Shown here one piece after another: positions 1-64,000 of a DNA stretch of 64,000 nt. This DNA comes from Candidatus Tanganyikabacteria bacterium (GTDB lineage: Bacteria > Cyanobacteriota > Sericytochromatia > S15B-MN24 > VGJW01): the NCBI GenBank assembly GCA_016867265.1, contig VGJW01000021.1:1-64000 (forward strand), given 5' to 3'. The number at the start of each line of letters is the position of its first letter. Within the stretch, counting starts at the first letter, position 1. The position numbers were made by a program, and so were the translations under genes. Under the pieces are notes generated by a model that made no database searches, had not been told where the DNA came from, and was given only the letters and a program-made list of their open reading frames with translations.

Positions 1-3000
1 AGGTCGAGGTCGAGATATCGTAGATGTTGCCCGTACCCGGCTGGGTCGCGACGAGTCGGTTGTCGGTGGGGACCCACTCGAGGCCCCATCCGGAGGAACC
101 CGGCAGGGTCGTGCGGCCCGTAACGCCAAACGTGTTTCCGGCCGTGGTGACAGAGTAGAGGCCGCCGCCGCTGTTCAGGACGTAGAATTCGTCGCTGCCG
201 GCCCGGACGGCGATACCCGTCGGGTTGCCTACGCCGACGATGCTGCGGCCGTTGGTCCGGCCGCTGCCATAGGCCGATACGCTCCAGCCCACGACGGCGT
301 TCGTGGCGGCGCCATAGACCCAGTCGCCCAGACGCTGGATTTCCCGGACGTTCATGGCCCCTCGGGCTCCGACGGTGTCATGTTGGCGAGGCTGGGACCA
401 AGAGACATTGTCGCCTGCGTCTACGAAGTACTCGATGACGCTGCAACCGGTGCAGCCAATCGTGGAGAGGTACTGCCGCGGTGCCGGAGCGCCAGTGGTC
501 GAGGTCAGATAGAAAACACCGTCGCTGACACGTGCGAGGATGTCACCGTTGCTGAGCGTCCTGACCCTGGAAGGCCCCCCGTTGAAGGTGACGTGGGCCG
601 TGGAAGACCCATCCGAGCTGATCCGCCAGAGCGTTTTCGTGCCGTAGTCGGCCGCGTACAGGTTGCCGCCGGACGTCGTCAGGCCCATCATCGAGGTGCT
701 GGCCCCCGACACATTGATGCCGCCGGCATCGGCCTGGACGCTGCCCGTCGGGTTACTGACCTTGCGCAGGATGGTCGTGCCCTGATCCACGACGTACAGG
801 ACTCCGCCCAGCAAACTCATGCCATATGGAGTGCCCGTGAAGCCGCTGATGGCCGTAGCCGTCGGAACCGTTCCCGACTGCAGGTCCAGCCGCCAGACCT
901 TGCCGTCCTTGCAAGATACCCAAGCATAGCGACTCCCGTCATAGACCAGATCGTAGACCTGGTCCGGGAATGCGGCGCTTGACGAGGAACCCAATGCAGG
1001 AGTCCGGTCGACGATCTCGTGGCCCGAACCCGTGCTCGTGATCATGAGCAACTTGCGGTCGTCCCGGTCGAGAAGCAGGTGGGTGTTGCCACCCGCGCTC
1101 ATGCGCCAGAGCGTCTGGCCGAATCCGTTCCAGTCGTAGGTCCCGTGGATGGCATGGCGCCAGAGCTGGATGCTGCCCTGGTTCACCACCTGCAGGCCCG
1201 CATAGGTGTATGGTTCGCCGATGGGCGTCCTCCACCAGCTGTCCTGATAGATGCCTTCACAGTTCAGGGCACCCACATACTGAGTCGCACCGTCGTCACT
1301 GGTATCGAGGGCACCCGGCAGGTTCAGGCCGCTGACCACGGTGGCCCGCGCCGTGCCCAGTGCAGGGTTCACCTCGGAAGCATTCCCGTTGTCCGAATGG
1401 GTGACTTGGAGTCGACCCTGTCTGAGATTCAATCCATAGGGGGCGGCGATGCCCGCAATCTGTGTTCTTGTCGTGTTGCCATCGGCTTCCAGCTTGAGAA
1501 TCGCGCCGGAGTCCCGCAGGGCCACGAAAAGGTTGCCGCTGGCGTCGGCAGCAATGCCTCGCAACTGGGCCAGGCCATAGGCGAGGATCTTGCGATCTCC
1601 TGCCAGCGAGATGCGCTGCACCAGCGCGCGGACCTGATCGATGACGTAAAGATTCCCCGCCGCGTCGCGGGAGATCGAAGCGGGCGCCTGCGTGGTCAGG
1701 AAAGGCGACGAGCGGCGGTAGCGATCGACCTTGAGGATGACGTTCTGGCCGGGGCTCGTGATGTAGCACGCACCCTCCGTATCGATGGCGAGGCCCGAAG
1801 GGCCGGCCGTGTAGGCCCAGTCGGTCATGGCCGGGGACAAGGCTCCACTGTCGGCGCTGCCCGGCTTGAAGCGCCGCACGCGGTCCGCCGGAGGTTCCAC
1901 GACATAAAGATTGCCGTCGAAGTCGAAGGCCAGGGCACGGGGGCCGGACAGGCCGCCGTATGTGGCGATCCCGGCCTGGCTGACCGTGCTGGTTCCCGAC
2001 GAAGTGGCCCACGTGACCTTGCTCCTCGTTACCCGGTTACCCGAGCCTTCGGCGACATACAAGTCGCCATCCGGTCCCAGTGCGAGCGCCTGGGGATCCG
2101 TCATCGAGAGCCACGAGGCGTTGACCAGCGTGCCATCGTCCCGGATCTGGACGATGCGTCCCGTCCCGGCGTCCGCGACGTAGATGAAGTAGGGACTTGC
2201 CGTCCGTCCTTCCGGATTGACCAGCAGGGCACGGGGGCTCGTCAGGCTGCGGTTCACGATTCGGACCACGCCGTCGCCGTCGACGCTCATCAGCGTGCCT
2301 TGATCGGCTGACGCCGTCCACACGACGGATGTGCCGTTGCCGCCCGTGAAAACCGAGCTGCGGCCATCCCGCGTCGTGACGGCAAAAGTGTTGGTGTAGG
2401 CCGTGATGCCGCGAATCCGCACCTGGATGAGGCCGGAACGGGCACCCGGCGGTACGTCGACAAGCAGACTGGCAGGTGTGCTGCCCGGCGCGACCGGGGC
2501 CGTCACGCCGCCGGCGAAGGTCACCTCGACCGCAGCGGGTTCGAGGTTGCGACCCGTCAGGGTGACGCGCGTGCCGATGGTCCCGGAGACGGGACTGATG
2601 ACCCGGTTGACCTCGAAATTGGTCTGCGTGTTGGCGACGAGGCCATTGTTGCCCAGGACCAGGGAATGAATCGGATCCTGGTCTGCGATGACCGCGTTGA
2701 CGACCTGGGTGTAGAGCGATTGGTAGATGCTCGTCGGCAGGGACAGGACTTCGCGGTAGTCGGCCGGGGCCTGCCCGGCCAGTTGCGGGTCGACCGCACC
2801 CATGTAGATGCGGGCGCTTATGGGTTCGCCATCCAGTGTCTTCTGGCTGATGAAGAAGGCGATGGTCGTCGTCGACAGGCTGATGGTGATGGGCCCGGGC
2901 GTGGCCGATGTCAGACTCGTCCAGCCCTTGGCCGTGAAGTCGTACCAGACGATGGTGCGCAACCGGAGAAGGTCTCCCCCTGCCTGGTTGGTCTGGGCAT

Positions 3001-3406
3001 TCGGGCCCTTGATGCCCTTGATGGCTTCCATGATGTAGGGCACGGAGTAAAGGCCGTCGCCCTCCGGCTTGGGGGTGAAGGCACTGCCGAACGAGATGAC
3101 GAAAGAGCCGCTCGCATCCGCGAGGGACGTGCCGACCGTCTGGCCCGTGGCCGTCTCGATGAGCGAGACGGTGGCCCCCCTCGCGAAGTCGTCCAGCAGG
3201 TTGCTGAGCTGCACGTGATAGCTGCGGGATGGAGCGAGCGTCCCGGAGACGGCAGCGGTGGTGCCGACCTCCGAGGGTCGTCCGCCAAAGGGGGCGGATG
3301 CCGCGCCGCCCGATGTCCCGGCCCCCTCCGATTGCCGAACGGGTGCCAACGAACAACCGCTCATCGCGAGGACCAGGAGTGACGTCATCAGGATTCTGAA
3401 GCGCAT
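1..3406 (-). CDS. TIG/NHL beta-propeller lipoprotein (partial, C-terminus beyond window)
   Basis: An open frame of at least 1135 codons runs off the left edge of the window. It starts at ATG 3406 with a GGAG box 10 nt upstream and only 3 nt after the stop of the preceding gene, so the two are probably co-transcribed. The first 18 residues end in the lipobox MSGC, which predicts a lipid-anchored secreted protein. Residues about 50-210 carry the N-terminal module shared with four other lipoproteins here (ATVSLIETATG; LLRLRTIVWY). Residues about 265-345 form a TIG/IPT Ig-like domain. The rest is a long run of NHL-like propeller repeats (GNLYVIDQ, GDLYVAEG, GGVLYVVDQG). The function is unknown. 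Extracellular ligand or polymer binding is an inference from the fold. Confidence 0.88.
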   Translation of the reverse strand, partial: MRFRILMTSLLVLAMSGCSLAPVRQSEGAGTSGGAASAPFGGRPSEVGTTAAVSGTLAPSRSYHVQLSNLLDDFARGATVSLIETATGQTVGTSLADASGSFVISFGSAFTPKPEGDGLYSVPYIMEAIKGIKGPNAQTNQAGGDLLRLRTIVWYDFTAKGWTSLTSATPGPITISLSTTTIAFFISQKTLDGEPISARIYMGAVDPQLAGQAPADYREVLSLPTSIYQSLYTQVVNAVIADQDPIHSLVLGNNGLVANTQTNFEVNRVISPVSGTIGTRVTLTGRNLEPAAVEVTFAGGVTAPVAPGSTPASLLVDVPPGARSGLIQVRIRGITAYTNTFAVTTRDGRSSVFTGGNGTSVVWTASADQGTLMSVDGDGVVRIVNRSLTSPRALLVNPEGRTASPYFIYVADAGTGRIVQIRDDGTLVNASWLSMTDPQALALGPDGDLYVAEGSGNRVTRSKVTWATSSGTSTVSQAGIATYGGLSGPRALAFDFDGNLYVVEPPADRVRRFKPGSADSGALSPAMTDWAYTAGPSGLAIDTEGACYITSPGQNVILKVDRYRRSSPFLTTQAPASISRDAAGNLYVIDQVRALVQRISLAGDRKILAYGLAQLRGIAADASGNLFVALRDSGAILKLEADGNTTRTQIAGIAAPYGLNLRQGRLQVTHSDNGNASEVNPALGTARATVVSGLNLPGALDTSDDGATQYVGALNCEGIYQDSWWRTPIGEPYTYAGLQVVNQGSIQLWRHAIHGTYDWNGFGQTLWRMSAGGNTHLLLDRDDRKLLMITSTGSGHEIVDRTPALGSSSSAAFPDQVYDLVYDGSRYAWVSCKDGKVWRLDLQSGTVPTATAISGFTGTPYGMSLLGGVLYVVDQGTTILRKVSNPTGSVQADAGGINVSGASTSMMGLTTSGGNLYAADYGTKTLWRISSDGSSTAHVTFNGGPSRVRTLSNGDILARVSDGVFYLTSTTGAPAPRQYLSTIGCTGCSVIEYFVDAGDNVSWSQPRQHDTVGARGAMNVREIQRLGDWVYGAATNAVVGWSVSAYGSGRTNGRSIVGVGNPTGIAVRAGSDEFYVLNSGGGLYSVTTAGNTFGVTGRTTLPGSSGWGLEWVPTDNRLVATQPGTGNIYDISTST

Positions 3407-3409
3407 GGG

Positions 3410-6400
3410 CTACATCTCCGCCGCGCTGAGGCCGAAGGGCATGATTTCCCGCGTTCGGGTCGCAGGGACGTAGCGTTCGACGCGATGGTGGCTGTAGACC
3501 GATTGGTACAGCGCGGACCCGTCGGGCTCGGACCACATGCCCCACGTACGGTAGCTGTTGTCGACTCCGGGGAAGTTCTCGCCTGCGCCATCCGTGCCTA
3601 CCCGGACCAGTCGCATGCCGTAGTGGCTCAGGATGTAGAACCGACCCTGCGCATCGGCGGCAAAGGCACCCACGCCGGGACTCCAGCAGTTGCCTGCTGC
3701 CGCGGAATAGTGCCATTCTTGACGGGCAATCCCCGAACCGCTCCAGCGGCCGGTGACGTCATTGGCGCACAGGCTGGTCGCGTTGCCGTAGAGGTTGCCG
3801 TTGCTGTCGACGCCGGCCAGTTGGGGCCCCGACTGCCAGTCCGTGACGCCGATGAAGCGGTAGACCCAGTTGCCGTCGCTGCCACGCGCCAGGCGGATCG
3901 GGTCCGTGATCCAGACGGTGCCGTCGCCGCGCCACATGAAGCTCGGACCGTGATAGTTGCTGTACCAGGCGACATCGAAGGTGTAGGTCGGGTCCAGCTT
4001 GCGGCCGGCACCGTTGAGAACCAGAAGGCCACCGTCCGTGTCGACGGCGATGTCGTTGTAGCCGCCAAGGCCGTTGTAGATTCGGCTGTAGGAACCCCCT
4101 GACGCGAAGGCCGGAATGCGCCCGATGCCCTGATCCATGGCCAGGAACATCGTCCCGTCCTTGATGTCGAGGTTTCGGGGCGCGTCGCCACCCGTCGCCA
4201 CGCTGCTGTCCTTGACGGCTGTGGACGGGTTGATCGACGTGACGCGGGCCGCGCCGTTTTCTGTCACCCAGACCCGGTTGGTGGTCGGGTCGTAAACGAT
4301 GCCCAACGGGTTGGCAAGGCCCGTGACGACGGTCGGACGCGGACTGCCATTCGGGTTGTAGGAGGTCACGGTTCCGGCCGCCGGGTTGCAGACCCAGATG
4401 ATGCCGCTGCTATCCACGGCAACGTCACGAGGGCCCGTGAGGTTGGGATCGCGATTGCTGTCGCACAGCACGACCACCTTGTTTGCGGCAGTCGAGTTGC
4501 CCACCGTCGCCTGGTCTCCCGAAAGCTTCAGGATGCGGCGGTCGTTCGTGACGATGATGAAGGCATCCTTGTTGTCGGAGTTGAGGCCCTTGTCCCGCGC
4601 GATGCCCATGTTGCGGATGAAGACGGATTCCTGCTGCTCGATGGGGGCAGCCCAGTTGTTGACGTCATAGCTGATGATCCAGCGACTCGAGCGACCATAA
4701 AGACGGCCCTGCGCATAGCTGATGCCCGACATGCCGCCGATGCCCTTGAGCACCGCCGTGGCCGCCCCTGAACTGCGCTCGACCTTGCTCAGCGTCCCGT
4801 TGCCCATGTTGGTGACGTAGAACCGATCGCGTCCCCCTTGCCCGTCATAGGTCAGGCCGAAGGGCTTGTTGAAGCCCCGGGCTACGGTAGACAACTCGCC
4901 TGTCGTCACGTCGACCTTGACGAGGGCATTGTTGGTCTCGCTGAGCACGAAGAGGTCGTTGCCGACCTTGTGGATCCCTGTTGGCGAACTGAAGCCGCTC
5001 GCGTAGATGGAGGAGTCTCCCAGCGGCGTGATCCGATAGACGTTGTTGGACGTGTTGTCGATGGCGTAGACATAGCCCGCGCGGTCCGTCACGAGGCCAC
5101 CCGGACTGGGCATGTCCGCAAAGGGCGAGACCTTGCCGTTGCCGTCCCTGCGGTAGACGGAGTTGCCCTTGTTGTTGGCCACGTAAAGGTTGCCCAGGGT
5201 GTCGAAGGCAATGCCCCAGGGGGCAGTCATGCCCTCCATGAACGGCGTGCCTGTGGCAGCGGCACCCCCATTCAGGATCTCGAATCGGACCACGTTGTTG
5301 CCGCCCATGTTGGCGACGTAGAGGGCACGATCCGCGCCGAACGTCGCACCCCTCGGCTGGCTCAGAGCCGAACCCGAGAGCGGGATGGCCAGAGGTTGGG
5401 CTAGCGCAGTGTCGATCCGGAAAAGCTTGCCGGAGGCCCCATCCGTCACCCAGGCCCGGCCATCGGGATCGAAGGCAATGCCGCGCGGGTCGGGCACGCT
5501 GCCTGCCGTGCCGAAGTTGCTGATGCCCGCGCCCGGGTTATAGGCATCGAGGCTCACCACACCCTTCCGTGCACCGGCGCATGTGACATAGAGCCGGCCG
5601 TTGCGCAGGCACAGGGCACGCGGCGCATCGAGGCCCTTGGCGAAGGGCTTGATCCGGCCCTGGGGATCGACCACCACGACCGTTCCGAAGGTCTCGTTGG
5701 CCACGAACAGGTTGCCCAGATTGTCGACGGCCTCGTGACCCGAGGACAGCGCGAGGTAGAACGGCGGTGTCACCAAGGTCCGGTTGCCCTGTGTGACGGT
5801 GACCTCGCCACTGACGGCGGCGCCGGGGACCACCACCGTCAGCCGGGAGCGATCGCTCGAGACGGACGTCACGGTCGCAGGTACCGAAACGCCGGACAGT
5901 CCGCGGAAGGTCACGAGGTTGTCCCCGGGATTCTCTGCAAATCCCGACCCGACGATGGCGATCTCCCGATCCACGAACTGGGTGTCGGGTTGCAGGGCGC
6001 CTACCGTGAACGCCACCGATGGCGTGTAGAGGGTATTGCCGAGCGGGTCGGCGGGGTCCAGCTGGATGAACATGAAAGGATCCCGGTCTTGCGCCAGCGT
6101 GGCCGAGACCCGGGCGAAGGTGTCGGCCACCAGGGCATCTGGCAGAAGGGCCTCCCCGTAGCGGTTGTAGAACGGGTCGGGACTGCCTGCGGGACCGGGT
6201 TCCGGCGACAACGCGTTGATCATCAGCTCGGGATCGAGGCGACGACTCGCCGATTCCGCCATCTGGCTGCGCAGGCTCAGCAGCAGGGTGAGTGCCGTCG
6301 TCGTGCGATTCAGGATCAAGGCATCGTTCTGGCTGATGGATTGCCAGTAGGGGCCCACGTAGCGCGCCAGTGTGCGGACCCGGACGATGTCCGCCCCGAC

Positions 6401-6778
6401 CCGGTTGGGCAAGTCCGTTCCGGTCTTTAGGCCCTTGATGGCGTCCAGGTAGTAGATGGTGTCGGCCTTGGGCGTGAATCCGCCGGCAAACTGCAGGACA
6501 AAGGCGCCGTTGGTCTCCGTCAGGGTCGTGGCTACCGTGAAGCCGGTCGTGGCCTCGATCAAGGAGACCGTGGCCCGGATGGCGATCTCTGAACCAATGG
6601 AAGCTTGTGTCGTCCGACCGGCCCGAAAGGCGTCGAGGTCGACGCGGCCGCTCAGGCTCTGGACGCCCGCCGTAACCGGCACAGGAGCGGGAGCGACCGG
6701 TGCCGCCCCGATGCGGGCACAGGCCACGACGAGGCCCAGAAGCCACGCTTGGCCCAGTTTCGCCAAGGGCTTGCGCAT
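3410..6778 (-). CDS. TIG/NHL beta-propeller lipoprotein
   Basis: Protein of 1122 aa. ATG 6778 is preferred over an in-frame ATG eight codons upstream, because it has a GGGGGA box 7 nt before it and gives a clean signal peptide, MRKPLAKLGQAWLLGLVVAC, with lipobox VVAC. Residues about 45-210 hold the recurring module (ATVSLIEATTG, YYLDAIKGLK, IVRVRTLARYVG). Residues about 255-345 form one TIG domain with the typical VGSGF turn. From about 350 to the end there are many NHL-like blades (GNLFVANE, DGRAWVTDG, RALYVANMGGNN, GNLYVANNKGNS). It is a paralogue of the next gene downstream. A hairpin 86 nt upstream suggests that it may have its own promoter. The substrate is not known. Confidence 0.9.
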   Translation of the reverse strand: MRKPLAKLGQAWLLGLVVACARIGAAPVAPAPVPVTAGVQSLSGRVDLDAFRAGRTTQASIGSEIAIRATVSLIEATTGFTVATTLTETNGAFVLQFAGGFTPKADTIYYLDAIKGLKTGTDLPNRVGADIVRVRTLARYVGPYWQSISQNDALILNRTTTALTLLLSLRSQMAESASRRLDPELMINALSPEPGPAGSPDPFYNRYGEALLPDALVADTFARVSATLAQDRDPFMFIQLDPADPLGNTLYTPSVAFTVGALQPDTQFVDREIAIVGSGFAENPGDNLVTFRGLSGVSVPATVTSVSSDRSRLTVVVPGAAVSGEVTVTQGNRTLVTPPFYLALSSGHEAVDNLGNLFVANETFGTVVVVDPQGRIKPFAKGLDAPRALCLRNGRLYVTCAGARKGVVSLDAYNPGAGISNFGTAGSVPDPRGIAFDPDGRAWVTDGASGKLFRIDTALAQPLAIPLSGSALSQPRGATFGADRALYVANMGGNNVVRFEILNGGAAATGTPFMEGMTAPWGIAFDTLGNLYVANNKGNSVYRRDGNGKVSPFADMPSPGGLVTDRAGYVYAIDNTSNNVYRITPLGDSSIYASGFSSPTGIHKVGNDLFVLSETNNALVKVDVTTGELSTVARGFNKPFGLTYDGQGGRDRFYVTNMGNGTLSKVERSSGAATAVLKGIGGMSGISYAQGRLYGRSSRWIISYDVNNWAAPIEQQESVFIRNMGIARDKGLNSDNKDAFIIVTNDRRILKLSGDQATVGNSTAANKVVVLCDSNRDPNLTGPRDVAVDSSGIIWVCNPAAGTVTSYNPNGSPRPTVVTGLANPLGIVYDPTTNRVWVTENGAARVTSINPSTAVKDSSVATGGDAPRNLDIKDGTMFLAMDQGIGRIPAFASGGSYSRIYNGLGGYNDIAVDTDGGLLVLNGAGRKLDPTYTFDVAWYSNYHGPSFMWRGDGTVWITDPIRLARGSDGNWVYRFIGVTDWQSGPQLAGVDSNGNLYGNATSLCANDVTGRWSGSGIARQEWHYSAAAGNCWSPGVGAFAADAQGRFYILSHYGMRLVRVGTDGAGENFPGVDNSYRTWGMWSEPDGSALYQSVYSHHRVERYVPATRTREIMPFGLSAAEM

Positions 6779-6863
6779 CGCATCTTCCCCCATGGCCGTC
6801 ATGTACCACCAGCAGGCAGACTATCCGGCCCGGCTTACAAAAACGCTACAAGCGGGGGAGAAG

Positions 6864-6901
6864 GCGACGAGGCGCCCCCCTTCCCGGGGGCGCCTCGTCG
6901 C
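6864..6901 (-). terminator. Strong hairpin downstream of the FGE-like lipoprotein gene
   Basis: Perfect 16-bp inverted repeat (6864-6879 with 6886-6901, loop 6880-6885), only 11 nt beyond the stop codon at 6912. On the minus strand a run of five T lies about 20 nt further on, so it is not a textbook intrinsic terminator, but its position between two minus-strand genes fits transcription termination or 3'-end protection. Confidence 0.7.
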
Positions 6902-6911
6902 TGTTCCGACG

Positions 6912-8033
6912 CTAGAAGCGCAAGGATGGACGGAAGCCCTGGTCGGCCGCCTTGTAGCTGTCGTTGCGGTTGATGCAGAGCAGCCACATGCCGGCCTGCG
7001 GTACTTCATTGAAGTGGCCGCGATCGTAGGACCCGCCACGGTTGGTGTAGAAATTCGCGGATTCCGCGACGTTGCCCGCCCCCTCGTGGGTGTAGTCCGA
7101 CTTGCCCGGGGCGCTCTGGCCCAGGGCGTGGTAGGCGTCGCCACGGAACCAGCTCTCGCTGGGCAGGTTCGTGGTCGCGCCGACGACGCCGTACAACCGC
7201 AGGACCGGGTCCGTCGACAGAGATGCCACGTATCCGGGTGCCGTGCCCCCCATGCCGCTTGCCTCTCCCTGGACGATGTATTGGTTTCCGGCCAGGTAGA
7301 GGTTCGAATTCCATTCGCGGACACCGCCCACCAGGTCGAAGACGCCGTCGGTACGTCCGGTGTGGCTCGTCAGGTTGATGTCGCCTTGCCAATCCGGCGA
7401 GGTGCCGGACCCGGACAGGTTGGCCTTGCCATCCGGGGCCGTGAAGGTCACGCTCGCGCGTTCGCCGTCGACGCCGAACAAGGTGTTGCCCCGCAGGTCG
7501 ACGCCGTTGACCTCGGTCCAGACAGCAAGTGCCGTCCATTCGTCCGCCCCGATGAGGAAGCTGCTCCCGGGCGCGAGTGCCTCGGAGACCTGCTTGGCCT
7601 CGGCGAACGAGACGTCCGTCCAAGGCAAGGTTCCCTTGGCGACTGTCAGCGACTTGCCGTCGTCTCCCTTGGAGGCTTCGTACTTGGCGGCATAGAAGCC
7701 TCCGAAGACCGCGGCCGAGACCTCGGCGGCGGAGAATCCCGCCGGTGGTTCCTTGACCCAGGCGCCCCGCGGCTTGCCGTCACCGGCGCGCAGCAGCTGG
7801 TAGGCCGCGAATCGAGGAATCCACACAAACGCTTGATCCCCCCGGGGAGTCGTGAGCGTGTAGTCATGGGTGACACTCGGGTTCCCCTTGTCGTCAGGCG
7901 CGAGGCGGGGCGTACCGAGGTCCACCTTCAGGCCGGGGGCTTGGACCGGACCCGTCAAGGCTCCTTGGCCGGCACAACCCGCGACGGCGCCCAGAACGCC
8001 GACGACAGTCAAGATACGGGCACGATGACTCAT
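6912..8033 (-). CDS. FGE/SUMF1-fold (C-lectin-like) lipoprotein
   Basis: Protein of 373 aa. ATG 8033 is chosen because a GGAGAG box precedes it and the resulting N-terminus is a lipoprotein signal ending in VAGC. Family hallmarks of the formylglycine-generating-enzyme/C-lectin fold are visible: GGFYAAKYEAS near residue 120, ADEWTALAVW near 170, LTSHTGRTDGVFDLVGGVREW near 230, a C-terminal RGGSYDRG and a final GFRPSLRF. I do not see the active-site cysteine pair expected of a true FGE. A binding or scaffold role is therefore more likely than sulfatase activation. It is a tandem paralogue of the upstream gene (44-nt gap) and the last gene before a strong hairpin. Confidence 0.85.
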   Translation of the reverse strand: MSHRARILTVVGVLGAVAGCAGQGALTGPVQAPGLKVDLGTPRLAPDDKGNPSVTHDYTLTTPRGDQAFVWIPRFAAYQLLRAGDGKPRGAWVKEPPAGFSAAEVSAAVFGGFYAAKYEASKGDDGKSLTVAKGTLPWTDVSFAEAKQVSEALAPGSSFLIGADEWTALAVWTEVNGVDLRGNTLFGVDGERASVTFTAPDGKANLSGSGTSPDWQGDINLTSHTGRTDGVFDLVGGVREWNSNLYLAGNQYIVQGEASGMGGTAPGYVASLSTDPVLRLYGVVGATTNLPSESWFRGDAYHALGQSAPGKSDYTHEGAGNVAESANFYTNRGGSYDRGHFNEVPQAGMWLLCINRNDSYKAADQGFRPSLRF

Positions 8034-8076
8034 GGGGCTCTCTCCCTCTGCTTCGGTCAAGGATGGGGCCTGATGA

Positions 8077-9207
8077 TCAGTAACGCAGGGCGGGACGGAA
8101 GCCCATCCAGTTGGACTTGAAGTCCTCGGTCCGGTTGACGCACAGCAGCCACATGCCGGCTTGTGCCGGTTCGTCGTGGTGACCGCGATCGAAGCTGCCT
8201 CCGCGGCCTCCGCGATAGGTCAGGACAGGTCCGTCCGCCGGCGTGGTGGCGTGGGTGCCCGTGCTGTCGTGACCCTGCGCGAGACCGCCACCGTGGAAGT
8301 AGTCGGAACGAAAGAACGACACCGCAGTCTGCTGTGTGCGGCCTGCGACGCCAAACTGGCGCAGCAGGGGATCGGTGTGCAGCGAAGCCACGTAGCCTGG
8401 CACGGTCGCGCCGACATCCAGGGGTTGGTTGTCGATGCTCAACTCGTAACCCACCATCGACAAAGCCCCGTCCCACTCTTGCAGGTTGCCGACAAGATCG
8501 AGGACTCCATCGGCACGTCCGGTGTGACTCGTCAGGTTGACACCGTTGACCCAGGACGTGTCCTTCGCCGTGCCCGTCAGGGCGGCTTCTCCTGCCACGT
8601 TCTGCTCCCAAGCGATGGACGGCTTGTCTGCATCGATACCCGCGAGCGTGTTGCCACGGACGTCCACGCCGTGCAACTCGGACCAGACGGCCAGCGCCGT
8701 CCACTCGTCGCCGCGCATCAAGTGGCTGACACCTGGCACCATGGCTTTGGAGACGGCATTGGCCTCGAGCCACGTCGTGGCCCACGGTTGTGCACCCCGG
8801 GCGACAGCCGCAGCCGGTTGGGCCTCGCCCGTCCGGCTCGCCTCATACTTGGCGACATAGAAGCCTCCGAAGTCCTGGCGTGCCCAGTCGACACCCGCGA
8901 TGCCCTGGGGCTGCGTGCCCACCCACGTCCCCACGGGGCGCTCCTTGTAGCCGGCCTGGCTCGGCCGAATCAACTGGTAGGCTTCGAACCGGGGAATCCA
9001 CGTGAAGACGTTGTCGACGCCGTTGGTTTTGACGACGAAGTCGTGGTGTGCGGCGGGGTCGCCGACGTCACCCGGCGCCAGGCGAACCGTCGATGCGGCA
9101 CCGGCCTGAGTCTGAAGCGCCTGCGGTGCCTTTGTCGAACAGCCGGCCACAACCCCAATCAGGGTCGCACTCAACCAAGCTCCGATCTTGAGTCCCGAAC
9201 GGTCCAT
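8077..9207 (-). CDS. FGE/SUMF1-fold (C-lectin-like) lipoprotein, tandem paralogue
   Basis: Protein of 376 aa. ATG 9207 follows GGAGG at 6 nt and opens a lipoprotein signal ending in VAGC. A longer in-frame start 26 codons upstream adds only non-signal sequence. The motif order matches the downstream paralogue: GGFYVAKYEAS, RGDEWTALAVW, LTSHTGRADGVLDLVGNLQEW, GRGGSFDRGHHDE, GMWLLCVNR and terminal GFRPALRY. The two copies are most alike in the fold core and differ most in the last 40 residues, where this fold places its ligand-binding loops. It lies in the same minus-strand lipoprotein block, which suggests co-expression with the TIG proteins upstream. Confidence 0.85.
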   Translation of the reverse strand: MDRSGLKIGAWLSATLIGVVAGCSTKAPQALQTQAGAASTVRLAPGDVGDPAAHHDFVVKTNGVDNVFTWIPRFEAYQLIRPSQAGYKERPVGTWVGTQPQGIAGVDWARQDFGGFYVAKYEASRTGEAQPAAAVARGAQPWATTWLEANAVSKAMVPGVSHLMRGDEWTALAVWSELHGVDVRGNTLAGIDADKPSIAWEQNVAGEAALTGTAKDTSWVNGVNLTSHTGRADGVLDLVGNLQEWDGALSMVGYELSIDNQPLDVGATVPGYVASLHTDPLLRQFGVAGRTQQTAVSFFRSDYFHGGGLAQGHDSTGTHATTPADGPVLTYRGGRGGSFDRGHHDEPAQAGMWLLCVNRTEDFKSNWMGFRPALRY

Positions 9208-9253
9208 GACGCCCTCCGATTCCTGCTTGCTGCTGTTGGGTTCCATACCCAAG

Positions 9254-10303
9254 TCAGGGCACGACCTTGACGCTTTGCGTGGCAAACAAAGTTCCTGCCC
9301 TGGCCATGACGTGGAAGTCGCCCGGTGTCGAGGCTCTCTGGATATTGCCGTTTACGACATTGAGCGGCGGTGGGCCGTGGCTGATGCCGTGATTGTTGTG
9401 GTCGGTGCCCGATCCGCCAGCACCGGATGCCGTCTCCCAGAGGGACGGGAAGCTCGTGTAGGACCGATTCTCCGCGTCGTATCCGAGGAGCGGGATGACG
9501 ATGTCCGATGTCCCTTGCTTGACTTCGATGGGCCCAGTCGCGATCTCGATTCGGGTCAGCTTGGCCAGGTCTGTCAAGGACTGGGCCTGGCGTTCGCCCA
9601 CGCGAACGATGATCTTGTCGCGCGTCGCCTCATTGGGCATCTCGAAGAAGAAGCCGTTGTTGGTGAACTTGAGAATCTTGCTCGACGCAATCTCGATGCC
9701 GCCCACGAAGACCGTGAACGTGACGGTGTCGTCGGTCGGGAAACCGGTACCCTTGACCTCGATTTGCTGGCCTTGGGCCGCTGCCAAATAGCTGACACTG
9801 GCGACTGATGGTGGGTCGAGGGGCTTGGGGGTCGGCGAGGCCGCAACCGGAAAGACCAAGCTTACGGAACCGACGGTTCCGGACTCGAGCGAGACATTCT
9901 TGGCCACCGTGGCGAGAACGAGGCCATCGTTGCGCAGGGCGGTCGCCGTGACCGTCACGGTGCCGGCAGGTATCCGGTCCATCTGCGCGCTCGTGCCGAA
10001 CTGTGCTTCCACTTCCTTGTCGAAGCCATCACGGGCCTGCACGCGGAAACGGATGGCTGCGGTCGTGGCGGGGATGGCGGCAACTTGCCGTGCTGGCCAC
10101 TTGATTCGAAACATCAGTGCAGCCGTGCCGGCGGGTTGCGCAGTTGTGGCGACGGCAGGGGTTACGGCCAGGTCGAGGCCATCGCCAACGGCGGGTACCC
10201 TGTCGGCAGCGGGCCTGTCCGCGACGGGCGGTTGCACCACGGCGCACGCCGACACGGCGAGGACTCCGCCCAGCAGGAAAGAATGCCAGTGGGTGCGGGA
10301 CAT
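9254..10303 (-). CDS. TIG-domain lipoprotein
   Basis: Protein of 349 aa. ATG 10303 overlaps the TGA of the upstream gene by one base (TGATG) and has GGAGG-like boxes just before it, which indicates translational coupling. The signal peptide ends in the lipobox VSAC. Residues about 30-165 resemble a beta-rich, fibronectin-like region (IPAGTVTVTATALRNDG). Residues about 168-255 form a TIG/IPT domain (PSVASVSYLAAAQG, VKGTGFPTDDTVTF). The C-terminal 90 residues include a Gly/His-rich loop (TDHNNHGISHG) that could bind metal, which is speculative. It lacks both the recurring N-terminal module and a propeller. Confidence 0.85.
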   Translation of the reverse strand: MSRTHWHSFLLGGVLAVSACAVVQPPVADRPAADRVPAVGDGLDLAVTPAVATTAQPAGTAALMFRIKWPARQVAAIPATTAAIRFRVQARDGFDKEVEAQFGTSAQMDRIPAGTVTVTATALRNDGLVLATVAKNVSLESGTVGSVSLVFPVAASPTPKPLDPPSVASVSYLAAAQGQQIEVKGTGFPTDDTVTFTVFVGGIEIASSKILKFTNNGFFFEMPNEATRDKIIVRVGERQAQSLTDLAKLTRIEIATGPIEVKQGTSDIVIPLLGYDAENRSYTSFPSLWETASGAGGSGTDHNNHGISHGPPPLNVVNGNIQRASTPGDFHVMARAGTLFATQSVKVVP

Positions 10304-11001
10304 CACTCCACCTCCATGTTCAGCGATCCGACAGCTTCGATGGCGATGGGGACCAAGGAGAAGGTCGACTCGTCCGGTGCAATAATCTTGACGTTGCCCG
10401 TTCCCTCGGACTTGGCCGTGACGGTGCCAGAGGTACTGACCACGGCGATGTTGGCCGGTTCCACCGAGAACTTGGCGTTGACCACCATCGAACCGCGGTT
10501 CGTCAGCCATTCGAAATCAAGGGCTTCGAAAGACTTGATCCCGGGGGCGGGCGTCCCGGACGTGGGGGGCACCGTCAACTTGATGGGCGTCACGTTGCGA
10601 ACCGTGAGCGCCACATACTTCAGCGGCGGTGCCGTGGGTAAGGGTTCGGGTGTCGGTGTGGGAGCTTCGGTGACGGTCGGTTCGGGTACCGTGCCGCCTC
10701 CGGTGCCGCCGGTGTTGGTGCCACCCCCCGTGTTGGTCCCGCCGCCCGTGTTGGTGCCGCCTCCTGGATTGGTGGGCGCGGGCGTGGGCGTGACTTCCGT
10801 TTCGACCTTGCCCGCGGCCTGGTTGGGGGCGTTGGTCGGCGTGGTCGTCGCACGGGCTGGCGTGGGTGCGACCTTGCGCGTCGTGGTCCCCGTGGTGAGG
10901 GGAGCAACAGTGGCGGTGCCGGCGCAAGCGACAAGGCCTCCAAGGGTGGCAGCAAGCACGGCGCTCAGGCGTGTCCGCCTGAGTGGAGTGGTCCAGGGCA
11001 T
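10303..11001 (-). CDS. Pro/Thr/Gly-rich lipoprotein with C-terminal Ig-like (BIG2-type) domain
   Basis: Protein of 232 aa starting at ATG 11001, with lipobox LVAC near residue 26. Residues about 30-110 are a low-complexity linker rich in Pro and Thr, containing repeats of GGGTNT and then PTPTPEP. Such linkers usually hold a domain away from the cell surface. Residues about 120-230 look like a BIG2-type bacterial Ig domain (WLTNRGSMVVNAKFSV, VSTSGTVTAKSEGTGNVKI). The stop overlaps the next start by one base, and the upstream TIG gene ends 30 nt before, so this is an internal gene of an operon. The binding partner is unknown. Confidence 0.85.
   Translation of the reverse strand: MPWTTPLRRTRLSAVLAATLGGLVACAGTATVAPLTTGTTTRKVAPTPARATTTPTNAPNQAAGKVETEVTPTPAPTNPGGGTNTGGGTNTGGGTNTGGTGGGTVPEPTVTEAPTPTPEPLPTAPPLKYVALTVRNVTPIKLTVPPTSGTPAPGIKSFEALDFEWLTNRGSMVVNAKFSVEPANIAVVSTSGTVTAKSEGTGNVKIIAPDESTFSLVPIAIEAVGSLNMEVE
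10706..10774. repeat. 18-bp tandem repeats encoding GGGTNT units
   Basis: About four imperfect 18-bp units lie within the linker of the Pro/Thr/Gly-rich lipoprotein, each containing GTGTTGGT or a close variant on the plus strand. The length fits in-frame expansion or contraction of the linker by slippage. Confidence 0.7.
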
Positions 11002-11030
11002 CCGGATTGACCTCGCTGGGTGACGGGGAT

Positions 11031-12014
11031 TCAGAAGGACGTGCCGGGCAGCGAGCCCGAAACCTTGGGGACGACGTCGCAATTGACCACGGCCTTGCCG
11101 AGTAAGTTTGTGACGCTGAGCAGGCCTGAGGCGGCATTCGAGGGCAGCACGACCTCGATGCGGTTGCTGGCAAAGCTTTGGATGGGCAGGGTCACACCGT
11201 TCAGGGCGACGGTGACCCGGCCGGAACTGCTGCCGAAATCCGCGCCATTGATGACGATGCGACTGCCCGCCGTGGCAGGACTGGGGTCGAGACTTGCCAC
11301 GGATGGCGGCTTCAAGCCGGCCGAGGCCCGGAGGACCGGTCCATTGTCGTAATCGAGGGACGCGATAGGATCGATATTGTTTTCGATGATGGTCGTCACG
11401 AGCCCGAGGGCCGTATTGATGTCGGACTGGGACATGACGCCAGCGCTGATGCCAGGCGCGCCAAGGGACCCGTTCGGCAGCGTCACGACCTGGCTCATCA
11501 GGCCCAATCTCGCATTGCCACTCAGTTGCAGCAGGTCCGCCAGGATGGCAATCGTCGTCGTCAGCCTGCTGACGTCCGCCCCCGTGGGGCCCGTCAGCGA
11601 GTCGGCCAAGGTGTTGCCACTCAGCACCACCATGGTTCGGACCCGGATGGCATCGTGGCCCACCGCATTGTTGTTTAGGCCCTTGACCGCTTCGAGATAG
11701 TAGGGGGTGCTGCCCGGGACAAAGCTCTTGTCCCACGCCAACAGAAAGGCGCCACCGGAGGTGGTGAGGGTCGTCGCCTTGGTTTCGTTCGTGTCCGTAT
11801 CGATGAGGGATACGGTGGCGGCGACCGCGACCTCGGTCATCGTCGCCTGCGTGTGACGAGCGGGAGGGCCGTCGTCGAAGATCACCCGGCCACGAATGAA
11901 TCCGCCCCGGGCGGGGGCGGTCTCGGGTGTTGCGCAGCCCCACGGCGTCAGCGCAGCGACCAACAGGGCTGTTCGAGCAAGGTTCTTGCTTCTGTTGGAA
12001 GGCGGGCTCGTCAT
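11031..12014 (-). CDS. Short TIG-domain lipoprotein with the recurring N-terminal module
   Basis: Protein of 327 aa from ATG 12014. The signal peptide contains NLARTALLVAALTPWGC, a plausible though atypical lipobox (PWGC). Residues about 50-215 carry the module found in four other lipoproteins of this window (AATVSLIDTDTN, PYYLEAVKGLNNN, AIRVRTMVVLSG, SRLTTTIAILADL). Residues about 230-325 form a single TIG domain (GSRIVINGADFGSSSGRVTV), and the protein ends without a propeller. It is the first gene of the leftward block and is divergent from the rightward kelch-like pair. TATACA lies 6 nt before the start codon and there is no clear Shine-Dalgarno sequence, so the mRNA could be leaderless. 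Confidence 0.85.
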   Translation of the reverse strand: MTSPPSNRSKNLARTALLVAALTPWGCATPETAPARGGFIRGRVIFDDGPPARHTQATMTEVAVAATVSLIDTDTNETKATTLTTSGGAFLLAWDKSFVPGSTPYYLEAVKGLNNNAVGHDAIRVRTMVVLSGNTLADSLTGPTGADVSRLTTTIAILADLLQLSGNARLGLMSQVVTLPNGSLGAPGISAGVMSQSDINTALGLVTTIIENNIDPIASLDYDNGPVLRASAGLKPPSVASLDPSPATAGSRIVINGADFGSSSGRVTVALNGVTLPIQSFASNRIEVVLPSNAASGLLSVTNLLGKAVVNCDVVPKVSGSLPGTSF

Positions 12015-12194
12015 GGCGCTTGTATACCCGCTTGGATTGGGTTCCTGCAGGCGGCCGCTGAAATTGGTGGTGGCCGGAACGAACGTCTCCGCGATTTTCC
12101 GTGGTGGCCGCATGACTGTGCCCTTTGGCGGGTACGAAGGCCTTGGTCGGCTTCGTCCGTGGCCGTCGTGTTGTGTCCCCCGGGAGGTCATCCC

Positions 12195-14465
12195 TTGCGC
12201 GCGAAGTCTTTCGGTCGTCCGGTCGTGGCCGCGCTGCTCAGCCTGCTCGTGGGTTGTGCGGGTGGCGGGCCGGTGGCGGGCAGCGCAGGTGCCCCGGGCC
12301 CGGCGACGGTCCTTGCAGCCGTCGGCGAAGCCCTGCCGAGCATCACCGGGTCCGTGGACCTTGAGGCGTTGTCGGCGGGTCCGTCTGCGCGTGCGGTTGC
12401 AGCCTTGCCCAGTGAAATCATCCGGGCCGCCACCTTGGTCATGATTGACCCGGAGACGAACCGAACGCTTTCGGCGACGGTGACACGTGCCGACGGGTCT
12501 TTCGATCTGGTGCCTCCGGTGGGCCTGGTTGCGGGCAACGTCTATGTCCTCGAGGCGTCAAAGGCCGTGGGTGCCATCGGGGGGGTTCAGACCAACCTTC
12601 GCGTGCGGACGATGTTGCGCATCGTTTCGGGACGTTGGACCTCGATCTCGGGTTCGGGCATCCGGATCGATCCCTTCACCACGGCCGTGGCGCTGGCCAG
12701 CCAGCAAAACCCCGATGCCGTGCCGTGGGTCCGCACCATGGGCAAGGTGCTGGTCACCAGCGAAGGCAGCATGTTCGAAGGCAGCATCGTCTACGAGGGC
12801 GTGTCCGATGCAGACCTGCTCAATCTGGTCCTGACGATTCGCAACCTGCTCGGGGCCGATCTGGATCCCGTGGCCAACATCCGGTCCTTGCGGCCCGTCA
12901 TTTCCGGCGTCTCGCGCCCCAAGGGCAGGCCGGCGGAACAACTGATCATCGAGGGTGAAGGGTTCAGCCCTTTCCCCAGTGATCTGACCGTTGCCTTCGG
13001 CAGCGTCGGAGCCACCGTGCGCTCTGCGCGCAGCAGTCGCATCGTGGTTGATGTTCCTGCAGCTACGGGCATCGTATCCCTGACTGTCAGGACACGCCTG
13101 GGCCTGTCCAACTCCATCCAGTTCACGGTCGACAACGATCCCCTCGTTGTGGTTTCCGCCGCACTCCCGGCTGCCGGTCTTCCGGACACCATCATTAATA
13201 TCGTTGGGTCCGGATTCGACGAGAACAAGGCGCTCAATGAGGTTTACTTCGGATTGATCAAGGTCGTCCCCATCACGGCCAGTCCGAATCTCTTGATTGT
13301 CAAGGTGCCGGATGGTGCTGCCACGGGGCAGCTGTTGGTCAAGTCCCCGCTGGGAACCAGCAATCCTCTTTATTTTCAGGTGCCCTACAGGATCGATGCC
13401 TGCCCAACCTCGGGCATGCCGAAAACCGTCATATCCATCCGGGGTGCATTTCCGTCAGCACGGGGCACTGTTTCCTTCAATGGAACCAACGGTTCCCTCA
13501 TTTCGTGGGCCAAAGGACTGATCACAGTGTCTGTGCCTAATGGTTTCACCGAGGGCCCTATCAAGATTACTTCGGGCGCCGTGGTCATCGACGGACCCTC
13601 CTTCAAGTTGAAACAGGGCAATCTTGGCGCTTGGACCATGGTGCCCGGAACTTCTCGTGACCTCAGCTCGTATCACACCAGCTGGCAGTTGGATGAGGCT
13701 GCGTACCTCAAGCCGACTTGGAGCGGAAATGTTCAACGCGTCGCTTATGATGCGAACGGAGGAGTGGCCGGCGTCACGGACGTAGGCAGTCTCGGTCTAC
13801 CGGGCAACCACTATATGAAGGGGGGGGTGGTCATCGGCAGTTGGGCTTACTTCTTCAACTCAGGTCAATCTAGTTATCCCAATTACGCATACAGAGCGCC
13901 CGTATCCAATGGCGTCATCGGCAATTTCAGCCAGTTCCAGACACCGCCTACCTACTATTGGACCCAGGCTGAGGCCGTCGATGGTCGGATCTATCTCTTC
14001 GACTCAATCTACGGCCGCGACCTGTGGGCCACCATCAACAATGACGGCACGTACGGGGGGTGGTCTGGCGTCAATCTGGGTGCCGGAGACTACCGTCACG
14101 GAACCTTGGTGCGGGTGGGCAACTGGATGTATCGCATTGGCGGGCAGAACTACTCGAGCAGCGTCGCGCGGGCACCGGTCGGCAATGGGGGCGCCGTGGG
14201 CGGTTTCTCGAGCTATGGCTCCCTTCCCGACAACTTCTACGGGGCCTCCGCGGTCGTCGTGGGCAAGTATCTGTACGCCATGGCGTCCCAGGCGAACAGT
14301 TGGTACCGGTCTGAAATCGACGGGAATGGCAATCTCGGTGGCTGGGTCCGGCAAGCCGGTGGGATGCCCAACACCGAATACCACTCCGACAGGTCTTGGG
14401 TGAAGGGCGACTATGTCTACTACCTCAGCCGCTACGGTCTGGCTCAGAACCAGATCATCGACTGA
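12195..14465 (+). CDS. Three-TIG kelch-like propeller lipoprotein
   Basis: Protein of 756 aa. TTG 12195 is preferred because GGGAGG lies 7 nt before it and the lipoprotein signal (RPVVAALLSLLVGC) begins directly there. The open frame upstream is not signal-like. Residues about 45-215 hold the recurring module (ATLVMIDPETN, VYVLEASKAV, NLRVRTMLRIVSG). TIG domains follow at about 235-312, 318-395 and 399-472. Residues about 476-755 form a kelch/galactose-oxidase-like propeller of Gly/Trp/Tyr-rich blades (GSWAYFFNSGQ, GRIYLFDS, GNWMYRIGGQ, GKYLYAMAS). No galactose-oxidase copper site can be identified. Its length equals that of its downstream paralogue. Confidence 0.9.
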   Translation: MRAKSFGRPVVAALLSLLVGCAGGGPVAGSAGAPGPATVLAAVGEALPSITGSVDLEALSAGPSARAVAALPSEIIRAATLVMIDPETNRTLSATVTRADGSFDLVPPVGLVAGNVYVLEASKAVGAIGGVQTNLRVRTMLRIVSGRWTSISGSGIRIDPFTTAVALASQQNPDAVPWVRTMGKVLVTSEGSMFEGSIVYEGVSDADLLNLVLTIRNLLGADLDPVANIRSLRPVISGVSRPKGRPAEQLIIEGEGFSPFPSDLTVAFGSVGATVRSARSSRIVVDVPAATGIVSLTVRTRLGLSNSIQFTVDNDPLVVVSAALPAAGLPDTIINIVGSGFDENKALNEVYFGLIKVVPITASPNLLIVKVPDGAATGQLLVKSPLGTSNPLYFQVPYRIDACPTSGMPKTVISIRGAFPSARGTVSFNGTNGSLISWAKGLITVSVPNGFTEGPIKITSGAVVIDGPSFKLKQGNLGAWTMVPGTSRDLSSYHTSWQLDEAAYLKPTWSGNVQRVAYDANGGVAGVTDVGSLGLPGNHYMKGGVVIGSWAYFFNSGQSSYPNYAYRAPVSNGVIGNFSQFQTPPTYYWTQAEAVDGRIYLFDSIYGRDLWATINNDGTYGGWSGVNLGAGDYRHGTLVRVGNWMYRIGGQNYSSSVARAPVGNGGAVGGFSSYGSLPDNFYGASAVVVGKYLYAMASQANSWYRSEIDGNGNLGGWVRQAGGMPNTEYHSDRSWVKGDYVYYLSRYGLAQNQIID

Positions 14466-14478
14466 CAGGAGCGTGAAC

Positions 14479-16749
14479 GTGAAGTTCTTCAGGCCGTTGG
14501 CGCTGTTGGTCGCGATGGCGTCGGCCTTGGGTGGGTGTCGTCAGGACGGTACGGCGCCGCCGGTTTCCCTGGGTCGTGCAGAGACATCGGCGAATGCCGA
14601 AGCAGTCCTGCCGGCGCTCGAGGGTCGGATGGTCTGGCCCGACCGCCAGGGTCAGAACACCTCGGATGCCCTGCGCGGAGCCACCATCGCCTTGGTTGAC
14701 CCCGATTCGAACTACACGCTTTCCGCGACCGGCCTGAAGGCTGACGGTACCTTTACGCTGCCCGTGCCCGTCGGGCTTTCGACCAGCACGGTCTACATCC
14801 TTGAGGGCGTCAAGGGCTACCGCCAGGGTCAGCCAGGTGGCGAAATCTCGCGTCTTCGGACGTTGGTCCGCTACTCGGGTTCCGGCTGGGCCTCCGTCTC
14901 GGGGGCGAACTTGATCCTCGACGGCCTGACGACCGCCGTCACCCAGATCGTCCTTCTGTATCCCGCTGATCTCGCGCGTGCCGATGCGCTCTCCAAGGTG
15001 ATGCAGACCTCGGGTGGCACGGTCCTGAATGCCAATCCCGCTCTCGCCAACCACCCTGACTCCGAAATCTTGCTTACGGCCCAGCTTGTTCGCCAAGCCC
15101 TTGCGGCAGACAAGGACCCCATCGCCATCGTGGATGCCTCGCGCATCATGCTGCTCAGTCTCAGCGCGACGCGGCTGACGCCCGGTGATCTGGTTGCTAT
15201 CCGCGGCCGTGGCTTCGGTCCTACGCCCGCGACCAACATCGTGCTGTTTGGTTCCGCCACGGCCAGCGTGGCTACCGTCGTGCCCGGCCTTCTGCATGCC
15301 ATCGTCCCCAGCGACATCCGAGGAACGTTCCAACTGCAGGTTCGTTCGGCGCTGGGACTCTCGGCTGCCTTGCCCGTTTTTGTAGATGGCCCGGCGCCGA
15401 TCCAACTCAACAGTATCCAGCCGCCCGTCGGCCTGCCGGGTCATACGCTGACGCTGACCGGACGCGGCTTTGCCACGACGGCATCGGCGAACGAGGTCTA
15501 CTTCGGACTCATCAAAGTGACGCCGCTGCAAGCCAGTGCCAACAGCTTGGTTGTCAAGGTTCCCAGTGGGCAGCTGTCTTGCAATGTGGCCGTGCGCGTC
15601 AATGGCGTCACGAGCAATCCCTTCTGGTTCGAGATTCCCTACCGCATCAACTCGGCTCCCGAGACCGGCATGGCGGGGCAGACCGTCATGGTCAAGGGAG
15701 TCTTCCCGCCTGTGCGCAACAACTCGTCTGCAGTGGCTTTCAACGGCACGAACGGTCGGCTGGTCTCATGGAGCGATACGGAAATTCGCGTTGTCGTTCC
15801 TTTCGGGGTGACGCGTGGCGCCATCACCGTCAAATTCGACGGCGTCACGCTGAACGGTCCCGAATTTGCCCCCAAGGCCGGTAACCTTAGCGGTTGGAGC
15901 TTGGTCAACGGGACCTACCAGAATTACAATGCCTACTACACGGGCTTCATGGGTGAGAACGCCTTGTTCCTGCGCGGCTACAGTTCCGGCTACAACCACT
16001 ACCGGGTCCGTTTCAGCGACAGTGGCGAGGTGGCGGGCGTCGATTCGTGGCCCAGCCTGAACAACATGCCGTATGCCCACTACTTCAAGGGCGGCATCCT
16101 GCTCGGTAATTGGATGTATTGGTTCAATGATGGCACCGACTATGCCACCGTCTACCGTGCGGCCTATGACCGCTCCAACGACAATCTGGGCCAGTTCAGC
16201 TACTACCAACGCATGCCCACGTCAGGTTACAATCTGGCGGTTCAGGTCGATGGCCGGGTCTATGTCTACGACATGTCGTCAGCTTGGACCGCCAAGCGGT
16301 ATGCGACGGTCGAGAATGACGGATCGCTGAGCGGCTGGGTCAACCAGAGGGACAACTGGGGCAACTACCGCTATGCCGACATCATCCGCGTGGGCAGCTA
16401 CCTGTATCGCTTCGGCGGAGAGGGAGACCCGTCGGGATGTTCCCGCGCACCCATCGGCAATGACGGCACCGTCGGCAACTTCGCCTACTACCGGGGCATG
16501 CCGAACGGCAACTACAACGGTGCATCGGCGGCCCTCGTCGGGAACTATGTCTACGTCATCGGTACCAACCACAACGGCGTCTGGTGCCGGGCGACGGTCA
16601 GTGGCCAGGGCGATCTGGGCGGCTGGGAGAACATGTCCGGCAGTACGGCACCGAACGCCTACAACCATGCCGACCGCTTCTACGTGAAGGGTGAGTATGC
16701 CTACTTCTTCAACTACTACGGGCTCTACCAGTCGCGCGTCCTGAACTAG
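14479..16749 (+). CDS. Three-TIG kelch-like propeller lipoprotein, tandem paralogue
   Basis: Protein of 756 aa. GTG 14479 has an AGGAG box 7 nt upstream and lies 13 nt after the previous stop. The signal peptide KFFRPLALLVAMASALGGC has lipobox LGGC. The architecture copies the upstream gene: recurring module (ATIALVDPDSN, VYILEGVKGYRQG, ISRLRTLVRYSG), three TIG domains sharing the peptide NEVYFGLIKV, and a Tyr/Asn/Gly-rich C-terminal propeller (GNWMYWFNDG, GRVYVYDM, GSYLYRFGGEG, GNYVYVIGTN). A strong hairpin ends the unit 18 nt after the stop. Tandem duplication is evident. The function is unknown, probably surface or envelope binding. Confidence 0.9.
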   Translation: MKFFRPLALLVAMASALGGCRQDGTAPPVSLGRAETSANAEAVLPALEGRMVWPDRQGQNTSDALRGATIALVDPDSNYTLSATGLKADGTFTLPVPVGLSTSTVYILEGVKGYRQGQPGGEISRLRTLVRYSGSGWASVSGANLILDGLTTAVTQIVLLYPADLARADALSKVMQTSGGTVLNANPALANHPDSEILLTAQLVRQALAADKDPIAIVDASRIMLLSLSATRLTPGDLVAIRGRGFGPTPATNIVLFGSATASVATVVPGLLHAIVPSDIRGTFQLQVRSALGLSAALPVFVDGPAPIQLNSIQPPVGLPGHTLTLTGRGFATTASANEVYFGLIKVTPLQASANSLVVKVPSGQLSCNVAVRVNGVTSNPFWFEIPYRINSAPETGMAGQTVMVKGVFPPVRNNSSAVAFNGTNGRLVSWSDTEIRVVVPFGVTRGAITVKFDGVTLNGPEFAPKAGNLSGWSLVNGTYQNYNAYYTGFMGENALFLRGYSSGYNHYRVRFSDSGEVAGVDSWPSLNNMPYAHYFKGGILLGNWMYWFNDGTDYATVYRAAYDRSNDNLGQFSYYQRMPTSGYNLAVQVDGRVYVYDMSSAWTAKRYATVENDGSLSGWVNQRDNWGNYRYADIIRVGSYLYRFGGEGDPSGCSRAPIGNDGTVGNFAYYRGMPNGNYNGASAALVGNYVYVIGTNHNGVWCRATVSGQGDLGGWENMSGSTAPNAYNHADRFYVKGEYAYFFNYYGLYQSRVLN

Positions 16750-16766
16750 GCCAAGGCCCAGGCGTC

Positions 16767-16823
16767 GTCATCACCTGCCCCGCTGCTGAGTGGGGCGGGT
16801 GATGACAGATTGTTTTGCTTTTG
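16767..16823 (+). terminator. Intrinsic terminator after the kelch-like lipoprotein pair
   Basis: 18-bp stem with two wobble pairs (16767-16784 with 16789-16806) and the tetraloop GCTG, followed by a T-rich tail (TTGTTTTGCTTTTG) up to 16823. This is a convincing rho-independent terminator. Confidence 0.88.
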
Positions 16824-16836
16824 TTAAAGTGGCGTC

Positions 16837-18891
16837 ATGCTCTCGTCGGTTACCCGTTTTCTTGTCCTGATGTCCTTGGTGGCGTGTGGCCGCTTGCCAG
16901 CCCTGGCGCCGGGTGAAGCAGGGCAGGATGCCATACGCGGTGCAGGTCTCGACCTGTCCGGGCCGTCGTCGGCCATGTTTGGCGATTGCCCCAACTTTTC
17001 CCAAGTCGCCAACGGGGATGTCATGGCCGTCGTTTCCCGGGAATTCGGCAGGCTGTCGTCGCTTGGCGGGCTCATCGCCTGGCACGCGCCCAACCTTGCG
17101 GAGAATCGCCTGCGCCTGCTGACCGTGGGCTTGCACGACGGGACGCGGCATCGTTGGGCAGAGTCGTGGAAGCTGGTCGGTCAGCGCGTCTTGCCCGACA
17201 CCGGCATCGTCGAGACGCGGCTGCAGCACCCTGAGTTGCCGCTCGCGCTCGAACTCTCGGACGTGGCCCATCGCCGCTTGCCCGGCGTGGTGCGTCGCGT
17301 CCGACTGATTCATGCGGGCAACCGTCCGCTCGGTGGCCTGCGGCTCACCGTTTTCGGACACGTCACGCTGGACCGTACGGGCAAGGGTGATGCCCTGCTC
17401 GTCGATACGGACCGACGTCGTCTCGTGCAGACGAACCCTGCGGAAGAGGTGGCTGCTGTCATCGGCGTCGACCAACCCGTCACGGGATGGCAGGCCGGTC
17501 GGTCGCTGCTCAGGGTCGGCTCGGGCGAGGATGCGTGGTTCGATGCCGACGACGGGCGCCTCAAGGGGGCGACCAGAGTCGCCGGCGTTGGCGCCAACGG
17601 TGCCTTGCAGGTCCAGGTACCGGTACTCGAGGCCGGTGCGCGTTGGGATCTGCAGGTGGCCATGGCGACCGCGCCCGATGCTCCGCGCAGCCAAGCCGTG
17701 GTCGATCGTCTGCTGCAGGAGGGTCACGCAGCCCTGATGGCCGCTGATGCCGCGTGGTGGAAGAACTGGCTGGATCAGTCGGTCCTGCCCGCAGGTCTGG
17801 ACCCGCGCGAGGCCGCTGTTGTCCGCAGGGCTCTCGTCGTCCTGCACCAGTTGCAATCGTCGACCGGAGGCGTGCTTGCATCGCCATCGGCCTTGAGTCC
17901 GGCGTACAAGTATGTCTGGCTGCAGGACGCGGCCTTTGATGCACGGGCCCTGATGGTGTCGGGCCACCGCGAGCAGGCGGCAGCCATCCTGCGTTTCCTT
18001 GCTCGGGTCCAGAAGCCGGACGGGGATTGGTGGGTCACCTACTTCTCGGATGGACGACCCAACCCGCTCTGGGAACACGGCACCGAATTCATGGGCGCTC
18101 ACTTCGTGACCACCGCGGGTGCTTACTTGGCGACTTACGGTGTCGACGAGACCGTCCGGGCAATCTGGCCTGCCGTGGCGCGGGCTGCGGCTTTCATGGA
18201 GCGGCAGATGACGCCATCCGGCATTCTGGTGCCTTGCAAGGACCTCTGGGAGACGTTCACGGACAAGTCCTGGACCTATACCAACGCGTCGTTCGTCGGA
18301 GGGCTCGAGGACGCGGCCCGGATGGGACAGGCCCTTGGCATGCAAGCCGAGACGCGCTCCTTTGCCCGCTCTGCGGCGGATCTGCGGCGGGATATCCTGG
18401 CGAAGATGGTCGTCGCCGAGGGTGGCTGGCTGGGCAAGGGCCTCAAGCCTGGTGCCGCTGCTCCTGACCCCGTGATCGACGCCTCGGTCGTCGGGGCTGG
18501 CTGGCCCTATGGACTGGTGCCGCTCGACCACCCCGTCATGACGGCGACGTTGGCGCGCGTCGAGACTCGCCTGACGGTACCTGGCGGGGGCATTCGCCGG
18601 TACGAGGGTGACGGCTGGTACGGCGGCCAAGGCTGGCCCGAGCTTCAGGACTGGATGGCCATCAGCCGGGCCGCCCGAGGGGAGCGTGCCTCAGCGCTGG
18701 CCCATCACGCGACCAATACCGAGCGGGCCTGGACGACGGGCAGCTTGCAGATCGGTGAAGTGTTCGATGCCAATCGTCGGGTCTTCCCCAGCGCCTTCCC
18801 CCTGGGCTGGGCCATGGCCAAGTACGTCCTGGCCAGCCATGCCCTGCATGGCCCCGCCCACCCCGTTCTGCCGGCCCGTCCAGGCCGCTAG
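16837..18891 (+). CDS. GH15-type glucoamylase-like lipoprotein
   Basis: Protein of 684 aa. The signal peptide RFLVLMSLVAC gives a lipobox (LVAC), so the enzyme is probably anchored to an envelope membrane. Residues about 45-285 form an all-beta N-terminal domain like that of bacterial GH15 enzymes. From about 310 on lies an alpha-toroid catalytic domain with YVWLQDAAFDARAL near 358, DLWETF with candidate acid Glu472, WTYTNASFVGGLEDAARM, and GSLQIGEVFD with candidate base Glu641. The expected activity is exo-hydrolysis of alpha-1,4-glucans or a related alpha-glucoside. It sits alone after a terminator. A GH13 lipoprotein lies 26 kb away. The assignment to GH15 is solid, but the exact substrate is not. 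Confidence 0.85.
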   Translation: MLSSVTRFLVLMSLVACGRLPALAPGEAGQDAIRGAGLDLSGPSSAMFGDCPNFSQVANGDVMAVVSREFGRLSSLGGLIAWHAPNLAENRLRLLTVGLHDGTRHRWAESWKLVGQRVLPDTGIVETRLQHPELPLALELSDVAHRRLPGVVRRVRLIHAGNRPLGGLRLTVFGHVTLDRTGKGDALLVDTDRRRLVQTNPAEEVAAVIGVDQPVTGWQAGRSLLRVGSGEDAWFDADDGRLKGATRVAGVGANGALQVQVPVLEAGARWDLQVAMATAPDAPRSQAVVDRLLQEGHAALMAADAAWWKNWLDQSVLPAGLDPREAAVVRRALVVLHQLQSSTGGVLASPSALSPAYKYVWLQDAAFDARALMVSGHREQAAAILRFLARVQKPDGDWWVTYFSDGRPNPLWEHGTEFMGAHFVTTAGAYLATYGVDETVRAIWPAVARAAAFMERQMTPSGILVPCKDLWETFTDKSWTYTNASFVGGLEDAARMGQALGMQAETRSFARSAADLRRDILAKMVVAEGGWLGKGLKPGAAAPDPVIDASVVGAGWPYGLVPLDHPVMTATLARVETRLTVPGGGIRRYEGDGWYGGQGWPELQDWMAISRAARGERASALAHHATNTERAWTTGSLQIGEVFDANRRVFPSAFPLGWAMAKYVLASHALHGPAHPVLPARPGR

Positions 18892-18969
18892 CTCGACAAG
18901 GTCCGAGCATCCGGATTCTGGTCGCAAGTCCCCAAGGTCAAGGCCCGATAATGATCGGGTGAAGCTTGC

Positions 18970-19009
18970 TGTAACGGCCCGGTAACGGGACGGCAGCAAG
19001 GTGTTCATA
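18970..19009 (+). promoter_or_regulatory. 11-bp direct repeat plus -10 element (site A) before the lipase gene
   Basis: TGTAACG starts at 18970 and GGTAACG at 18981, exactly one 11-bp turn apart. After GTAAC of the second repeat there are 17 nt and then TTCATA (19004-19009). The second repeat thus sits where a -35 box would be. The same layout occurs at 20327 and 30187. Confidence 0.65.
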
Positions 19010-19065
19010 GGGATGCCAAGGGTCGTCCTGACGGGGGTTCAGGGTTGCAGGGACGCGGTTCGGGG

Positions 19066-20331
19066 ATGGCGCGGGGGCTTCGTGCCCTGGCGCTTCTGCC
19101 GTTGCTGGCCGGATGCGGTGGGCCCGCCTCCGTGCCCACCAGCCGGGTGACGACGGGCGCCGTCGTCTCGGCGGCGGTGCGCAGCACCGACACCGGATGC
19201 GCGATTACCCGCAAGACGAAGCTTGGCGACTGGGCCTTCATCGAACGCATGGACCATCGCGCCGCCGTCTTCCCCGACGAAGCGAGCCGCCCCAACGGTC
19301 GGCAACGCGAGGATTCGGTCGTCGAGGCCTTCGGGACGGACCGGCCGGCTTCCCGGCAGGTCTTGCTGCATGCGATGCCGGGCTGGAATCGCCCTGATGC
19401 CGTGCCTGTCCTGTTGGTTCATGGTGCGATTGCCGATGCCGAAAGCGCGTGGATGTCCCCGCATGGCAAGCAGGGCATGGCGCCTTGGCTCGCGGCCCGG
19501 GGCCGGGCGGTCTTCGCCGTCACTTTTGCCCACCGCCACGGGGACAACCTGCTGCAGGCGGAGCATGTCGCAGGAGCCATCGCCCGGATCCGTGAGCTGA
19601 CGGGCGCGCCCCGGGTCGATGTCGTGGCCCATTCCAAGGGCGTGGCCGCCGTCCGGGCCCATGCCAGCGGCGTGCGCATGCCATGGGGGCGGCCGTATGC
19701 CGGGGACATCCGAAAGCTGGTCCTGCTTGGCGGTCCCCTGCTGGGCATCGACTATACCTATCGGCATCCGTCGGTTCATCTCGGTCTGGTGCCCGAACTG
19801 GATCAACCCTTGCGCAACGCACCCACGGCGTGGGAGCGGATGGTGGTCTTCGGCCTTTGGAGGGACATCGGCGCGCTGTCTTTCATGACGGATCGCGGCA
19901 ACTTCTTTCCAGGCCAGGCGCAGCTCCTGCATCGCTGGGACAAGCAGTACCCGCTTTCGCCCTTGGAACCGGACGTGCACGCGACCTACCACGGTGGCAA
20001 GGGCCTGGTCAGCGAGAGCAGGGGCATCGAGGCCGCCATCGCTGCCGGTGGCAACTTCATCGAGCGCCTGCGGCGCCATCCATTGCCCAGGGGGCTGGAT
20101 GTCGCGGTGGCCGCAGGGAACAGGGCCACCATGACGACGGTGCTCAACGAGACCGATGGTCCTTCCGATGGCGTGGTGTTTGTCGCGTCGGCGACCCACA
20201 CCCAGGACCTGCTCAAGGCGGGCGCGGACTTGGTCACGCGTGACGAACTGCCGGTCAATCACATGGAGTTGCTGTACCATCCCCGTTCGCGGGCTTGGCT
20301 GGCTGACGTGCTGGAAAGGCCCGAGCTGTAA
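19066..20331 (+). CDS. Alpha/beta-hydrolase (triacylglycerol-lipase-like) lipoprotein
   Basis: Protein of 421 aa from ATG 19066. A TTG seven codons earlier is also open. ARGLRALALLPLLAGC is a good lipoprotein signal. The hydrolase core shows VLLVHGAIADAESAW (oxyanion-hole strand and HG, near residue 115), the nucleophile elbow VVAHSKGVAAVR with Ser190 (AHSKG instead of strict GxSxG), and a C-terminal NHMELLYH that probably carries the catalytic His near 398. The layout resembles lipase/esterase families acting on exported lipids or polyesters. Its promoter repeat is shared with the PHA synthase cluster, so a role in polyester or acyl-lipid turnover is plausible but unproven. Confidence 0.8.
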   Translation: MARGLRALALLPLLAGCGGPASVPTSRVTTGAVVSAAVRSTDTGCAITRKTKLGDWAFIERMDHRAAVFPDEASRPNGRQREDSVVEAFGTDRPASRQVLLHAMPGWNRPDAVPVLLVHGAIADAESAWMSPHGKQGMAPWLAARGRAVFAVTFAHRHGDNLLQAEHVAGAIARIRELTGAPRVDVVAHSKGVAAVRAHASGVRMPWGRPYAGDIRKLVLLGGPLLGIDYTYRHPSVHLGLVPELDQPLRNAPTAWERMVVFGLWRDIGALSFMTDRGNFFPGQAQLLHRWDKQYPLSPLEPDVHATYHGGKGLVSESRGIEAAIAAGGNFIERLRRHPLPRGLDVAVAAGNRATMTTVLNETDGPSDGVVFVASATHTQDLLKAGADLVTRDELPVNHMELLYHPRSRAWLADVLERPEL

Positions 20332-20366
20332 CGGGCATGTAACCGCGACCCGGCAAGCTGGATTCG
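20327..20366 (+). promoter_or_regulatory. 11-bp direct repeat plus -10 element (site B) before the PHA cluster
   Basis: TGTAACG at 20327 and TGTAACC at 20338, then exactly 17 nt after GTAAC to GATTCG (20361-20366). The first repeat overlaps the TAA stop of the lipase gene. Transcription would begin near 20373, about 37 nt before the start of the phasin-like gene. Confidence 0.65.
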
Positions 20367-20409
20367 TGGATGGCCAGGGAGCCATCCGGATCACCCGAGG
20401 ATCGATCGG

Positions 20410-20856
20410 ATGCCTCTTGCAAGCCCTTTGGAAAATTTGGCTGCCCAGCTGTTTCGCGAGGGCTACGCCTTTGCCGAGACGGTCGTCAGCAAGCCCCTTC
20501 AGGCAGCTCTGGGCACGGATGCAGCCGGCCAGATGCTGAGCGCGATGCGCGATACCTACGCCCTCGGCCGTCAGACGGGCGACGAGGCGCTCGAACAGGG
20601 TTGGCAGCGAATGAGGTTGGCAAGCCACGGCGAGTTGGCGCGTGTCGCCGGGTTGGTCGTGCAGGTTGATGGTCGGGCTGCCGACATCGAGGACCGTCTG
20701 GCTTCCCTCGAGGACCTCGTACGTGCGCAGCATGCGTTGGTTGTGCGTCAGGCGGAGCAACTCGAGGCGCTCATGCAGCTTGTCGGCCCGCGTGCCGACG
20801 CAGTTTCGGGTCCGGTGTCGCGTTCGGCCAGGCCGACTCGCAAGCCTGCCCCCTGA
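20410..20856 (+). CDS. Phasin-like / small PHA synthase partner (coiled coil)
   Basis: Protein of 148 aa, ATG with a CGAGG box 9-10 nt upstream. The N-terminal half is amphipathic helix (LENLAAQLFREGYAFAETVV). Residues about 75-125 form a heptad-rich coiled coil (GELARVAGLVVQVDGRAADI, LASLEDLVRAQHALVV), and the tail is Pro/Arg-rich. This pattern, helix followed by a DIEDRLASLE-type coiled coil, is typical of phasins and PhaE/PhaR-like subunits. It is far shorter than class III PhaE (about 350 aa). Two genes downstream is phaC, with a second small helical protein between them. A granule-associated or synthase-activating role is inferred from context and shape. Confidence 0.7.
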   Translation: MPLASPLENLAAQLFREGYAFAETVVSKPLQAALGTDAAGQMLSAMRDTYALGRQTGDEALEQGWQRMRLASHGELARVAGLVVQVDGRAADIEDRLASLEDLVRAQHALVVRQAEQLEALMQLVGPRADAVSGPVSRSARPTRKPAP

Positions 20857-20912
20857 TCCTGTTTCCCGAATCCTGGCGGCGTGCCGCCCATGCAAGCCTG
20901 AGGAGGGCCCCG

Positions 20913-21197
20913 ATGGAGAAGATGGTCGAGATGATGCAGCCTTGGATGAACGCGGTGGATCCCACCCGGCCGATGATTGCGATGATGCGCCACGGCCTGA
21001 AGACCGTGGAGATCGCCGGCACCCGCTGGGAAGAGGGCGCCCGGCAGATGCTGGACTTCTGGTCCGTGACCCGGGGGGATGCCGTCAAGGTCATGGGCGT
21101 CACGCTCGATACCGTGGCGACAGAGGCTCCGGCCTACGTCGGTCGCTTGGCCGAGGCGATGGCCGAGGTCGTGCCGACCCCCAATTCCGCCGCCTAG
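20913..21197 (+). CDS. Small helical protein of the PHA cluster (putative phasin)
   Basis: Protein of 94 aa preceded by GAGGAGG. It is entirely predicted helix and rich in Met, with an amphipathic N-terminus (MEKMVEMMQPWMNAVDPTRP) and a second helix ending before a short Pro/Asn tail. It lies 57 nt after the coiled-coil protein and 25 nt before phaC, in the same orientation, so it is very probably part of the PHA operon. It has no motif that I can assign to a named family. A small granule-surface protein or synthase partner is the best guess. Confidence 0.65.
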   Translation: MEKMVEMMQPWMNAVDPTRPMIAMMRHGLKTVEIAGTRWEEGARQMLDFWSVTRGDAVKVMGVTLDTVATEAPAYVGRLAEAMAEVVPTPNSAA

Positions 21198-21222
21198 GCT
21201 GACACTTCGAGGAACTGCAAAG

Positions 21223-22287
21223 ATGACGCGTCCTATGCTCCCGCGGGCCACCGAAGAAGGCCTCGGTCACGCCCTGAAAGCCCTCAAGGGCCTTCGTGCG
21301 GCCTTTCCGCTGCAGCCTGCCCGTGTGGGCCAGACGCCCAAGCAGGTGGTCTGGTCTCGCAACAAGGCGAAGCTGTACCGCTACGAGGGCCAGGGGGAGC
21401 GTCGGCACGCCACGCCCATCCTGTTCGTCTATGCCTTGATCAACAAGCCCTACATCCTGGATTTGCAGCCGGGCTCGAGTTTGATCGAGTATCTGGTCGA
21501 GCAAGGGCACGACGTCTACATGGTGGACTGGGGCGTGCCCGGGGAGGAGGACGGGGGGCTGACTCTGGCCGACCTCGTCACGGGGATGATGCCGTCGGCT
21601 GTCCGGGTCGCCCTGCGCTGCTCGGGTGTCGAACGCCTGACCATGTTCGGCTATTGCCAGGGCGGAACGCTGGCCGCGATGTATGCGGCCCTCGATGAGG
21701 GGCGGACGCTCGCCAATCTGGTCCTGCTGACGACGCCCATCGACTTCGCCGAGGCCGGTCTCTATTCGAATTGGCTCAATCCCGAGCACGCCGACATCGA
21801 CCGCTTGGCCGATAGCATGAAGCTGGTCCCGGCCGAGTTCATGGATTTCGGAGCCAAGATGCTCAAGCCCATCCAGAACTGGGTCTCGCCCTATGTGCGG
21901 CTGTTCGAGAAGCTGGACGACGAGGATTTCGTCGACAACTGGCGGGCGATGAACGGCTGGGTCTCGGACGGCATCCCCATGCCTGTCGAAATCTACAGGC
22001 AGTGGGCCAAGGACTTCTACCAGGGCAACAAGCTAGTCAAGGGCACGGTCATGCTGGGCGCCAAGCGGGTGGACCTCTCCCGGATCAGCTGTCCCCTTCT
22101 GGTCGTGCACGCGACGCTCGACCATATCGTGCCGACGTGCCAGTCCACCGTCGTCGCCGACCTCGTGTCCTCCGGGGACGTCACGGTGCTGCCCGTCAAG
22201 GCTGGCCACGTCGGCGTGGTCGTGGGCAAGGGGGCGCGCAAGCACTTCTTCCCGCAACTTGACGCGTGGCTGCAGGTCCGCTCCTGA
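21223..22287 (+). CDS. phaC: Class III-type poly(3-hydroxyalkanoate) synthase subunit PhaC
   Basis: Protein of 354 aa, the usual size of class III/IV PhaC (Allochromatium PhaC is about 355). It polymerises (R)-3-hydroxyacyl-CoA into granule polyester with release of CoA. The synthase lipase-like box GYCQGG has the nucleophile Cys145. The other triad residues are Asp300 (ATLDHIVP) and His329 (AGHVGVV), close to the 149/302/331 known for class III. ATG 21223 is preceded by GAGGA. Conserved surrounding motifs include LFVYALINKPYILDL and LVEQGHDVYMVDWG. Class III/IV enzymes need a PhaE or PhaR partner, and here only two short helical proteins precede it. Confidence 0.95.
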   Translation: MTRPMLPRATEEGLGHALKALKGLRAAFPLQPARVGQTPKQVVWSRNKAKLYRYEGQGERRHATPILFVYALINKPYILDLQPGSSLIEYLVEQGHDVYMVDWGVPGEEDGGLTLADLVTGMMPSAVRVALRCSGVERLTMFGYCQGGTLAAMYAALDEGRTLANLVLLTTPIDFAEAGLYSNWLNPEHADIDRLADSMKLVPAEFMDFGAKMLKPIQNWVSPYVRLFEKLDDEDFVDNWRAMNGWVSDGIPMPVEIYRQWAKDFYQGNKLVKGTVMLGAKRVDLSRISCPLLVVHATLDHIVPTCQSTVVADLVSSGDVTVLPVKAGHVGVVVGKGARKHFFPQLDAWLQVRS

Positions 22288-22328
22288 GCAGACTTGCGGC
22301 CTGAGTCGCCGCAGCCTAGCATGCCGGG

Positions 22329-23981
22329 GTGTCCGGCTTGTCGCATGGTGCGCTCGATCCCGAGCTCCGGGATGACGAGCCCTTCGATGACGGTGCCTTC
22401 GACCCGGTCGTAGCCGGATCTCCCGGCATCCTCAGCTCGAGCACGGTCCACGACCGCACGCAGTTCGAGGCCAACTTCGATTTCGACGTGCTGCCGCCTG
22501 GCCCCGGCATCCACAAGCGTTACGAGATCGACACGTGGTTCTTCGTGCCCCGCACGATGGGCATCCACGAGGGCACTTACGGGCGGGACCAGTTCTTTGC
22601 GGACCTGACCAACTACCTGCGTCTGAGGACGCCCGAGGACGTCTCCTTCGAACGACTGGATCCGGAACACTGGCACCTGCCCGCCCTCGATCGCTATCTG
22701 GCCGCCCATCTGGACACCCAGGCCCGACAGCGGATGGTGGGCCTGGTGCAGCAGGAGATCCGGCTCTTCGGTTGCCTGATGAACACCCAGTTCAAGCGTC
22801 TGCTTCGCGAGACGGCAAGCAGCGAGGCGCTGGCGATGATCGGTCGCCTGAAGTCGGTCCTCGATCGCTACCGCGCGGCTTATGTGCAGCGTGTCCTGAC
22901 GGAGCCCTTGCTCGTGGATCGGGAAGTGCGGCGGGCCCTGCGTCTGGTCGACGAGTACCTCTCCTATCGTTTCGAGGCCGTGGCGATTCGCTGCTTGCGG
23001 CCCATGGCCCGGGAGGGCGGTGCCCTGGCGACGGCTTTCCGGGCTTGGCTGGACGACGAGATTCGTCATCGGGCCGAGGCTGATCTCGTCCGGCTGGATG
23101 ATGACGCGACGGCACCGGAGCAAGCCGAGCGCCTCAACTACCGCCTTGGCCTGCTCAAGAAGTACGTCGCCGAGGTCCTGTTCCTGCGCGTGGCAAGCGT
23201 CAAGCGCGAACGTCTCTATCGCAACGTGATCGCCGCGATTGGCGCCGGCCTTGCGGCTGCGTGGGCGACCATGGCCGACATGCAGCGCCTCGCCATGATG
23301 AACGACCCTGACCTGGGATATCGTCTCGTTGTGGTGCTGGCCATCGGTGTCGGGGCCTACATCTTCAAGGACCGCATCAAGGAGCTGAGCCGCGAGTGGT
23401 TCAACGAACGCCTGAAGAAGTACCTGCCGGACTTCGACTTGCGGTTGACCTTTCCGCTTTTCGATGTCGACGGCACGATGCGCGAGATCGCCTTGGGGTC
23501 AGCCCGAGAGTTCATGCGCTTTCTGACGCGTGAGGCCCTATCCCCGGACGTCCTTTTCATGCGCGACCTGGGCAATCGGCCCGACCTCGATCCCGAGCGC
23601 CACGAGACGATCATCCACTACAGCAAGCGGCTCAACTTCGAGGGCTTGCTCGGGGATCATCCCCTGCATCAGGTCCGCTACATCCGGGACGTGATGCGGC
23701 TGGACGTTTCCGAGTTTCTGCCCAAGCTGTCCGACCCCCGCAAGACCCTGGGCTATTATCATCCCGAGCGTGGTCTGCAGACGCTCAAGGCCCCCCGCGT
23801 CTACCATGTCAACGTGGTTTTTCGATATGCCGTCAGCCACTTGGTCGGATCGAGGCGCATCCATCGGGAAGTGTCGTACGAGCGGGTTCGGATCGTCATG
23901 GACAAGGAGGGGATCCTGCGCATCGAGGCGGTGGTTCCGCGAGGCCAACTGGGCTATCTCGAGGGAGGCGTGACACCGTGA
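22329..23981 (+). CDS. Uncharacterised protein with two membrane helices
   Basis: Protein of 550 aa starting at GTG 22329 with a weak ribosome site. I do not recognise the family. Residues 1-290 are charged and helical (FDFDVLPPGPGIHKRYEID, LDRYLAAHLDTQARQRMVGL). Two hydrophobic helices lie at about 300-320 (IAAIGAGLAAAWATM) and 336-350 (LVVVLAIGVGAYIF). The C-terminal 200 residues look cytosolic and mixed alpha/beta. Its stop overlaps the start of the Na/Pi cotransporter by four bases (GTGA), so it is translated with the phosphate transporters, and it follows phaC by only 41 nt. It could link granule formation with phosphate uptake, which is inference from position only. Confidence 0.8.
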   Translation: MSGLSHGALDPELRDDEPFDDGAFDPVVAGSPGILSSSTVHDRTQFEANFDFDVLPPGPGIHKRYEIDTWFFVPRTMGIHEGTYGRDQFFADLTNYLRLRTPEDVSFERLDPEHWHLPALDRYLAAHLDTQARQRMVGLVQQEIRLFGCLMNTQFKRLLRETASSEALAMIGRLKSVLDRYRAAYVQRVLTEPLLVDREVRRALRLVDEYLSYRFEAVAIRCLRPMAREGGALATAFRAWLDDEIRHRAEADLVRLDDDATAPEQAERLNYRLGLLKKYVAEVLFLRVASVKRERLYRNVIAAIGAGLAAAWATMADMQRLAMMNDPDLGYRLVVVLAIGVGAYIFKDRIKELSREWFNERLKKYLPDFDLRLTFPLFDVDGTMREIALGSAREFMRFLTREALSPDVLFMRDLGNRPDLDPERHETIIHYSKRLNFEGLLGDHPLHQVRYIRDVMRLDVSEFLPKLSDPRKTLGYYHPERGLQTLKAPRVYHVNVVFRYAVSHLVGSRRIHREVSYERVRIVMDKEGILRIEAVVPRGQLGYLEGGVTP

Positions 23982-25621
23982 CGCCTTGGTTCCAGGCGCT
24001 CGGGGGACTGGGCCTGTTCCTGCTTTCGCTGCGCCTGCTCACGGGTGCGCTGGATCGGACCCTGTCGGATCGCTTCAAGTCGCTGTTCCGCCATCGCCTG
24101 CAGGCCCCCTGGGCCATGGGTGCCTTGGGGCTCGGCGCGACCGTCGTGCTGCAGGCCAGCGCCGTCACCATCGTCGCGACCATGGGCCTGTTGCAAACGG
24201 GCTGGCTTGGTCTCGAGCAGGCCTTCTTTGCCATGCTTGGCGCGACCGTGGGGACGACGCTCAAGGCCTGGGTCGCGGCAAGTGCCCATTCCGCCGTCGG
24301 CCTGGCGCTGGTCGGGCTGACCAGCCTCGGGCTGGTGGCCGCGCGCTCCCAACACCTGCGCGACCTGCTCGAGGCCGTGCTTGCCATCGGGCTGTTCTTC
24401 GCGGCCCTCGAGATGCTGGCGGGCGGTTCGGCCGCCCTGCTCGCAGAGGCGGACCTGCTGTCGGCGATGGGCAGGCTCGACGGCACGGGCCTGGGACCCC
24501 AAGTGCTGGCCGTGCTGCTCGGCTTCGGCATGACGGTGGCCATGCAGTCCTCGAGTTCGGTCGTCTTTCTGGCCATGGACCTTGCGGCGCGTGGCATCGT
24601 GGACCTGCCGGCCGGCGCGGCCTTGTTGCTGGGTGCCAATGTCGGCACGGCCGTCACGCCGCTGCTGGCTTCCGTCGAATATGAGGTCCGCGTGCGTCAG
24701 TTGGCGCTCAGCCATCTGCTGATCAAGGTTGCCGGAGTCTTCGGGGCCCTGATGATCTTTCCGTGGTTCCTCGGCATCGTGACGGCACCGGTACGTCACC
24801 TGTGGCCTGATGCAGCCATCGGTTGGCAGCTGGCGGCTTTCCATACGGGCTTCAATGTGGTCAACGCCCTCATCTGGGCGACGCTGGCGGCCTTTGCCAT
24901 GAAGGCCGTGCGCTGGCTCTGGCCCGACCCCGAGCTGGAGGGTGCGCAAGCCTTGCCGCTGGCCGTGCGCAGGATGCTCGTCGCTGCGCCGGACCTGGCG
25001 CTCGCTGAGGCGCGGCGGCTCCTTGGCGACCTCAGGCACATGGTCCGTGACGTCATCGATCCTTGCCTGGAGCGTATGTCTGGGCGTGTTCAGGATGCGC
25101 TGACGCGTCGCAGGGTCCGCTCCTTCCGCGCCTTCGAAGCCGTGCGCGAAAGCCTGCTCGACTTGCTGATGCAGTTGGGCCAGCGGGCGCGCAGCCCCCA
25201 TGTCCAGCTCGAGATTGGTATGATGCTTCGCGAGGCGGGCCAGTGCGGCATGCTGCACGACCTCGCCACGGATCTGGAGAGTCATCTGGTTACCGGTCTC
25301 ATGGTGGATCGTCACCCGGTTCCAGCCGCCTTGCAGGCCGAAGTCATCGCGCTTCGGTCCGAACTCGATGCCTTCTGGCTGGCCGTGCTCTTTCCGGGCC
25401 AAGGGCAGGCCCCCTTGCCCAATCTCGATGCGCGCTTCGATCGCATCGATCAGGAACTCGTGCAACACTTGCGTCTGGCCGACGGTCGCCATCATGGGAC
25501 CGACCTGTGGCTGCAGGACGCCGTGGCGCAGTTGCGTCAGATCTGCCTGTCCCTGCGTGGTCTTGTCCGGAGTGCGGATCCGGGTACCACCGATGCCCAT
25601 CCGCAAGGAGTATCTGCCTGA
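23978..25621 (+). CDS. nptA: Na/Pi cotransporter family protein with PhoU-like C-terminal domain
   Basis: Protein of 547 aa. GTG 23978 overlaps the preceding stop. Residues 1-310 form the Na/Pi cotransporter membrane domain with two inverted repeats. The QSSS-type motifs appear as LQASAVTIVATMGLL (residues about 60-75, first copy with Ser-to-Ala drift) and MQSSSSVVFLAM (about 190), and GANVGTAVTPLLAS follows. Residues about 330-530 are helical and resemble PhoU-like regulatory domains found in bacterial members. The role is sodium-driven inorganic phosphate import in the inner membrane. The next two genes, a DUF47 protein and a Pit transporter, overlap it by 1 and 8 bases in turn, so two different Pi importers are coupled. 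Confidence 0.9.
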   Translation: MTPWFQALGGLGLFLLSLRLLTGALDRTLSDRFKSLFRHRLQAPWAMGALGLGATVVLQASAVTIVATMGLLQTGWLGLEQAFFAMLGATVGTTLKAWVAASAHSAVGLALVGLTSLGLVAARSQHLRDLLEAVLAIGLFFAALEMLAGGSAALLAEADLLSAMGRLDGTGLGPQVLAVLLGFGMTVAMQSSSSVVFLAMDLAARGIVDLPAGAALLLGANVGTAVTPLLASVEYEVRVRQLALSHLLIKVAGVFGALMIFPWFLGIVTAPVRHLWPDAAIGWQLAAFHTGFNVVNALIWATLAAFAMKAVRWLWPDPELEGAQALPLAVRRMLVAAPDLALAEARRLLGDLRHMVRDVIDPCLERMSGRVQDALTRRRVRSFRAFEAVRESLLDLLMQLGQRARSPHVQLEIGMMLREAGQCGMLHDLATDLESHLVTGLMVDRHPVPAALQAEVIALRSELDAFWLAVLFPGQGQAPLPNLDARFDRIDQELVQHLRLADGRHHGTDLWLQDAVAQLRQICLSLRGLVRSADPGTTDAHPQGVSA

Positions 25622-26259
25622 TGATCGCTGCCCTGATGCCCCGCGAGCGGAAATTCTTCGACCTGCTCGAACGCTCCGCCCGCCAGATGCATCGTCGCGC
25701 CGAGTGCGTGGCCAAGTTGCTGCGCGAGCCCGATGATGCCCTCGTGGCCGAGATCAACGCCGAGCGGCGGGCGATGCACGGGGATCACACCGTGACGCAT
25801 CAGATCATCGACCAACTCAATGCCACATTCGTCACCCCCATCGATCGCGAGGATATCCACGCCCTGGCCTTCAAGCTCGACGACATCGTCAATACCATTC
25901 TTCTGCTCGGGGACCGCTTCGCGCTTTACGATGTCCGTCCCACGGGCGAGATGATCGAGTTGGTCGACTTGCTCGTGAGTTGCGCAAACGAGATCGTGGT
26001 GGGGCTGGAGAAGCTGCGCACGCCGCGGTTGATGCGCGAGATCCAGGCGCACTGCGACCACATCTACAAGCTCGCGATCGACGCCGATGATCTGATGCGA
26101 CGTGCCCTCTCGAGCCTCTACGGTGAGCCGGTGCTGCAGCCTGCGGACGTGGTGGACCTGCTCAAGCGCCGGGAGGTCCTCGATCTGATCAAGAAGTCGG
26201 TCGAGCGTTGTGAGGTGATTGGCGACCTGTTGCACGGAGTGGCGGTCAAGCATGCCTGA
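25621..26259 (+). CDS. DUF47 (PhoU-like) accessory protein of Pit
   Basis: Protein of 212 aa. ATG 25621 overlaps the previous TGA by one base and has AAGGAG 10 nt upstream. All-helical DUF47 features are visible: LMPRERKFFDLLERSARQMH at the N-terminus, the acidic HGDHTVTHQIIDQLNATFVTP region, and the metal-binding-type motif DREDIHALAFKLDDIVN with Asp/Glu/His clusters near residue 85. DUF47 proteins are PhoU homologues that are almost always encoded next to Pit transporters and modulate them. Here the stop overlaps the Pit start by 8 bases, in agreement with this role. Confidence 0.92.
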   Translation: MIAALMPRERKFFDLLERSARQMHRRAECVAKLLREPDDALVAEINAERRAMHGDHTVTHQIIDQLNATFVTPIDREDIHALAFKLDDIVNTILLLGDRFALYDVRPTGEMIELVDLLVSCANEIVVGLEKLRTPRLMREIQAHCDHIYKLAIDADDLMRRALSSLYGEPVLQPADVVDLLKRREVLDLIKKSVERCEVIGDLLHGVAVKHA

Positions 26260-27253
26260 AATGGCCTTGCTGATGCTGGGGCTGGTGGTCTTTCTGGCCC
26301 TGGCCTTCGATTTCATCAACGGTTTCCACGACACGGCCAACGCCATTGCGTGCTCGGTTTCCACGGGGGTGCTGACGCCCCGACTGGCCATCATCATGGC
26401 CGCGGTCATGAACCTTGCCGGAGCCATGTGGTCGACCAAAGTCGCAGCGACCATCGGCAAGGGCATCATCGACCCCTCGATGGCGACCTCGGCCCTCGTC
26501 ATCGCGGCGCTCGTCTCGGCCATCGGCTGGAACCTGCTGACGTGGTGGTGGGGGCTGCCCTCCAGCAGCAGCCATGCGCTCATTGGTGGAGTGATGGGGG
26601 CGGCTGTGGCCGGTCACGGGGTCGGGGCCCTCAGGACCGAGGGCATCTTGAAGATCCTCCAGTCGCTCATCGCCTCTCCCATCCTCGGGTTCATGCTGGC
26701 GCTTACGCTCATGGTCGGCCTGTTCTGGCTGTTCCGCGCCTGGATGCCGAGCGTGGTCAAGGCGACCTTCCGGCCCTTGCAGATCGCGGCGGCCGCTTTC
26801 ATCTCGTTCACCCACGGGGCCAACGACGCCCAGAAGAGTATGGGCATCATCCTGCTGGCGCTTATCGGGGCCCACCAATTGCAGAGCGGGGATGGCGTCC
26901 CCTTCTGGGTCAAGGTCTCCTGCGCGCTGGCCATGGCGCTGGGTACCTCCGTGGGTGGATGGAAGATCATCAAGACCATGGGGTCGCGCGTGACCCGGCT
27001 CGAGCCCATCAATGGCTTCGCGGCGGATCTTGCCTCGGCGTCGATCATCCTTTCCGCGACCCAACTGGGCCTGCCGGTCTCCACGACGCACGTCGCGGCC
27101 AGCTCCATCATGGGCGTTGGCTCGGCGCGTCGTGTAAGTGCCGTCCGCTGGGGCAAGGCCGGAGAGATGTTCGTGGCCTGGATCATCACGATTCCCATCA
27201 CCTCGGCCATCGCGGCCATTGTCTACCTGTTGGCGCGGACGCTGGTGGGCTGA
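26252..27253 (+). CDS. pit: Low-affinity inorganic phosphate transporter Pit
   Basis: Protein of 333 aa from ATG 26252, which overlaps the DUF47 gene. About ten membrane helices. It has both PiT family signatures: DFINGFHDTANAIACSV near residue 20 and FISFTHGANDAQKSMGII near 190, with PVSTTHVAASSIMGVG towards the C-terminus. It imports metal-phosphate by proton or sodium symport in the inner membrane. It is the last gene of the 22.3-27.3 kb overlapping block, 58 nt before the STAND/SARP regulator. Redundancy with the Na/Pi cotransporter in one operon suggests a cell that invests in Pi uptake, in line with ppk further along. Confidence 0.95.
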   Translation: MPEMALLMLGLVVFLALAFDFINGFHDTANAIACSVSTGVLTPRLAIIMAAVMNLAGAMWSTKVAATIGKGIIDPSMATSALVIAALVSAIGWNLLTWWWGLPSSSSHALIGGVMGAAVAGHGVGALRTEGILKILQSLIASPILGFMLALTLMVGLFWLFRAWMPSVVKATFRPLQIAAAAFISFTHGANDAQKSMGIILLALIGAHQLQSGDGVPFWVKVSCALAMALGTSVGGWKIIKTMGSRVTRLEPINGFAADLASASIILSATQLGLPVSTTHVAASSIMGVGSARRVSAVRWGKAGEMFVAWIITIPITSAIAAIVYLLARTLVG

Positions 27254-27311
27254 GGCCTTGGGCGCGGGTATCGGCCCTCAGGGACCTTGGCCGCGTCAGG
27301 TCCGGCCTTGT

Positions 27312-30191
27312 GTGAGCCGACCCCGTCTGCTGGAGCTGTTGCCGCGAGCCGAAGCCGGAGGCCGAGTCGAACTGGTCGCCGGTGCCGGGGCAGGCAAGAC
27401 GGTCTTGGCCGTATCCTGGGCAGCCGCGCAGGAACTGCCCGTCGTCTGGGTGACGTTGGTTGCCCGGCACGCCGATCCCCACGCCCTCGCCTCGGCGCTC
27501 TGCGGTGCTGTTCGTCGCGTCAGGCCCGGCCTCGATGCGGCCGCGCAGGAGCTCCTCGCACGGTCCGGTGGTGGCGGCGTGCATGGTCCGGAGGCCATGT
27601 GGACCCTGGCCGGAGATCTGCAGGGAGACGAGCCCTGGGCGTGGGTCCTCGATGGCATCGAGGTCCTGGAGGACGCCCGGGATGCGGCCCGAATCCTGGA
27701 TGAGCTTTTGCGCCATCTGCCCGAGACCCACCTCGTCGTGCTTGCCGGCAGGCTGGCCTTCACCGGGGCCGGTTGGCGCAAGGCTCGTCTCGAGGGTCGA
27801 ATGACGCATCTCGACGGGACGTCGCTGCGCTTTTCGTCGGACGACGTCCGGGATCTGGCGCGCTTGCTGGATCGCCCGGACGATGAGGCGGCCGTCGAGA
27901 GGGCCTTGCAGCGCGCCTCAGGATGGCCTCTGGGGGTTTCCCTCGTGCTGCGGGGCGACTCGGATCGCATGGCTCCGGACCTCGAGGGTTATCTCGTCGA
28001 CGAGGTCCTGGCCGGCTTGTCGTCCGAAACGGCGGCCTTGCTGGAAATCCTGGCGCCACTGACGCGCATTCCGCCATCCCTCGTCCTGGGCTTGGGTGCG
28101 CGTGCCACGGCATCCCGGATGACCGAATTGGTCCGGCAGGGCGTCTTGCTGCCGCCGGCGGGCGATGGAGGCTATGTCGTGCCCGAGGCTCTGCGGGAAG
28201 TCCTGCTGGCTCGCCTCGAGCGGCGCGGGGCGCGCGACGCCGCTTGCCAGGCCCTGATTGGCATGCTGTTGGACACGGGACTCGAGGAAGAGGCCTATCG
28301 CCTCGCCTGTGATCGGGACGATCGCGTGCTTGCGTTGACCCTGCTCGGGCGGCTGGCGTCGGGTTGGCTGGCCGAGGGCCTCTGGCACCGGACGCGTTGC
28401 GAGCTGGCCGTGTGGGACCGTCCCGGGGACGAGCCTTCCGTAACGATGTGCTGGCTCCGTGGCGAGCTTGCACGTGCGGAGGGTCGCTATCCGCAGGCGC
28501 TCGAGGCCTTGGTCGAGGCCGCCGGGTGCCCCGATGCCGGACCGCCCTGGCCAGCGCTCCTCCTCGTGGCGCGCGCGGGTGTCCATCTCGAGACGGTCGA
28601 GCCCCTGCTGGCGCAGGCTGCCCTGGACGAGGCCCAGCAACGTGCGGGGGAGGGACCGCTCGCCCGCAGCCTCGGGCTCGCCCGCGCCGAGAATGCCCTG
28701 AACCTCGGCCAACCGGTAGCGGCGGCTGCCTTGCTCGAACGTCTGTCGGGCGACGACGCCGAAGTTCGCCTCGTCCGTGCACGTCTGGCCCTGCGGACCG
28801 GTCGCCACGCCGAGGCCGCGATCCTGTTGCCGCTCGGGGCCGGCCTCTCGGGCAGGGGCGGTCATCGCAATCCCGAGTTGCTTCAGGCCCTGATCGCGTC
28901 GTGGGATGGTCGGCCTGACGAAGCGTTCGACCGCGCCGAGGCCGTGGCCGCGGCGGCTGAGCGGGCGGCTTCACCCGTGACCCGGGTGGTCGCCCTGACG
29001 CGTGCCGGTCATGCCCTTGCGGCCCTGAGGCGCCCTCGGGAGGCACGCAACCGCTACACGGAGGCACTGCGGCTCGTCACGCGCCTGGCCGTGCCGCGCC
29101 TGGGTGCGGAGGCCGAACTTGGCCTGGGTCTGCTTGAAGCATCCTCGTCAGGTGCCCTCGAACGCCTGGAGCGTGCCGCGCTGCTGGGTCGGGAGACCGG
29201 CGATGTCTGGTTCGAGGCGCTTGCGGCCACGGCGTTGGCGCTGGCTGCACCCGGGGCTGGACGACGGGAGCATGGCTTGCGCCTCGCCGAAGCCGTCGGA
29301 GATCCATGGTTGGCCGGACTGCCCGAAGCTGGCGGTGCCGGGTGGCTGCGCGGAAGGCCGGCCGGGGAACCGGCAGGTGCGCCCGGCAGGGAAGCGGCCC
29401 CTGCCTTGCTGGTCCGGACCTTGGGAGGCCTTGCGGTGTTCCGCGATGGGATGCCGATACCTCCGAGGGCGTGGACGCGGGACAAGGCACGGCAACTGCT
29501 GGCCGTCCTCGCGGCTCATCCGGGGGAAGTCCTGCCCAAGTCGAGGCTGATCGACATGCTGTGGCCGGAACTGGATCCCGAACAGGCGGACGGGACATTC
29601 CGCGTCGTTCTCAATGCCTTGCAGCGCATCCTCGAGCCGGATCGTTCCCCGAAGGCCGAACCTCGCTTCGTGGTTCGCGAGGGGCCGGGCTACCGGCTGG
29701 CCGGTCCACCTGATGTCGCGATCGACCTCACGGCGCTGGGGCGTCTGCTCGACCAAGTGCGTGCGATGCGCGATGACGATCCGGCCCTTTTGCCCCTGTT
29801 GGCACGCCTGCCGGCCCATGCCCCCGGGGTCTTCCTGCCTGAAATGGTCCTCGATGATCCGTGGTGCGACCGCCTGCGCGATCGGGTCGAGGCCGCTTTG
29901 AATGCCGCCGGCCTGCGCTGGGCGAGGCTTTCGTGGCAGGCGGGCGCGCTGGACCTGGCGGCAGCTGCCGCCGAGTTCCTCGTAGGGCGGGATCCTTCCC
30001 TCGAAGAGGCGTGGCGGCTGTGGATGGCCGTCCAGGCGCGCGTCGGTGAACGGTCGGCAGCCCTGCGCACCTGGGATCGTTGCGTCACGGCCTTGGACCG
30101 GGAATTGGACCAGGCTCCCTCCGACGCGACCGAGGCCATGGCGACCGCGATTCGAGGAGGGCGCCAGTTGCCCGATCCTTGGTCGGCGTAA
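27312..30191 (+). CDS. STAND-ATPase transcriptional activator with C-terminal SARP (wHTH-BTAD) domain
   Basis: Protein of 959 aa from GTG 27312. Walker A is VAGAGAGKTVLA with Lys29, and the AAA/STAND sensor follows (EPWAWVLDGIEVLEDA as Walker B-like). Residues about 310-680 are helical repeats rich in Ala/Leu/Arg like the MalT-type solenoid. Residues about 698-800 form an OmpR-type winged helix (LLVRTLGGLAVFRDGMPIPP, KARQLLAVLAAHPGEVLPKS, FVVREGPGYRLA), and about 800-950 a BTAD domain. In classical SARPs the winged helix is N-terminal, but here it follows the STAND module. The gene lies directly upstream of the ligase/FabG operon, and an 11-bp direct repeat of the kind this DNA-binding fold recognises overlaps its stop. 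It is the candidate regulator of the three repeat-bearing promoters. Confidence 0.88.
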   Translation: MSRPRLLELLPRAEAGGRVELVAGAGAGKTVLAVSWAAAQELPVVWVTLVARHADPHALASALCGAVRRVRPGLDAAAQELLARSGGGGVHGPEAMWTLAGDLQGDEPWAWVLDGIEVLEDARDAARILDELLRHLPETHLVVLAGRLAFTGAGWRKARLEGRMTHLDGTSLRFSSDDVRDLARLLDRPDDEAAVERALQRASGWPLGVSLVLRGDSDRMAPDLEGYLVDEVLAGLSSETAALLEILAPLTRIPPSLVLGLGARATASRMTELVRQGVLLPPAGDGGYVVPEALREVLLARLERRGARDAACQALIGMLLDTGLEEEAYRLACDRDDRVLALTLLGRLASGWLAEGLWHRTRCELAVWDRPGDEPSVTMCWLRGELARAEGRYPQALEALVEAAGCPDAGPPWPALLLVARAGVHLETVEPLLAQAALDEAQQRAGEGPLARSLGLARAENALNLGQPVAAAALLERLSGDDAEVRLVRARLALRTGRHAEAAILLPLGAGLSGRGGHRNPELLQALIASWDGRPDEAFDRAEAVAAAAERAASPVTRVVALTRAGHALAALRRPREARNRYTEALRLVTRLAVPRLGAEAELGLGLLEASSSGALERLERAALLGRETGDVWFEALAATALALAAPGAGRREHGLRLAEAVGDPWLAGLPEAGGAGWLRGRPAGEPAGAPGREAAPALLVRTLGGLAVFRDGMPIPPRAWTRDKARQLLAVLAAHPGEVLPKSRLIDMLWPELDPEQADGTFRVVLNALQRILEPDRSPKAEPRFVVREGPGYRLAGPPDVAIDLTALGRLLDQVRAMRDDDPALLPLLARLPAHAPGVFLPEMVLDDPWCDRLRDRVEAALNAAGLRWARLSWQAGALDLAAAAAEFLVGRDPSLEEAWRLWMAVQARVGERSAALRTWDRCVTALDRELDQAPSDATEAMATAIRGGRQLPDPWSA

Positions 30192-30226
30192 CGAACATGT
30201 AACGCCTTGCCTGGAAGGTCTATTCA
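30187..30226 (+). promoter_or_regulatory. 11-bp direct repeat plus -10 element (site C) before the acyl-CoA ligase operon
   Basis: CGTAACG at 30187 and TGTAACG at 30198, then exactly 17 nt after GTAAC to TATTCA (30221-30226). It overlaps the TAA stop of the SARP-type regulator and places transcription start about 10 nt before the GGGAGG ribosome site of the ligase gene. Confidence 0.68.
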
Positions 30227-30242
30227 AAGGGAGGACCGACCG

Positions 30243-31787
30243 ATGGCACTGGGACGCTGGCTCGATCGCTGGGGCACGTATGCGCCGGACAGGACGGCGC
30301 TTGTGGATGCCCACTCCGGACGCCGCTGGACCTATGAGGCGCTGGCCTTCCGGGTGCGCAAGCTGGCCGGGGCCATCGCGACCCGCTGGGGCATCGGCCC
30401 CGGGGATCGGGTCGCCGTGCTGGCGCACAACACGCCCGAGACGTTGGAACTGCTTTTCGCCTGTGCCAGGCTTGGAGCGATCCTGGTGCCCATCAACTTC
30501 CGCCTGGCCTCGGCCGAGGTCGCCTATGTGCTTGGCGATGCCGAGCCCAAGGTGCTGTTCTATGGTCCCGAGTGCCGCGAGTTGGCGTGGCAGGCCCTGG
30601 CCCTGCAGCCGGGGGCGCAGCCCGTACCGTTCGTCGCCGACCGTGAAGAGGAGGCCTATGCCGACGTGCTGGCATCGGGCCGGGAGGGCGCCTGCCGCGA
30701 GGTTGACCTCGACGATCCCCTGCTGATCCTCTACACGTCCGGGACGACAGGTCGTCCCAAGGGTGCCATCCTGACGCATGGCACGCTCACGTCGAATGCC
30801 GTCAACACCCAGGTGGGCTGGGGCCTGCGTCACGAGGACGTGACGCTGACCCACACGCCGTTCTTCCACACGGGCGGCCTGAATGTCCTGACGACGCCGC
30901 TGTTTCACATCGGCGGCACCGTCGTCCTCCAGCGATCCTTCGAGGCTGCCGAGGCACTTGATCTGGTGGCACGCGAGCGCTGCACCGTGCTGTTCGCCGT
31001 CCCGACGATGTTCCAGATGATGGCCGAGGCAGACGCCTTTGCCGATGCTGACCTGTCGAGTGTCCGCTTCTTCATCACCGGTGGGGCGCCTTGCCCCGTG
31101 CCGTTGATTCTCCTCTACGACACCCGGGGAATCGTCTTCAAGCAGGGCTACGGACTGACGGAGGCCGGTCCTAACTGCTTCACGCTCGATGCTCGCGATG
31201 CGGTCCGCAAGGCGGGTACCGTCGGCTTTCCGAACATGCATGTCGAGGTCCGGATCGTGGATGACGAGGGTCGCGACGTGGCGCGAGGCGATATCGGGGA
31301 ATTGCTGATTCGCGGTCCCCACGTGTTTCCGGGCTATTGGCGCAACGAGGCCGCGACCCGTGCGGCGCTGCGCGAGGGGTGGCTGCACACGGGCGATCTC
31401 GTCTGCCAGGACGACGAAGGCTACACGCGTATCGTCGATCGCAAGAAGGACATGTATATCTCGGGCGGGGAGAACGTCTATCCCGCCGAGGTCGAGCGCG
31501 TCTTGCTCAACCATCCGGCTGTCCGCGAGGTGGCCGTGGTGGGAGTCCCCGATGCCAAGTGGGGTGAGGTCGGGCGCGCGTACGTCGCCTTTGAACCGGA
31601 GGCCGCGGTCACGGCGGCGGATCTCGATGCCTGGCTCTCCGGGCAACTGGCTCGCTACAAGACGCCGCGCAGCTATGTCTTTCCTGCGGCCCTGCCCCGG
31701 ACGGCCACGGGCAAGGTCCATAAGCCGGGCCTTGTCCGGCTCGACGCCGACGTGCACACCCTCGAGCGGGCCCGGACCCGCGCCTGA
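30243..31787 (+). CDS. Acyl-CoA synthetase (AMP-forming, ANL superfamily)
   Basis: Protein of 514 aa. ATG 30243 is chosen for the GGGAGG box just upstream. It activates a carboxylic acid to the acyl-adenylate and then acyl-CoA. Motifs are in order: the P-loop-like YTSGTTGRPKGAILTH near residue 170, GYGLTEAGPN near 312, the hinge HTGDLVCQDDEGYTRIVDRKKDMYIS-type region near 385-410, and the catalytic lysine motif PRTATGKVHKP near 493. The substrate is probably a medium- or long-chain fatty acid, but this cannot be read from the sequence. It heads an operon with a FabG-like reductase and an MFS carrier, so it may feed 3-hydroxyacyl-CoA to PHA synthesis or activate imported acids. Confidence 0.92.
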   Translation: MALGRWLDRWGTYAPDRTALVDAHSGRRWTYEALAFRVRKLAGAIATRWGIGPGDRVAVLAHNTPETLELLFACARLGAILVPINFRLASAEVAYVLGDAEPKVLFYGPECRELAWQALALQPGAQPVPFVADREEEAYADVLASGREGACREVDLDDPLLILYTSGTTGRPKGAILTHGTLTSNAVNTQVGWGLRHEDVTLTHTPFFHTGGLNVLTTPLFHIGGTVVLQRSFEAAEALDLVARERCTVLFAVPTMFQMMAEADAFADADLSSVRFFITGGAPCPVPLILLYDTRGIVFKQGYGLTEAGPNCFTLDARDAVRKAGTVGFPNMHVEVRIVDDEGRDVARGDIGELLIRGPHVFPGYWRNEAATRAALREGWLHTGDLVCQDDEGYTRIVDRKKDMYISGGENVYPAEVERVLLNHPAVREVAVVGVPDAKWGEVGRAYVAFEPEAAVTAADLDAWLSGQLARYKTPRSYVFPAALPRTATGKVHKPGLVRLDADVHTLERARTRA

Positions 31788-31813
31788 TCCCCCCAGACAA
31801 GGAATCCACGCTC

Positions 31814-32560
31814 ATGTCCCCATTGTCCTCCCAAGTCGCCCTCGTCACGGGTGGCGCCCGCGGCATCGGTCGCGCGACCGTGGCGGCACTCGCCGGTGCC
31901 GGCGCCCGCGTGTTCCTGTGGGACCGCGATGCGGCTGCTGTCGATGAGGCCGTCTCGCTGCTTGCCGGTCAGGGGCTTCCCGTCTCGGGGATGGCTGTCG
32001 ACGTGACGGATCGCGAGGCCGTCCAACTTGCGGTCCAGCGCCTTGTCGAAGCCCACGGCAGACTGGACGTCATCGTCAACAATGCCGGGATCACGATGGA
32101 CGCCCGGCTCGAGAAGATGACAGAGGCGCAGTTCGACACCGTGCTCGACGTCAACCTAAAGGGTGTCTTCAATGTTACCCAGGCCGCCGTGGCGCCGATG
32201 ATTGCCGCAGGCAACGGCGGTGTCATCCTGAATGCCTCGAGCATCGTCGGGCGCTTCGGCAACTTCGGCCAGACGAACTACGCGGCCACCAAGGCAGGCG
32301 TCATCGCCATGACCCAGACGTGGGCCCGTGAGTTGGCCCGCTATAACATCCGTGTCAACGCCGTTGCACCCGGGTTCGTGCTCACGGACATGACGGGCAA
32401 GATGCCGGAGAAGGTCCTGGGCATGATGGCCGAGAAGACGCCGCTGGGGCGGTTGGGTTCCCCCGATGACATCGCGGCAGCCTACCTCTTCCTGGCGGGT
32501 CCCGGGGCGACCTTCATCACCGGCCAGGTGTTGGGCGTGGACGGAGGCTTGGTCCTGTGA
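31814..32560 (+). CDS. fabG: FabG/PhaB-type 3-oxoacyl-(ACP/CoA) reductase (SDR)
   Basis: Protein of 248 aa with an AAGGA box upstream. Classical SDR features: TGGARGIGRAT nucleotide-binding loop at residues 13-23, NNAGITMD near 92, the catalytic Ser of NASSIVGRFGNFG near 139, YAATK near 155, and GQVLGVDGGLVL at the end. It reduces 3-oxoacyl-ACP or acetoacetyl-CoA to the (R)-3-hydroxy product with NADPH. Its stop overlaps the MFS gene start by 4 bases, and it lies 26 nt after an acyl-CoA ligase. Because the operon shares its promoter repeat with phaC, the PhaB role (supplying monomers for PHA) is attractive, but sequence alone does not separate PhaB from FabG. Confidence 0.92.
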   Translation: MSPLSSQVALVTGGARGIGRATVAALAGAGARVFLWDRDAAAVDEAVSLLAGQGLPVSGMAVDVTDREAVQLAVQRLVEAHGRLDVIVNNAGITMDARLEKMTEAQFDTVLDVNLKGVFNVTQAAVAPMIAAGNGGVILNASSIVGRFGNFGQTNYAATKAGVIAMTQTWARELARYNIRVNAVAPGFVLTDMTGKMPEKVLGMMAEKTPLGRLGSPDDIAAAYLFLAGPGATFITGQVLGVDGGLVL

Positions 32561-33810
32561 CGACAGCCGTCGCGTCGACGACACCTCGGGCGCAGGGTGC
32601 TGCCGGCCAGACCCGATGGCTGGTCGAGGCCCTGATGTTCCTGACTTATGCGGCCTTCGGGCTGTCCTGGGTCGCCACCACGCCCCTGATGGCCGATCTC
32701 AAGGTCGCCTATGCGTTGACGGATGCACAGTTGGGCCTGCTCTCCACTGCTGTTTCCATCGGCAAGGTGGTGGCGCCCCTGATGACGGCTTGGCTAGCGT
32801 TGCGGGTCGGCGTCGCCCGCGCGATCGGTATCGGCTCGATACTCATTTGCGTCTGTGCCCTGACGCCTTTCACGACGAACTTCCAAGGCTTTCTCGCGAC
32901 GCGGTTCGTCTTCGGCCTGGGCGGGGCGATGGTCGTCACGCTGCTGTCGCCCATGGTCATGCAGTGGTTCGGCCAGGCCGAACGCGCGCTCGTCAACTCG
33001 CTCAACAACGTCGCTGTCAACACCGGCATCACCGTGACCCTGTTCGCGACGGTGCCTGTCTCCGGCATGTTGGGTTGGCGCCGCACCCTGATGGTCTATG
33101 CGGCCATCTCGCTGGCCCTTTGCATGCTCTGGTGGCTGTTCGGCAAGGACGCACCGACAGAAGAGGCCTCGTCGATGGCAACGGGCGCGGAACAGGCCGA
33201 TGCTTCGGCGTCCGGCTATGCCGAGGTCTGGAAGCGGACCGAGACCTGGCTGGTGGCCCTGGCCTTCGCGGGTCCGCTGGCTCTTTACCTGTCGCTGAAC
33301 ACCTGGCTTCCCCGCCATCTTATGGAGACGGCCCATCTCGCCAAGGCAACGGCCAGTCAGTACACGGGCCTCTTCAACCTCGTCGGCATCCCGACGGCGC
33401 TCGTCATGGGCATCCTCGTCCAGCGCGCGGGCTTGAGGCGGCCCTTCATCATCGGAGCCGGCGTCGTCATGGGCCTGTCGGCACTGGGCCTGGTGTTCGG
33501 CGGCGGACCGGTCTTCTGGTGGCCAGCCGCCATCCTGCTCGGGATCTCGTTCTTTACGTATACAGGACCGCTCTTCACACTGCCCATGGAGCTCGAGGGC
33601 TTCACGCCGCGGCACGTGACGCTGCTGATGGGGACGGTCTTCAGCTTCGCCTACACCGTATCCTCGTTCGCCCCGGTCGCCGTCGGTTACCTGCGGGACC
33701 TGACGGGCTCCTTCCTGCCCGGCCTCGGCATGTGGTGCATATTCTCGTTCGTGCTCGCCGGAGCCGGCACCCTGCTGCCCGAGACCGGGCCCCGGGCGAG
33801 GCGTTCCTGA
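32557..33810 (+). CDS. MFS transporter
   Basis: Protein of 417 aa beginning at GTG 32557 and overlapping the reductase stop (GTGA). It has twelve predicted membrane helices in two halves with a hydrophilic central loop near residues 195-220 (EEASSMATGAEQADASASGY). The A-loop-like region between helices 2 and 3 is weak. The protein resembles organic-anion or nitrate/cyanate-type MFS carriers in general form (ATRFVFGLGGAMVVTLLSPM), but no specific substrate signature is clear. Co-translation with an acyl-CoA ligase and a reductase suggests uptake or export of an organic acid. Confidence 0.88.
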   Translation: MTTAVASTTPRAQGAAGQTRWLVEALMFLTYAAFGLSWVATTPLMADLKVAYALTDAQLGLLSTAVSIGKVVAPLMTAWLALRVGVARAIGIGSILICVCALTPFTTNFQGFLATRFVFGLGGAMVVTLLSPMVMQWFGQAERALVNSLNNVAVNTGITVTLFATVPVSGMLGWRRTLMVYAAISLALCMLWWLFGKDAPTEEASSMATGAEQADASASGYAEVWKRTETWLVALAFAGPLALYLSLNTWLPRHLMETAHLAKATASQYTGLFNLVGIPTALVMGILVQRAGLRRPFIIGAGVVMGLSALGLVFGGGPVFWWPAAILLGISFFTYTGPLFTLPMELEGFTPRHVTLLMGTVFSFAYTVSSFAPVAVGYLRDLTGSFLPGLGMWCIFSFVLAGAGTLLPETGPRARRS

Positions 33811-33859
33811 AGTCGACTGCGGGTCACCTTCTGTCCAAGGCTGGCAAGTATGGCATACT

Positions 33860-33878
33860 AATGCAACATGATTGCATT
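33860..33878 (+). promoter_or_regulatory. Perfect palindrome over the start codon of the metal-uptake operon (putative metal-responsive operator)
   Basis: AATGCAA and TTGCATT form a perfect inverted repeat around CATGA, centred at 33869. It covers the only usable ATG (33868) of the porin gene, since an in-frame TAA lies just upstream. CATACT at 33854-33859 is a possible -10. The symmetry and position suit a Fur/Zur- or other metalloregulator operator overlapping the transcription start. The identity of the regulator is not known. Confidence 0.6.
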
Positions 33879-35169
33879 TGGGGTACCGGTGGCCATCGTG
33901 GCCCAAGCTCCTGCGCAGCCTGCCACGGTGCCTGCGACGGCGCCTGCGGTAGGGCCGGCGGCAGGGATTGATCGGGAGCTGGAGGAGGCCTTGGGTGGCG
34001 ACGCCAAGGTCCTCAAGGGGCGCGTCGTGCCCGTCATGGTCGATCCGGGGCCGGTCGGCGGGCCCCCGGGACCTGCTGACGACGGTGGCGTCACGACCAG
34101 CCCGCTGATGCCATGGCCCACGGGGCAGGGCGGCGGCGGTGGCGACTCGGGCAATCCCGACCTGTCCTTCATTCTTGACGTGGCGGCTGCCATGTTCGAT
34201 ACGGAGCGTGGCCGCCAACTCGGAGCGCACGACCCGACCGAAGCCGGGTTCAACCTCCAGCAGTTGGAGCTGTCCATCGGCTCTGCGGTGGATCCTTTCT
34301 CGCGTTTCGACGGCAACCTCGTGTTCTCGCCGTTCGGTGTCGAGATCGAGGAGGCCTACGCGACGACGACGGCCTTGGGGTCCGGCTTGCAACTGCGCGC
34401 GGGACAGTTCCTGACCCGCTTCGGCCGCGCGAATGCCACCCATCCGCATACCTGGGACTTCGTCGATCAGCCCTTGTGGATGGGCAAGTTCTTCGGGGGT
34501 GAGGGCAACAGGGGCCTGGGTGCCGAGGGGTCGGTCCTGCTGCCATTGCCCTGGTATGTCGAGGCCGTGGGCTCACTGACGGACGCGCGGGGCGCGTCCA
34601 CCAACCGCTCGTTCCTGGGTACGCGACTTGCTCCGCCGAGGACGCCGCTGGACCTGCTCGCCACCGGGGCCGTCAAGCAGTTCTTTCCGTTGTCGCGCGA
34701 CTGGTCCTTGTCTGCCGGCATCTCGGGGGCCACCGGACCCTCGGCGCTCGGTGCCCGGGATCGGGCCGATCTGTTCGGGACCGATCTTTACCTGCGCTAT
34801 CGCCCACTCGAAGCCGGCGATCCAACGGTTGTGACGGTGCTGCTCGAAGGCGCTCGCCGCCGGCGCCAGGGGCCGGGCCTGCTGCTCGAGGATACGGGCT
34901 GGAACCTCTCGGCCGTCTGGCGTTTCGACTTTCGATGGGGCGTCGGTCTGCGGCACGAGGAGGTCTCTGGCTTGCCGGGAGACCCGCTTGACCCGGCGTG
35001 GCTCGACATGCGTCGCCGGACGAGCGCCCAGATCACGTTCTGGCCCTCCGAGTTCTCGCGGATCCGGGGGCAGGTCAGCCGTGACGAAGGGGCAGGGCAG
35101 GCTGTGGGGCACGCGGCCATGCTTGCAATCGAGACTGTCATCGGGGCCCATGGCTCTCACGCATTCTAG
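33868..35169 (+). CDS. Outer-membrane porin of the predicted zinc uptake operon
   Basis: Protein of 433 aa. The N-terminus is short and hydrophobic (MIAFGVPVAIVAQA), a minimal signal, followed by a Pro/Ala-rich linker. From residue about 95 it is a beta-barrel: LSFILDVAAAMFD, NLQQLELSIGSAVDPFSRFD, IEEAYATTTALGSGLQLRAG, FGRANATHPHTWDFVDQPLW and a C-terminal aromatic residue. The motif HxHxWDFVDQPL with conserved VEIEEA occurs in zinc-regulated outer-membrane proteins next to ZnuABC systems in other bacteria, as I recall the family. It probably lets zinc or a zinc chelate cross the outer membrane. It is the first gene of a six-gene operon with a palindrome over its start. Confidence 0.78.
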   Translation: MIAFGVPVAIVAQAPAQPATVPATAPAVGPAAGIDRELEEALGGDAKVLKGRVVPVMVDPGPVGGPPGPADDGGVTTSPLMPWPTGQGGGGGDSGNPDLSFILDVAAAMFDTERGRQLGAHDPTEAGFNLQQLELSIGSAVDPFSRFDGNLVFSPFGVEIEEAYATTTALGSGLQLRAGQFLTRFGRANATHPHTWDFVDQPLWMGKFFGGEGNRGLGAEGSVLLPLPWYVEAVGSLTDARGASTNRSFLGTRLAPPRTPLDLLATGAVKQFFPLSRDWSLSAGISGATGPSALGARDRADLFGTDLYLRYRPLEAGDPTVVTVLLEGARRRRQGPGLLLEDTGWNLSAVWRFDFRWGVGLRHEEVSGLPGDPLDPAWLDMRRRTSAQITFWPSEFSRIRGQVSRDEGAGQAVGHAAMLAIETVIGAHGSHAF

Positions 35170-35178
35170 GGGTTTTTG

Positions 35179-36099
35179 ATGCGGCCTTCTATGATTTTGT
35201 TCGCTCTGTTCTGGGTCTTGCTGTCCGCGTGGCCCGCCGAAGCGGCTCGTCGCGTCTCAGTTGTCGCGACCGTTCCCGATGTCGGTGCTGTAGTGGCGGC
35301 CGTGGGCGGCGATGACATCGCCTTGGTCGTGATGGCCGAACCTACGCAGGATCCCCACTTCGTCGACGCCCGTCCGCACCTCGCTCTGCAACTTAGTCGG
35401 GCCGACCTGCTGGTGGCCGTGGGCCTCGACCTTGAGGTCGGTTGGTTGCCGCGTCTGCAGGTCGGGGCCCGCCAGCCCGACATACAGGTGGGGCGCCTTG
35501 GCTACCTCGAGGTCGGTCCCTTCTCGCAGTTGCTGGAAATTCCCCGCACGCGCCTGGATCGTTCCTTCGGGGACTTGCACGCCAGCGGCAATCCTCACGT
35601 GATGCTCGATCCCCGCAATGCGGCGCGCATCGCGATCGGTGTCGCGGATCGCCTCGCGCGAATCGACCCTGAGCGAGCACAAGCTTACCGGGATCGTGCC
35701 CGGCGGTTCAAGGTCGAGAGCGATCGGGTTGCGGCCGCGTGGCAGGCGCGTTCGCGTGCCATCCCGCTTGAGCGGCGCAGAATGGTCACATACCATCGCT
35801 CGCTCAGCTACCTCGCCAACTGGTTGTCCATCGAAGTGGTCGACACGCTCGAGCCGCAGCCAGGGATCGCGCCCACGCCCGCGCACATCAAGGACGTCTT
35901 GGCCCGGATTCCTGCCATGGGTGTTCCCCTCCTTGCCCAGGAGCCCTGGTACCCCGAGCGGGTGGCAGATCTGGTGGCGCGGCGGACGGGCATCCGGCGC
36001 GTGACGCTGCCGGTGTTGGAGGATGCCACCCGGTCCGATGCTTACATGCTCTGGGTCGAGGCCACGGCCCGGATGGTTTGCGGAGGGCTGGAGCTCTGA
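35179..36099 (+). CDS. znuA: Metal ABC transporter substrate-binding protein (ZnuA/cluster 9 family)
   Basis: Protein of 306 aa. ATG 35179 follows an AGGGG box and opens a Sec signal (ILFALFWVLLSAWPAEA). The fold is the metal-binding SBP with a rigid linker helix. Candidate metal ligands are His60 (DPHFVDARP), His140 (GNPHVMLDP) and His206 (VTYHRSLSYL), with an acidic fourth ligand near 284 (LEDATRSDAY). The His-rich acidic loop typical of proteobacterial ZnuA is absent. It binds Zn or Mn in the periplasm and passes it to the permease encoded downstream. It sits 10 nt after the porin gene and overlaps the next lipoprotein gene. Confidence 0.9.
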   Translation: MRPSMILFALFWVLLSAWPAEAARRVSVVATVPDVGAVVAAVGGDDIALVVMAEPTQDPHFVDARPHLALQLSRADLLVAVGLDLEVGWLPRLQVGARQPDIQVGRLGYLEVGPFSQLLEIPRTRLDRSFGDLHASGNPHVMLDPRNAARIAIGVADRLARIDPERAQAYRDRARRFKVESDRVAAAWQARSRAIPLERRRMVTYHRSLSYLANWLSIEVVDTLEPQPGIAPTPAHIKDVLARIPAMGVPLLAQEPWYPERVADLVARRTGIRRVTLPVLEDATRSDAYMLWVEATARMVCGGLEL

Positions 36100-36974
36100 T
36101 CGCGAGAACGACGTTGCTTGCCTCGATGGTCACGGCAGCCGGTTGTGCCACGCTGCCCGGGGAGGGCTTCGGGACCGTCACGGACGCGGCCCTGACCTTG
36201 CGGTGGCAGGGACAGGGACGTGCACCGGCCGATGCGCCCGGTACGTGGCTGTCGGCCGGCTACCGCTTCGCGCTTGATGCGGAGGGACTGGCGGTACGTG
36301 CGGGGCAGATGGTGCTGGAGGGCACCACGGGTGCCGCCGCAGCCGGTGCCAACCCTGGCGGGCCAGCCTTCGATCCGGCACGGCCTCCCGCAGGCTTCAC
36401 GCTCTGCCACAACGGCCATTGCCATGCGACGGACGGCAGGCTGGTGCCCTACGAGCAGGTCACCATGGAGGCAGCCCGCACGGCTGGGACCTTGGTGACG
36501 GTTTCCTTTGCGGACCTGCTGCCGCAGGGCGCACGCTCCGGTGTCGGCCCGGGGGTGCCCGAGTCGCGCCAGGCCATGTCTTGCGGCCGATGCGCCATGC
36601 CGGAAGGACAGTTGGTGTCCGTGGCCTTGCCGATTTCCGGAATGACGCTGAGCGGCACCGTCACCAGTCGTGATCCCGGCGCGCCGCTGGTCGGCGGTAC
36701 GCGTCGCTTCGCACTCGACCTGCAAGATGTCGATCTGACGCTTCGGGATACCGTGGCCATGTCTTTGCGCTGGACCCGCCCCGAGCGGATCGGTGTCGAG
36801 GCTGTGCTCGTGCTGCCCGAGAGCCTCCTCGACGCCCTGCCGTGGCAAGCGTCGGCAGCGGATTTGCCGGCAGGCACCCTGCGGCCTGTCGCAGAACCGG
36901 CATTCCGCGAGGCCCTGGTGACCGCCATGGCCAAGTCCCGGCTCGATGTTCGCCTGTTGTCCCCCACACCATGA
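36078..36974 (+). CDS. Lipoprotein with CHNGHCH motif in the zinc operon
   Basis: Protein of 298 aa beginning at TTG 36078, overlapping the substrate-binding protein gene by 22 bases. The signal peptide ends in TAAGC. Two cysteine/histidine clusters stand out: Cys110-His111-Asn-Gly-His114-Cys115-His116 and SCGRCAMPEG near residue 172. The rest is beta-rich. The high density of soft metal ligands and the position between ZnuA- and ZnuC-like genes suggest a periplasmic metal chaperone or buffer. The family is not one I can name. The start is uncertain, because the region has weak ribosome sites and other TTG codons downstream. Confidence 0.8.
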   Translation: MRRAGALIARTTLLASMVTAAGCATLPGEGFGTVTDAALTLRWQGQGRAPADAPGTWLSAGYRFALDAEGLAVRAGQMVLEGTTGAAAAGANPGGPAFDPARPPAGFTLCHNGHCHATDGRLVPYEQVTMEAARTAGTLVTVSFADLLPQGARSGVGPGVPESRQAMSCGRCAMPEGQLVSVALPISGMTLSGTVTSRDPGAPLVGGTRRFALDLQDVDLTLRDTVAMSLRWTRPERIGVEAVLVLPESLLDALPWQASAADLPAGTLRPVAEPAFREALVTAMAKSRLDVRLLSPTP

Positions 36975-36995
36975 CTGTTTCCAGGAGATGAATCC

Positions 36996-37589
36996 TTGAC
37001 TACCTACCGTACTGCGCTCCGTCGGGTCCTGCCGGCGCTGCTTCCCGCTGTCCTTGTTGCCTGCGCGACGACCTCCCCTGCACCGACCCCTGCACCGACC
37101 CCTGCACCGACCCCCACGCCCGTGCCTGCGGGACCCACAGCGTCCCCGACGCCCCTGCCGACCCCCTTGACCTATGCGGTGTACTACGCGGACGGATGCG
37201 AGCACTTGGGTGAGGACGCATCAGTGCCGGTCACGGCGGGCATCAGCAAGAACGTTGCCGTCACGGCTCCAGTGGGTCATGAGCGTCTGCTCGTGACGCT
37301 GCCCACCTCGCGTGAGGGGTGGCTGCGCCTCTCCCCGGCTGCCGAGGGTCAGGTCTTTGTCTTTGCCTCTGAGCCCGCGACTTTGTCGATCCGTACCGTA
37401 GAGACGGGCCGTAATGTGACCCTCACGCCTCTGACCTCGTCCGGTGCCTCGCCGTGCCCCGGCATGAAGACCGCGGCGCGCTTCCCCTGGGCGCTGGCGG
37501 ATGGGAAGATCGATCTGCAACTGCTCGCGTCCGTCTCTACCCTCTCCCTCGTGGTCTTCGATGAGACGCCCGAGGAGGGTGAGGAGTAG
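36996..37589 (+). CDS. Small Pro/Thr-rich lipoprotein in the zinc operon
   Basis: Protein of 197 aa. TTG 36996 is preceded by CAGGAG at 9 nt. The signal peptide ends in LVAC. Residues about 25-55 are a PTPA/PTPL repeat linker encoded by a 12-bp tandem repeat. The remaining 140 residues are probably a small beta-domain (YAVYYADGCEHLGED, EGQVFVFASEPATLSIRTVE) with two cysteines that could pair. No known family. The end is acidic (DETPEEGEE). The next gene begins 5 nt downstream, so it is co-translated with the ABC transporter. An accessory envelope protein for metal uptake is inferred from position. Confidence 0.8.
   Translation: MTTYRTALRRVLPALLPAVLVACATTSPAPTPAPTPAPTPTPVPAGPTASPTPLPTPLTYAVYYADGCEHLGEDASVPVTAGISKNVAVTAPVGHERLLVTLPTSREGWLRLSPAAEGQVFVFASEPATLSIRTVETGRNVTLTPLTSSGASPCPGMKTAARFPWALADGKIDLQLLASVSTLSLVVFDETPEEGEE
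37075..37110. repeat. Three perfect 12-bp tandem repeats encoding PTPA units
   Basis: The unit CCCCTGCACCGA occurs three times in a row and is followed by a partial unit. It encodes the linker of the small lipoprotein. The 12-bp length keeps the frame upon slippage. Confidence 0.9.
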
Positions 37590-37594
37590 GGATT

Positions 37595-38380
37595 TTGGGT
37601 GTGCAGCGGGCTTCGGGAGTGACCAGACCGGTGGTGGTGGCCGAGGGCCTCGTCATCGGTTGGGCCGGCCGCGGCCTGCTGCCGCCCGTCGACCTGGTGG
37701 TCGAGCCCGGAACCGCACTTGGCGTTCTCGGGCGCAACGGATCCGGCAAGAGCACGTTGCTTGCGACGCTGCTCGGCTTGTTGCCACCCGTTGCGGGCCG
37801 GGTCCGCTGCGAGGCGGTTCGGCTTGCCTGGGTGCCTCAGAAGTCGCCGCTTGCACCCGATCTGCCTCTGCGCGCCGCCGATGTCGTGGCGATGGGCTTC
37901 GGTCACCGGACCACGTGGGATCGTTGGCGACACAGGACTGCCGTTCGTTCCGCCATCGAGCAGGTGCTGGGCAAGTTGGGCATCTCGGGGGTCATGGAGA
38001 CCTCGTTCCATGCCCTTTCCGAAGGCCAGCGCCAACGGGTCTTGCTGGCCCAAGCGATGGTGGTGCCGCCGGCGCTCATCGTGCTCGACGAACCTACCGC
38101 CGCCATGGATGGTCTGGCCGAGCAGGGCGTGTTCGATGAGCTCGATGCCCTGCGCAGCGAGCATGGCACGGCCGTCGTGTTGGTGTCTCATCGGATTGCG
38201 AGCGTCCTCGGTCGTGTCGACAGGGTCCTCTGGCTCGATCGTGATCCGCCACGCACGTGGCAAGGCGTGCCGGGGCTCCTCGAGGCCCAGCCGGGTGTCT
38301 CCGAGGTGCTCAGGTTCGCCCCCGGCTCGTTGCCCGATCCGACGGCGGCTTGGCCCGGTCCGGGATGGAGCCCGGGGTGA
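37595..38380 (+). CDS. znuC: Metal ABC transporter ATP-binding protein (ZnuC-like)
   Basis: Protein of 261 aa from TTG 37595 with GGAG 9 nt upstream. Walker A is GRNGSGKST near residue 48, Q-loop VPQKSPLAP near 82, signature LSEGQRQRV near 142, Walker B LIVLDEPTAAMD near 162 and switch His VLVSHR near 193. It energises import of the metal captured by the SBP. Residues 220-261 form an unusual Trp/Pro/Gly-rich extension (DPTAAWPGPGWSPG). Its stop overlaps the permease GTG start by four bases. Confidence 0.92.
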   Translation: MGVQRASGVTRPVVVAEGLVIGWAGRGLLPPVDLVVEPGTALGVLGRNGSGKSTLLATLLGLLPPVAGRVRCEAVRLAWVPQKSPLAPDLPLRAADVVAMGFGHRTTWDRWRHRTAVRSAIEQVLGKLGISGVMETSFHALSEGQRQRVLLAQAMVVPPALIVLDEPTAAMDGLAEQGVFDELDALRSEHGTAVVLVSHRIASVLGRVDRVLWLDRDPPRTWQGVPGLLEAQPGVSEVLRFAPGSLPDPTAAWPGPGWSPG

Positions 38381-39186
38381 GTCAAGTGGAAGAGCTCTGG
38401 ATCCTCTTTCGTGAACCGCTGCTGACCTCGGCCTTGCTCGGCACGGCGCTGGGGCTGCTTGGCGTGCACCTGCTCGCCCGTCGGCTGGTTTTCGTCTCTT
38501 CGGCGCTGACGCAGGTCGCGACGATGGCCGTCGCCTTGTCTTTCCTCGCCGGCGTGGTTCCGGGCCTGCCCGGGCCGAGGTGGCTTGCCTTGGCGGCGAC
38601 CCTGATCGCCTTCCGCCTGCTCCTGGTGTGGGCCGGAGGCGGTGCGCGCGAGGGCAAGCTGGCATGGGTGCAGCTGATGGCGGGGGCCGTGGCCATCGCC
38701 ATCGGGACGCGGCTGGCGCGGGAGCGCCATGATTTGGACGCCTTGCTGTTCGGCACGGGAGTTCTCGTAGCACCGGAGGACCTTGTCTGGGGAGCGGTCG
38801 TGGCCGTGGTGGTCATCTTGCCGACGTGGTGGTTCTCCCCCGCGGTGCTGGCAATGTCAGCGGATCCGCGCGGCGCTACGTTGCGCGGGCTGCCTTCAGG
38901 TTGGCTCGAGTGGTTGTTCGTCGTGCAGGTAGCACTTGCCGTGGCGGTCGGGACGCGTGTTCTCGGTGCGATGCCCGTTTTGGCGCTGGGCGTGTTGCCG
39001 GCCATTGCGGCAGGGCGTCTGGTGCGCGGGCCGGTCGCTGCGCTCGTAATCGCAGCCGCACTGGGCGCCGTGGGCGGCGTGGCGGGCTACGCCGTCGCCT
39101 ACGTGCTTGATCTGCCCGTGGGTGCCAGCCAGACCCTGCTGGCAGGTCTGCTGGTCCCCCTCGCCAGCGCGGTCCGGCGCAACTGA
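38377..39186 (+). CDS. znuB: Metal ABC transporter permease (ZnuB-like)
   Basis: Protein of 269 aa. GTG 38377 overlaps the ATPase stop (GTGA) and has GGAG 8 nt upstream. An ATG four codons earlier is possible. It has about eight membrane helices. Typical of ABC-3 permeases are LLGTALGLLGVHLLARRLVFV at the N-terminus, a DLDALLFGTGVLVA motif mid-protein, and GAMPVLALGVLPAIAAGRLV with a terminal GYAVAYVLDLPVGAS. It forms the inner-membrane channel of the Zn/Mn importer and is the last gene of the operon. The metal cannot be read from the sequence, but the porin type favours zinc. Confidence 0.9.
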   Translation: MSQVEELWILFREPLLTSALLGTALGLLGVHLLARRLVFVSSALTQVATMAVALSFLAGVVPGLPGPRWLALAATLIAFRLLLVWAGGGAREGKLAWVQLMAGAVAIAIGTRLARERHDLDALLFGTGVLVAPEDLVWGAVVAVVVILPTWWFSPAVLAMSADPRGATLRGLPSGWLEWLFVVQVALAVAVGTRVLGAMPVLALGVLPAIAAGRLVRGPVAALVIAAALGAVGGVAGYAVAYVLDLPVGASQTLLAGLLVPLASAVRRN

Positions 39187-39247
39187 ACTCTCCCCTGCGC
39201 TGCCGGCATGTGCCCTGCAGTCGCCACAGGGTATAACGAGAGGACTT

Positions 39248-40504
39248 ATGGCCACGTTCTCTCTTTGGCTCGTCCTCCTCGTCGTCGTGCTCGTGCTCCA
39301 GGGGCTGGGCCTTCTGGTTGGCCTTGCGGGCGGGGCAACCCTGCAGTCTGTCCCCGCTATGGCTTGGCTGGTGCCCCCGGCAGTGGCGGCCGCGGCGGCG
39401 CTCGCGGGTACCTGGCTCTTCCGGCAGCGCTGGGAAAGGGCTGCGCAGCGCCTCGCCGAGCAACTGCACGCGATGGCCGAGGGCGACCTGAAGCCTGTCG
39501 ACCATGGGCGCTTGCCGCCGGGGCTGTCCGACGTGGCAAGCCAATTGGGCGAGACTCGTGCCGGACTCGTCCAGTTCGTGCACGAAGCCCACGGCGCATC
39601 CGGGACACTGGTGCGCCTGCAGGAAGAGCTTCACGGCGTCTCCGAGCGGGGCTCGCGCGGTGCTCGGGGGTTGTCCGGCCAGTCCCAACGCGTGCTTGAG
39701 ATGGTCGTGAAGCAGGCCGATTTGATTCGGGACACCATTGCCAGCCTGATGGCTTTCGAGGCTGTGATCCAGTCGGCAGAGCGCCACGCGGTCAATGCCG
39801 AGCAACTCTACCGCCGGACCCACGACACCGTGACGCAGGGCAAAGAATCTCTTGACAAGCTGTTGGACGCCATCGCTGACCTGCGGAATTCGGTGCACCG
39901 CTCGACGGACGGGGTTGTGGAGCTATCTCGCGAGGTGCTGTCCATAGGTGACATCGTCCAGACCGTCCACAACATCGCCAAGAAGACCAACTTGCTCGCG
40001 ATCAATGCGGGCATCGCCGCGGCACAGGCCGGCGAGAAGGGTCAGGGTTTCGCCATCATCGCCGACGAGATCCGTTCGCTGGCGACCCAGACCTCGAGTG
40101 CTCTGGCCAGCATTCAGGACATCCTGCTGCGCGTTCAGGGCAGAACCAAGGAGGTGGCCTCGGCGATCGGTGTCGGCACGCGCAAGGTCTCTGAGGGCGA
40201 GACGGCGGCCAAGGATGCGGGTCGTGCCATCGCCGAGACGCGGACGGCCATGGGGCGATCCACGGATCAAGTCACTGAGATTCTCAAGGCCACGGCGCAG
40301 ATTCGCAGTGCTTCGGACCGGCTGGTGGAGACCCTGACCATCATGTCGAATCTCTCCGAGGAGACGCAGAAGGGCACGAAGCAGATGGCGTCCCAAGGGG
40401 ATGACCAGGTCAGGGCGCTTGCCGAGGTCAGCGGCGCGGTCGGTGCCCTCGCGGGCCAGACACGCAGCCTCGAGAAGCTTATCGGGCGCTTCCAGCGTGC
40501 CTAG
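39248..40504 (+). CDS. Methyl-accepting chemotaxis-type signalling protein without sensor domain
   Basis: Protein of 418 aa from ATG 39248 with an AGAGGA box. Two membrane helices (about 5-30 and 38-55) are joined by a loop of only a few residues, so no periplasmic ligand domain exists. A HAMP-like stretch (LAEQLHAMAEGDLKPVD) leads into the coiled-coil signalling domain. The hairpin tip reads NLLAINAGIAAAQAGEKGQGFAIIADEIRSLA, given here as its positions about 262-293, and departs from the canonical [13 protein letters not shown] form. No C-terminal CheR-tethering pentapeptide is seen. It may sense the membrane state or cytoplasmic energy. Its stop overlaps the ppk start. Confidence 0.88.
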   Translation: MATFSLWLVLLVVVLVLQGLGLLVGLAGGATLQSVPAMAWLVPPAVAAAAALAGTWLFRQRWERAAQRLAEQLHAMAEGDLKPVDHGRLPPGLSDVASQLGETRAGLVQFVHEAHGASGTLVRLQEELHGVSERGSRGARGLSGQSQRVLEMVVKQADLIRDTIASLMAFEAVIQSAERHAVNAEQLYRRTHDTVTQGKESLDKLLDAIADLRNSVHRSTDGVVELSREVLSIGDIVQTVHNIAKKTNLLAINAGIAAAQAGEKGQGFAIIADEIRSLATQTSSALASIQDILLRVQGRTKEVASAIGVGTRKVSEGETAAKDAGRAIAETRTAMGRSTDQVTEILKATAQIRSASDRLVETLTIMSNLSEETQKGTKQMASQGDDQVRALAEVSGAVGALAGQTRSLEKLIGRFQRA

Positions 40505-42623
40505 GGCGCCACGGCGCGGGGTGCGGACACCGTACCTCAACGCCGAGATCTCGTGGCTCGACTTCAACAGCCGGGTCCTCGAGGAGGCCGCCGACCCGGG
40601 CCTGCCTTGGCTCGAGCGGTTGCGTTTTCTGGCCATCGGCGCGACCAATCTGGACGAGTTCTTCATGATCCGGGTCGCAGGCCTGCAGCAGCAGCAGGCC
40701 AGTGGCCGCCATGTGTTGTCGCCGGACGGACTTGGCCCCACGGCCCAACTCGAGGTCATCCGCGGGCGTGTGCTCGAGATGACGCAGCGCTTCGAGGCCA
40801 TTCTTGCCCGGGAGCTCGTGCCGGCCCTCGAGGAACACGGGCTTCGTCTGGTCCGCCATCAGGACTTGCCGCAGTCCGAACGCGAGCGCCTTGCACGCTG
40901 GTATCTGGAGGAGGTCTTCCCGGTCCTGACGCCGCTTGCTGTCGACACGAGCCATCCCTTTCCGATCATTTCGAACCTTTCGCTGAACTTGGGCATATTG
41001 GTCGACGGACCCCACGGCGGTGAGGCCTTTGCCCGTGTCAAGTTGCCGCCCAACCTGCCCCGCTTCGTGCCCGTCATGGGGGGGTTGGCTTTTTTGCCGC
41101 TGGAGGAGCTGGTGACGGCCCATGTGGACACCCTTTTCCCCGAGATCCGGGTACGCGCCATTCATCCTTTCAGGGTCACGCGCCACGCCGACATCGAGAT
41201 TGCCGAGGACGAAGCCGTCGATCTGCTCAAGGTCGTCGAACAGGAAGTCCGCAAGCGACGCTTCGGTCAAGCCACGCGGCTCGAGGTGACCAGACGCATG
41301 CCGGCGGGCATGCGGGAGATGCTCGTTCGCGCCCTGTCGCTCAGCGAGCAGGATGTCTACGCCTCGGACGGCCTGCTTGGCTTGGGCGACCTGATGCAGG
41401 TAGCCCGACTGCCCTTGCCCGATCTGCATGTCCCCTCGCACCTTCCTGTCGTGCCCAAGCCCTTCCGGCGCGAGGAGGACCTCTTCGCCGTCATCAAGGA
41501 GCGGGATGTCCTGGTGCACCATCCTTTCGAGGCATTTGATCCCGTCGTGGACTTCATCTGGCAGGCGGCCGAGGACCCTAGCGTGCTGGCCATCAAGCAG
41601 ACCTTGTACCGTACGACGGGGGATTCGGGCTTCATCGAGGCCCTTGGCGAGGCCGCCGAGCGTGGCAAGCAGGTTGCTGTCGTGGTGGAACTGAAGGCCC
41701 GCTTCGACGAGGAGAACAACATCCTTTGGGCCAAGCGCCTCGAGCAGCGTGGCGTACACGTGACCTACGGCCTCGTCGGCCTCAAGACCCATGGCAAGAT
41801 GGCGCTCGTCGTGCGTCGGGAGCCCGACGGCATCCGGCGCTATGTCCACATGGCCACGGGCAACTACAACCCCAGCACCGCAAGGGGCTACACCGACCTG
41901 GGGTTGTTCACCGCCGACCCCGAGGTGGGTGCCGATGCCACCGATCTCTTCAACACGCTGACCGGTTACTCGCGCAAGCAGGCCTACCGGCGCTTGCTCG
42001 TTGCACCGGACGGCATGCGCGGTCGCCTCGTCGCCCTGATCCGCGAGGAAGCGACCAAGGGCGAGCTGGGGCGCATCATCTTCAAGTGCAATGCGCTCAC
42101 GGATATTCCCATCATCCGCGAGTTGTACGCTGCCTCGCAGGCCGGAGCCTCGATTGATCTCGTCATCCGGGGCATGTGCTGCCTGCGCCCGGGAGTGCCC
42201 GGGCTCTCGGATCGCATTCGGGTACGCAGCATCGTCGGACGTTTCCTCGAGCACTCTCGTGTCTTCGCGTTCGGCCACGGCGACGACGCGCGCATTTGGG
42301 TGGGCAGCGCCGACATGATGGCCCGCAATCTGGACCATCGCGTGGAGATCCTGTTCCCGGTCCGGGACCCCGGGGCCGCACGCCGGATTCGCGAGGAGGT
42401 CCTTGCCTCGTACCTGGCGGATGACGTCAAGGCGCGTGTCCTCGATGCGGAGGGGAACTGGAGCCGGGCCTCGCGCGCTCTCGGCGCCGTACCTGTCGAC
42501 GCTCAGGCGTATCTGACCGAGGTATCCCGGCCACCGGGCAAGGCCCCGCGGGTCCGGCGTACCGGAGGCAAGGGCAAGAGACGCAAGTTAGGCAAGCAGG
42601 TTTCGCGCAAACCTCGTCTATAA
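40497..42623 (+). CDS. ppk1: Polyphosphate kinase 1
   Basis: Protein of 708 aa, the normal size for PPK1. GTG 40497 overlaps the chemoreceptor stop. A GTG eight codons on is an alternative. Domains run N, head (H), C1 and C2. The N domain opens with YLNAEISWLDFNSRVLEEA and NLDEFFMIRVAGL. The autophosphorylated histidine is His451 in VHMATGNYNPSTA, and the second conserved His586 lies in RFLEHSRVFAFG. PPK1 reversibly transfers the ATP gamma-phosphate to polyphosphate. The final 25 residues are a basic tail (GGKGKRRKLGKQVSRKPRL) that could bind polyP or nucleic acid. Two Pi importers lie 14 kb upstream. Confidence 0.95.
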   Translation: MPRAPRRGVRTPYLNAEISWLDFNSRVLEEAADPGLPWLERLRFLAIGATNLDEFFMIRVAGLQQQQASGRHVLSPDGLGPTAQLEVIRGRVLEMTQRFEAILARELVPALEEHGLRLVRHQDLPQSERERLARWYLEEVFPVLTPLAVDTSHPFPIISNLSLNLGILVDGPHGGEAFARVKLPPNLPRFVPVMGGLAFLPLEELVTAHVDTLFPEIRVRAIHPFRVTRHADIEIAEDEAVDLLKVVEQEVRKRRFGQATRLEVTRRMPAGMREMLVRALSLSEQDVYASDGLLGLGDLMQVARLPLPDLHVPSHLPVVPKPFRREEDLFAVIKERDVLVHHPFEAFDPVVDFIWQAAEDPSVLAIKQTLYRTTGDSGFIEALGEAAERGKQVAVVVELKARFDEENNILWAKRLEQRGVHVTYGLVGLKTHGKMALVVRREPDGIRRYVHMATGNYNPSTARGYTDLGLFTADPEVGADATDLFNTLTGYSRKQAYRRLLVAPDGMRGRLVALIREEATKGELGRIIFKCNALTDIPIIRELYAASQAGASIDLVIRGMCCLRPGVPGLSDRIRVRSIVGRFLEHSRVFAFGHGDDARIWVGSADMMARNLDHRVEILFPVRDPGAARRIREEVLASYLADDVKARVLDAEGNWSRASRALGAVPVDAQAYLTEVSRPPGKAPRVRRTGGKGKRRKLGKQVSRKPRL

Positions 42624-42624
42624 T
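42619..42624 (+). promoter_or_regulatory. Possible -10 box (TATAAT) before the GH13 gene
   Basis: A perfect TATAAT overlaps the stop codon of ppk and lies 84 nt before the GTG start of the amylase gene. I see no good -35 hexamer 16-18 nt upstream, so the call is tentative. A CGTTC direct repeat with 11-bp period (42625 and 42636) follows it. Confidence 0.35.
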
Positions 42625-42707
42625 CGTTCATAACCCGTTCTTGAGCCGATAAGTCGGGCGGGTCTTGGGACGAGCAGCAATCTCCTTTGCGTGGGGGCAT
42701 CCGGAGC

Positions 42708-44327
42708 GTGATTCGGGAGCAGTGGTTTCGAGGGCGCCGTGCCTTGGCCTTGGCGTGCGTTGCCCTCGCGGGATGCGGCTCCATGGCGACCACGCCTCTG
42801 GGGCAGTCGGTCGGGGCCGAAACCCTGCAGACCCAGGCCGCCAAGCGCTCGGATCTGAATGCCCGCAAGGACTTTCGGGCAGAGTCCATCTACTTCGTCA
42901 TCACTGACCGCTTCGTCGATGGGGATACCCGCAACAACAAACTGCACGGCGATGAGTATGCGCCCGGCGATCTCTTCCTGAATCAGGGCGGCGACTTCAA
43001 GGGCCTCATGGCCAACCTGGACCACATCCAGAAGATGGGCTTCACGGCCATCTGGATTACGCCGCCCGTCCTGCAACCGCCCGGCGCCTACTTCGCGAAG
43101 AACGCAAACTATCGGGCCAGCGGCTATCACGGCTACTGGGCGTGGGACTTCTCCAAGGTCGACCCCCACCTCGAGTCTCCCGGGGCGACCTATGACGACT
43201 TGATCCGGGCCTGTCACGCACGTGGACTCAAGATCATCCAGGATGTCGTCTGCAACCACGGCCATGGTGTCGAGGTTGGTGCCGCGACCCGTTGGAAGGA
43301 CAAGTCGGGATACATTGCCGGCAACGGTGAGGAACTGGACTTCCACGATGATCGGCGCAACTTCTTCCATCACGACGGGCAGGGCTTGTATGACCTGATG
43401 GACTTCCGTGACGATTCACCCGAGGTGCTGGACTGGCTCTCCCGTGTCTACGAAAAGTGGCAGGATCGTGGCATCGACGCCTTCCGCATCGACACGGTCG
43501 GCTGGATGAAACCGACTTTCTGGGCCGGCTTCACGGACCGGATGCATCGCCATCGCAGCAACTTCTTCATGTTCGGCGAAGCCTGGACCAACTCGGATTT
43601 TGCTTGGTTGGCCAGTTTCACGCGTCTCCCGGGCACGCAAGGCTCCCCTATGCAGTCGGGCATGAGCATGCTCGACATGCCCGGTTCCGGGATGGGGGGC
43701 TGGGGCCGGATGGAAAACGTCTTCAAGGGTGGAGACTATCAGGGTGCCGACGAGGTGCTTCGTCACGACAGCTTGTATCGTGATCCCACCTGGCTCGTGA
43801 CTTTCCTCGACAACCATGACAAGCCGCGCTTCAACGGCAACGGGGACGAAGGCTCGCGGCAGGCGACCGTCGTGCAGGCCAAGGATGCGCTCAATTGGTA
43901 TTTCACGGCACGTGGCATTCCTTGCGTCTACTACGGCACCGAAGTCCTGCTGCAAGGCGGCAGCGAACCGGACAACCGCCGCATGCTGGGCCAGTCGGGC
44001 ATCCGGGCCTCACGGTCCCACACCATGGCACTTCACCTGGCCTTCCTGAACAAGATTCGCGCCTCGAGTGCTGCCCTGCAGGGCGGGACCCAGCACCGCG
44101 TGCAGGCCGGCCGGGACCACTATGTCTTCCGGCGCCACCTCTCGGACGAGGATGCCTTGGTGCTGCTGAACAAGGGGGACCAGCCCCTGACGCTTGTCGT
44201 ACCTGCCCGGGAGGGCAAGTGGTTCGATCTCGTGACGGGTGAGGATCGGGTCACGGAGCGCGGCACCTTGACCGTCACGGTTCCGGCGCACGACGTCCGG
44301 ATCGTGTCGACGCGCAAGGCCAAGTAG
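42708..44327 (+). CDS. GH13 alpha-amylase-type lipoprotein
   Basis: Protein of 539 aa. GTG 42708 is preferred, with GGGGG upstream; a TTG seven codons earlier is open. The signal peptide GRRALALACVALAGC gives a lipobox. The TIM-barrel catalytic residues of GH13 are present: nucleophile Asp262 (DAFRIDTVGW), acid/base Glu291 (FGEAWTN) and Asp371 (FLDNHDKPR), with conserved region I as QDVVCNHG. A C-terminal beta-sandwich follows (DALVLLNKGDQPLTLVVPAR). The expected role is endo-hydrolysis of alpha-1,4-glucans at the envelope. It complements the GH15 lipoprotein of this window. A TATAAT at 42619-42624, over the ppk stop, may be its promoter -10. Confidence 0.93.
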   Translation: MIREQWFRGRRALALACVALAGCGSMATTPLGQSVGAETLQTQAAKRSDLNARKDFRAESIYFVITDRFVDGDTRNNKLHGDEYAPGDLFLNQGGDFKGLMANLDHIQKMGFTAIWITPPVLQPPGAYFAKNANYRASGYHGYWAWDFSKVDPHLESPGATYDDLIRACHARGLKIIQDVVCNHGHGVEVGAATRWKDKSGYIAGNGEELDFHDDRRNFFHHDGQGLYDLMDFRDDSPEVLDWLSRVYEKWQDRGIDAFRIDTVGWMKPTFWAGFTDRMHRHRSNFFMFGEAWTNSDFAWLASFTRLPGTQGSPMQSGMSMLDMPGSGMGGWGRMENVFKGGDYQGADEVLRHDSLYRDPTWLVTFLDNHDKPRFNGNGDEGSRQATVVQAKDALNWYFTARGIPCVYYGTEVLLQGGSEPDNRRMLGQSGIRASRSHTMALHLAFLNKIRASSAALQGGTQHRVQAGRDHYVFRRHLSDEDALVLLNKGDQPLTLVVPAREGKWFDLVTGEDRVTERGTLTVTVPAHDVRIVSTRKAK

Positions 44328-44363
44328 GCTGCCCCCGGCAGCTTCGCCCTCGCGACAGATGCC

Positions 44364-44410
44364 CGGCTCAGGCCGTGGCGATGGCTACTCGGCTCAGGCC
44401 GTGGCGACGG
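44364..44410. repeat. 26-bp-period partial tandem duplication at the 3' end of the chemoreceptor gene
   Basis: A 20-21 bp segment beginning CGGCTCAGGCCGTGGCGA occurs at 44364 and again at 44390 with one mismatch near its end. The second copy contains the stop codon of the minus-strand chemoreceptor gene, and the first copy lies just beyond it, so the duplication extends the 3' untranslated region. Confidence 0.8.
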
Positions 44411-45584
44411 CGCCTTCGGCCTGTGCCGGACCGGAGGCGACCTCGGCATCCACGGGCGGGTTCTCGAGCTCTTCGATGGCGCCTTGAACCTCGGTCCATG
44501 ACGTGACCTGGCGCTGGGTCTGCCGGGAGGCCTCCGCGAGGCTACCCGAGACATCCCGGACCCATTGGCCCAGGCCTTCCGTCTGCACGACGAGCGTCGA
44601 GGCGAGGTCTCCCATCGAGGCCCGCTCCTTCTCGAGCAGGACCATGCCTTCGACGACGCGGGACGCGTGGCTGCCGGTCGCACGAGCCGCTTCGAGGATG
44701 TCCTTGATGGCCCGATCCGCGCCCCCGGCCGCGGCAACGCCGGCGCGCACGGCTTCTGCCGAACTGCCCATGGCCTGTTGGGCCGTTTCTGCTTCCTTGA
44801 CGGTGGCAAGCAGGATCTGGTCGATGAGTTCGACGCTGCGGGCGCTCTCCTCGGCCAGCTTGCGCACCTCCTCGGCAACGACGGCAAAGCCGCGGCCTTG
44901 TTCCCCGGCGCGTGCGGCCTCGATGGCCGCATTGAGTGCCAGCAGGTTCGTCTGGCTTGCGAGGGCCCGGATCGTCGTCGTGATCTGGGTGACTTCGGCC
45001 GACCGCTGGGCCAAATGATCCAGCGTGACCGTGGCCTTGCCCATCAGGCTTTCGACGCCGCGCATCTCGCTGACCAGGCTCGCGACGGCCTTGCTGCCCG
45101 TCTCTGCCTGCCGCTGCGCCTGGGTGGCCGTATCGCCAAGACTGCGTGACCGCATCAGGCCTTCGGCAACCGTCTCTCCCAGTTGGCGCATGCCCTCGGC
45201 GATGTTGCGAGACCCCTCGGTCTGACGACGCGCCTCGGCCTGCAGGCGATCGCTTGCCCTGCCGATGTCGCCCAGGACACCAAGCAAGTCGCGGCTGGCC
45301 AGGATACCTCTGTCGACCTGTTCGACCAGCGCACGCAGGCGGGCCTCCTGGTGTTTGCCCGTGTTCAGGCGACCCGCCATGGCCTGCCAGAGCCCATCGT
45401 CCTCGAGGCCTTGGTTGGTTTGCCGCCATGCCGCGAGGGTTGCCATCGCCATCGAGGCCGCCGCCGCTAGGATCGCTACGGAGCCCTCCCGGTAGCTCAG
45501 GGTCCCGGCCAGCGCGAGCAACCCCAGAGTCGCAGTCGTCAGACCGAGGACGAGAAGGGCAAGAAGCCAGCGTTGCGCGTTCAT
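44394..45584 (-). CDS. Methyl-accepting chemotaxis-type protein without sensor domain
   Basis: Protein of 396 aa. ATG 45584 overlaps the mutL TGA by one base (TGATG). Two membrane helices at about 6-28 and 36-54 are separated by the very short loop SYREGS, so no extracytoplasmic sensor is present. The coiled-coil signalling domain has a canonical tip, with [15 protein letters not shown] followed by [17 protein letters not shown]. The C-terminus is Ala/Glu-rich without a NWETF-like pentapeptide. It probably signals to CheA from the membrane or cytoplasm. Translational coupling to mutL is unusual and may simply reflect genome compaction. Confidence 0.9.
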
Positions 45585-47395
45585 CACCGTGTCTGCATAC
45601 CCCGCAGGCAGCGCCGGTGCAACTCATCCATGGAGATGAGGACGGAGGTGGGACGGCCGTGCGGGCATGTGAACGGCTGGGTGCATTGTCGCCAAAGGGC
45701 GAGCAGACGCTCCATGCGGGGCGGGTCGAGCCTGTCGCCGGCCTTGGTGGCGCCGTGACAGGCAAGGGTGACGCGCCAGCGATCGGCGGGGTCGAGATGG
45801 GCCAATTCCCCCCCGTCCCGGATCTGCTCCAGCATGCGGGCGATCGTGGCCGGCCCGTGGCCTTCGGGGAGCAGCGCCGGCACGGCCGTCAGGTGGCCGG
45901 GTTCTTCGAAGGCGAAACCCATCCTGCCGAAGCTTTCCCGATGTTCGTCGAGCAGGCCTTGCCATTCGGGCGAAAGGTCAAGGCGTTCGGGCAGCAGCAG
46001 GGCCTGGGAAACAGGGGCTGCTTCGCCCATCTTCTCGTACAGAAACCGCTCATGGGCGTTGTGCTGGTCGATCAGCAGCAGGCCGTCGGGATGGATGGCC
46101 ATGATGTAGGTATCGTGCAGTTGCCCGACGATCCGGAGGTCCTCCCACGGGAATGTCCGGCCGTCGACGGCGGGTGACAATGAGACAGGAGTGCCCTGCT
46201 GCGGCCTTGGCAATTCCCAGGCGAGGCGCTCCTGCCTGGGTTGGACCTCGAGAATCCTGTCGGAAATCGTCTCGGCACCATCCGCAATGGCCGGGGCACC
46301 GGACGCATGATGCCAGGCCACATTCGGCTCGGGGGCGTGGCTTGGCTGGGGCAAAGCCGGGATCGATCGTGTGCTCTCCTCGAACGATGCGGGCACGGGC
46401 CGGGCGATGCCACGCTGCCTGAGCGCGGCGCCCACGGCCTGGCGTATCAGGCCATGCAGGGCACCAGCATCTGCGAGGCGGACCTCGCGTTTCGTCGGAT
46501 GGACGTTGAAGTCGACGCGCCGCGGGTCGAGGCGCAGGTCCAGGGCGTAGATGGGATGCCGGCTCGAGGGGATATGGCCCGCCATCGCCTCGTCGACGGC
46601 CCGGGCTAGTGCGGGATGCCGGATCGGGCGTCCGTTGACGAAGAGCCACTGGCGGCTGCGGTCGCCGCGGATCAACTCGGGGGCGCAGACGAATCCCGTG
46701 ACCTCGCCGACGGGGGTGTCCGCGTGGACAGGTAACAGAAGCTCCGAACTGCCGGCGCCCAGCATCCGGGAAAGGATGGACCCCAGGTCAGGCAGGCCAT
46801 GCGTGTCGAGGACCACCTTGCCGTTGACCGTGACTCTGAAATCGACTTCAGGATGGGCGAGAGCGACGGCCGAAAGGGCCTCCACGACGTGGCCGGATTC
46901 TGTCGCGTCGGAGCGCAGGAACCGGAGGCGTCCGGGCGTGGCCGCGAAGAGGTCCGAGATCGAAACGCTGGTGCCCGGTGCTCCCGCGGCAGGTTGCAGC
47001 GTGCCCACTTCACCCGACACGCATGTGAGGCTCCAGGCTTGGTCCTGCGCGGCTGGTCGCGACCGGAGGGTCACGCGGGCCACGGCCCCCAGTGCGGCGA
47101 GGGCCTCACCACGGAAACCCATCGTCACCAACTCCTCGAGGTCAGCCAGCACCCGGACCTTGCTGGTCGCGAAGCGCTCGAAGGCCATCGGCAGGTCTTC
47201 GGGGGCCATGCCGCATCCGTCATCGACGACCTGGATCGTCCGGCCGCCATCGGCGACGAGGACCTCGATGCGCCGAGCGCCGGCATCGAGGGCGTTGTCG
47301 ACCAGTTCGCGCGCCGCCTGTGCCGGGCGCTCGACGACCTCGCCCGCTGCAATCTGGTTGGCCAGCACGTCGGGGAGTCTGTGGATGCGGGTCAT
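45584..47395 (-). CDS. mutL: DNA mismatch repair protein MutL (endonuclease type)
   Basis: Protein of 603 aa from ATG 47395, with AGGA 9 nt upstream. The GHKL ATPase N-terminus shows [38 protein letters not shown] and [14 protein letters not shown]. Residues up to about 330 complete the ATPase and transducer, and a variable linker follows. The C-terminal domain has the endonuclease motif [12 protein letters not shown] near residue 440 (consensus DQHA(x)2E(x)4E) and the metal-site motifs ACHGATKAG and CPHGRP. Such MutLs nick the strand themselves, as in bacteria lacking MutH. It is divergent from the flagellar-associated operon and overlaps a chemoreceptor gene at its 3' end. Confidence 0.96.
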
Positions 47396-47456
47396 GTGGC
47401 TGATCCTAGCCCCGGAGAGCCCTGTCGGCAACCTGGGTATGATTTATCGGGACGCC

Positions 47457-48158
47457 ATGGAAGAGCCGTCGCAGGAAACCACTCCCCCGCTCTGGCTGCC
47501 TCCTTCCGGAGGTGGGCTGCTTCAGGCGCAACTGGCCATTCTCGAGGTCGCCCGGTCGGGGGGAGATGAGGCGGCGCGGGTCGTCGACGCCCTGCTGGCC
47601 AGCGGCCAGTGCCACCAGGCGGCACGCTGTCTCGAGGTCCTGGCCCAGGAGAGCTTAGGTCTCGAAACGCCGGTCCGTGATTGGCTCGATCCGGAGTCGC
47701 CGGTCTTCGGGGCATTCCACGCCATCATCCTGCTGTTGCTCCGCGCGGGTGTCCTGTACGGTCGTGCCAAGCGCCCCCGAACGGCGGGAGCTGTCTTCCG
47801 CCGGGCGCTGATCTTCGTCGAGGAGACGCTGCGGGAGGCGTCGGACCAGCCGATGCCGGGCCCCGGCGGCCTGTGGAGCCTGGGGGTCACGTTCGAGTTG
47901 GCCGGTCACGTGTGCGTCGCACTGGGTGAGCAGGATGGGCTTGCGTACTACGGTGCGGCCCTCGACTACTGGGAGCGTGCCGTCCGGGCACGTCCGGACG
48001 AGCGGTACACGTTGACGGCCCATCCCGTGACGCGTACGGTCATTTCGTGCCTCGAACCGGCCACGGACCGCCTGGACCTGGATGAGGCGTGGCGTGAGCT
48101 GTTGCTCAATGCCGATTTTCCCACGAGGCTGGATTCAGCCAGAAGCCTGCTGCGATGA
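47457..48158 (+). CDS. Uncharacterised helical-repeat protein, first gene of the FliJ/FliK operon
   Basis: Protein of 233 aa. ATG 47457 is likely; an in-frame ATG six codons earlier overlaps a TATGAT sequence that could be the -10. The composition is Ala/Leu/Arg/Glu with helical hairpins resembling TPR (AAGAVFRRALIFVEETLREA, YYGAALDYWERAVRARPDER). No catalytic motif is visible and I cannot name the family. Its stop overlaps the start of the J-domain gene (ATGA), which in turn overlaps fliJ, so it is translated with flagellar genes. A scaffold or adaptor role is possible. Confidence 0.78.
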   Translation: MEEPSQETTPPLWLPPSGGGLLQAQLAILEVARSGGDEAARVVDALLASGQCHQAARCLEVLAQESLGLETPVRDWLDPESPVFGAFHAIILLLLRAGVLYGRAKRPRTAGAVFRRALIFVEETLREASDQPMPGPGGLWSLGVTFELAGHVCVALGEQDGLAYYGAALDYWERAVRARPDERYTLTAHPVTRTVISCLEPATDRLDLDEAWRELLLNADFPTRLDSARSLLR

Positions 48159-48868
48159 CGATGTCGGCGACGAGCGAAGACCTGTACGAAATCCTGGGCG
48201 TTTCCGAAGATTCGGATGATGCCGCCCTGAAGGATGCCTTCCGGCGTCTTAGTCGAGAGTTGCACCCTGATCGCTTCGTGGGCGACACGGACAAGCAGGA
48301 AGAGGTCCAGGCCCGCTTCGCCAAGATATCCGGTGCCTACAACGTCCTCAAGGATCCCGAGCAGCGGTCGGAATACGACTTCACCCGGCGCATGCTTGGC
48401 AATACCCAGGCCGCTCCGGCCGCCGCGCCCAATACGGATTTCAGAAATTCCCGTGCCAAGTCCTGCTACAACGCAGCGATGGCCCTGCAGGCCGAGGGCG
48501 AGATCGGCAAGGCCATCGAATCGGCCAAGGAGGCCATCTCGCTCGATGGCCAAGAGGCGACGTACCGGACGCTTCTGGCAGCCCTTTACGCCCGCAAGGG
48601 CTGGAGCAGTTATGCCAAGGCCGAACTCGACGTGGCCTTGCGCCTCAACCCGGATGACGAGGCTGCCCAGAAGCTGATGCGCCGCCTGCAACGCGAGGCG
48701 CAGGAGGCGGAAGCCGCGCAAGGCGATGAGCGGCCGTCCAAGGTGCGCGGCAAGAAACCCAAGCGCCGCCCGGATGTCGAGGTCAAGGGTGTTCGCAGCC
48801 TCAAACGCCGTCGCAAGACCCTTTGGCAGTTGCTTTTCGGCTGGATGTCCCGCAGGAAGGCGCGTTGA
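48155..48868 (+). CDS. J-domain protein with TPR repeats
   Basis: Protein of 237 aa. ATG overlaps the previous stop by four bases. Residues 8-75 form a J-domain (DLYEILGVSEDSDDAALKDA) with the essential HPD at 37-39, so it can stimulate a DnaK ATPase. Residues about 105-180 form two TPR-like hairpins (YNAAMALQAEGEIGKAIESA; AALYARKGWSSYAKAELDVA). The last 50 residues are strongly basic (KKPKRRPDVEVKGVRSLKRR) with a terminal amphipathic LWQLLFGWM, which may contact membrane or nucleic acid. It lacks the zinc finger of DnaJ. Its position directly before fliJ and fliK suggests a chaperone adaptor for flagellar components. Confidence 0.9.
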   Translation: MTMSATSEDLYEILGVSEDSDDAALKDAFRRLSRELHPDRFVGDTDKQEEVQARFAKISGAYNVLKDPEQRSEYDFTRRMLGNTQAAPAAAPNTDFRNSRAKSCYNAAMALQAEGEIGKAIESAKEAISLDGQEATYRTLLAALYARKGWSSYAKAELDVALRLNPDDEAAQKLMRRLQREAQEAEAAQGDERPSKVRGKKPKRRPDVEVKGVRSLKRRRKTLWQLLFGWMSRRKAR

Positions 48869-49461
48869 TCGTGCCTGCCAAATTCCGCTACCGGATGGCC
48901 ACGGTCCTCGACCTTCGGGTCAAGCGCGAGGACAAGCTGACTCAGGAAAAAGCCAGAATCGAGCGGGCAAGAGATCAGGAGCGCGATGCGCGCGACGAGC
49001 TCAAGGCCCGGTTGGCGGGGGCTCGCCGGTCGATGGGCGCATCGCTGGCCTCCGGCCAGGCGGCCAACGTGCAGATGGGCAACGACTATGCGGCCGTCCT
49101 CGAGAAGAAGCTCGAGGCCCAGGAGCAACGCCTGCGGGAAGCAGAGGCGGCGGTGGACAAGGCCGAGCAGGATCTGAAGCTCGCGAAGCGTGAGGTCAAG
49201 ATTCTCGAGAAGCACAAGGACAAGGCCAAGGAGCGATGGGCTGCAGAGATGGCCCGCAAGGACGCGATGCTCCTCGACGAGATGGCGGTGCAGGGCTACC
49301 TCAAGAAGGAGCGTCTCCGCATCGAGGAAGACGAACAGGACGCGGCGCGAGAAGCCGCCTTGGCCGCCGAACCGGAGTCCCCTTGGATGGCAGGCCTGAT
49401 CCAGGCCTCCGAGCAGCAGGCCCCACGTCGCCTGGGCTTGGTCAGGAAGGAGCAACCATGA
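48865..49461 (+). CDS. fliJ: FliJ-like flagellar export chaperone
   Basis: Protein of 198 aa. TTG 48865 overlaps the previous TGA and has AGGAAGG 5 nt upstream. GTG 48871 is an equally plausible start. After PAKFRYRMATVLDLRVKRED, a typical FliJ opening, the protein is one long charged coiled coil to residue about 175 (LEKKLEAQEQRLREAEAAVD). FliJ is a soluble part of the flagellar type III export apparatus that binds the FliI ATPase and chaperones. It overlaps fliK by four bases. The usual partners fliH and fliI are not in the window. Confidence 0.8.
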   Translation: MIVPAKFRYRMATVLDLRVKREDKLTQEKARIERARDQERDARDELKARLAGARRSMGASLASGQAANVQMGNDYAAVLEKKLEAQEQRLREAEAAVDKAEQDLKLAKREVKILEKHKDKAKERWAAEMARKDAMLLDEMAVQGYLKKERLRIEEDEQDAAREAALAAEPESPWMAGLIQASEQQAPRRLGLVRKEQP

Positions 49462-50240
49462 TGTCGGTGCCGCCCATCCAGCCCCCCAAGGTGAGGCAGG
49501 TCAGCCCGCAAGAGGCCGAGAACCCGGACCATGACCGGAAGGTCGAGGAGGCGAAGGAAGACCGGGAGGCCGTCGCGCGTCGGCCTTTCCTGCATTACCT
49601 GGCCCAGTGGGTGCCCGGACTCGTGCCCGAGGACATGACCACCGAGGCGTTGACGGCAACGGATGCGGCAGGGGCCGTGGCGGGACTCGTCCTGGAGGGA
49701 CCGTCCGACCGTGGGGAGGCAGCGGGCAAGGCTTGGGAGACTTGGTTCCAGCAGCAGCCTCATCCCGGGTTGCAGGCGCCGCTGACGCAGGTGGCTGAAG
49801 TGTCTGCCGATGACAGCTCCGTGATCCGCATGAGGCCGGGGCTCGAGGTGCCGGCGTTGCCTGGCCTCGTCCGGGCCGAAGTCCTGCGGTCCCGTCCAGG
49901 TGATCCTCCGGCGACGACCCTGCGATTCCAACTGGCCCCGGAACATCTCGGCAAGCTGGATCTCTCTTTCACCTATGCCCAGCAGAAGGTCAGCGTCGTC
50001 ATCGTGGCGCAATCTCAGGCGGCGCGTGAACAAGTGGCGGAGAAGATGGGCCAGATCCGGGATATCCTGCACCAGCACAAGCTGCAGGCGGACAAGGTGG
50101 AGATTGCAGTCGAGGGGCGCGGCAGGTCTGGCAATGCCCGTCAGGACGCCGACCTGGGCGCAGGAGGGGCAGGCAGCAGACTGCCACGGCGCAGGCTGCG
50201 CAAGCCGACCCAAGAAGGAGACGACCTCACGATCTCGTGA
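49458..50240 (+). CDS. fliK: FliK-like flagellar hook-length control protein
   Basis: Protein of 260 aa. ATG 49458 overlaps the fliJ stop, with AAGGAG upstream. The C-terminal domain, residues about 150-225, fits FliK_C: TTLRFQLAPEHLGKLDLSF, then KVSVVIVAQSQAAREQV and MGQIRDILHQHKLQADKVEI. The N-terminal part is Pro/Glu-rich and poorly conserved, as usual. It is shorter than many FliK proteins (300-400 aa). It measures hook length and switches export specificity. The basic tail (RLPRRRLRKPTQEG) is followed by a perfect palindrome spanning the stop codon. Confidence 0.82.
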   Translation: MMSVPPIQPPKVRQVSPQEAENPDHDRKVEEAKEDREAVARRPFLHYLAQWVPGLVPEDMTTEALTATDAAGAVAGLVLEGPSDRGEAAGKAWETWFQQQPHPGLQAPLTQVAEVSADDSSVIRMRPGLEVPALPGLVRAEVLRSRPGDPPATTLRFQLAPEHLGKLDLSFTYAQQKVSVVIVAQSQAAREQVAEKMGQIRDILHQHKLQADKVEIAVEGRGRSGNARQDADLGAGGAGSRLPRRRLRKPTQEGDDLTIS

Positions 50241-50249
50241 GGTCGTCTC
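50218..50249. terminator. Perfect 15-bp palindrome between convergent genes (bidirectional terminator)
   Basis: 50218-50232 pairs perfectly with 50235-50249. The hairpin includes the fliK stop codon and ends 15 nt before the stop of the convergent small gene. No T-run follows on either strand, so it would act as a rho-independent-like block only weakly, or protect 3' ends of both transcripts. Confidence 0.6.
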
Positions 50250-50264
50250 GCATACGACTCGGCG

Positions 50265-50543
50265 CTAGCGCACGGCGAGGGAGAACGGCCAGATCGCCCG
50301 ACGCGGCTCTTGGCTGCGAAACGCCTGCAGCAGGACGGTGCGCTCGAGGTGTTCCTCCCGCTCAGCAAGGCGACACCGCAGATCGTCCTGTCCCCGCTCG
50401 GCTTGCGCCAGCGCTTCACGCAGGTTGGCTACATCAAGCCGCGCCTCGAGGCAGCGGGCTTCGAGGCGCGCGACACGCGCAAGCACGCGCCTAACGGTGG
50501 CGGCTGGAATCCGACGGTTGAGGCCGGTGGCATCGGCGGTCAA
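50265..50543 (-). CDS. Small coiled-coil protein
   Basis: Protein of 92 aa beginning at TTG 50543 with GGGAG 10 nt upstream. Residues 15-70 form a continuous heptad coiled coil (VRRVLARVARLEARCLEARL, LREALAQAERGQDDLRCRLA). It shares no motif with a known family. The case for a real gene rests on the coherent coiled-coil pattern, the ribosome site and the shared terminator-like palindrome at its 3' end. It is convergent with fliK. A role in motility is only a neighbourhood guess. Confidence 0.6.
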   Translation of the reverse strand: MTADATGLNRRIPAATVRRVLARVARLEARCLEARLDVANLREALAQAERGQDDLRCRLAEREEHLERTVLLQAFRSQEPRRAIWPFSLAVR

Positions 50544-50700
50544 GGTGGAAGGCTCCCTGAGACTGAACCTTGTGCAAACGTCACCAAATTAACACGTGAT
50601 TTCCAGCTCACGAAAGGCGGATTTCCCTCATGGCCGGTGGATATCTCCAAGAAAATCGGGGGAAATCAACCCTCCGCTGGTGGACGGCGGTGGGTAACCC

Positions 50701-51675
50701 TCAAGGGGTGTTCGTGATCTCGACGTCCACCGGTTCGCTGGCCTGGTGGCGGCCGCCGTGGGTCCATGCATACAGGCGAATCTTGTGGGGGCCATCCTCC
50801 AGACCGGTGGTGTCAAGCGGGACTTCCATCTGGGCGGACAGGCGCGTCTCCGACACGACGGCTCTCCCGTCGACCGCGACCTGCAGCAGGCGGAAGGCCT
50901 GGGGCTTGTCGAGGCGGACCTTGATGTAAGTGGTATAGCGCAGGGTATTGCCGGCGGTCGGCCACGCGAGGCTCACGCTGCCGGCGGCGGGTTCAGCGGC
51001 CTGGGTCGGCGCTGCAGCGGGTGGCTCGGCCGCGGGGGCGATTTGTAGCACGTCTCCGGTCGGCACGGTGATGCGGCCGGCGGCTGCCCGCTGCGCTGCA
51101 GCCGCAATACGGGCATCAATCAGGGCCTCGAAGCGCTCGGCCGTCATGGCGGGCCGTGCAGGACCGCGCGGTGCGATACGTGCTTCAGGGGAGGCGGAGG
51201 GGATGTAGACGGCATCGCGCACGACATCGCGGGCCTGGGGGCTTGGTTCATCCGGAACCCGGCTTGCCTCTTCACGCTGTGCGGCGACTTCGGTCGCGAT
51301 GGGCGCAGGGGCCGGTGGGTCGGTTGCCGGCGTCTCCTGGGAGCCTCCCCACGTTCTGCCGAGGACGAATGCTGCGACTAAGGCTGCAACGGCCCATCCA
51401 AGCGTCGTGTCGCCCTTGCTGCGTCGACGGGCCCCTTGGGCGGACGCCAACCGTTCGGCGCGTGCGGTCACGAGGCGACGGGTCACGGAGCGGGTCCGAG
51501 GGCTGTCGACCAGGCGTGCCGGCCTGCTGCCGGCGGCCCGCTGGCCGAGGGCCTGGTCGCGCGCCGCACGGCAGGCTTTGCACACGCTGTCCTGGCCACA
51601 AGGCGAACACAAGGGTATGCGGCAGCGCTGGCACTGGACGGTGCCGGGCTCGTGCTGGTGGTAGATGCAGATCAC
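50701..51675 (-). CDS. Zinc-finger membrane protein with C-terminal Ig-like domain
   Basis: Protein of 324 aa. GTG 51675 is chosen because a GGAGAGGAGAG box lies about 9 nt upstream and the protein then opens directly with a B-box-like zinc finger (CIYHQHE, CQRCRIPLCSPCG, CKACR). One membrane helix follows at about 90-112 (LGWAVAALVAAFVLGRTWGG), then an Ala/Pro linker. Residues about 235-324 form a Bacterial-Ig-like domain (SLAWPTAGNTLRY, VSETRLSAQMEVPLDTTGLE, IRLYAWTHGG). The topology would be zinc finger in the cytoplasm and Ig domain outside. It is divergent from alanine racemase. The function is unknown. Confidence 0.82.
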   Translation of the reverse strand: MICIYHQHEPGTVQCQRCRIPLCSPCGQDSVCKACRAARDQALGQRAAGSRPARLVDSPRTRSVTRRLVTARAERLASAQGARRRSKGDTTLGWAVAALVAAFVLGRTWGGSQETPATDPPAPAPIATEVAAQREEASRVPDEPSPQARDVVRDAVYIPSASPEARIAPRGPARPAMTAERFEALIDARIAAAAQRAAAGRITVPTGDVLQIAPAAEPPAAAPTQAAEPAAGSVSLAWPTAGNTLRYTTYIKVRLDKPQAFRLLQVAVDGRAVVSETRLSAQMEVPLDTTGLEDGPHKIRLYAWTHGGRHQASEPVDVEITNTP

Positions 51676-51802
51676 GTTGCGCGCTCTCCTCTCCCGGGTT
51701 ATCGGCAAACGAGATGCCGAGCGCCCCAAGGGCGAGTTAAGTCATGGCAAAGAATCGCCAGTCCGACCTGCCGATGCCCATGCTAGGCTTTGGGTAGAGC
51801 CT

Positions 51803-52957
51803 ATGGTTCCCGAGCGGCACGATCTGCCTTCCCTCGCCAATCTCCGCGGCGCATGGCTGGAGATTGACCTCGCGGCATACCGGCACAATGTCGCGGCGAT
51901 GCGGAGGTGGCTGGCGCCCCACACGCATCTGATGGCCGTCATCAAGGCCGATGGCTACGGCGCCGGGGCTTTGCCCCTTGCCCGGGTCGCCGTGGAGGCC
52001 GGTGCAGACCGGCTGGCCGTCGCCACGGTCGGCGAGGGCATCCGCCTGCGCCAAGCCGGCATCCGGCATCCGATCCTGTTGTTGTCCCTGGTGCCGGCCC
52101 AGGCCTGGGCGACCGCCCTGCGCAACGGCCTCGAGCTGACGATGTCCGCCCCGTCTGATCTGGAGCTGCTTGCCGCCACGGCGAAGGAGCTGGGTCTTCA
52201 GGCATCCGTCCACCTCAAGGTGGATACGGGCATGGCCCGGGTCGGCACGGAGACCGGATCTGTCGGCAGCATGCTGTCGCTCGTGCTCGGAGCCGATGGT
52301 CTCGATCTGGTCGGTCTCTCGAGCCACTTCGCGTCGGCAGACGATCCCGACCCCACGTCCATGCGCAGGGCGCAGGAGATCTTCCGCCGTGTTGTTATCG
52401 CGCATCCGTGGCCAGCAGGGACCTTGCGGCATCTGGCCAATTCGGCGGCAACGCTTCGTGCGCCGGAGAGCCACTGGGACATGGTCCGCCCCGGCCTGCT
52501 GCTGCACGGGCTGGTACCGGATGTCCCCGTGCCGCCGGGACTCGACTTGCGACCGGTCTGGACGCTCAGGGCAAGGCTGATGCAGGTCCGCTCGGTACCT
52601 GCTGGGACACGCGTCGGGTACGGGGAGCGTCATACGGTCGATGCGCGAACCCGTCTCGGCGTCCTTCCCGTCGGGTACGCGGACGGCTTGCCCCGATCGC
52701 TCGAGGGGAGGGGCCAGGTTCTGGTGGCAGGCCGTCGCCGGTCCATTGTGGGCGCAATATCCATGGACCAGATCGTCGTGGATCTCGGACCGGGGGACCT
52801 CGCCGAGTTTCCGGAGGGTACCGAGGCTGTCCTTGTCGGGCAACAAGGAAAGGCAAACCTCGATGTCGCGGACTTGGCGCGGGGTGCAGGCACGATCCCC
52901 TATGAGATTCTGACGGGCTTCGGCCGTCGCTTGCCTAGGGTGTACGTGGGAAGCTGA
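51803..52957 (+). CDS. alr: Alanine racemase
   Basis: Protein of 384 aa from ATG 51803. It converts L- to D-alanine for peptidoglycan. The PLP lysine is Lys48 in AVIKADGYGAGA, and the opposite-face catalytic tyrosine is Tyr273 in VGYGERHTVD. Other conserved elements are LEIDLAAYRHNVAAMRRW, HLKVDTGMARVG, VRPGLLLHGL, LPVGYADGLPR and GAISMDQIVVDLG. The length is normal for the family. It stands alone, divergent from the zinc-finger protein (128-nt gap) and convergent with the small basic coiled-coil gene. The ribosome site is weak (GGGTAGAG). Confidence 0.96.
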   Translation: MVPERHDLPSLANLRGAWLEIDLAAYRHNVAAMRRWLAPHTHLMAVIKADGYGAGALPLARVAVEAGADRLAVATVGEGIRLRQAGIRHPILLLSLVPAQAWATALRNGLELTMSAPSDLELLAATAKELGLQASVHLKVDTGMARVGTETGSVGSMLSLVLGADGLDLVGLSSHFASADDPDPTSMRRAQEIFRRVVIAHPWPAGTLRHLANSAATLRAPESHWDMVRPGLLLHGLVPDVPVPPGLDLRPVWTLRARLMQVRSVPAGTRVGYGERHTVDARTRLGVLPVGYADGLPRSLEGRGQVLVAGRRRSIVGAISMDQIVVDLGPGDLAEFPEGTEAVLVGQQGKANLDVADLARGAGTIPYEILTGFGRRLPRVYVGS

Positions 52958-52977
52958 CGGCCGAAGCTCGTTTGAAA

Positions 52978-53283
52978 CTAGGCGCTTGTGATGCGTCTGG
53001 CTTTCTTGAGCGCGCTCAGCTGAGCACGAACTTCAATTTCGCGCGCTTCAATCTGCTCAGGTGTCATCGACTCGACAATTCGCGCAACTTCGATGCGATC
53101 CTGATGCCGGGACTGAAGATTCTTGATCTTGGTGTCGAGGGCACCAAGCTTGGCCTCATACTGGGCAACCAATACGCTTCGCTTGGTTTCAAGGTCCTGC
53201 AGAAGCTCATAAGCCGTACGCCGAGGCCTTCTCTGGACCTGTACAGCTTTCTTTGCGGCAGGCTTGGTTCGCGTTCTCGGCAT
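52978..53283 (-). CDS. Small basic coiled-coil protein
   Basis: Protein of 101 aa, with GGGAGA 7 nt before ATG 53283. The N-terminal 22 residues are strongly basic (PRTRTKPAAKKAVQVQRRPR), and the rest is a charged coiled coil (YELLQDLETKRSVLVAQYEA, ALDTKIKNLQSRHQDRIEV). The GC content is clearly lower than in the neighbours. The design, a basic tail plus coiled coil, resembles small nucleic-acid-binding or nucleoid proteins, but I cannot assign a family. A promoter with TTGTCA and GATTAT 18 bp apart lies upstream on the minus strand. Confidence 0.78.
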   Translation of the reverse strand: MPRTRTKPAAKKAVQVQRRPRRTAYELLQDLETKRSVLVAQYEAKLGALDTKIKNLQSRHQDRIEVARIVESMTPEQIEAREIEVRAQLSALKKARRITSA

Positions 53284-53353
53284 CTAGGTCTCCCTGGGAC
53301 GTCACCTTTGCGAGTCAAGGCGACTGTCCCGGACATGTTGGGCATCCACATCA

Positions 53354-53383
53354 ATAATCCCCTTATGGTGTGGGTTCTGACAA
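53354..53383 (-). promoter_or_regulatory. Promoter of the small basic coiled-coil gene
   Basis: On the minus strand, TTGTCA (53383-53378) is separated by 18 bp from GATTAT (53359-53354), about 70 nt before the start codon at 53283. This is a good sigma-70-like match in an AT-richer stretch. Confidence 0.55.
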
Positions 53384-53452
53384 GAGCTAAACGATTTCGA
53401 GGGCTTTGGAAGGGGACATCTTGCACAGCATCTTTCGCTCCCTGCGTCCTGT

Positions 53453-53481
53453 CGACGGGAAGGCACTCATGCTTCCCGTCG
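53453..53481. other. 10-bp hairpin in the leader of the 53550 gene
   Basis: CGACGGGAAG (53453-53462) pairs perfectly with CTTCCCGTCG (53472-53481) around a 9-nt loop. It lies in the 267-nt divergent region between two genes, about 70 nt before the plus-strand start codon. Apart from this hairpin and the minus-strand promoter I see nothing else in this region. Attenuation or a small RNA are possible readings. Confidence 0.5.
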
Positions 53482-53549
53482 CGAGGGGAAGCAGGTTCCC
53501 GGGCACAGGTCTCGATAGAACAAGCAGCAGGGTCGGGAGGCCCGCAGAT

Positions 53550-54080
53550 ATGCCCAAGCCCATCGGACCCCAATCCCCCGCCGCACCCGCCCTGCCGTCG
53601 ACCACGGCTGCGGGCGCGTGGCCCGAGGTTCTCAATCGGGTCCGCGCGACTTTGGCAGTTGCGCCGGCCAAGGTGCCGACCGATGCCGAGAGCCGAAAGG
53701 CCTGGGTCACTCGGGAAAGCGCGGTACTGACCGCGGTCGACAAGGACATGGAGGTGTTGCGGGAGGCGTGGTTCGACAAGCACGTGGACTTCGAGACTTA
53801 CACGGGCCTGAGTAGCCTGGTTTTCGACCGGCATGTCGCATTGGACCGCGTGAGGGCAGCGGGCGCATCTTCCGCTTTGCCCGGCAAGCCTGCCGTGGGC
53901 AAGGAGGCCTGCCCGGGTTACATGGCGCCGGACCTGATGCGCTTCATCGAGCGTAATCAGGCGAACGGACTCGGGCTCATCGGCGCCGTCGTGTTGCCGG
54001 CAGCCGCGCTGGTCGACCTGTCGACGGCCCTGGGCAAGCTCGCGGCGGTCTGCGACAAGAAGACGGCGAAGCCTCGTTGA
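53550..54080 (+). CDS. Uncharacterised protein with a hydrophobic C-terminal segment
   Basis: Protein of 176 aa. ATG 53550 follows GGGAGG at 9 nt. The open frame upstream lacks such a site. The N-terminus is Pro/Ala-rich and disordered. Residues about 25-110 are helical (WPEVLNRVRATLAVAPAKVP, DKDMEVLREAWFDKHVDFET), and near residue 145 there is a hydrophobic stretch (GLGLIGAVVLPAAALVDLS). No family is recognised. It precedes the TPR gene by 29 nt and may form a two-gene unit with it. Confidence 0.75.
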   Translation: MPKPIGPQSPAAPALPSTTAAGAWPEVLNRVRATLAVAPAKVPTDAESRKAWVTRESAVLTAVDKDMEVLREAWFDKHVDFETYTGLSSLVFDRHVALDRVRAAGASSALPGKPAVGKEACPGYMAPDLMRFIERNQANGLGLIGAVVLPAAALVDLSTALGKLAAVCDKKTAKPR

Positions 54081-54108
54081 AGCGGGCTCGCCGGGGTATG
54101 GACAAAGC

Positions 54109-55149
54109 ATGACCCTTGGCACTCAGGCACCCGACGCGACCCCGTTGACCCCGGCCCAGCGGGCATGGTCACAGGCACTGAAGCAGGCGATTGCCGCAAG
54201 AGGCGGTGGCCGGTGGATCGAAGCCGAGACAGCCGGGCGCAAAGCGGTCGACCTTGCTCGTGCTTTGCCGTTTCCGGATGGGGCGAACGACCTCGCGGCC
54301 TCGCTCAACCTCTTGGGTACCATCCTGCAGGGACTCGGGCGCTCCGTAGAGGCGAAGGCGTGTTACGCCGAGGCCCTAGACTGGGCCAGTGAGCCACGGG
54401 CCCGTGTGGTGGCCATGGCCAACCTTGGCGCGGCCGAGCGGGAGTCGGGGGCCTTTGCTGAGGCCGAGCAGCATCTTGCCGAGGCCCTCGCCGTGGCTCG
54501 CGGGGGAGTTCTTGAGGAGCTTGACGGCCTTCTCGACAAGTGGGCGCGTTTGCTGCAGCAGACGGACCGCGAGGAGGCTGCCCTCGAGGTCTTCCAGGAG
54601 CGGGTCCGCCTGACGGATCCCATGGCGACTGTGCCGGACGGCGAGATTCCGGCAGAACCAGCCAAGCCTTCCGATGCCCACCTCGATGCCTTGTTCCACT
54701 TGGCTTCGGCGGAACTTGAGTGCGGTGCCGCCGGTCTGGCGGGGGGGCACTTTCAGGAGTTGTCGGAGAAGATGGTCCTTCGGGGCGGGGCGCGCAGTCT
54801 GGGCCGTGCACAGGCGCTGACGGGGCTGGCGTGGGCGCGGCAGCAGGCCGGGCAGCACGCCGAGGCCGTTGTCGCCGCACGTGAGGCGCTTGAGGTTCGG
54901 GAAGCGATCCTCGGCAAGGATCATGCCGAGTTGTTGACGTCGCGTCACAATCTCGCCCATGTGCTGCTGGCTGCCGGCAAGGCCCGTGAGGCAGAGCCGT
55001 TGGCGCGTGCCGTCGTGGAATCGGTCAGCCAGATGGCTGTCGATGATGCGCGGCGGGTTGCCGCTGTCGGTGTTCTGGTCGGGGTGCTCGAGAAAACCGG
55101 GCGCCTGCGTGAGGCCAGCACCCTGAAGAAACAATTGTCTAAGTCCTGA
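54109..55149 (+). CDS. TPR-repeat protein
   Basis: Protein of 346 aa with at least five TPR-like hairpins (LAASLNLLGTILQGLGRSVE, ARVVAMANLGAAERESGAFA, AQALTGLAWARQQAGQHAEA, ELLTSRHNLAHVLLAAGKAR). It has no signal peptide or membrane helix, so it is probably a cytoplasmic scaffold. The last repeats resemble the TPR_12/Kinesin-light-chain type. It ends just before the suf promoter, whose -35 box starts 14 nt after its stop codon. Partners are unknown. Confidence 0.85.
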   Translation: MTLGTQAPDATPLTPAQRAWSQALKQAIAARGGGRWIEAETAGRKAVDLARALPFPDGANDLAASLNLLGTILQGLGRSVEAKACYAEALDWASEPRARVVAMANLGAAERESGAFAEAEQHLAEALAVARGGVLEELDGLLDKWARLLQQTDREEAALEVFQERVRLTDPMATVPDGEIPAEPAKPSDAHLDALFHLASAELECGAAGLAGGHFQELSEKMVLRGGARSLGRAQALTGLAWARQQAGQHAEAVVAAREALEVREAILGKDHAELLTSRHNLAHVLLAAGKAREAEPLARAVVESVSQMAVDDARRVAAVGVLVGVLEKTGRLREASTLKKQLSKS

Positions 55150-55162
55150 TCACCTTTACAGG

Positions 55163-55200
55163 TTGACGCGGTCACGGGGACTGGTATCCTAAAAGGGTAC
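55163..55200 (+). promoter_or_regulatory. suf operon promoter with overlapping inverted repeat (Rrf2-type operator)
   Basis: TTGACG (55163-55168) and TATCCT (55185-55190) are 16 bp apart. GTATCC (55184-55189) and GGGTAC (55195-55200) form an inverted repeat with one mismatch around TAAAA, covering the -10 and start region. The first gene encodes an Fe-S-type Rrf2 repressor, so autoregulation through this site is likely. Confidence 0.72.
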
Positions 55201-55219
55201 TCATTTGGTCCCGTATAAC

Positions 55220-55716
55220 GTGTTCCGCATCAATCGACTGACCGACTACGCCCTGGTCATCCTCGGGCGCCTCGCCTCCGCTGGCCGCGGTGGCAGCCAG
55301 AGCGCTGCCGAACTGGCCGAGGCAACTCAGTTGCCGCTGCCGACCGTCACCAAGGTGCTCAAGGTACTTGCCCGGGAAGGTGTCCTCGATTCCGTCCGAG
55401 GGGTACGGGGGGGGTATCGTCTCGTACGGCCGGCAGAGGCCCTGACGGTCCTCGAGGTCCTCGAGGCCATGGAGGGGCCGGTCTCGGTGACGGAGTGCGT
55501 GGAATCCGGCGAGGCGGGTTGTGCCTATGAGGCGCGGTGTGCGGCGAGGGGGCCGTGGAGCCGCATCAATGTCGCCTTGCGCTCGGCTTTGGCCGAGGTG
55601 GTCCTCGCGGATCTCGACGCGACTGCAGCGGCGTCGCCGCTCGTGCCGATGCCGGCGCAAGCCGGAGGGTGTTCGTCCGGGACCTGCGGGTCCGTGTCCG
55701 TTGCGGGAGCAAGCCG

Positions 55717-55720
<4 letters not shown>
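55220..55720 (+). CDS. Rrf2-family Fe-S-responsive regulator of the suf operon
   Basis: Protein of 166 aa. GTG 55220 gives the usual Rrf2 opening, [22 protein letters not shown] five codons upstream is less typical. The winged helix covers residues 1-80 ([37 protein letters not shown]). Three cysteines, Cys93, Cys101 and Cys107, have the C-x7-C-x5-C spacing expected for a [2Fe-2S] cluster as in IscR/SufR-like members. The tail [10 protein letters not shown] adds two more. It probably represses the suf genes when its cluster is present. The stop overlaps sufB (ATGA). Confidence 0.92.
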
Positions 55721-57168
<1,448 letters not shown>

Positions 57169-57182
57169 GGGAGAGAGGCCAG

Positions 57183-57931
<749 letters not shown>

Positions 57932-57935
<4 letters not shown>

Positions 57936-59143
57936 CCTCGCGACTGCTTGAAGCCTTGCTGCCGGCTGTCGCGCCGGATGTCGTCGCGGCTTGGCAGAAG
58001 AGTGCCCGTGCGCGTCTGGAGCGCGAAGGCTTGCCACATCGCCGGATTGAGGCGTGGCGCACCACGGATCCTGCCCCTTTTTTCGCGCGGCTTGCCGAGG
58101 CGGGACCGGCCAAGGCGCCGGAGCCTCCCTCAGATGCCTGGGTACTCAACGGCGACGGGACGTGGACCTGGCCAGCCGTCGTCCGTTCCGGACTTCGGTG
58201 TCGTCCTCTGGCCGACGCCTGCCTTGACGGTGGTGCCGTTGCTTCGTGGGCCGAGGGCGAGGTGGGCCGCGGCGGCCTTGCCGACGTGACGCGTGCCTGC
58301 GCCGTCGCCGGTGGGGTGCTGGAGGTGGACGGGATTTTCGACGAGCCCGTGCGTGTCTGGCGTCGACCGGTCAGCGGTTCCGGGGTATTGCTGCCGCTGG
58401 TGGTGGTGCTGGCACCCGGGGCGCGGGTGGTGGTCGAGGATCACGGGATCGTTTCCGGAACCATCCTGTCGGCAGGCCACGCCGTGGTGGGTGCCGATGC
58501 CGAACTTCATTGGGTCCGGCACACGGCCAAGCGCTTGGGCGAGACGTGGTGGCAGGACAGCCAGTCCTTCTCGGTCGAAGCGGGTGCCCGGCTGACGATC
58601 CACGTGGCCGTTACAGGCGCAGCCTGGCATCGCCAGGACCTTGCCGTCGACCTGGTGGGCGAGGGGGCAGACTTCACGTACCGTGGCCTCATCGCAGGAC
58701 CTGAGGATGCCCATGCGGACGTCCGGCTGGCATTGCGCCACCTGGCCTCCGGCACGACCAGCCGTCAGGTCCATCGGGGTCTTCACGGCCGCGGTGCGCG
58801 TGGCGTCTTCACGGGGCTCGTTCACGTGGCTGAGGGAGTCCGTGCCGTGAAGTCCGATCAGGAGTTGCGTGCGCTGATGCTCGCCGCCGGGGCTTCTGCC
58901 TTGTGCCAGCCCCAGCTCGAGATTCTGGCGGATGACGTCGCCTGCAGCCACGGCGCGACCGTGGGGCAGCTGGATGAGCAGGCCGTCTTCTACTTGCGGG
59001 CGCGCGGCCTGGATGAGGCGGTGGCACGGGCGCTTCTGGCGGCGGCCTTTGCCCGGCCTGCCCTCGAGGGCTTGTCGGCCCCGACCATCCGTGCGATTCG
59101 GGCAGATCTGGCCGAGGCAGGCCTCGCGGAGGAAGAATCATGA
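57932..59143 (+). CDS. sufD: Fe-S assembly protein SufD
   Basis: Protein of 403 aa from GTG 57932, which overlaps sufC. It is a beta-helix paralogue of SufB. The conserved C-terminal part reads HRGLHGRGARGVFTGLVHVA, AVKSDQELRALMLAAGASAL, LEILADDVACSHGATVGQLD (with the conserved cysteine and histidine of the SufB interface) and FYLRARGLDEAVARALLAAA. The N-terminal 130 residues are divergent and Ala/Arg-rich, as is common. It is a partner in SufBC2D and needed for iron acquisition. The stop overlaps sufS (ATGA). Confidence 0.95.
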
Positions 59144-60381
59144 ACGGACTCGGGCAGAGGGTCGGGACCGACGTTGGCGCTTGGCGGGCAGACTTTCCGC
59201 TGCTTGCCCGGACGTTCCGTGACAAGCCGCTCGTCTATCTCGACAGCGCGGCCACAACGCAGAAGCCCCAGACGGTCATCGATGCCGTGACGCGTTTCTA
59301 CTCATGGGAAAATGCGAACGTGCACCGTGGTGTCTACAAGCTATCGGAGGAAGCCTCGGCACGCTACGAGGCCGTCCGGCCCCAGGTCGCCAGATTCATC
59401 GGGGCGCCCGGGCCGCGGGGTGTCATCTTTGTCCGTGGCGCGACCGAGGGCATCAACCTGGTGGCTTCCACGTGGGGGCGTGCCAACCTCGGCCCCGGAG
59501 ACGAGGTCCTGATCACGGGGATGGAGCACCATGCCAACCTCGTGCCGTGGCAGCAGTTGTGCAAGCAGACAGGTGCCCGTATGGTCGTGGCGCCGATTCT
59601 GGATGATGGCTCCCTGGATCTCGATGCGTGGCTGACCTTGCTGGGCCCGCGGACCCGGATGGCGGCCATGATCCATGTCTCCAACGCCTTGGGTACGGTC
59701 AACCCGGTGCAGCACATGGTGGCGGCTGCCAAGGCCGTCGGCGCCGTGACGCTTGTGGATGGCTCGCAGGCGGCACCTCACATGGCTGTCGATGTCACCT
59801 CGCTCGGGTGCGACTTCTACGTCTTTAGCGGCCACAAGGTCTACGGGCCGACCGGCATCGGCGTGCTCTGGGGGCGTGAGTCGTTGTTGGAATCCATGCC
59901 GCCCTATCACTTGGGCGGGGACATGATCCTGTCCGTGACCTTCGAGGAAACGATTTTCAACGAGGTTCCCCACAAGTTCGAGGCCGGGACGCCTCATGTG
60001 GCGGGGGTCATCGGTCTTTCGGCAGCTCTTGCGTATCTTGATGATTGCGGTCTCGCGCGCGTCCAGGCGTACGAGCATGACTTGCTTGCCTACGGCACCG
60101 CGTTGCTGGGGGAGATACCCGGCCTGCGGATGGTCGGGACGGCCCCGGACAAGGCGGGCGTTCTGGGCTTCGTGATCGATGGCGTTCATCCGCACGACCT
60201 CGGCACGCTGCTCGATGCCCGCGGCATCGCTATCCGTGCTGGGCACCACTGTGCCCAGCCCGTCATGAAGCGCTTCGGAGTTGCGGCCACGGCCCGTGCC
60301 TCGTTGGGCTTGTACAACAGGCGCGAGGACCTTGAGGCCCTCGCTGAGGGCTTGATGGCCATTCGCGGCATGTTCGCTTGA
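59140..60381 (+). CDS. sufS: Cysteine desulfurase SufS
   Basis: Protein of 413 aa. It is a PLP enzyme of the group II NifS type, which takes sulfur from cysteine. The PLP lysine is Lys233 in VFSGHKVYGPTGIG, and the persulfide cysteine is Cys371 in IRAGHHCAQPVMKRFG, with the short group II loop. Other conserved parts are YLDSAATTQKPQTVIDAV, HRGVYKLSEEASARYEAVR and EHHANLVPWQQL. It works with SufU, encoded 10 nt downstream. Confidence 0.97.
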   Translation: MNGLGQRVGTDVGAWRADFPLLARTFRDKPLVYLDSAATTQKPQTVIDAVTRFYSWENANVHRGVYKLSEEASARYEAVRPQVARFIGAPGPRGVIFVRGATEGINLVASTWGRANLGPGDEVLITGMEHHANLVPWQQLCKQTGARMVVAPILDDGSLDLDAWLTLLGPRTRMAAMIHVSNALGTVNPVQHMVAAAKAVGAVTLVDGSQAAPHMAVDVTSLGCDFYVFSGHKVYGPTGIGVLWGRESLLESMPPYHLGGDMILSVTFEETIFNEVPHKFEAGTPHVAGVIGLSAALAYLDDCGLARVQAYEHDLLAYGTALLGEIPGLRMVGTAPDKAGVLGFVIDGVHPHDLGTLLDARGIAIRAGHHCAQPVMKRFGVAATARASLGLYNRREDLEALAEGLMAIRGMFA

Positions 60382-60391
60382 GGACGGGAAA

Positions 60392-60841
60392 GTGGACGAA
60401 CTGAGAGATCTCTACCAGGAAGTCATCCTGGACCATAACCGCAAGCCGCGGAACCGTCGTGCCCTCGACGATGCGACCCACCGGGCGCACGGTCATAATC
60501 CGCTTTGTGGCGACCAGCTTGTCGTGCAGTTGCGGTGTGCGGAGGGTAAGGTCCTGGAGGCGGCCTTCGAAGGCGACGGCTGTGCCATCTCGACCGCTTC
60601 GGCATCGCTGATGACGGAAAGCGTCCGAGGCAAGGGCGAAGCCGAGGTCCGGGCCTTGCACGAACAATTTCATCGCCTGGTCACGACGGGAGAGGCCGAC
60701 CTCGACCAATTGGGCAAGCTGGCAGCATTGGCCGGCGTTGCCGAATATCCTGCCCGCGTCAAATGTGCGAGCCTTGCCTGGCACACCCTGCTGGCAGCCC
60801 TCGATCGCAAGGTCGACCAAGCCGTATCGACGGAGGTCTGA
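60392..60841 (+). CDS. sufU: Sulfurtransferase/scaffold protein SufU
   Basis: Protein of 149 aa from GTG 60392. Zinc/cluster ligands are Cys39 and Asp41 (NPLCGDQL), Cys64 (GDGCAISTASASLM) and Cys125 (RVKCASLAW). The segment between the second and third cysteines is longer than in IscU, as in SufU, which accepts sulfur from SufS through zinc-ligand exchange. The combination of sufS with sufU is typical of Gram-positive and several deep-branching lineages and differs from SufE-type systems. Confidence 0.95.
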   Translation: MDELRDLYQEVILDHNRKPRNRRALDDATHRAHGHNPLCGDQLVVQLRCAEGKVLEAAFEGDGCAISTASASLMTESVRGKGEAEVRALHEQFHRLVTTGEADLDQLGKLAALAGVAEYPARVKCASLAWHTLLAALDRKVDQAVSTEV

Positions 60842-60844
60842 GCC

Positions 60845-61213
60845 GTGTCCGATGCTCAGGCCGGGACGCCGTTGTCCGTGCATGCCGATCCACTCGACAC
60901 GGATACCATCGCACGCCTCGAGGAGGAGATGGTGTCTGTCCTGAAGACGGTCCATGACCCCGAGATTCCCGTGGACATCTACGAACTGGGTCTCATCTAC
61001 GAGCATCGGGTGGCACCCGATCGCACAGCCTATGTCGTCATGACGCTGACGTCTCCGGGTTGTCCCGTGGCAGGCAGCATGCCCGGGGAAGTCCGTCAGA
61101 AGATCGAAGCGATCGAGGGTATCGAGTCGGCCGAGGTCGAGGTGACTTGGGAACCGGCCTGGACCAAGGACATGATGTCCGAGGTCGCCAAGCTCCAACT
61201 CAACATGTACTGA
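60845..61213 (+). CDS. sufT: SufT-like MIP18 (DUF59) Fe-S maturation protein
   Basis: Protein of 122 aa from GTG 60845, 3 nt after sufU. The DUF59 core is clear: VLKTVHDPEIPVDIYELGLI, then VVMTLTSPGCPVAGSMPGEV with the conserved cysteine near residue 76, and VEVTWEPAWTKDMMSEVAKL. SufT proteins help to mature or deliver Fe-S clusters and end many suf operons. The residues before position 25 are variable. It is the last gene of the operon and convergent with the outer-membrane protein gene 40 nt away. Confidence 0.94.
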   Translation: MSDAQAGTPLSVHADPLDTDTIARLEEEMVSVLKTVHDPEIPVDIYELGLIYEHRVAPDRTAYVVMTLTSPGCPVAGSMPGEVRQKIEAIEGIESAEVEVTWEPAWTKDMMSEVAKLQLNMY

Positions 61214-61253
61214 TGGGGTACCCCGGGCTGAGTGGCCTGAGGCAATCGCAGGT

Positions 61254-62141
61254 TCAGCGGAAACCTAGGCCGAACGAAACCGTTACGGTTTGCAGCCAGT
61301 TCTCCGCAAAGCCGTCACTGAAGGGCTGCTTGATCCGTTCCGTGCCTCTGGCGCCGCCACCGATGTAGCGCAGGTTCGCGAAGACGTCGTAGGACGGCGA
61401 CAAGGCAAGCCCCGTCCGAAGCGAGGCGTCGAGCAGTGCACCTTCGAAGGGGAAGTCCACGCCGTTGAATCCGGCGCTGGTGGCATAGGAGCCATCGGCA
61501 TCCACGGCCCACCAGGCCCTGCCCGAGAGGGGCTGGCGCGCGCGCAGCTTGAGCAACGGCACGGGACCCAGATCCGTGCGGACCACGCGTTGCTCGCCAT
61601 TGGCCGACGCGAACACCGAAACCGCGTTCCTGAGCTGCAAGCTGAGGCCCAGCGCAAACTCCTTGTCCGGATCGAGGTCGAAGTCATAGAGGTAGCTGGT
61701 GCGATAGAAGTCGAACCCGTAGCGGATATCCATCGGCGTGGCCCGCTTGAAGGTGATCTCCTCGACGCGTTCGTCCTTCGTCAGGACGGTCTGTGTTCGC
61801 AAATCGATGGGTTGGTAGAGGAAGGACCACTTGTGGCGTTCGCCGAAAGTCAGCCCGGCCTGCAGGCGCTGAAAAGGAAAAAGCGTATCCTGACGGCCAT
61901 CCGCCACGTAATCGAAGACCGTGCCCAGCGTGCCGTATTTAATTGTGTGGCTGATGACGCTGACGGCACCGACTTCGACCTGTCCGTCAATGCGCACGTC
62001 GCTACCGGGCGGGTTCGGCACGGGGAAACCCCAGGTGTTCGGCAAGGAGCCCGAAGCCCCCGCGTCATCGACTTCCGCCCAGGCAGGCAAGGCTGGAAGG
62101 GCCAGCAAGGCACAGGCAAGGAACAGCGACCGCTTGGGCAT
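61254..62141 (-). CDS. Outer-membrane beta-barrel protein
   Basis: Protein of 295 aa with GAGGAGA upstream of ATG 62141. Sec signal KRSLFLACALLALPALPAWA with cleavage near residue 22. The mature part alternates hydrophobic and polar residues with many aromatics (WSFLYQPIDLRTQ, YLYDFDLDPDKEFALGLSLQ, YDVFANLRYIGGGA), ending WLQTVTVSFGLGFR. The C-terminal Phe is one residue from the end rather than last. It has no known family motif. A small porin or structural barrel of about 12 strands is likely. It is convergent with sufT and has an 11-bp-period TTGTC repeat upstream. Confidence 0.85.
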   Translation of the reverse strand: MPKRSLFLACALLALPALPAWAEVDDAGASGSLPNTWGFPVPNPPGSDVRIDGQVEVGAVSVISHTIKYGTLGTVFDYVADGRQDTLFPFQRLQAGLTFGERHKWSFLYQPIDLRTQTVLTKDERVEEITFKRATPMDIRYGFDFYRTSYLYDFDLDPDKEFALGLSLQLRNAVSVFASANGEQRVVRTDLGPVPLLKLRARQPLSGRAWWAVDADGSYATSAGFNGVDFPFEGALLDASLRTGLALSPSYDVFANLRYIGGGARGTERIKQPFSDGFAENWLQTVTVSFGLGFR

Positions 62142-62198
62142 CTCGATCTCCTCATGGAAGCGGGGGCAAGCCCCCCATCGTGCTCCAGCTTGGCTGGC

Positions 62199-62214
62199 TT
62201 GTCCAATATTTGTC
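62199..62214. repeat. TTGTC direct repeat with 11-bp period upstream of the beta-barrel gene
   Basis: TTGTC at 62199 and again at 62210 on the plus strand, so GACAA repeats face the minus-strand barrel gene that starts at 62141. The spacing is that of PhoB/OmpR-type sites, but the match is short and the orientation is opposite to the gene. Confidence 0.35.
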
Positions 62215-62236
62215 TAGCCGGAGCCGGCGGTGGGTG

Positions 62237-63442
62237 TCAGCCCGGTCGTTGGCCCTTTCGCTCGCTGATGCGCACGTCGTCGGCCGGTGGCTGGAAGAGG
62301 CGGGTGTCTGCGATACGGTCGCGGAAATAGCCGCTGATGGTCCCCGGCGCCTCTCCGTAGCGTCCGTCCGGCAGGCGTCCCATCCGGTCGTCGTAGTCGG
62401 CCCAGTTGCCCTTTCCCGAGCGCAGGACCGGATACGTCCCGACAGGATCGTGAATGGCCAAGCCGCGGGAGGCCGAGGCGAACTCGCGCCGAACCGTGTC
62501 GAAGATGGGTTGCAGCACATTCTTCTGTTCGTGGATGCCCAGCAGCAAGTTGCCCCTGTGCATTGCCTCGGCGCGCAGGTCGGGATCCGAGGCCCGGCGG
62601 GCTTCGGCATAGGCCGCGAAGGCCTGCTGGATAAGGCCATCAGGGTCCTTGGGCAAGCCGCGGGCGTAGCCGGCCCCGGCAAGCGTCTTCAAGCCGTCGC
62701 GACCTTGCGACTCGGCTTCGAGGAACGTGGCGAATGCCGGGGCGATGTGGTCATGGACCGAACGGTTCCCCTCCTCGAGTCGAACGGCCATGGCCTCGAC
62801 GGACCGGGTCACGCGGGGTAGCGCACGCAGCACCTTGGCTGCCGGCCAGAGTCCCGGGGCAATGAGGTCGACCGTCTTGAGATCGGCTTCGGCCAACACC
62901 ACGGAGAGGGCCTGCCTGAGAGCACCTTGCTGGGCGAGGATGCCTGCGAGGTCATCGGCCACGCGAGGTCCCCACTCGTGCAGGCGATGAGGGGCCTTGG
63001 TCAGACCGTGCTTCAGGTCCGCCAGCAAGCGGCGCGTCAGCGTCATGCTGCGCATGGCGACCCCGACCTCGTGGGAGGCGTGCTGGCCAAAGGCCATCCA
63101 ACTGGGATGCTCGGGCGACCCGAGCCAGGCCCGAAACGATTCGGAAAGCTGGTGGTAGTCGCGTGTCACCTGGGTGTTCTGCTGCAGCGGATCCCGGCCT
63201 GCCGCGCCGAGCACCTCGATGCGTGGTACGACGAAGCGCGGCCGAGTCTCCCCGGCAGCTCTTGCCGCCGCGACGGTACTTGCGAGGGATGCCGCCACCG
63301 GCGGTCGGTTGCCCTGCGCGGACATCAGGCGATCGGACGGCATCGATGGCGCCGCAGGGCCTTCGGCAGGCGGACCTGACTTCCTGCCCACGGCCCGTAC
63401 GGCCGCGGTGCCGGGGTGTTGGGGTGGAAGGCGCGTGGTCAA
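62237..63442 (-). CDS. Uncharacterised helical protein
   Basis: Protein of 401 aa. TTG 63442 is a possible start, because the frame upstream looks non-coding. ATG codons about 30 residues later are alternatives. The N-terminal 60 residues are Pro/Ala/Arg-rich. From about residue 85 on it is helical (YHQLSESFRAWLGSPEHPSW, VGVAMRSMTLTRRLLADLKH, VVLAEADLKTVDLIAPGLWP). Near the C-terminus lies LAIHDPVGTYPVLRSGKGNW, then GRLPDGRYGEAPGTISGYF. There is no signal, membrane helix or family that I know. It is divergent from a MerR-type regulator (147-nt gap), which may control it. Confidence 0.7.
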   Translation of the reverse strand: MTTRLPPQHPGTAAVRAVGRKSGPPAEGPAAPSMPSDRLMSAQGNRPPVAASLASTVAAARAAGETRPRFVVPRIEVLGAAGRDPLQQNTQVTRDYHQLSESFRAWLGSPEHPSWMAFGQHASHEVGVAMRSMTLTRRLLADLKHGLTKAPHRLHEWGPRVADDLAGILAQQGALRQALSVVLAEADLKTVDLIAPGLWPAAKVLRALPRVTRSVEAMAVRLEEGNRSVHDHIAPAFATFLEAESQGRDGLKTLAGAGYARGLPKDPDGLIQQAFAAYAEARRASDPDLRAEAMHRGNLLLGIHEQKNVLQPIFDTVRREFASASRGLAIHDPVGTYPVLRSGKGNWADYDDRMGRLPDGRYGEAPGTISGYFRDRIADTRLFQPPADDVRISERKGQRPG

Positions 63443-63464
63443 TGGATGAACCTGTTCATGTTGT

Positions 63465-63503
63465 ACCCCCGGGAGAGGGCGGACTTGCCCGCTCCTCGGG
63501 GGT
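63465..63503. promoter_or_regulatory. Long imperfect inverted repeat in the divergent region before the MerR gene
   Basis: ACCCCCG-GGAG-GGG (63465-63479) can pair with CCC-CTCC-CGGGGGT (63488-63503) with two small bulges. It lies between the unknown minus-strand gene and the MerR-type regulator gene, where an operator for the latter would be expected. TTGACA at 63533-63538 further on may be the -35 box of the regulator gene. Confidence 0.45.
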
Positions 63504-63588
63504 GTGCGGGTATACGGCAATCTGGCAATTGCTTGACAATCCCTCGGACCCTGCCGGAGGATGGAGTGTCCCGTGGCGAGGCCTGCCT

Positions 63589-64000
63589 GTGCGTGAACTC
63601 GGTCCCTACAAGATGAGCTCGGTGGCCCGGTTGACTGGGTTTTCACCGATGCTTCTCCGTGCGTGGGAGAAGCGCTACGACCTGCTCAGGCCCATCCGTT
63701 CCCCCAAGGGTCACAGGCTGTACACCGACCAGGACCTGCAGGTCCTGCGTCGCGTGCGTGCATTGCTGGACGAAGGGCGCTCCATCGGGGAGGTGGCCGG
63801 TCTCGGTATCGAGGCCTTGCTGGCCGAGCCCCTGCCCGTACTTGCCCGGCAACAGCCCTCGGCGAGGTTGCTCGAGCCGGCGGAGGACCATGGTCCGAAT
63901 TCCGGGCGTTCGGCGATGCTCGATGCGTTGGTGGAGCGACTGGTCCAGGGTGCCGTGCAGATGGACGAGATGGCCCTTGAGACCGCGTTGGATCAGGCCT
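63589..64000 (+). CDS. MerR-family regulator, CarA/LitR-like (partial, truncated by window end)
   Basis: 137 residues are visible from GTG 63589, with GCGAGG 6-7 nt upstream. The frame is open to the window end. The DNA-binding domain is clear: YKMSSVARLTGFSPMLLRAW, EKRYDLLRPIRSPKGHRLYT and LRRVRALLDEGRSIGEVAGL. The LRAWEKRY and GHRLY motifs are those of CarA/LitR/BldC-like MerR proteins, many of which carry a C-terminal cobalamin-binding light sensor. Whether that domain follows cannot be seen here. Residues about 85-137 are an Ala/Glu-rich linker and the start of a helical domain (MLDALVERLVQGAVQMDEMA). Confidence 0.9.
   Translation, partial: MRELGPYKMSSVARLTGFSPMLLRAWEKRYDLLRPIRSPKGHRLYTDQDLQVLRRVRALLDEGRSIGEVAGLGIEALLAEPLPVLARQQPSARLLEPAEDHGPNSGRSAMLDALVERLVQGAVQMDEMALETALDQA

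Follow-up and report, generated by a model that had tools for sequence, protein, structure and literature searches.

The SARP-type regulator encoded in a polyhydroxyalkanoate (PHA) gene cluster probably binds three direct-repeat boxes in that cluster and thereby switches on the PHA genes, a reading to which we assign a probability of roughly 0.85. The whole stretch of DNA analysed (the window) is 64,000 nucleotides long and comes from a genome of the phylum Cyanobacteriota, whose class is most probably Sericytochromatia; psbA is present in six photosynthetic members of the phylum and absent from the window genome and from the members of its class and order that were tested. The earlier note had proposed a shared activator box and a PHA/acyl regulon, and both are strongly supported by phylogenetic footprinting and by the co-occurrence of the box with SARP orthologs.

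GTAAC pairs exactly 11 bp apart are found at 18971/18982, 20328/20339 and 30188/30199, all on the plus strand, as the earlier note had reported, and its statement that the window holds no other pair with this spacing is true on both strands; one further close direct pair has a spacing of 8. Box 1 (18969..18990, plus strand) consists of the two 11-bp direct repeats CTGTAACGGCC and CGGTAACGGGA and precedes the gene of a lipase-like (PhaZ7-like) lipoprotein. Box 2 (20326..20347, plus strand; CTGTAACGGGC and ATGTAACCGCG) has a matching site before phaR/phaC in 8/8 SARP-bearing relatives, and box 3 (30186..30207, plus strand; GCGTAACGAAC and ATGTAACGCCT) is matched in relatives by sites in front of the gene for the acyl-CoA ligase or for FabG. 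A consensus of TGTAACG had been suggested; the box is indeed shared, and its predicted consensus is better given as CTGTAACGNNN repeated, so that the putative promoter layout is CTGTAACGNNN twice, 6 nt and then the -10. The lipase stop codon TAA (20329-20331) sits within the first GTAAC of box 2 and the SARP stop codon TAA (30189-30191) within that of box 3; the TAA stop of the SARP gene in relative G009 (L122 14234-14236) is also located within the first GTAAC of a box.

The three copies of GTAAC-N6-GTAAC in the window compare with 0.02 expected, a number never attained in 100 shuffles (both strands counted). The whole assembly (2,847,710 bases, 98.2% complete) contains the same three copies only, all inside 11.2 kb; three random places would share so short a stretch with a probability of about 5e-5, and the reversed control pattern is absent from the assembly altogether. 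A position weight matrix trained on relatives only, with the window left out, recovers all three sites, with scores of 16.3 (box 1), 26.0 (box 2) and 20.4 (box 3). The relaxed pattern TGTNAC performed no better than its control in the window genome (24 versus 21 matches). A weak candidate fourth box, TGTAGCGTTTTTGTAAG, with the -10 TAGTCT, lies on the minus strand (6818..6850) before the ORF of a 1130-aa NHL/Vgb-repeat protein (3410-6802), and scores 17.9 versus a maximum of 17.0 over 40 shuffled windows.

Eight relatives of the same order (G001, G002 and G004 to G009) carry the box before the phaR/phasin-like gene and phaC. In G002 and G004 to G009 it also stands between the end of the SARP gene and the gene of the acyl-CoA ligase or of FabG, in G001 it precedes the ligase gene, and in G008 it is additionally found before the lipase gene and the MFS gene. 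Outside the cluster, the box precedes a PHB depolymerase gene in G001 and, with an imperfect -10, in G002 and G004; an acetyl-CoA acetyltransferase (thiolase) gene, with one half-site mismatch, and a pyrophosphatase gene in G005; the isocitrate lyase gene in G008; the gene of an E22-type MetX-like esterase in G006 and G009; and a short-chain dehydrogenase gene, with an imperfect -10, in G006. When up to two mismatches were allowed, the box with its -10 gave 40 matches across 10 genomes, versus 6 for the reversed control. A box with a perfect -10 was also observed in G005 (L139 604-940, minus strand) before a permease-like ORF that is broken in the assembly and is possibly a hydroxybutyrate or gluconate-type permease.

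The relatives also correct the position of the -10. TTCATA, GATTCG and TATTCA had been proposed as -10 hexamers 17 nt past the second GTAAC; they are present at that distance but are dissimilar. The same-order relatives provide 36 exact sites; in 21 of them TANNNT begins at offset 10, no other offset has more than one case and 17 nt has none, which rules out the 17-nt hexamers as -10s. The window's own hexamers 10 nt past the second GTAAC are CAAGGT, CAAGCT and GAAGGT (shared SAAGST), which keep A2 and T6 of a -10 and lack T1 in all three cases, making them weak -10s. Following the 10-nt rule of the relatives, the predicted -10 elements on the plus strand are CAAGGT for promoter 1 (18997..19002, predicted start near 19009), CAAGCT for promoter 2 (20354..20359, predicted start near 20366) and GAAGGT for promoter 3 (30214..30219, predicted start near 30226). 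In genus g3, the -10 of the box after the SARP gene is TAGGCT in G002 and CAAGCT in G004; CAAGCT can therefore replace the better -10 of a sister species. With the 17-nt reading, transcription from site 3 would begin at about 30233 and thus within the ribosome site GGGAGG (about 30228-30233), whereas with the 10-nt reading it begins at about 30226, ahead of GGGAGG, which stays in the message.

With the -10 placed at -12 to -7, the box spans approximately -40 to -19. It had been thought that the second repeat replaces the -35 element; instead, the upstream repeat overlaps the -35 region. SARP-dependent promoters have direct repeats with an 11-bp period, the 3' repeat lying about 8 bp from the -10 (PMC10936776), and the sites described here show the same 11-bp period and a -10 that begins 8 bp after the heptamer GTAACNN (21/36 sites).

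The window's genes downstream of boxes 1 to 3 are on the plus strand. The first (19066..20331; alternative TTG start at 19045) encodes a lipase-class lipoprotein (Pfam Lipase_2, 9.5e-6) that weakly resembles the PHA depolymerase PhaZ7 (E=0.0015 against the PhaZ7 model, far under the cut-off; 5e-6 for the homolog in G008). It is followed by a gene for a small PhaR/phasin-like PHA synthase subunit (20410..20856); the family-model search gave no direct match for this protein, which was assigned via homologs that stand before phaC and match PhaR_Bmeg (G006, 1.7e-19; G007, 3.5e-13). A small ORF, whose 94-aa translation matched no family in the family scan, lies at 20913..21197 between the phaR-like gene and phaC (21223..22287), which encodes a class III PHA synthase (TIGR01836, 365.8 bits versus a cut-off of 365.3). 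Operon 3 begins with an acyl-CoA ligase gene (30243..31787; Pfam AMP-binding) and continues with genes for a FabG-type reductase, assigned by family match, and an MFS transporter (31814..33810), homologs of which occur at 59% identity within the relatives' clusters.

In most relatives the SARP gene directly follows phaC, whereas in the window 5 kb separate the two. This block (22329..27253) encodes a 550-aa protein without assigned function, a Na/Pi symporter, a DUF47/PhoU-like protein and a PiT phosphate transporter, and no homologs were found between phaC and SARP in the relatives compared. A phosphate-uptake block at this place was seen only in the window genome among those compared, and it possibly ties phosphate uptake to storage.

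The regulator (27249..30191, plus strand; the longest ORF starts at 27138) contains a MalT-like nucleotide-binding/TPR region followed by a C-terminal SARP module, namely an OmpR-type DNA-binding domain (Trans_reg_C, 783-854) and BTAD (905-1006), both above cut-off. Large SARPs are arranged as SARP, nucleotide-binding and TPR regions, whereas the order here is nucleotide-binding, TPR, DNA-binding and BTAD; it is therefore a SARP-module regulator and not a standard large SARP. The last 281 aa (29346-30188) gave an AlphaFold2 model of the SARP fold with a pLDDT of 90, whose best PDB matches are 8k60 and 8hvr (AfsR initiation complexes) and 2ff4 and 2fez (EmbR). The predicted recognition helix region (29583..29633, plus strand) corresponds to residues 80-96 of this fragment, QADGTFRVVLNALQRIL, within the model helix 78-96, and reads ADGTFRVALNALNK in most orthologs. 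Identity in the recognition helix is 87% among nine orthologs and 27% to paralogs, compared with 50% among orthologs for the whole domain.

SARP orthologs (42-46% identity in the DNA-binding half) occur in exactly the nine genomes that have the box in the cluster. An exact box with TANNNT was detected in 8/9 genomes with a SARP ortholog versus 0/9 other genomes of the class, the ninth being the window genome with its weak -10s; the reversed control matched once over all 18 genomes. The association of box and SARP ortholog has a Fisher value of 0.0004, which is not corrected for kinship, and the co-occurrence partly reflects shared ancestry because all genomes with a SARP ortholog belong to one order. 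A single-protein scan of the genome contigs for SARP returned distant proteins only. Further STAND/TPR proteins with C-terminal SARP modules were noticed in G000 (C9:8600-11608 and C26:14264-15586), and many in G001 and G008, with up to 13 matches per genome; this regulator family is apparently expanded in the lineage.

The closest known counterpart is AfsR. Both proteins are about 1000 aa long and combine an OmpR-type DNA-binding and BTAD module with nucleotide-binding and TPR regions, but the SARP module is N-terminal in AfsR and C-terminal here. The afs box consists of two 11-bp repeats from -40 to -19, of which each protomer touches the first 8 of 11 bp, and it is followed by the poor -10 CACTGT (PMC10936776); the boxes described here likewise occupy about -40 to -19 with two direct repeats of 11 bp, each having 8 readable and 3 free bases, and are followed by a poor -10. 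The repeat itself differs, being CGTT(T/C)ATCGNN for AfsR and CTGTAACGNNN here. In the alignment, the backbone contacts W74, R87 and K95 of AfsR correspond to W, R and K/R, whereas V and A stand in place of the base readers T88 and R92, a change that appears consistent with a new target sequence; since the base-reading residues differ, AfsR gives no basis for deriving which sequence is read here. The targets of AfsR are antibiotic genes in Streptomyces, while those predicted here are storage-polymer genes in a host of the cyanobacterial phylum. MalT/LAL regulators share with the regulator an N-terminal MalT-like nucleotide-binding region, a TPR region and a C-terminal DNA-binding output, which is a LuxR-type helix-turn-helix in MalT/LAL proteins and a SARP module here. 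In function, the predicted control of PHA storage is shared with Rre37 (an OmpR-type regulator of Synechocystis), PhaR, PhaQ and SigE; SARPs are absent from the regulators named in a review of PHA control (PMC9049629), and a SARP review places the SARP module at the N-terminus and describes antibiotic targets (PMC10972967).

A SARP or a PhoB winged helix had been suggested as the binder. The footprint, the co-occurrence, the conservation of the recognition helix and the AfsR-like fold and register lead us to infer that it is the SARP, and they weaken the case for PhoB. If the boxes were Pho boxes, a PhoB-type response regulator would bind the TGTAAC repeats and turn on the PHA genes under phosphate limitation. 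The promoter geometry is indeed shared, as PhoB-type promoters such as that of E. coli phoA have 11-bp direct repeats that replace the -35 and lie about 10 nt before the -10. The window genome also encodes a PhoB-like regulator on contig C19 (272 bits versus a cut-off of 296), phosphate transporters lie within the window operon, and PhoP also binds AfsR sites in Streptomyces (PMC10972967), so that competition is possible. However, the Pho box reads TGTCAT/TGTCAC rather than TGTAAC, the relatives' clusters are without the phosphate block, and no annotated site in the relatives lies before a gene for phosphate uptake, the targets being PHA genes. A Pho regulon is not apparent either, as no PstB (TIGR00972) match above the curated cut-off was obtained in the 10 genomes G000-G009, where PiT and Na/Pi symporters may account for phosphate uptake. 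Moreover, the distribution of the sites follows that of the SARP ortholog with its recognition helix, and we consider binding by PhoB improbable.

We likewise give little probability to the idea that the boxes are bound by a different protein, either a further OmpR-type response regulator or an orphan regulator resembling GlnR, while the linked SARP regulates something else. The window genome has about six full-length OmpR-type regulators, the box geometry suits PhoB/OmpR-type regulators too, and the GlnR box of S. venezuelae, GTnAC-n6-GTnAC, has nearly the same sequence (PMC10704036). GlnR, however, controls the nitrogen regulon of actinomycetes, whereas no nitrogen genes are among the targets here, and linkage, co-occurrence and helix conservation favour the SARP. 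CenR was rejected as a binder, its motif being TGA-N8-TGA and the genome not alphaproteobacterial, with psbA in its phylum. Finally, a short word might have been repeated by chance in promoter-rich DNA, given that each half comprises only 5 bases and that two of the first GTAACs contain TAA stop codons. This is extremely improbable at an expectation of 0.02 in the window and with no copies elsewhere in the genome, and it is already refuted by the relatives, which conserve the sites and the fixed -10 spacing.

Taken together, the data point to a circuit in which the SARP acts as the activator. Two SARP protomers would lie next to each other on the pair of 11-bp repeats, from about -40 to -19, covering the region of the would-be -35, and would recruit the main RNA polymerase to the weak -10 exactly 10 nt downstream. 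The genes for making, using and feeding PHA would consequently be switched on, and the SARP, whose gene follows promoter 2 on the same strand, may amplify itself. The nucleotide-binding/TPR half presumably senses a metabolic signal.

The SARP module, the MalT-like sensor half and the 11-bp repeats are already known as parts; what is new is that the SARP module is placed C-terminally, together with the sequence of the box, the predicted PHA regulon and the lineage, and we found no described regulon for this lineage, most probably Sericytochromatia, in the open-access literature searched. A wider hypothesis, which we offer tentatively and hold somewhat less likely than its opposite, is that this SARP with MalT-like sensing and a C-terminal output is devoted to carbon storage as its master activator, in a lineage of the cyanobacterial phylum that does not photosynthesise. 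Its reach would extend from the synthesis and depolymerisation of PHA to acyl activation and the glyoxylate bypass, its ligand would be an acyl or polymer-derived compound, and in the window organism phosphate uptake would have been drawn into the same operon as well. In Streptomyces, SARPs are known for switching antibiotic clusters; the SARP described here appears to govern a regulon of primary metabolism, and to do so outside Actinobacteria. The box, the -10 spacing, the recognition helix and the targets are all legible in the sequence and would provide a DNA code, open to testing, for a SARP whose parts are reshuffled. For this lineage near the root of Cyanobacteria, which is most probably Sericytochromatia, it would be the first transcription circuit.
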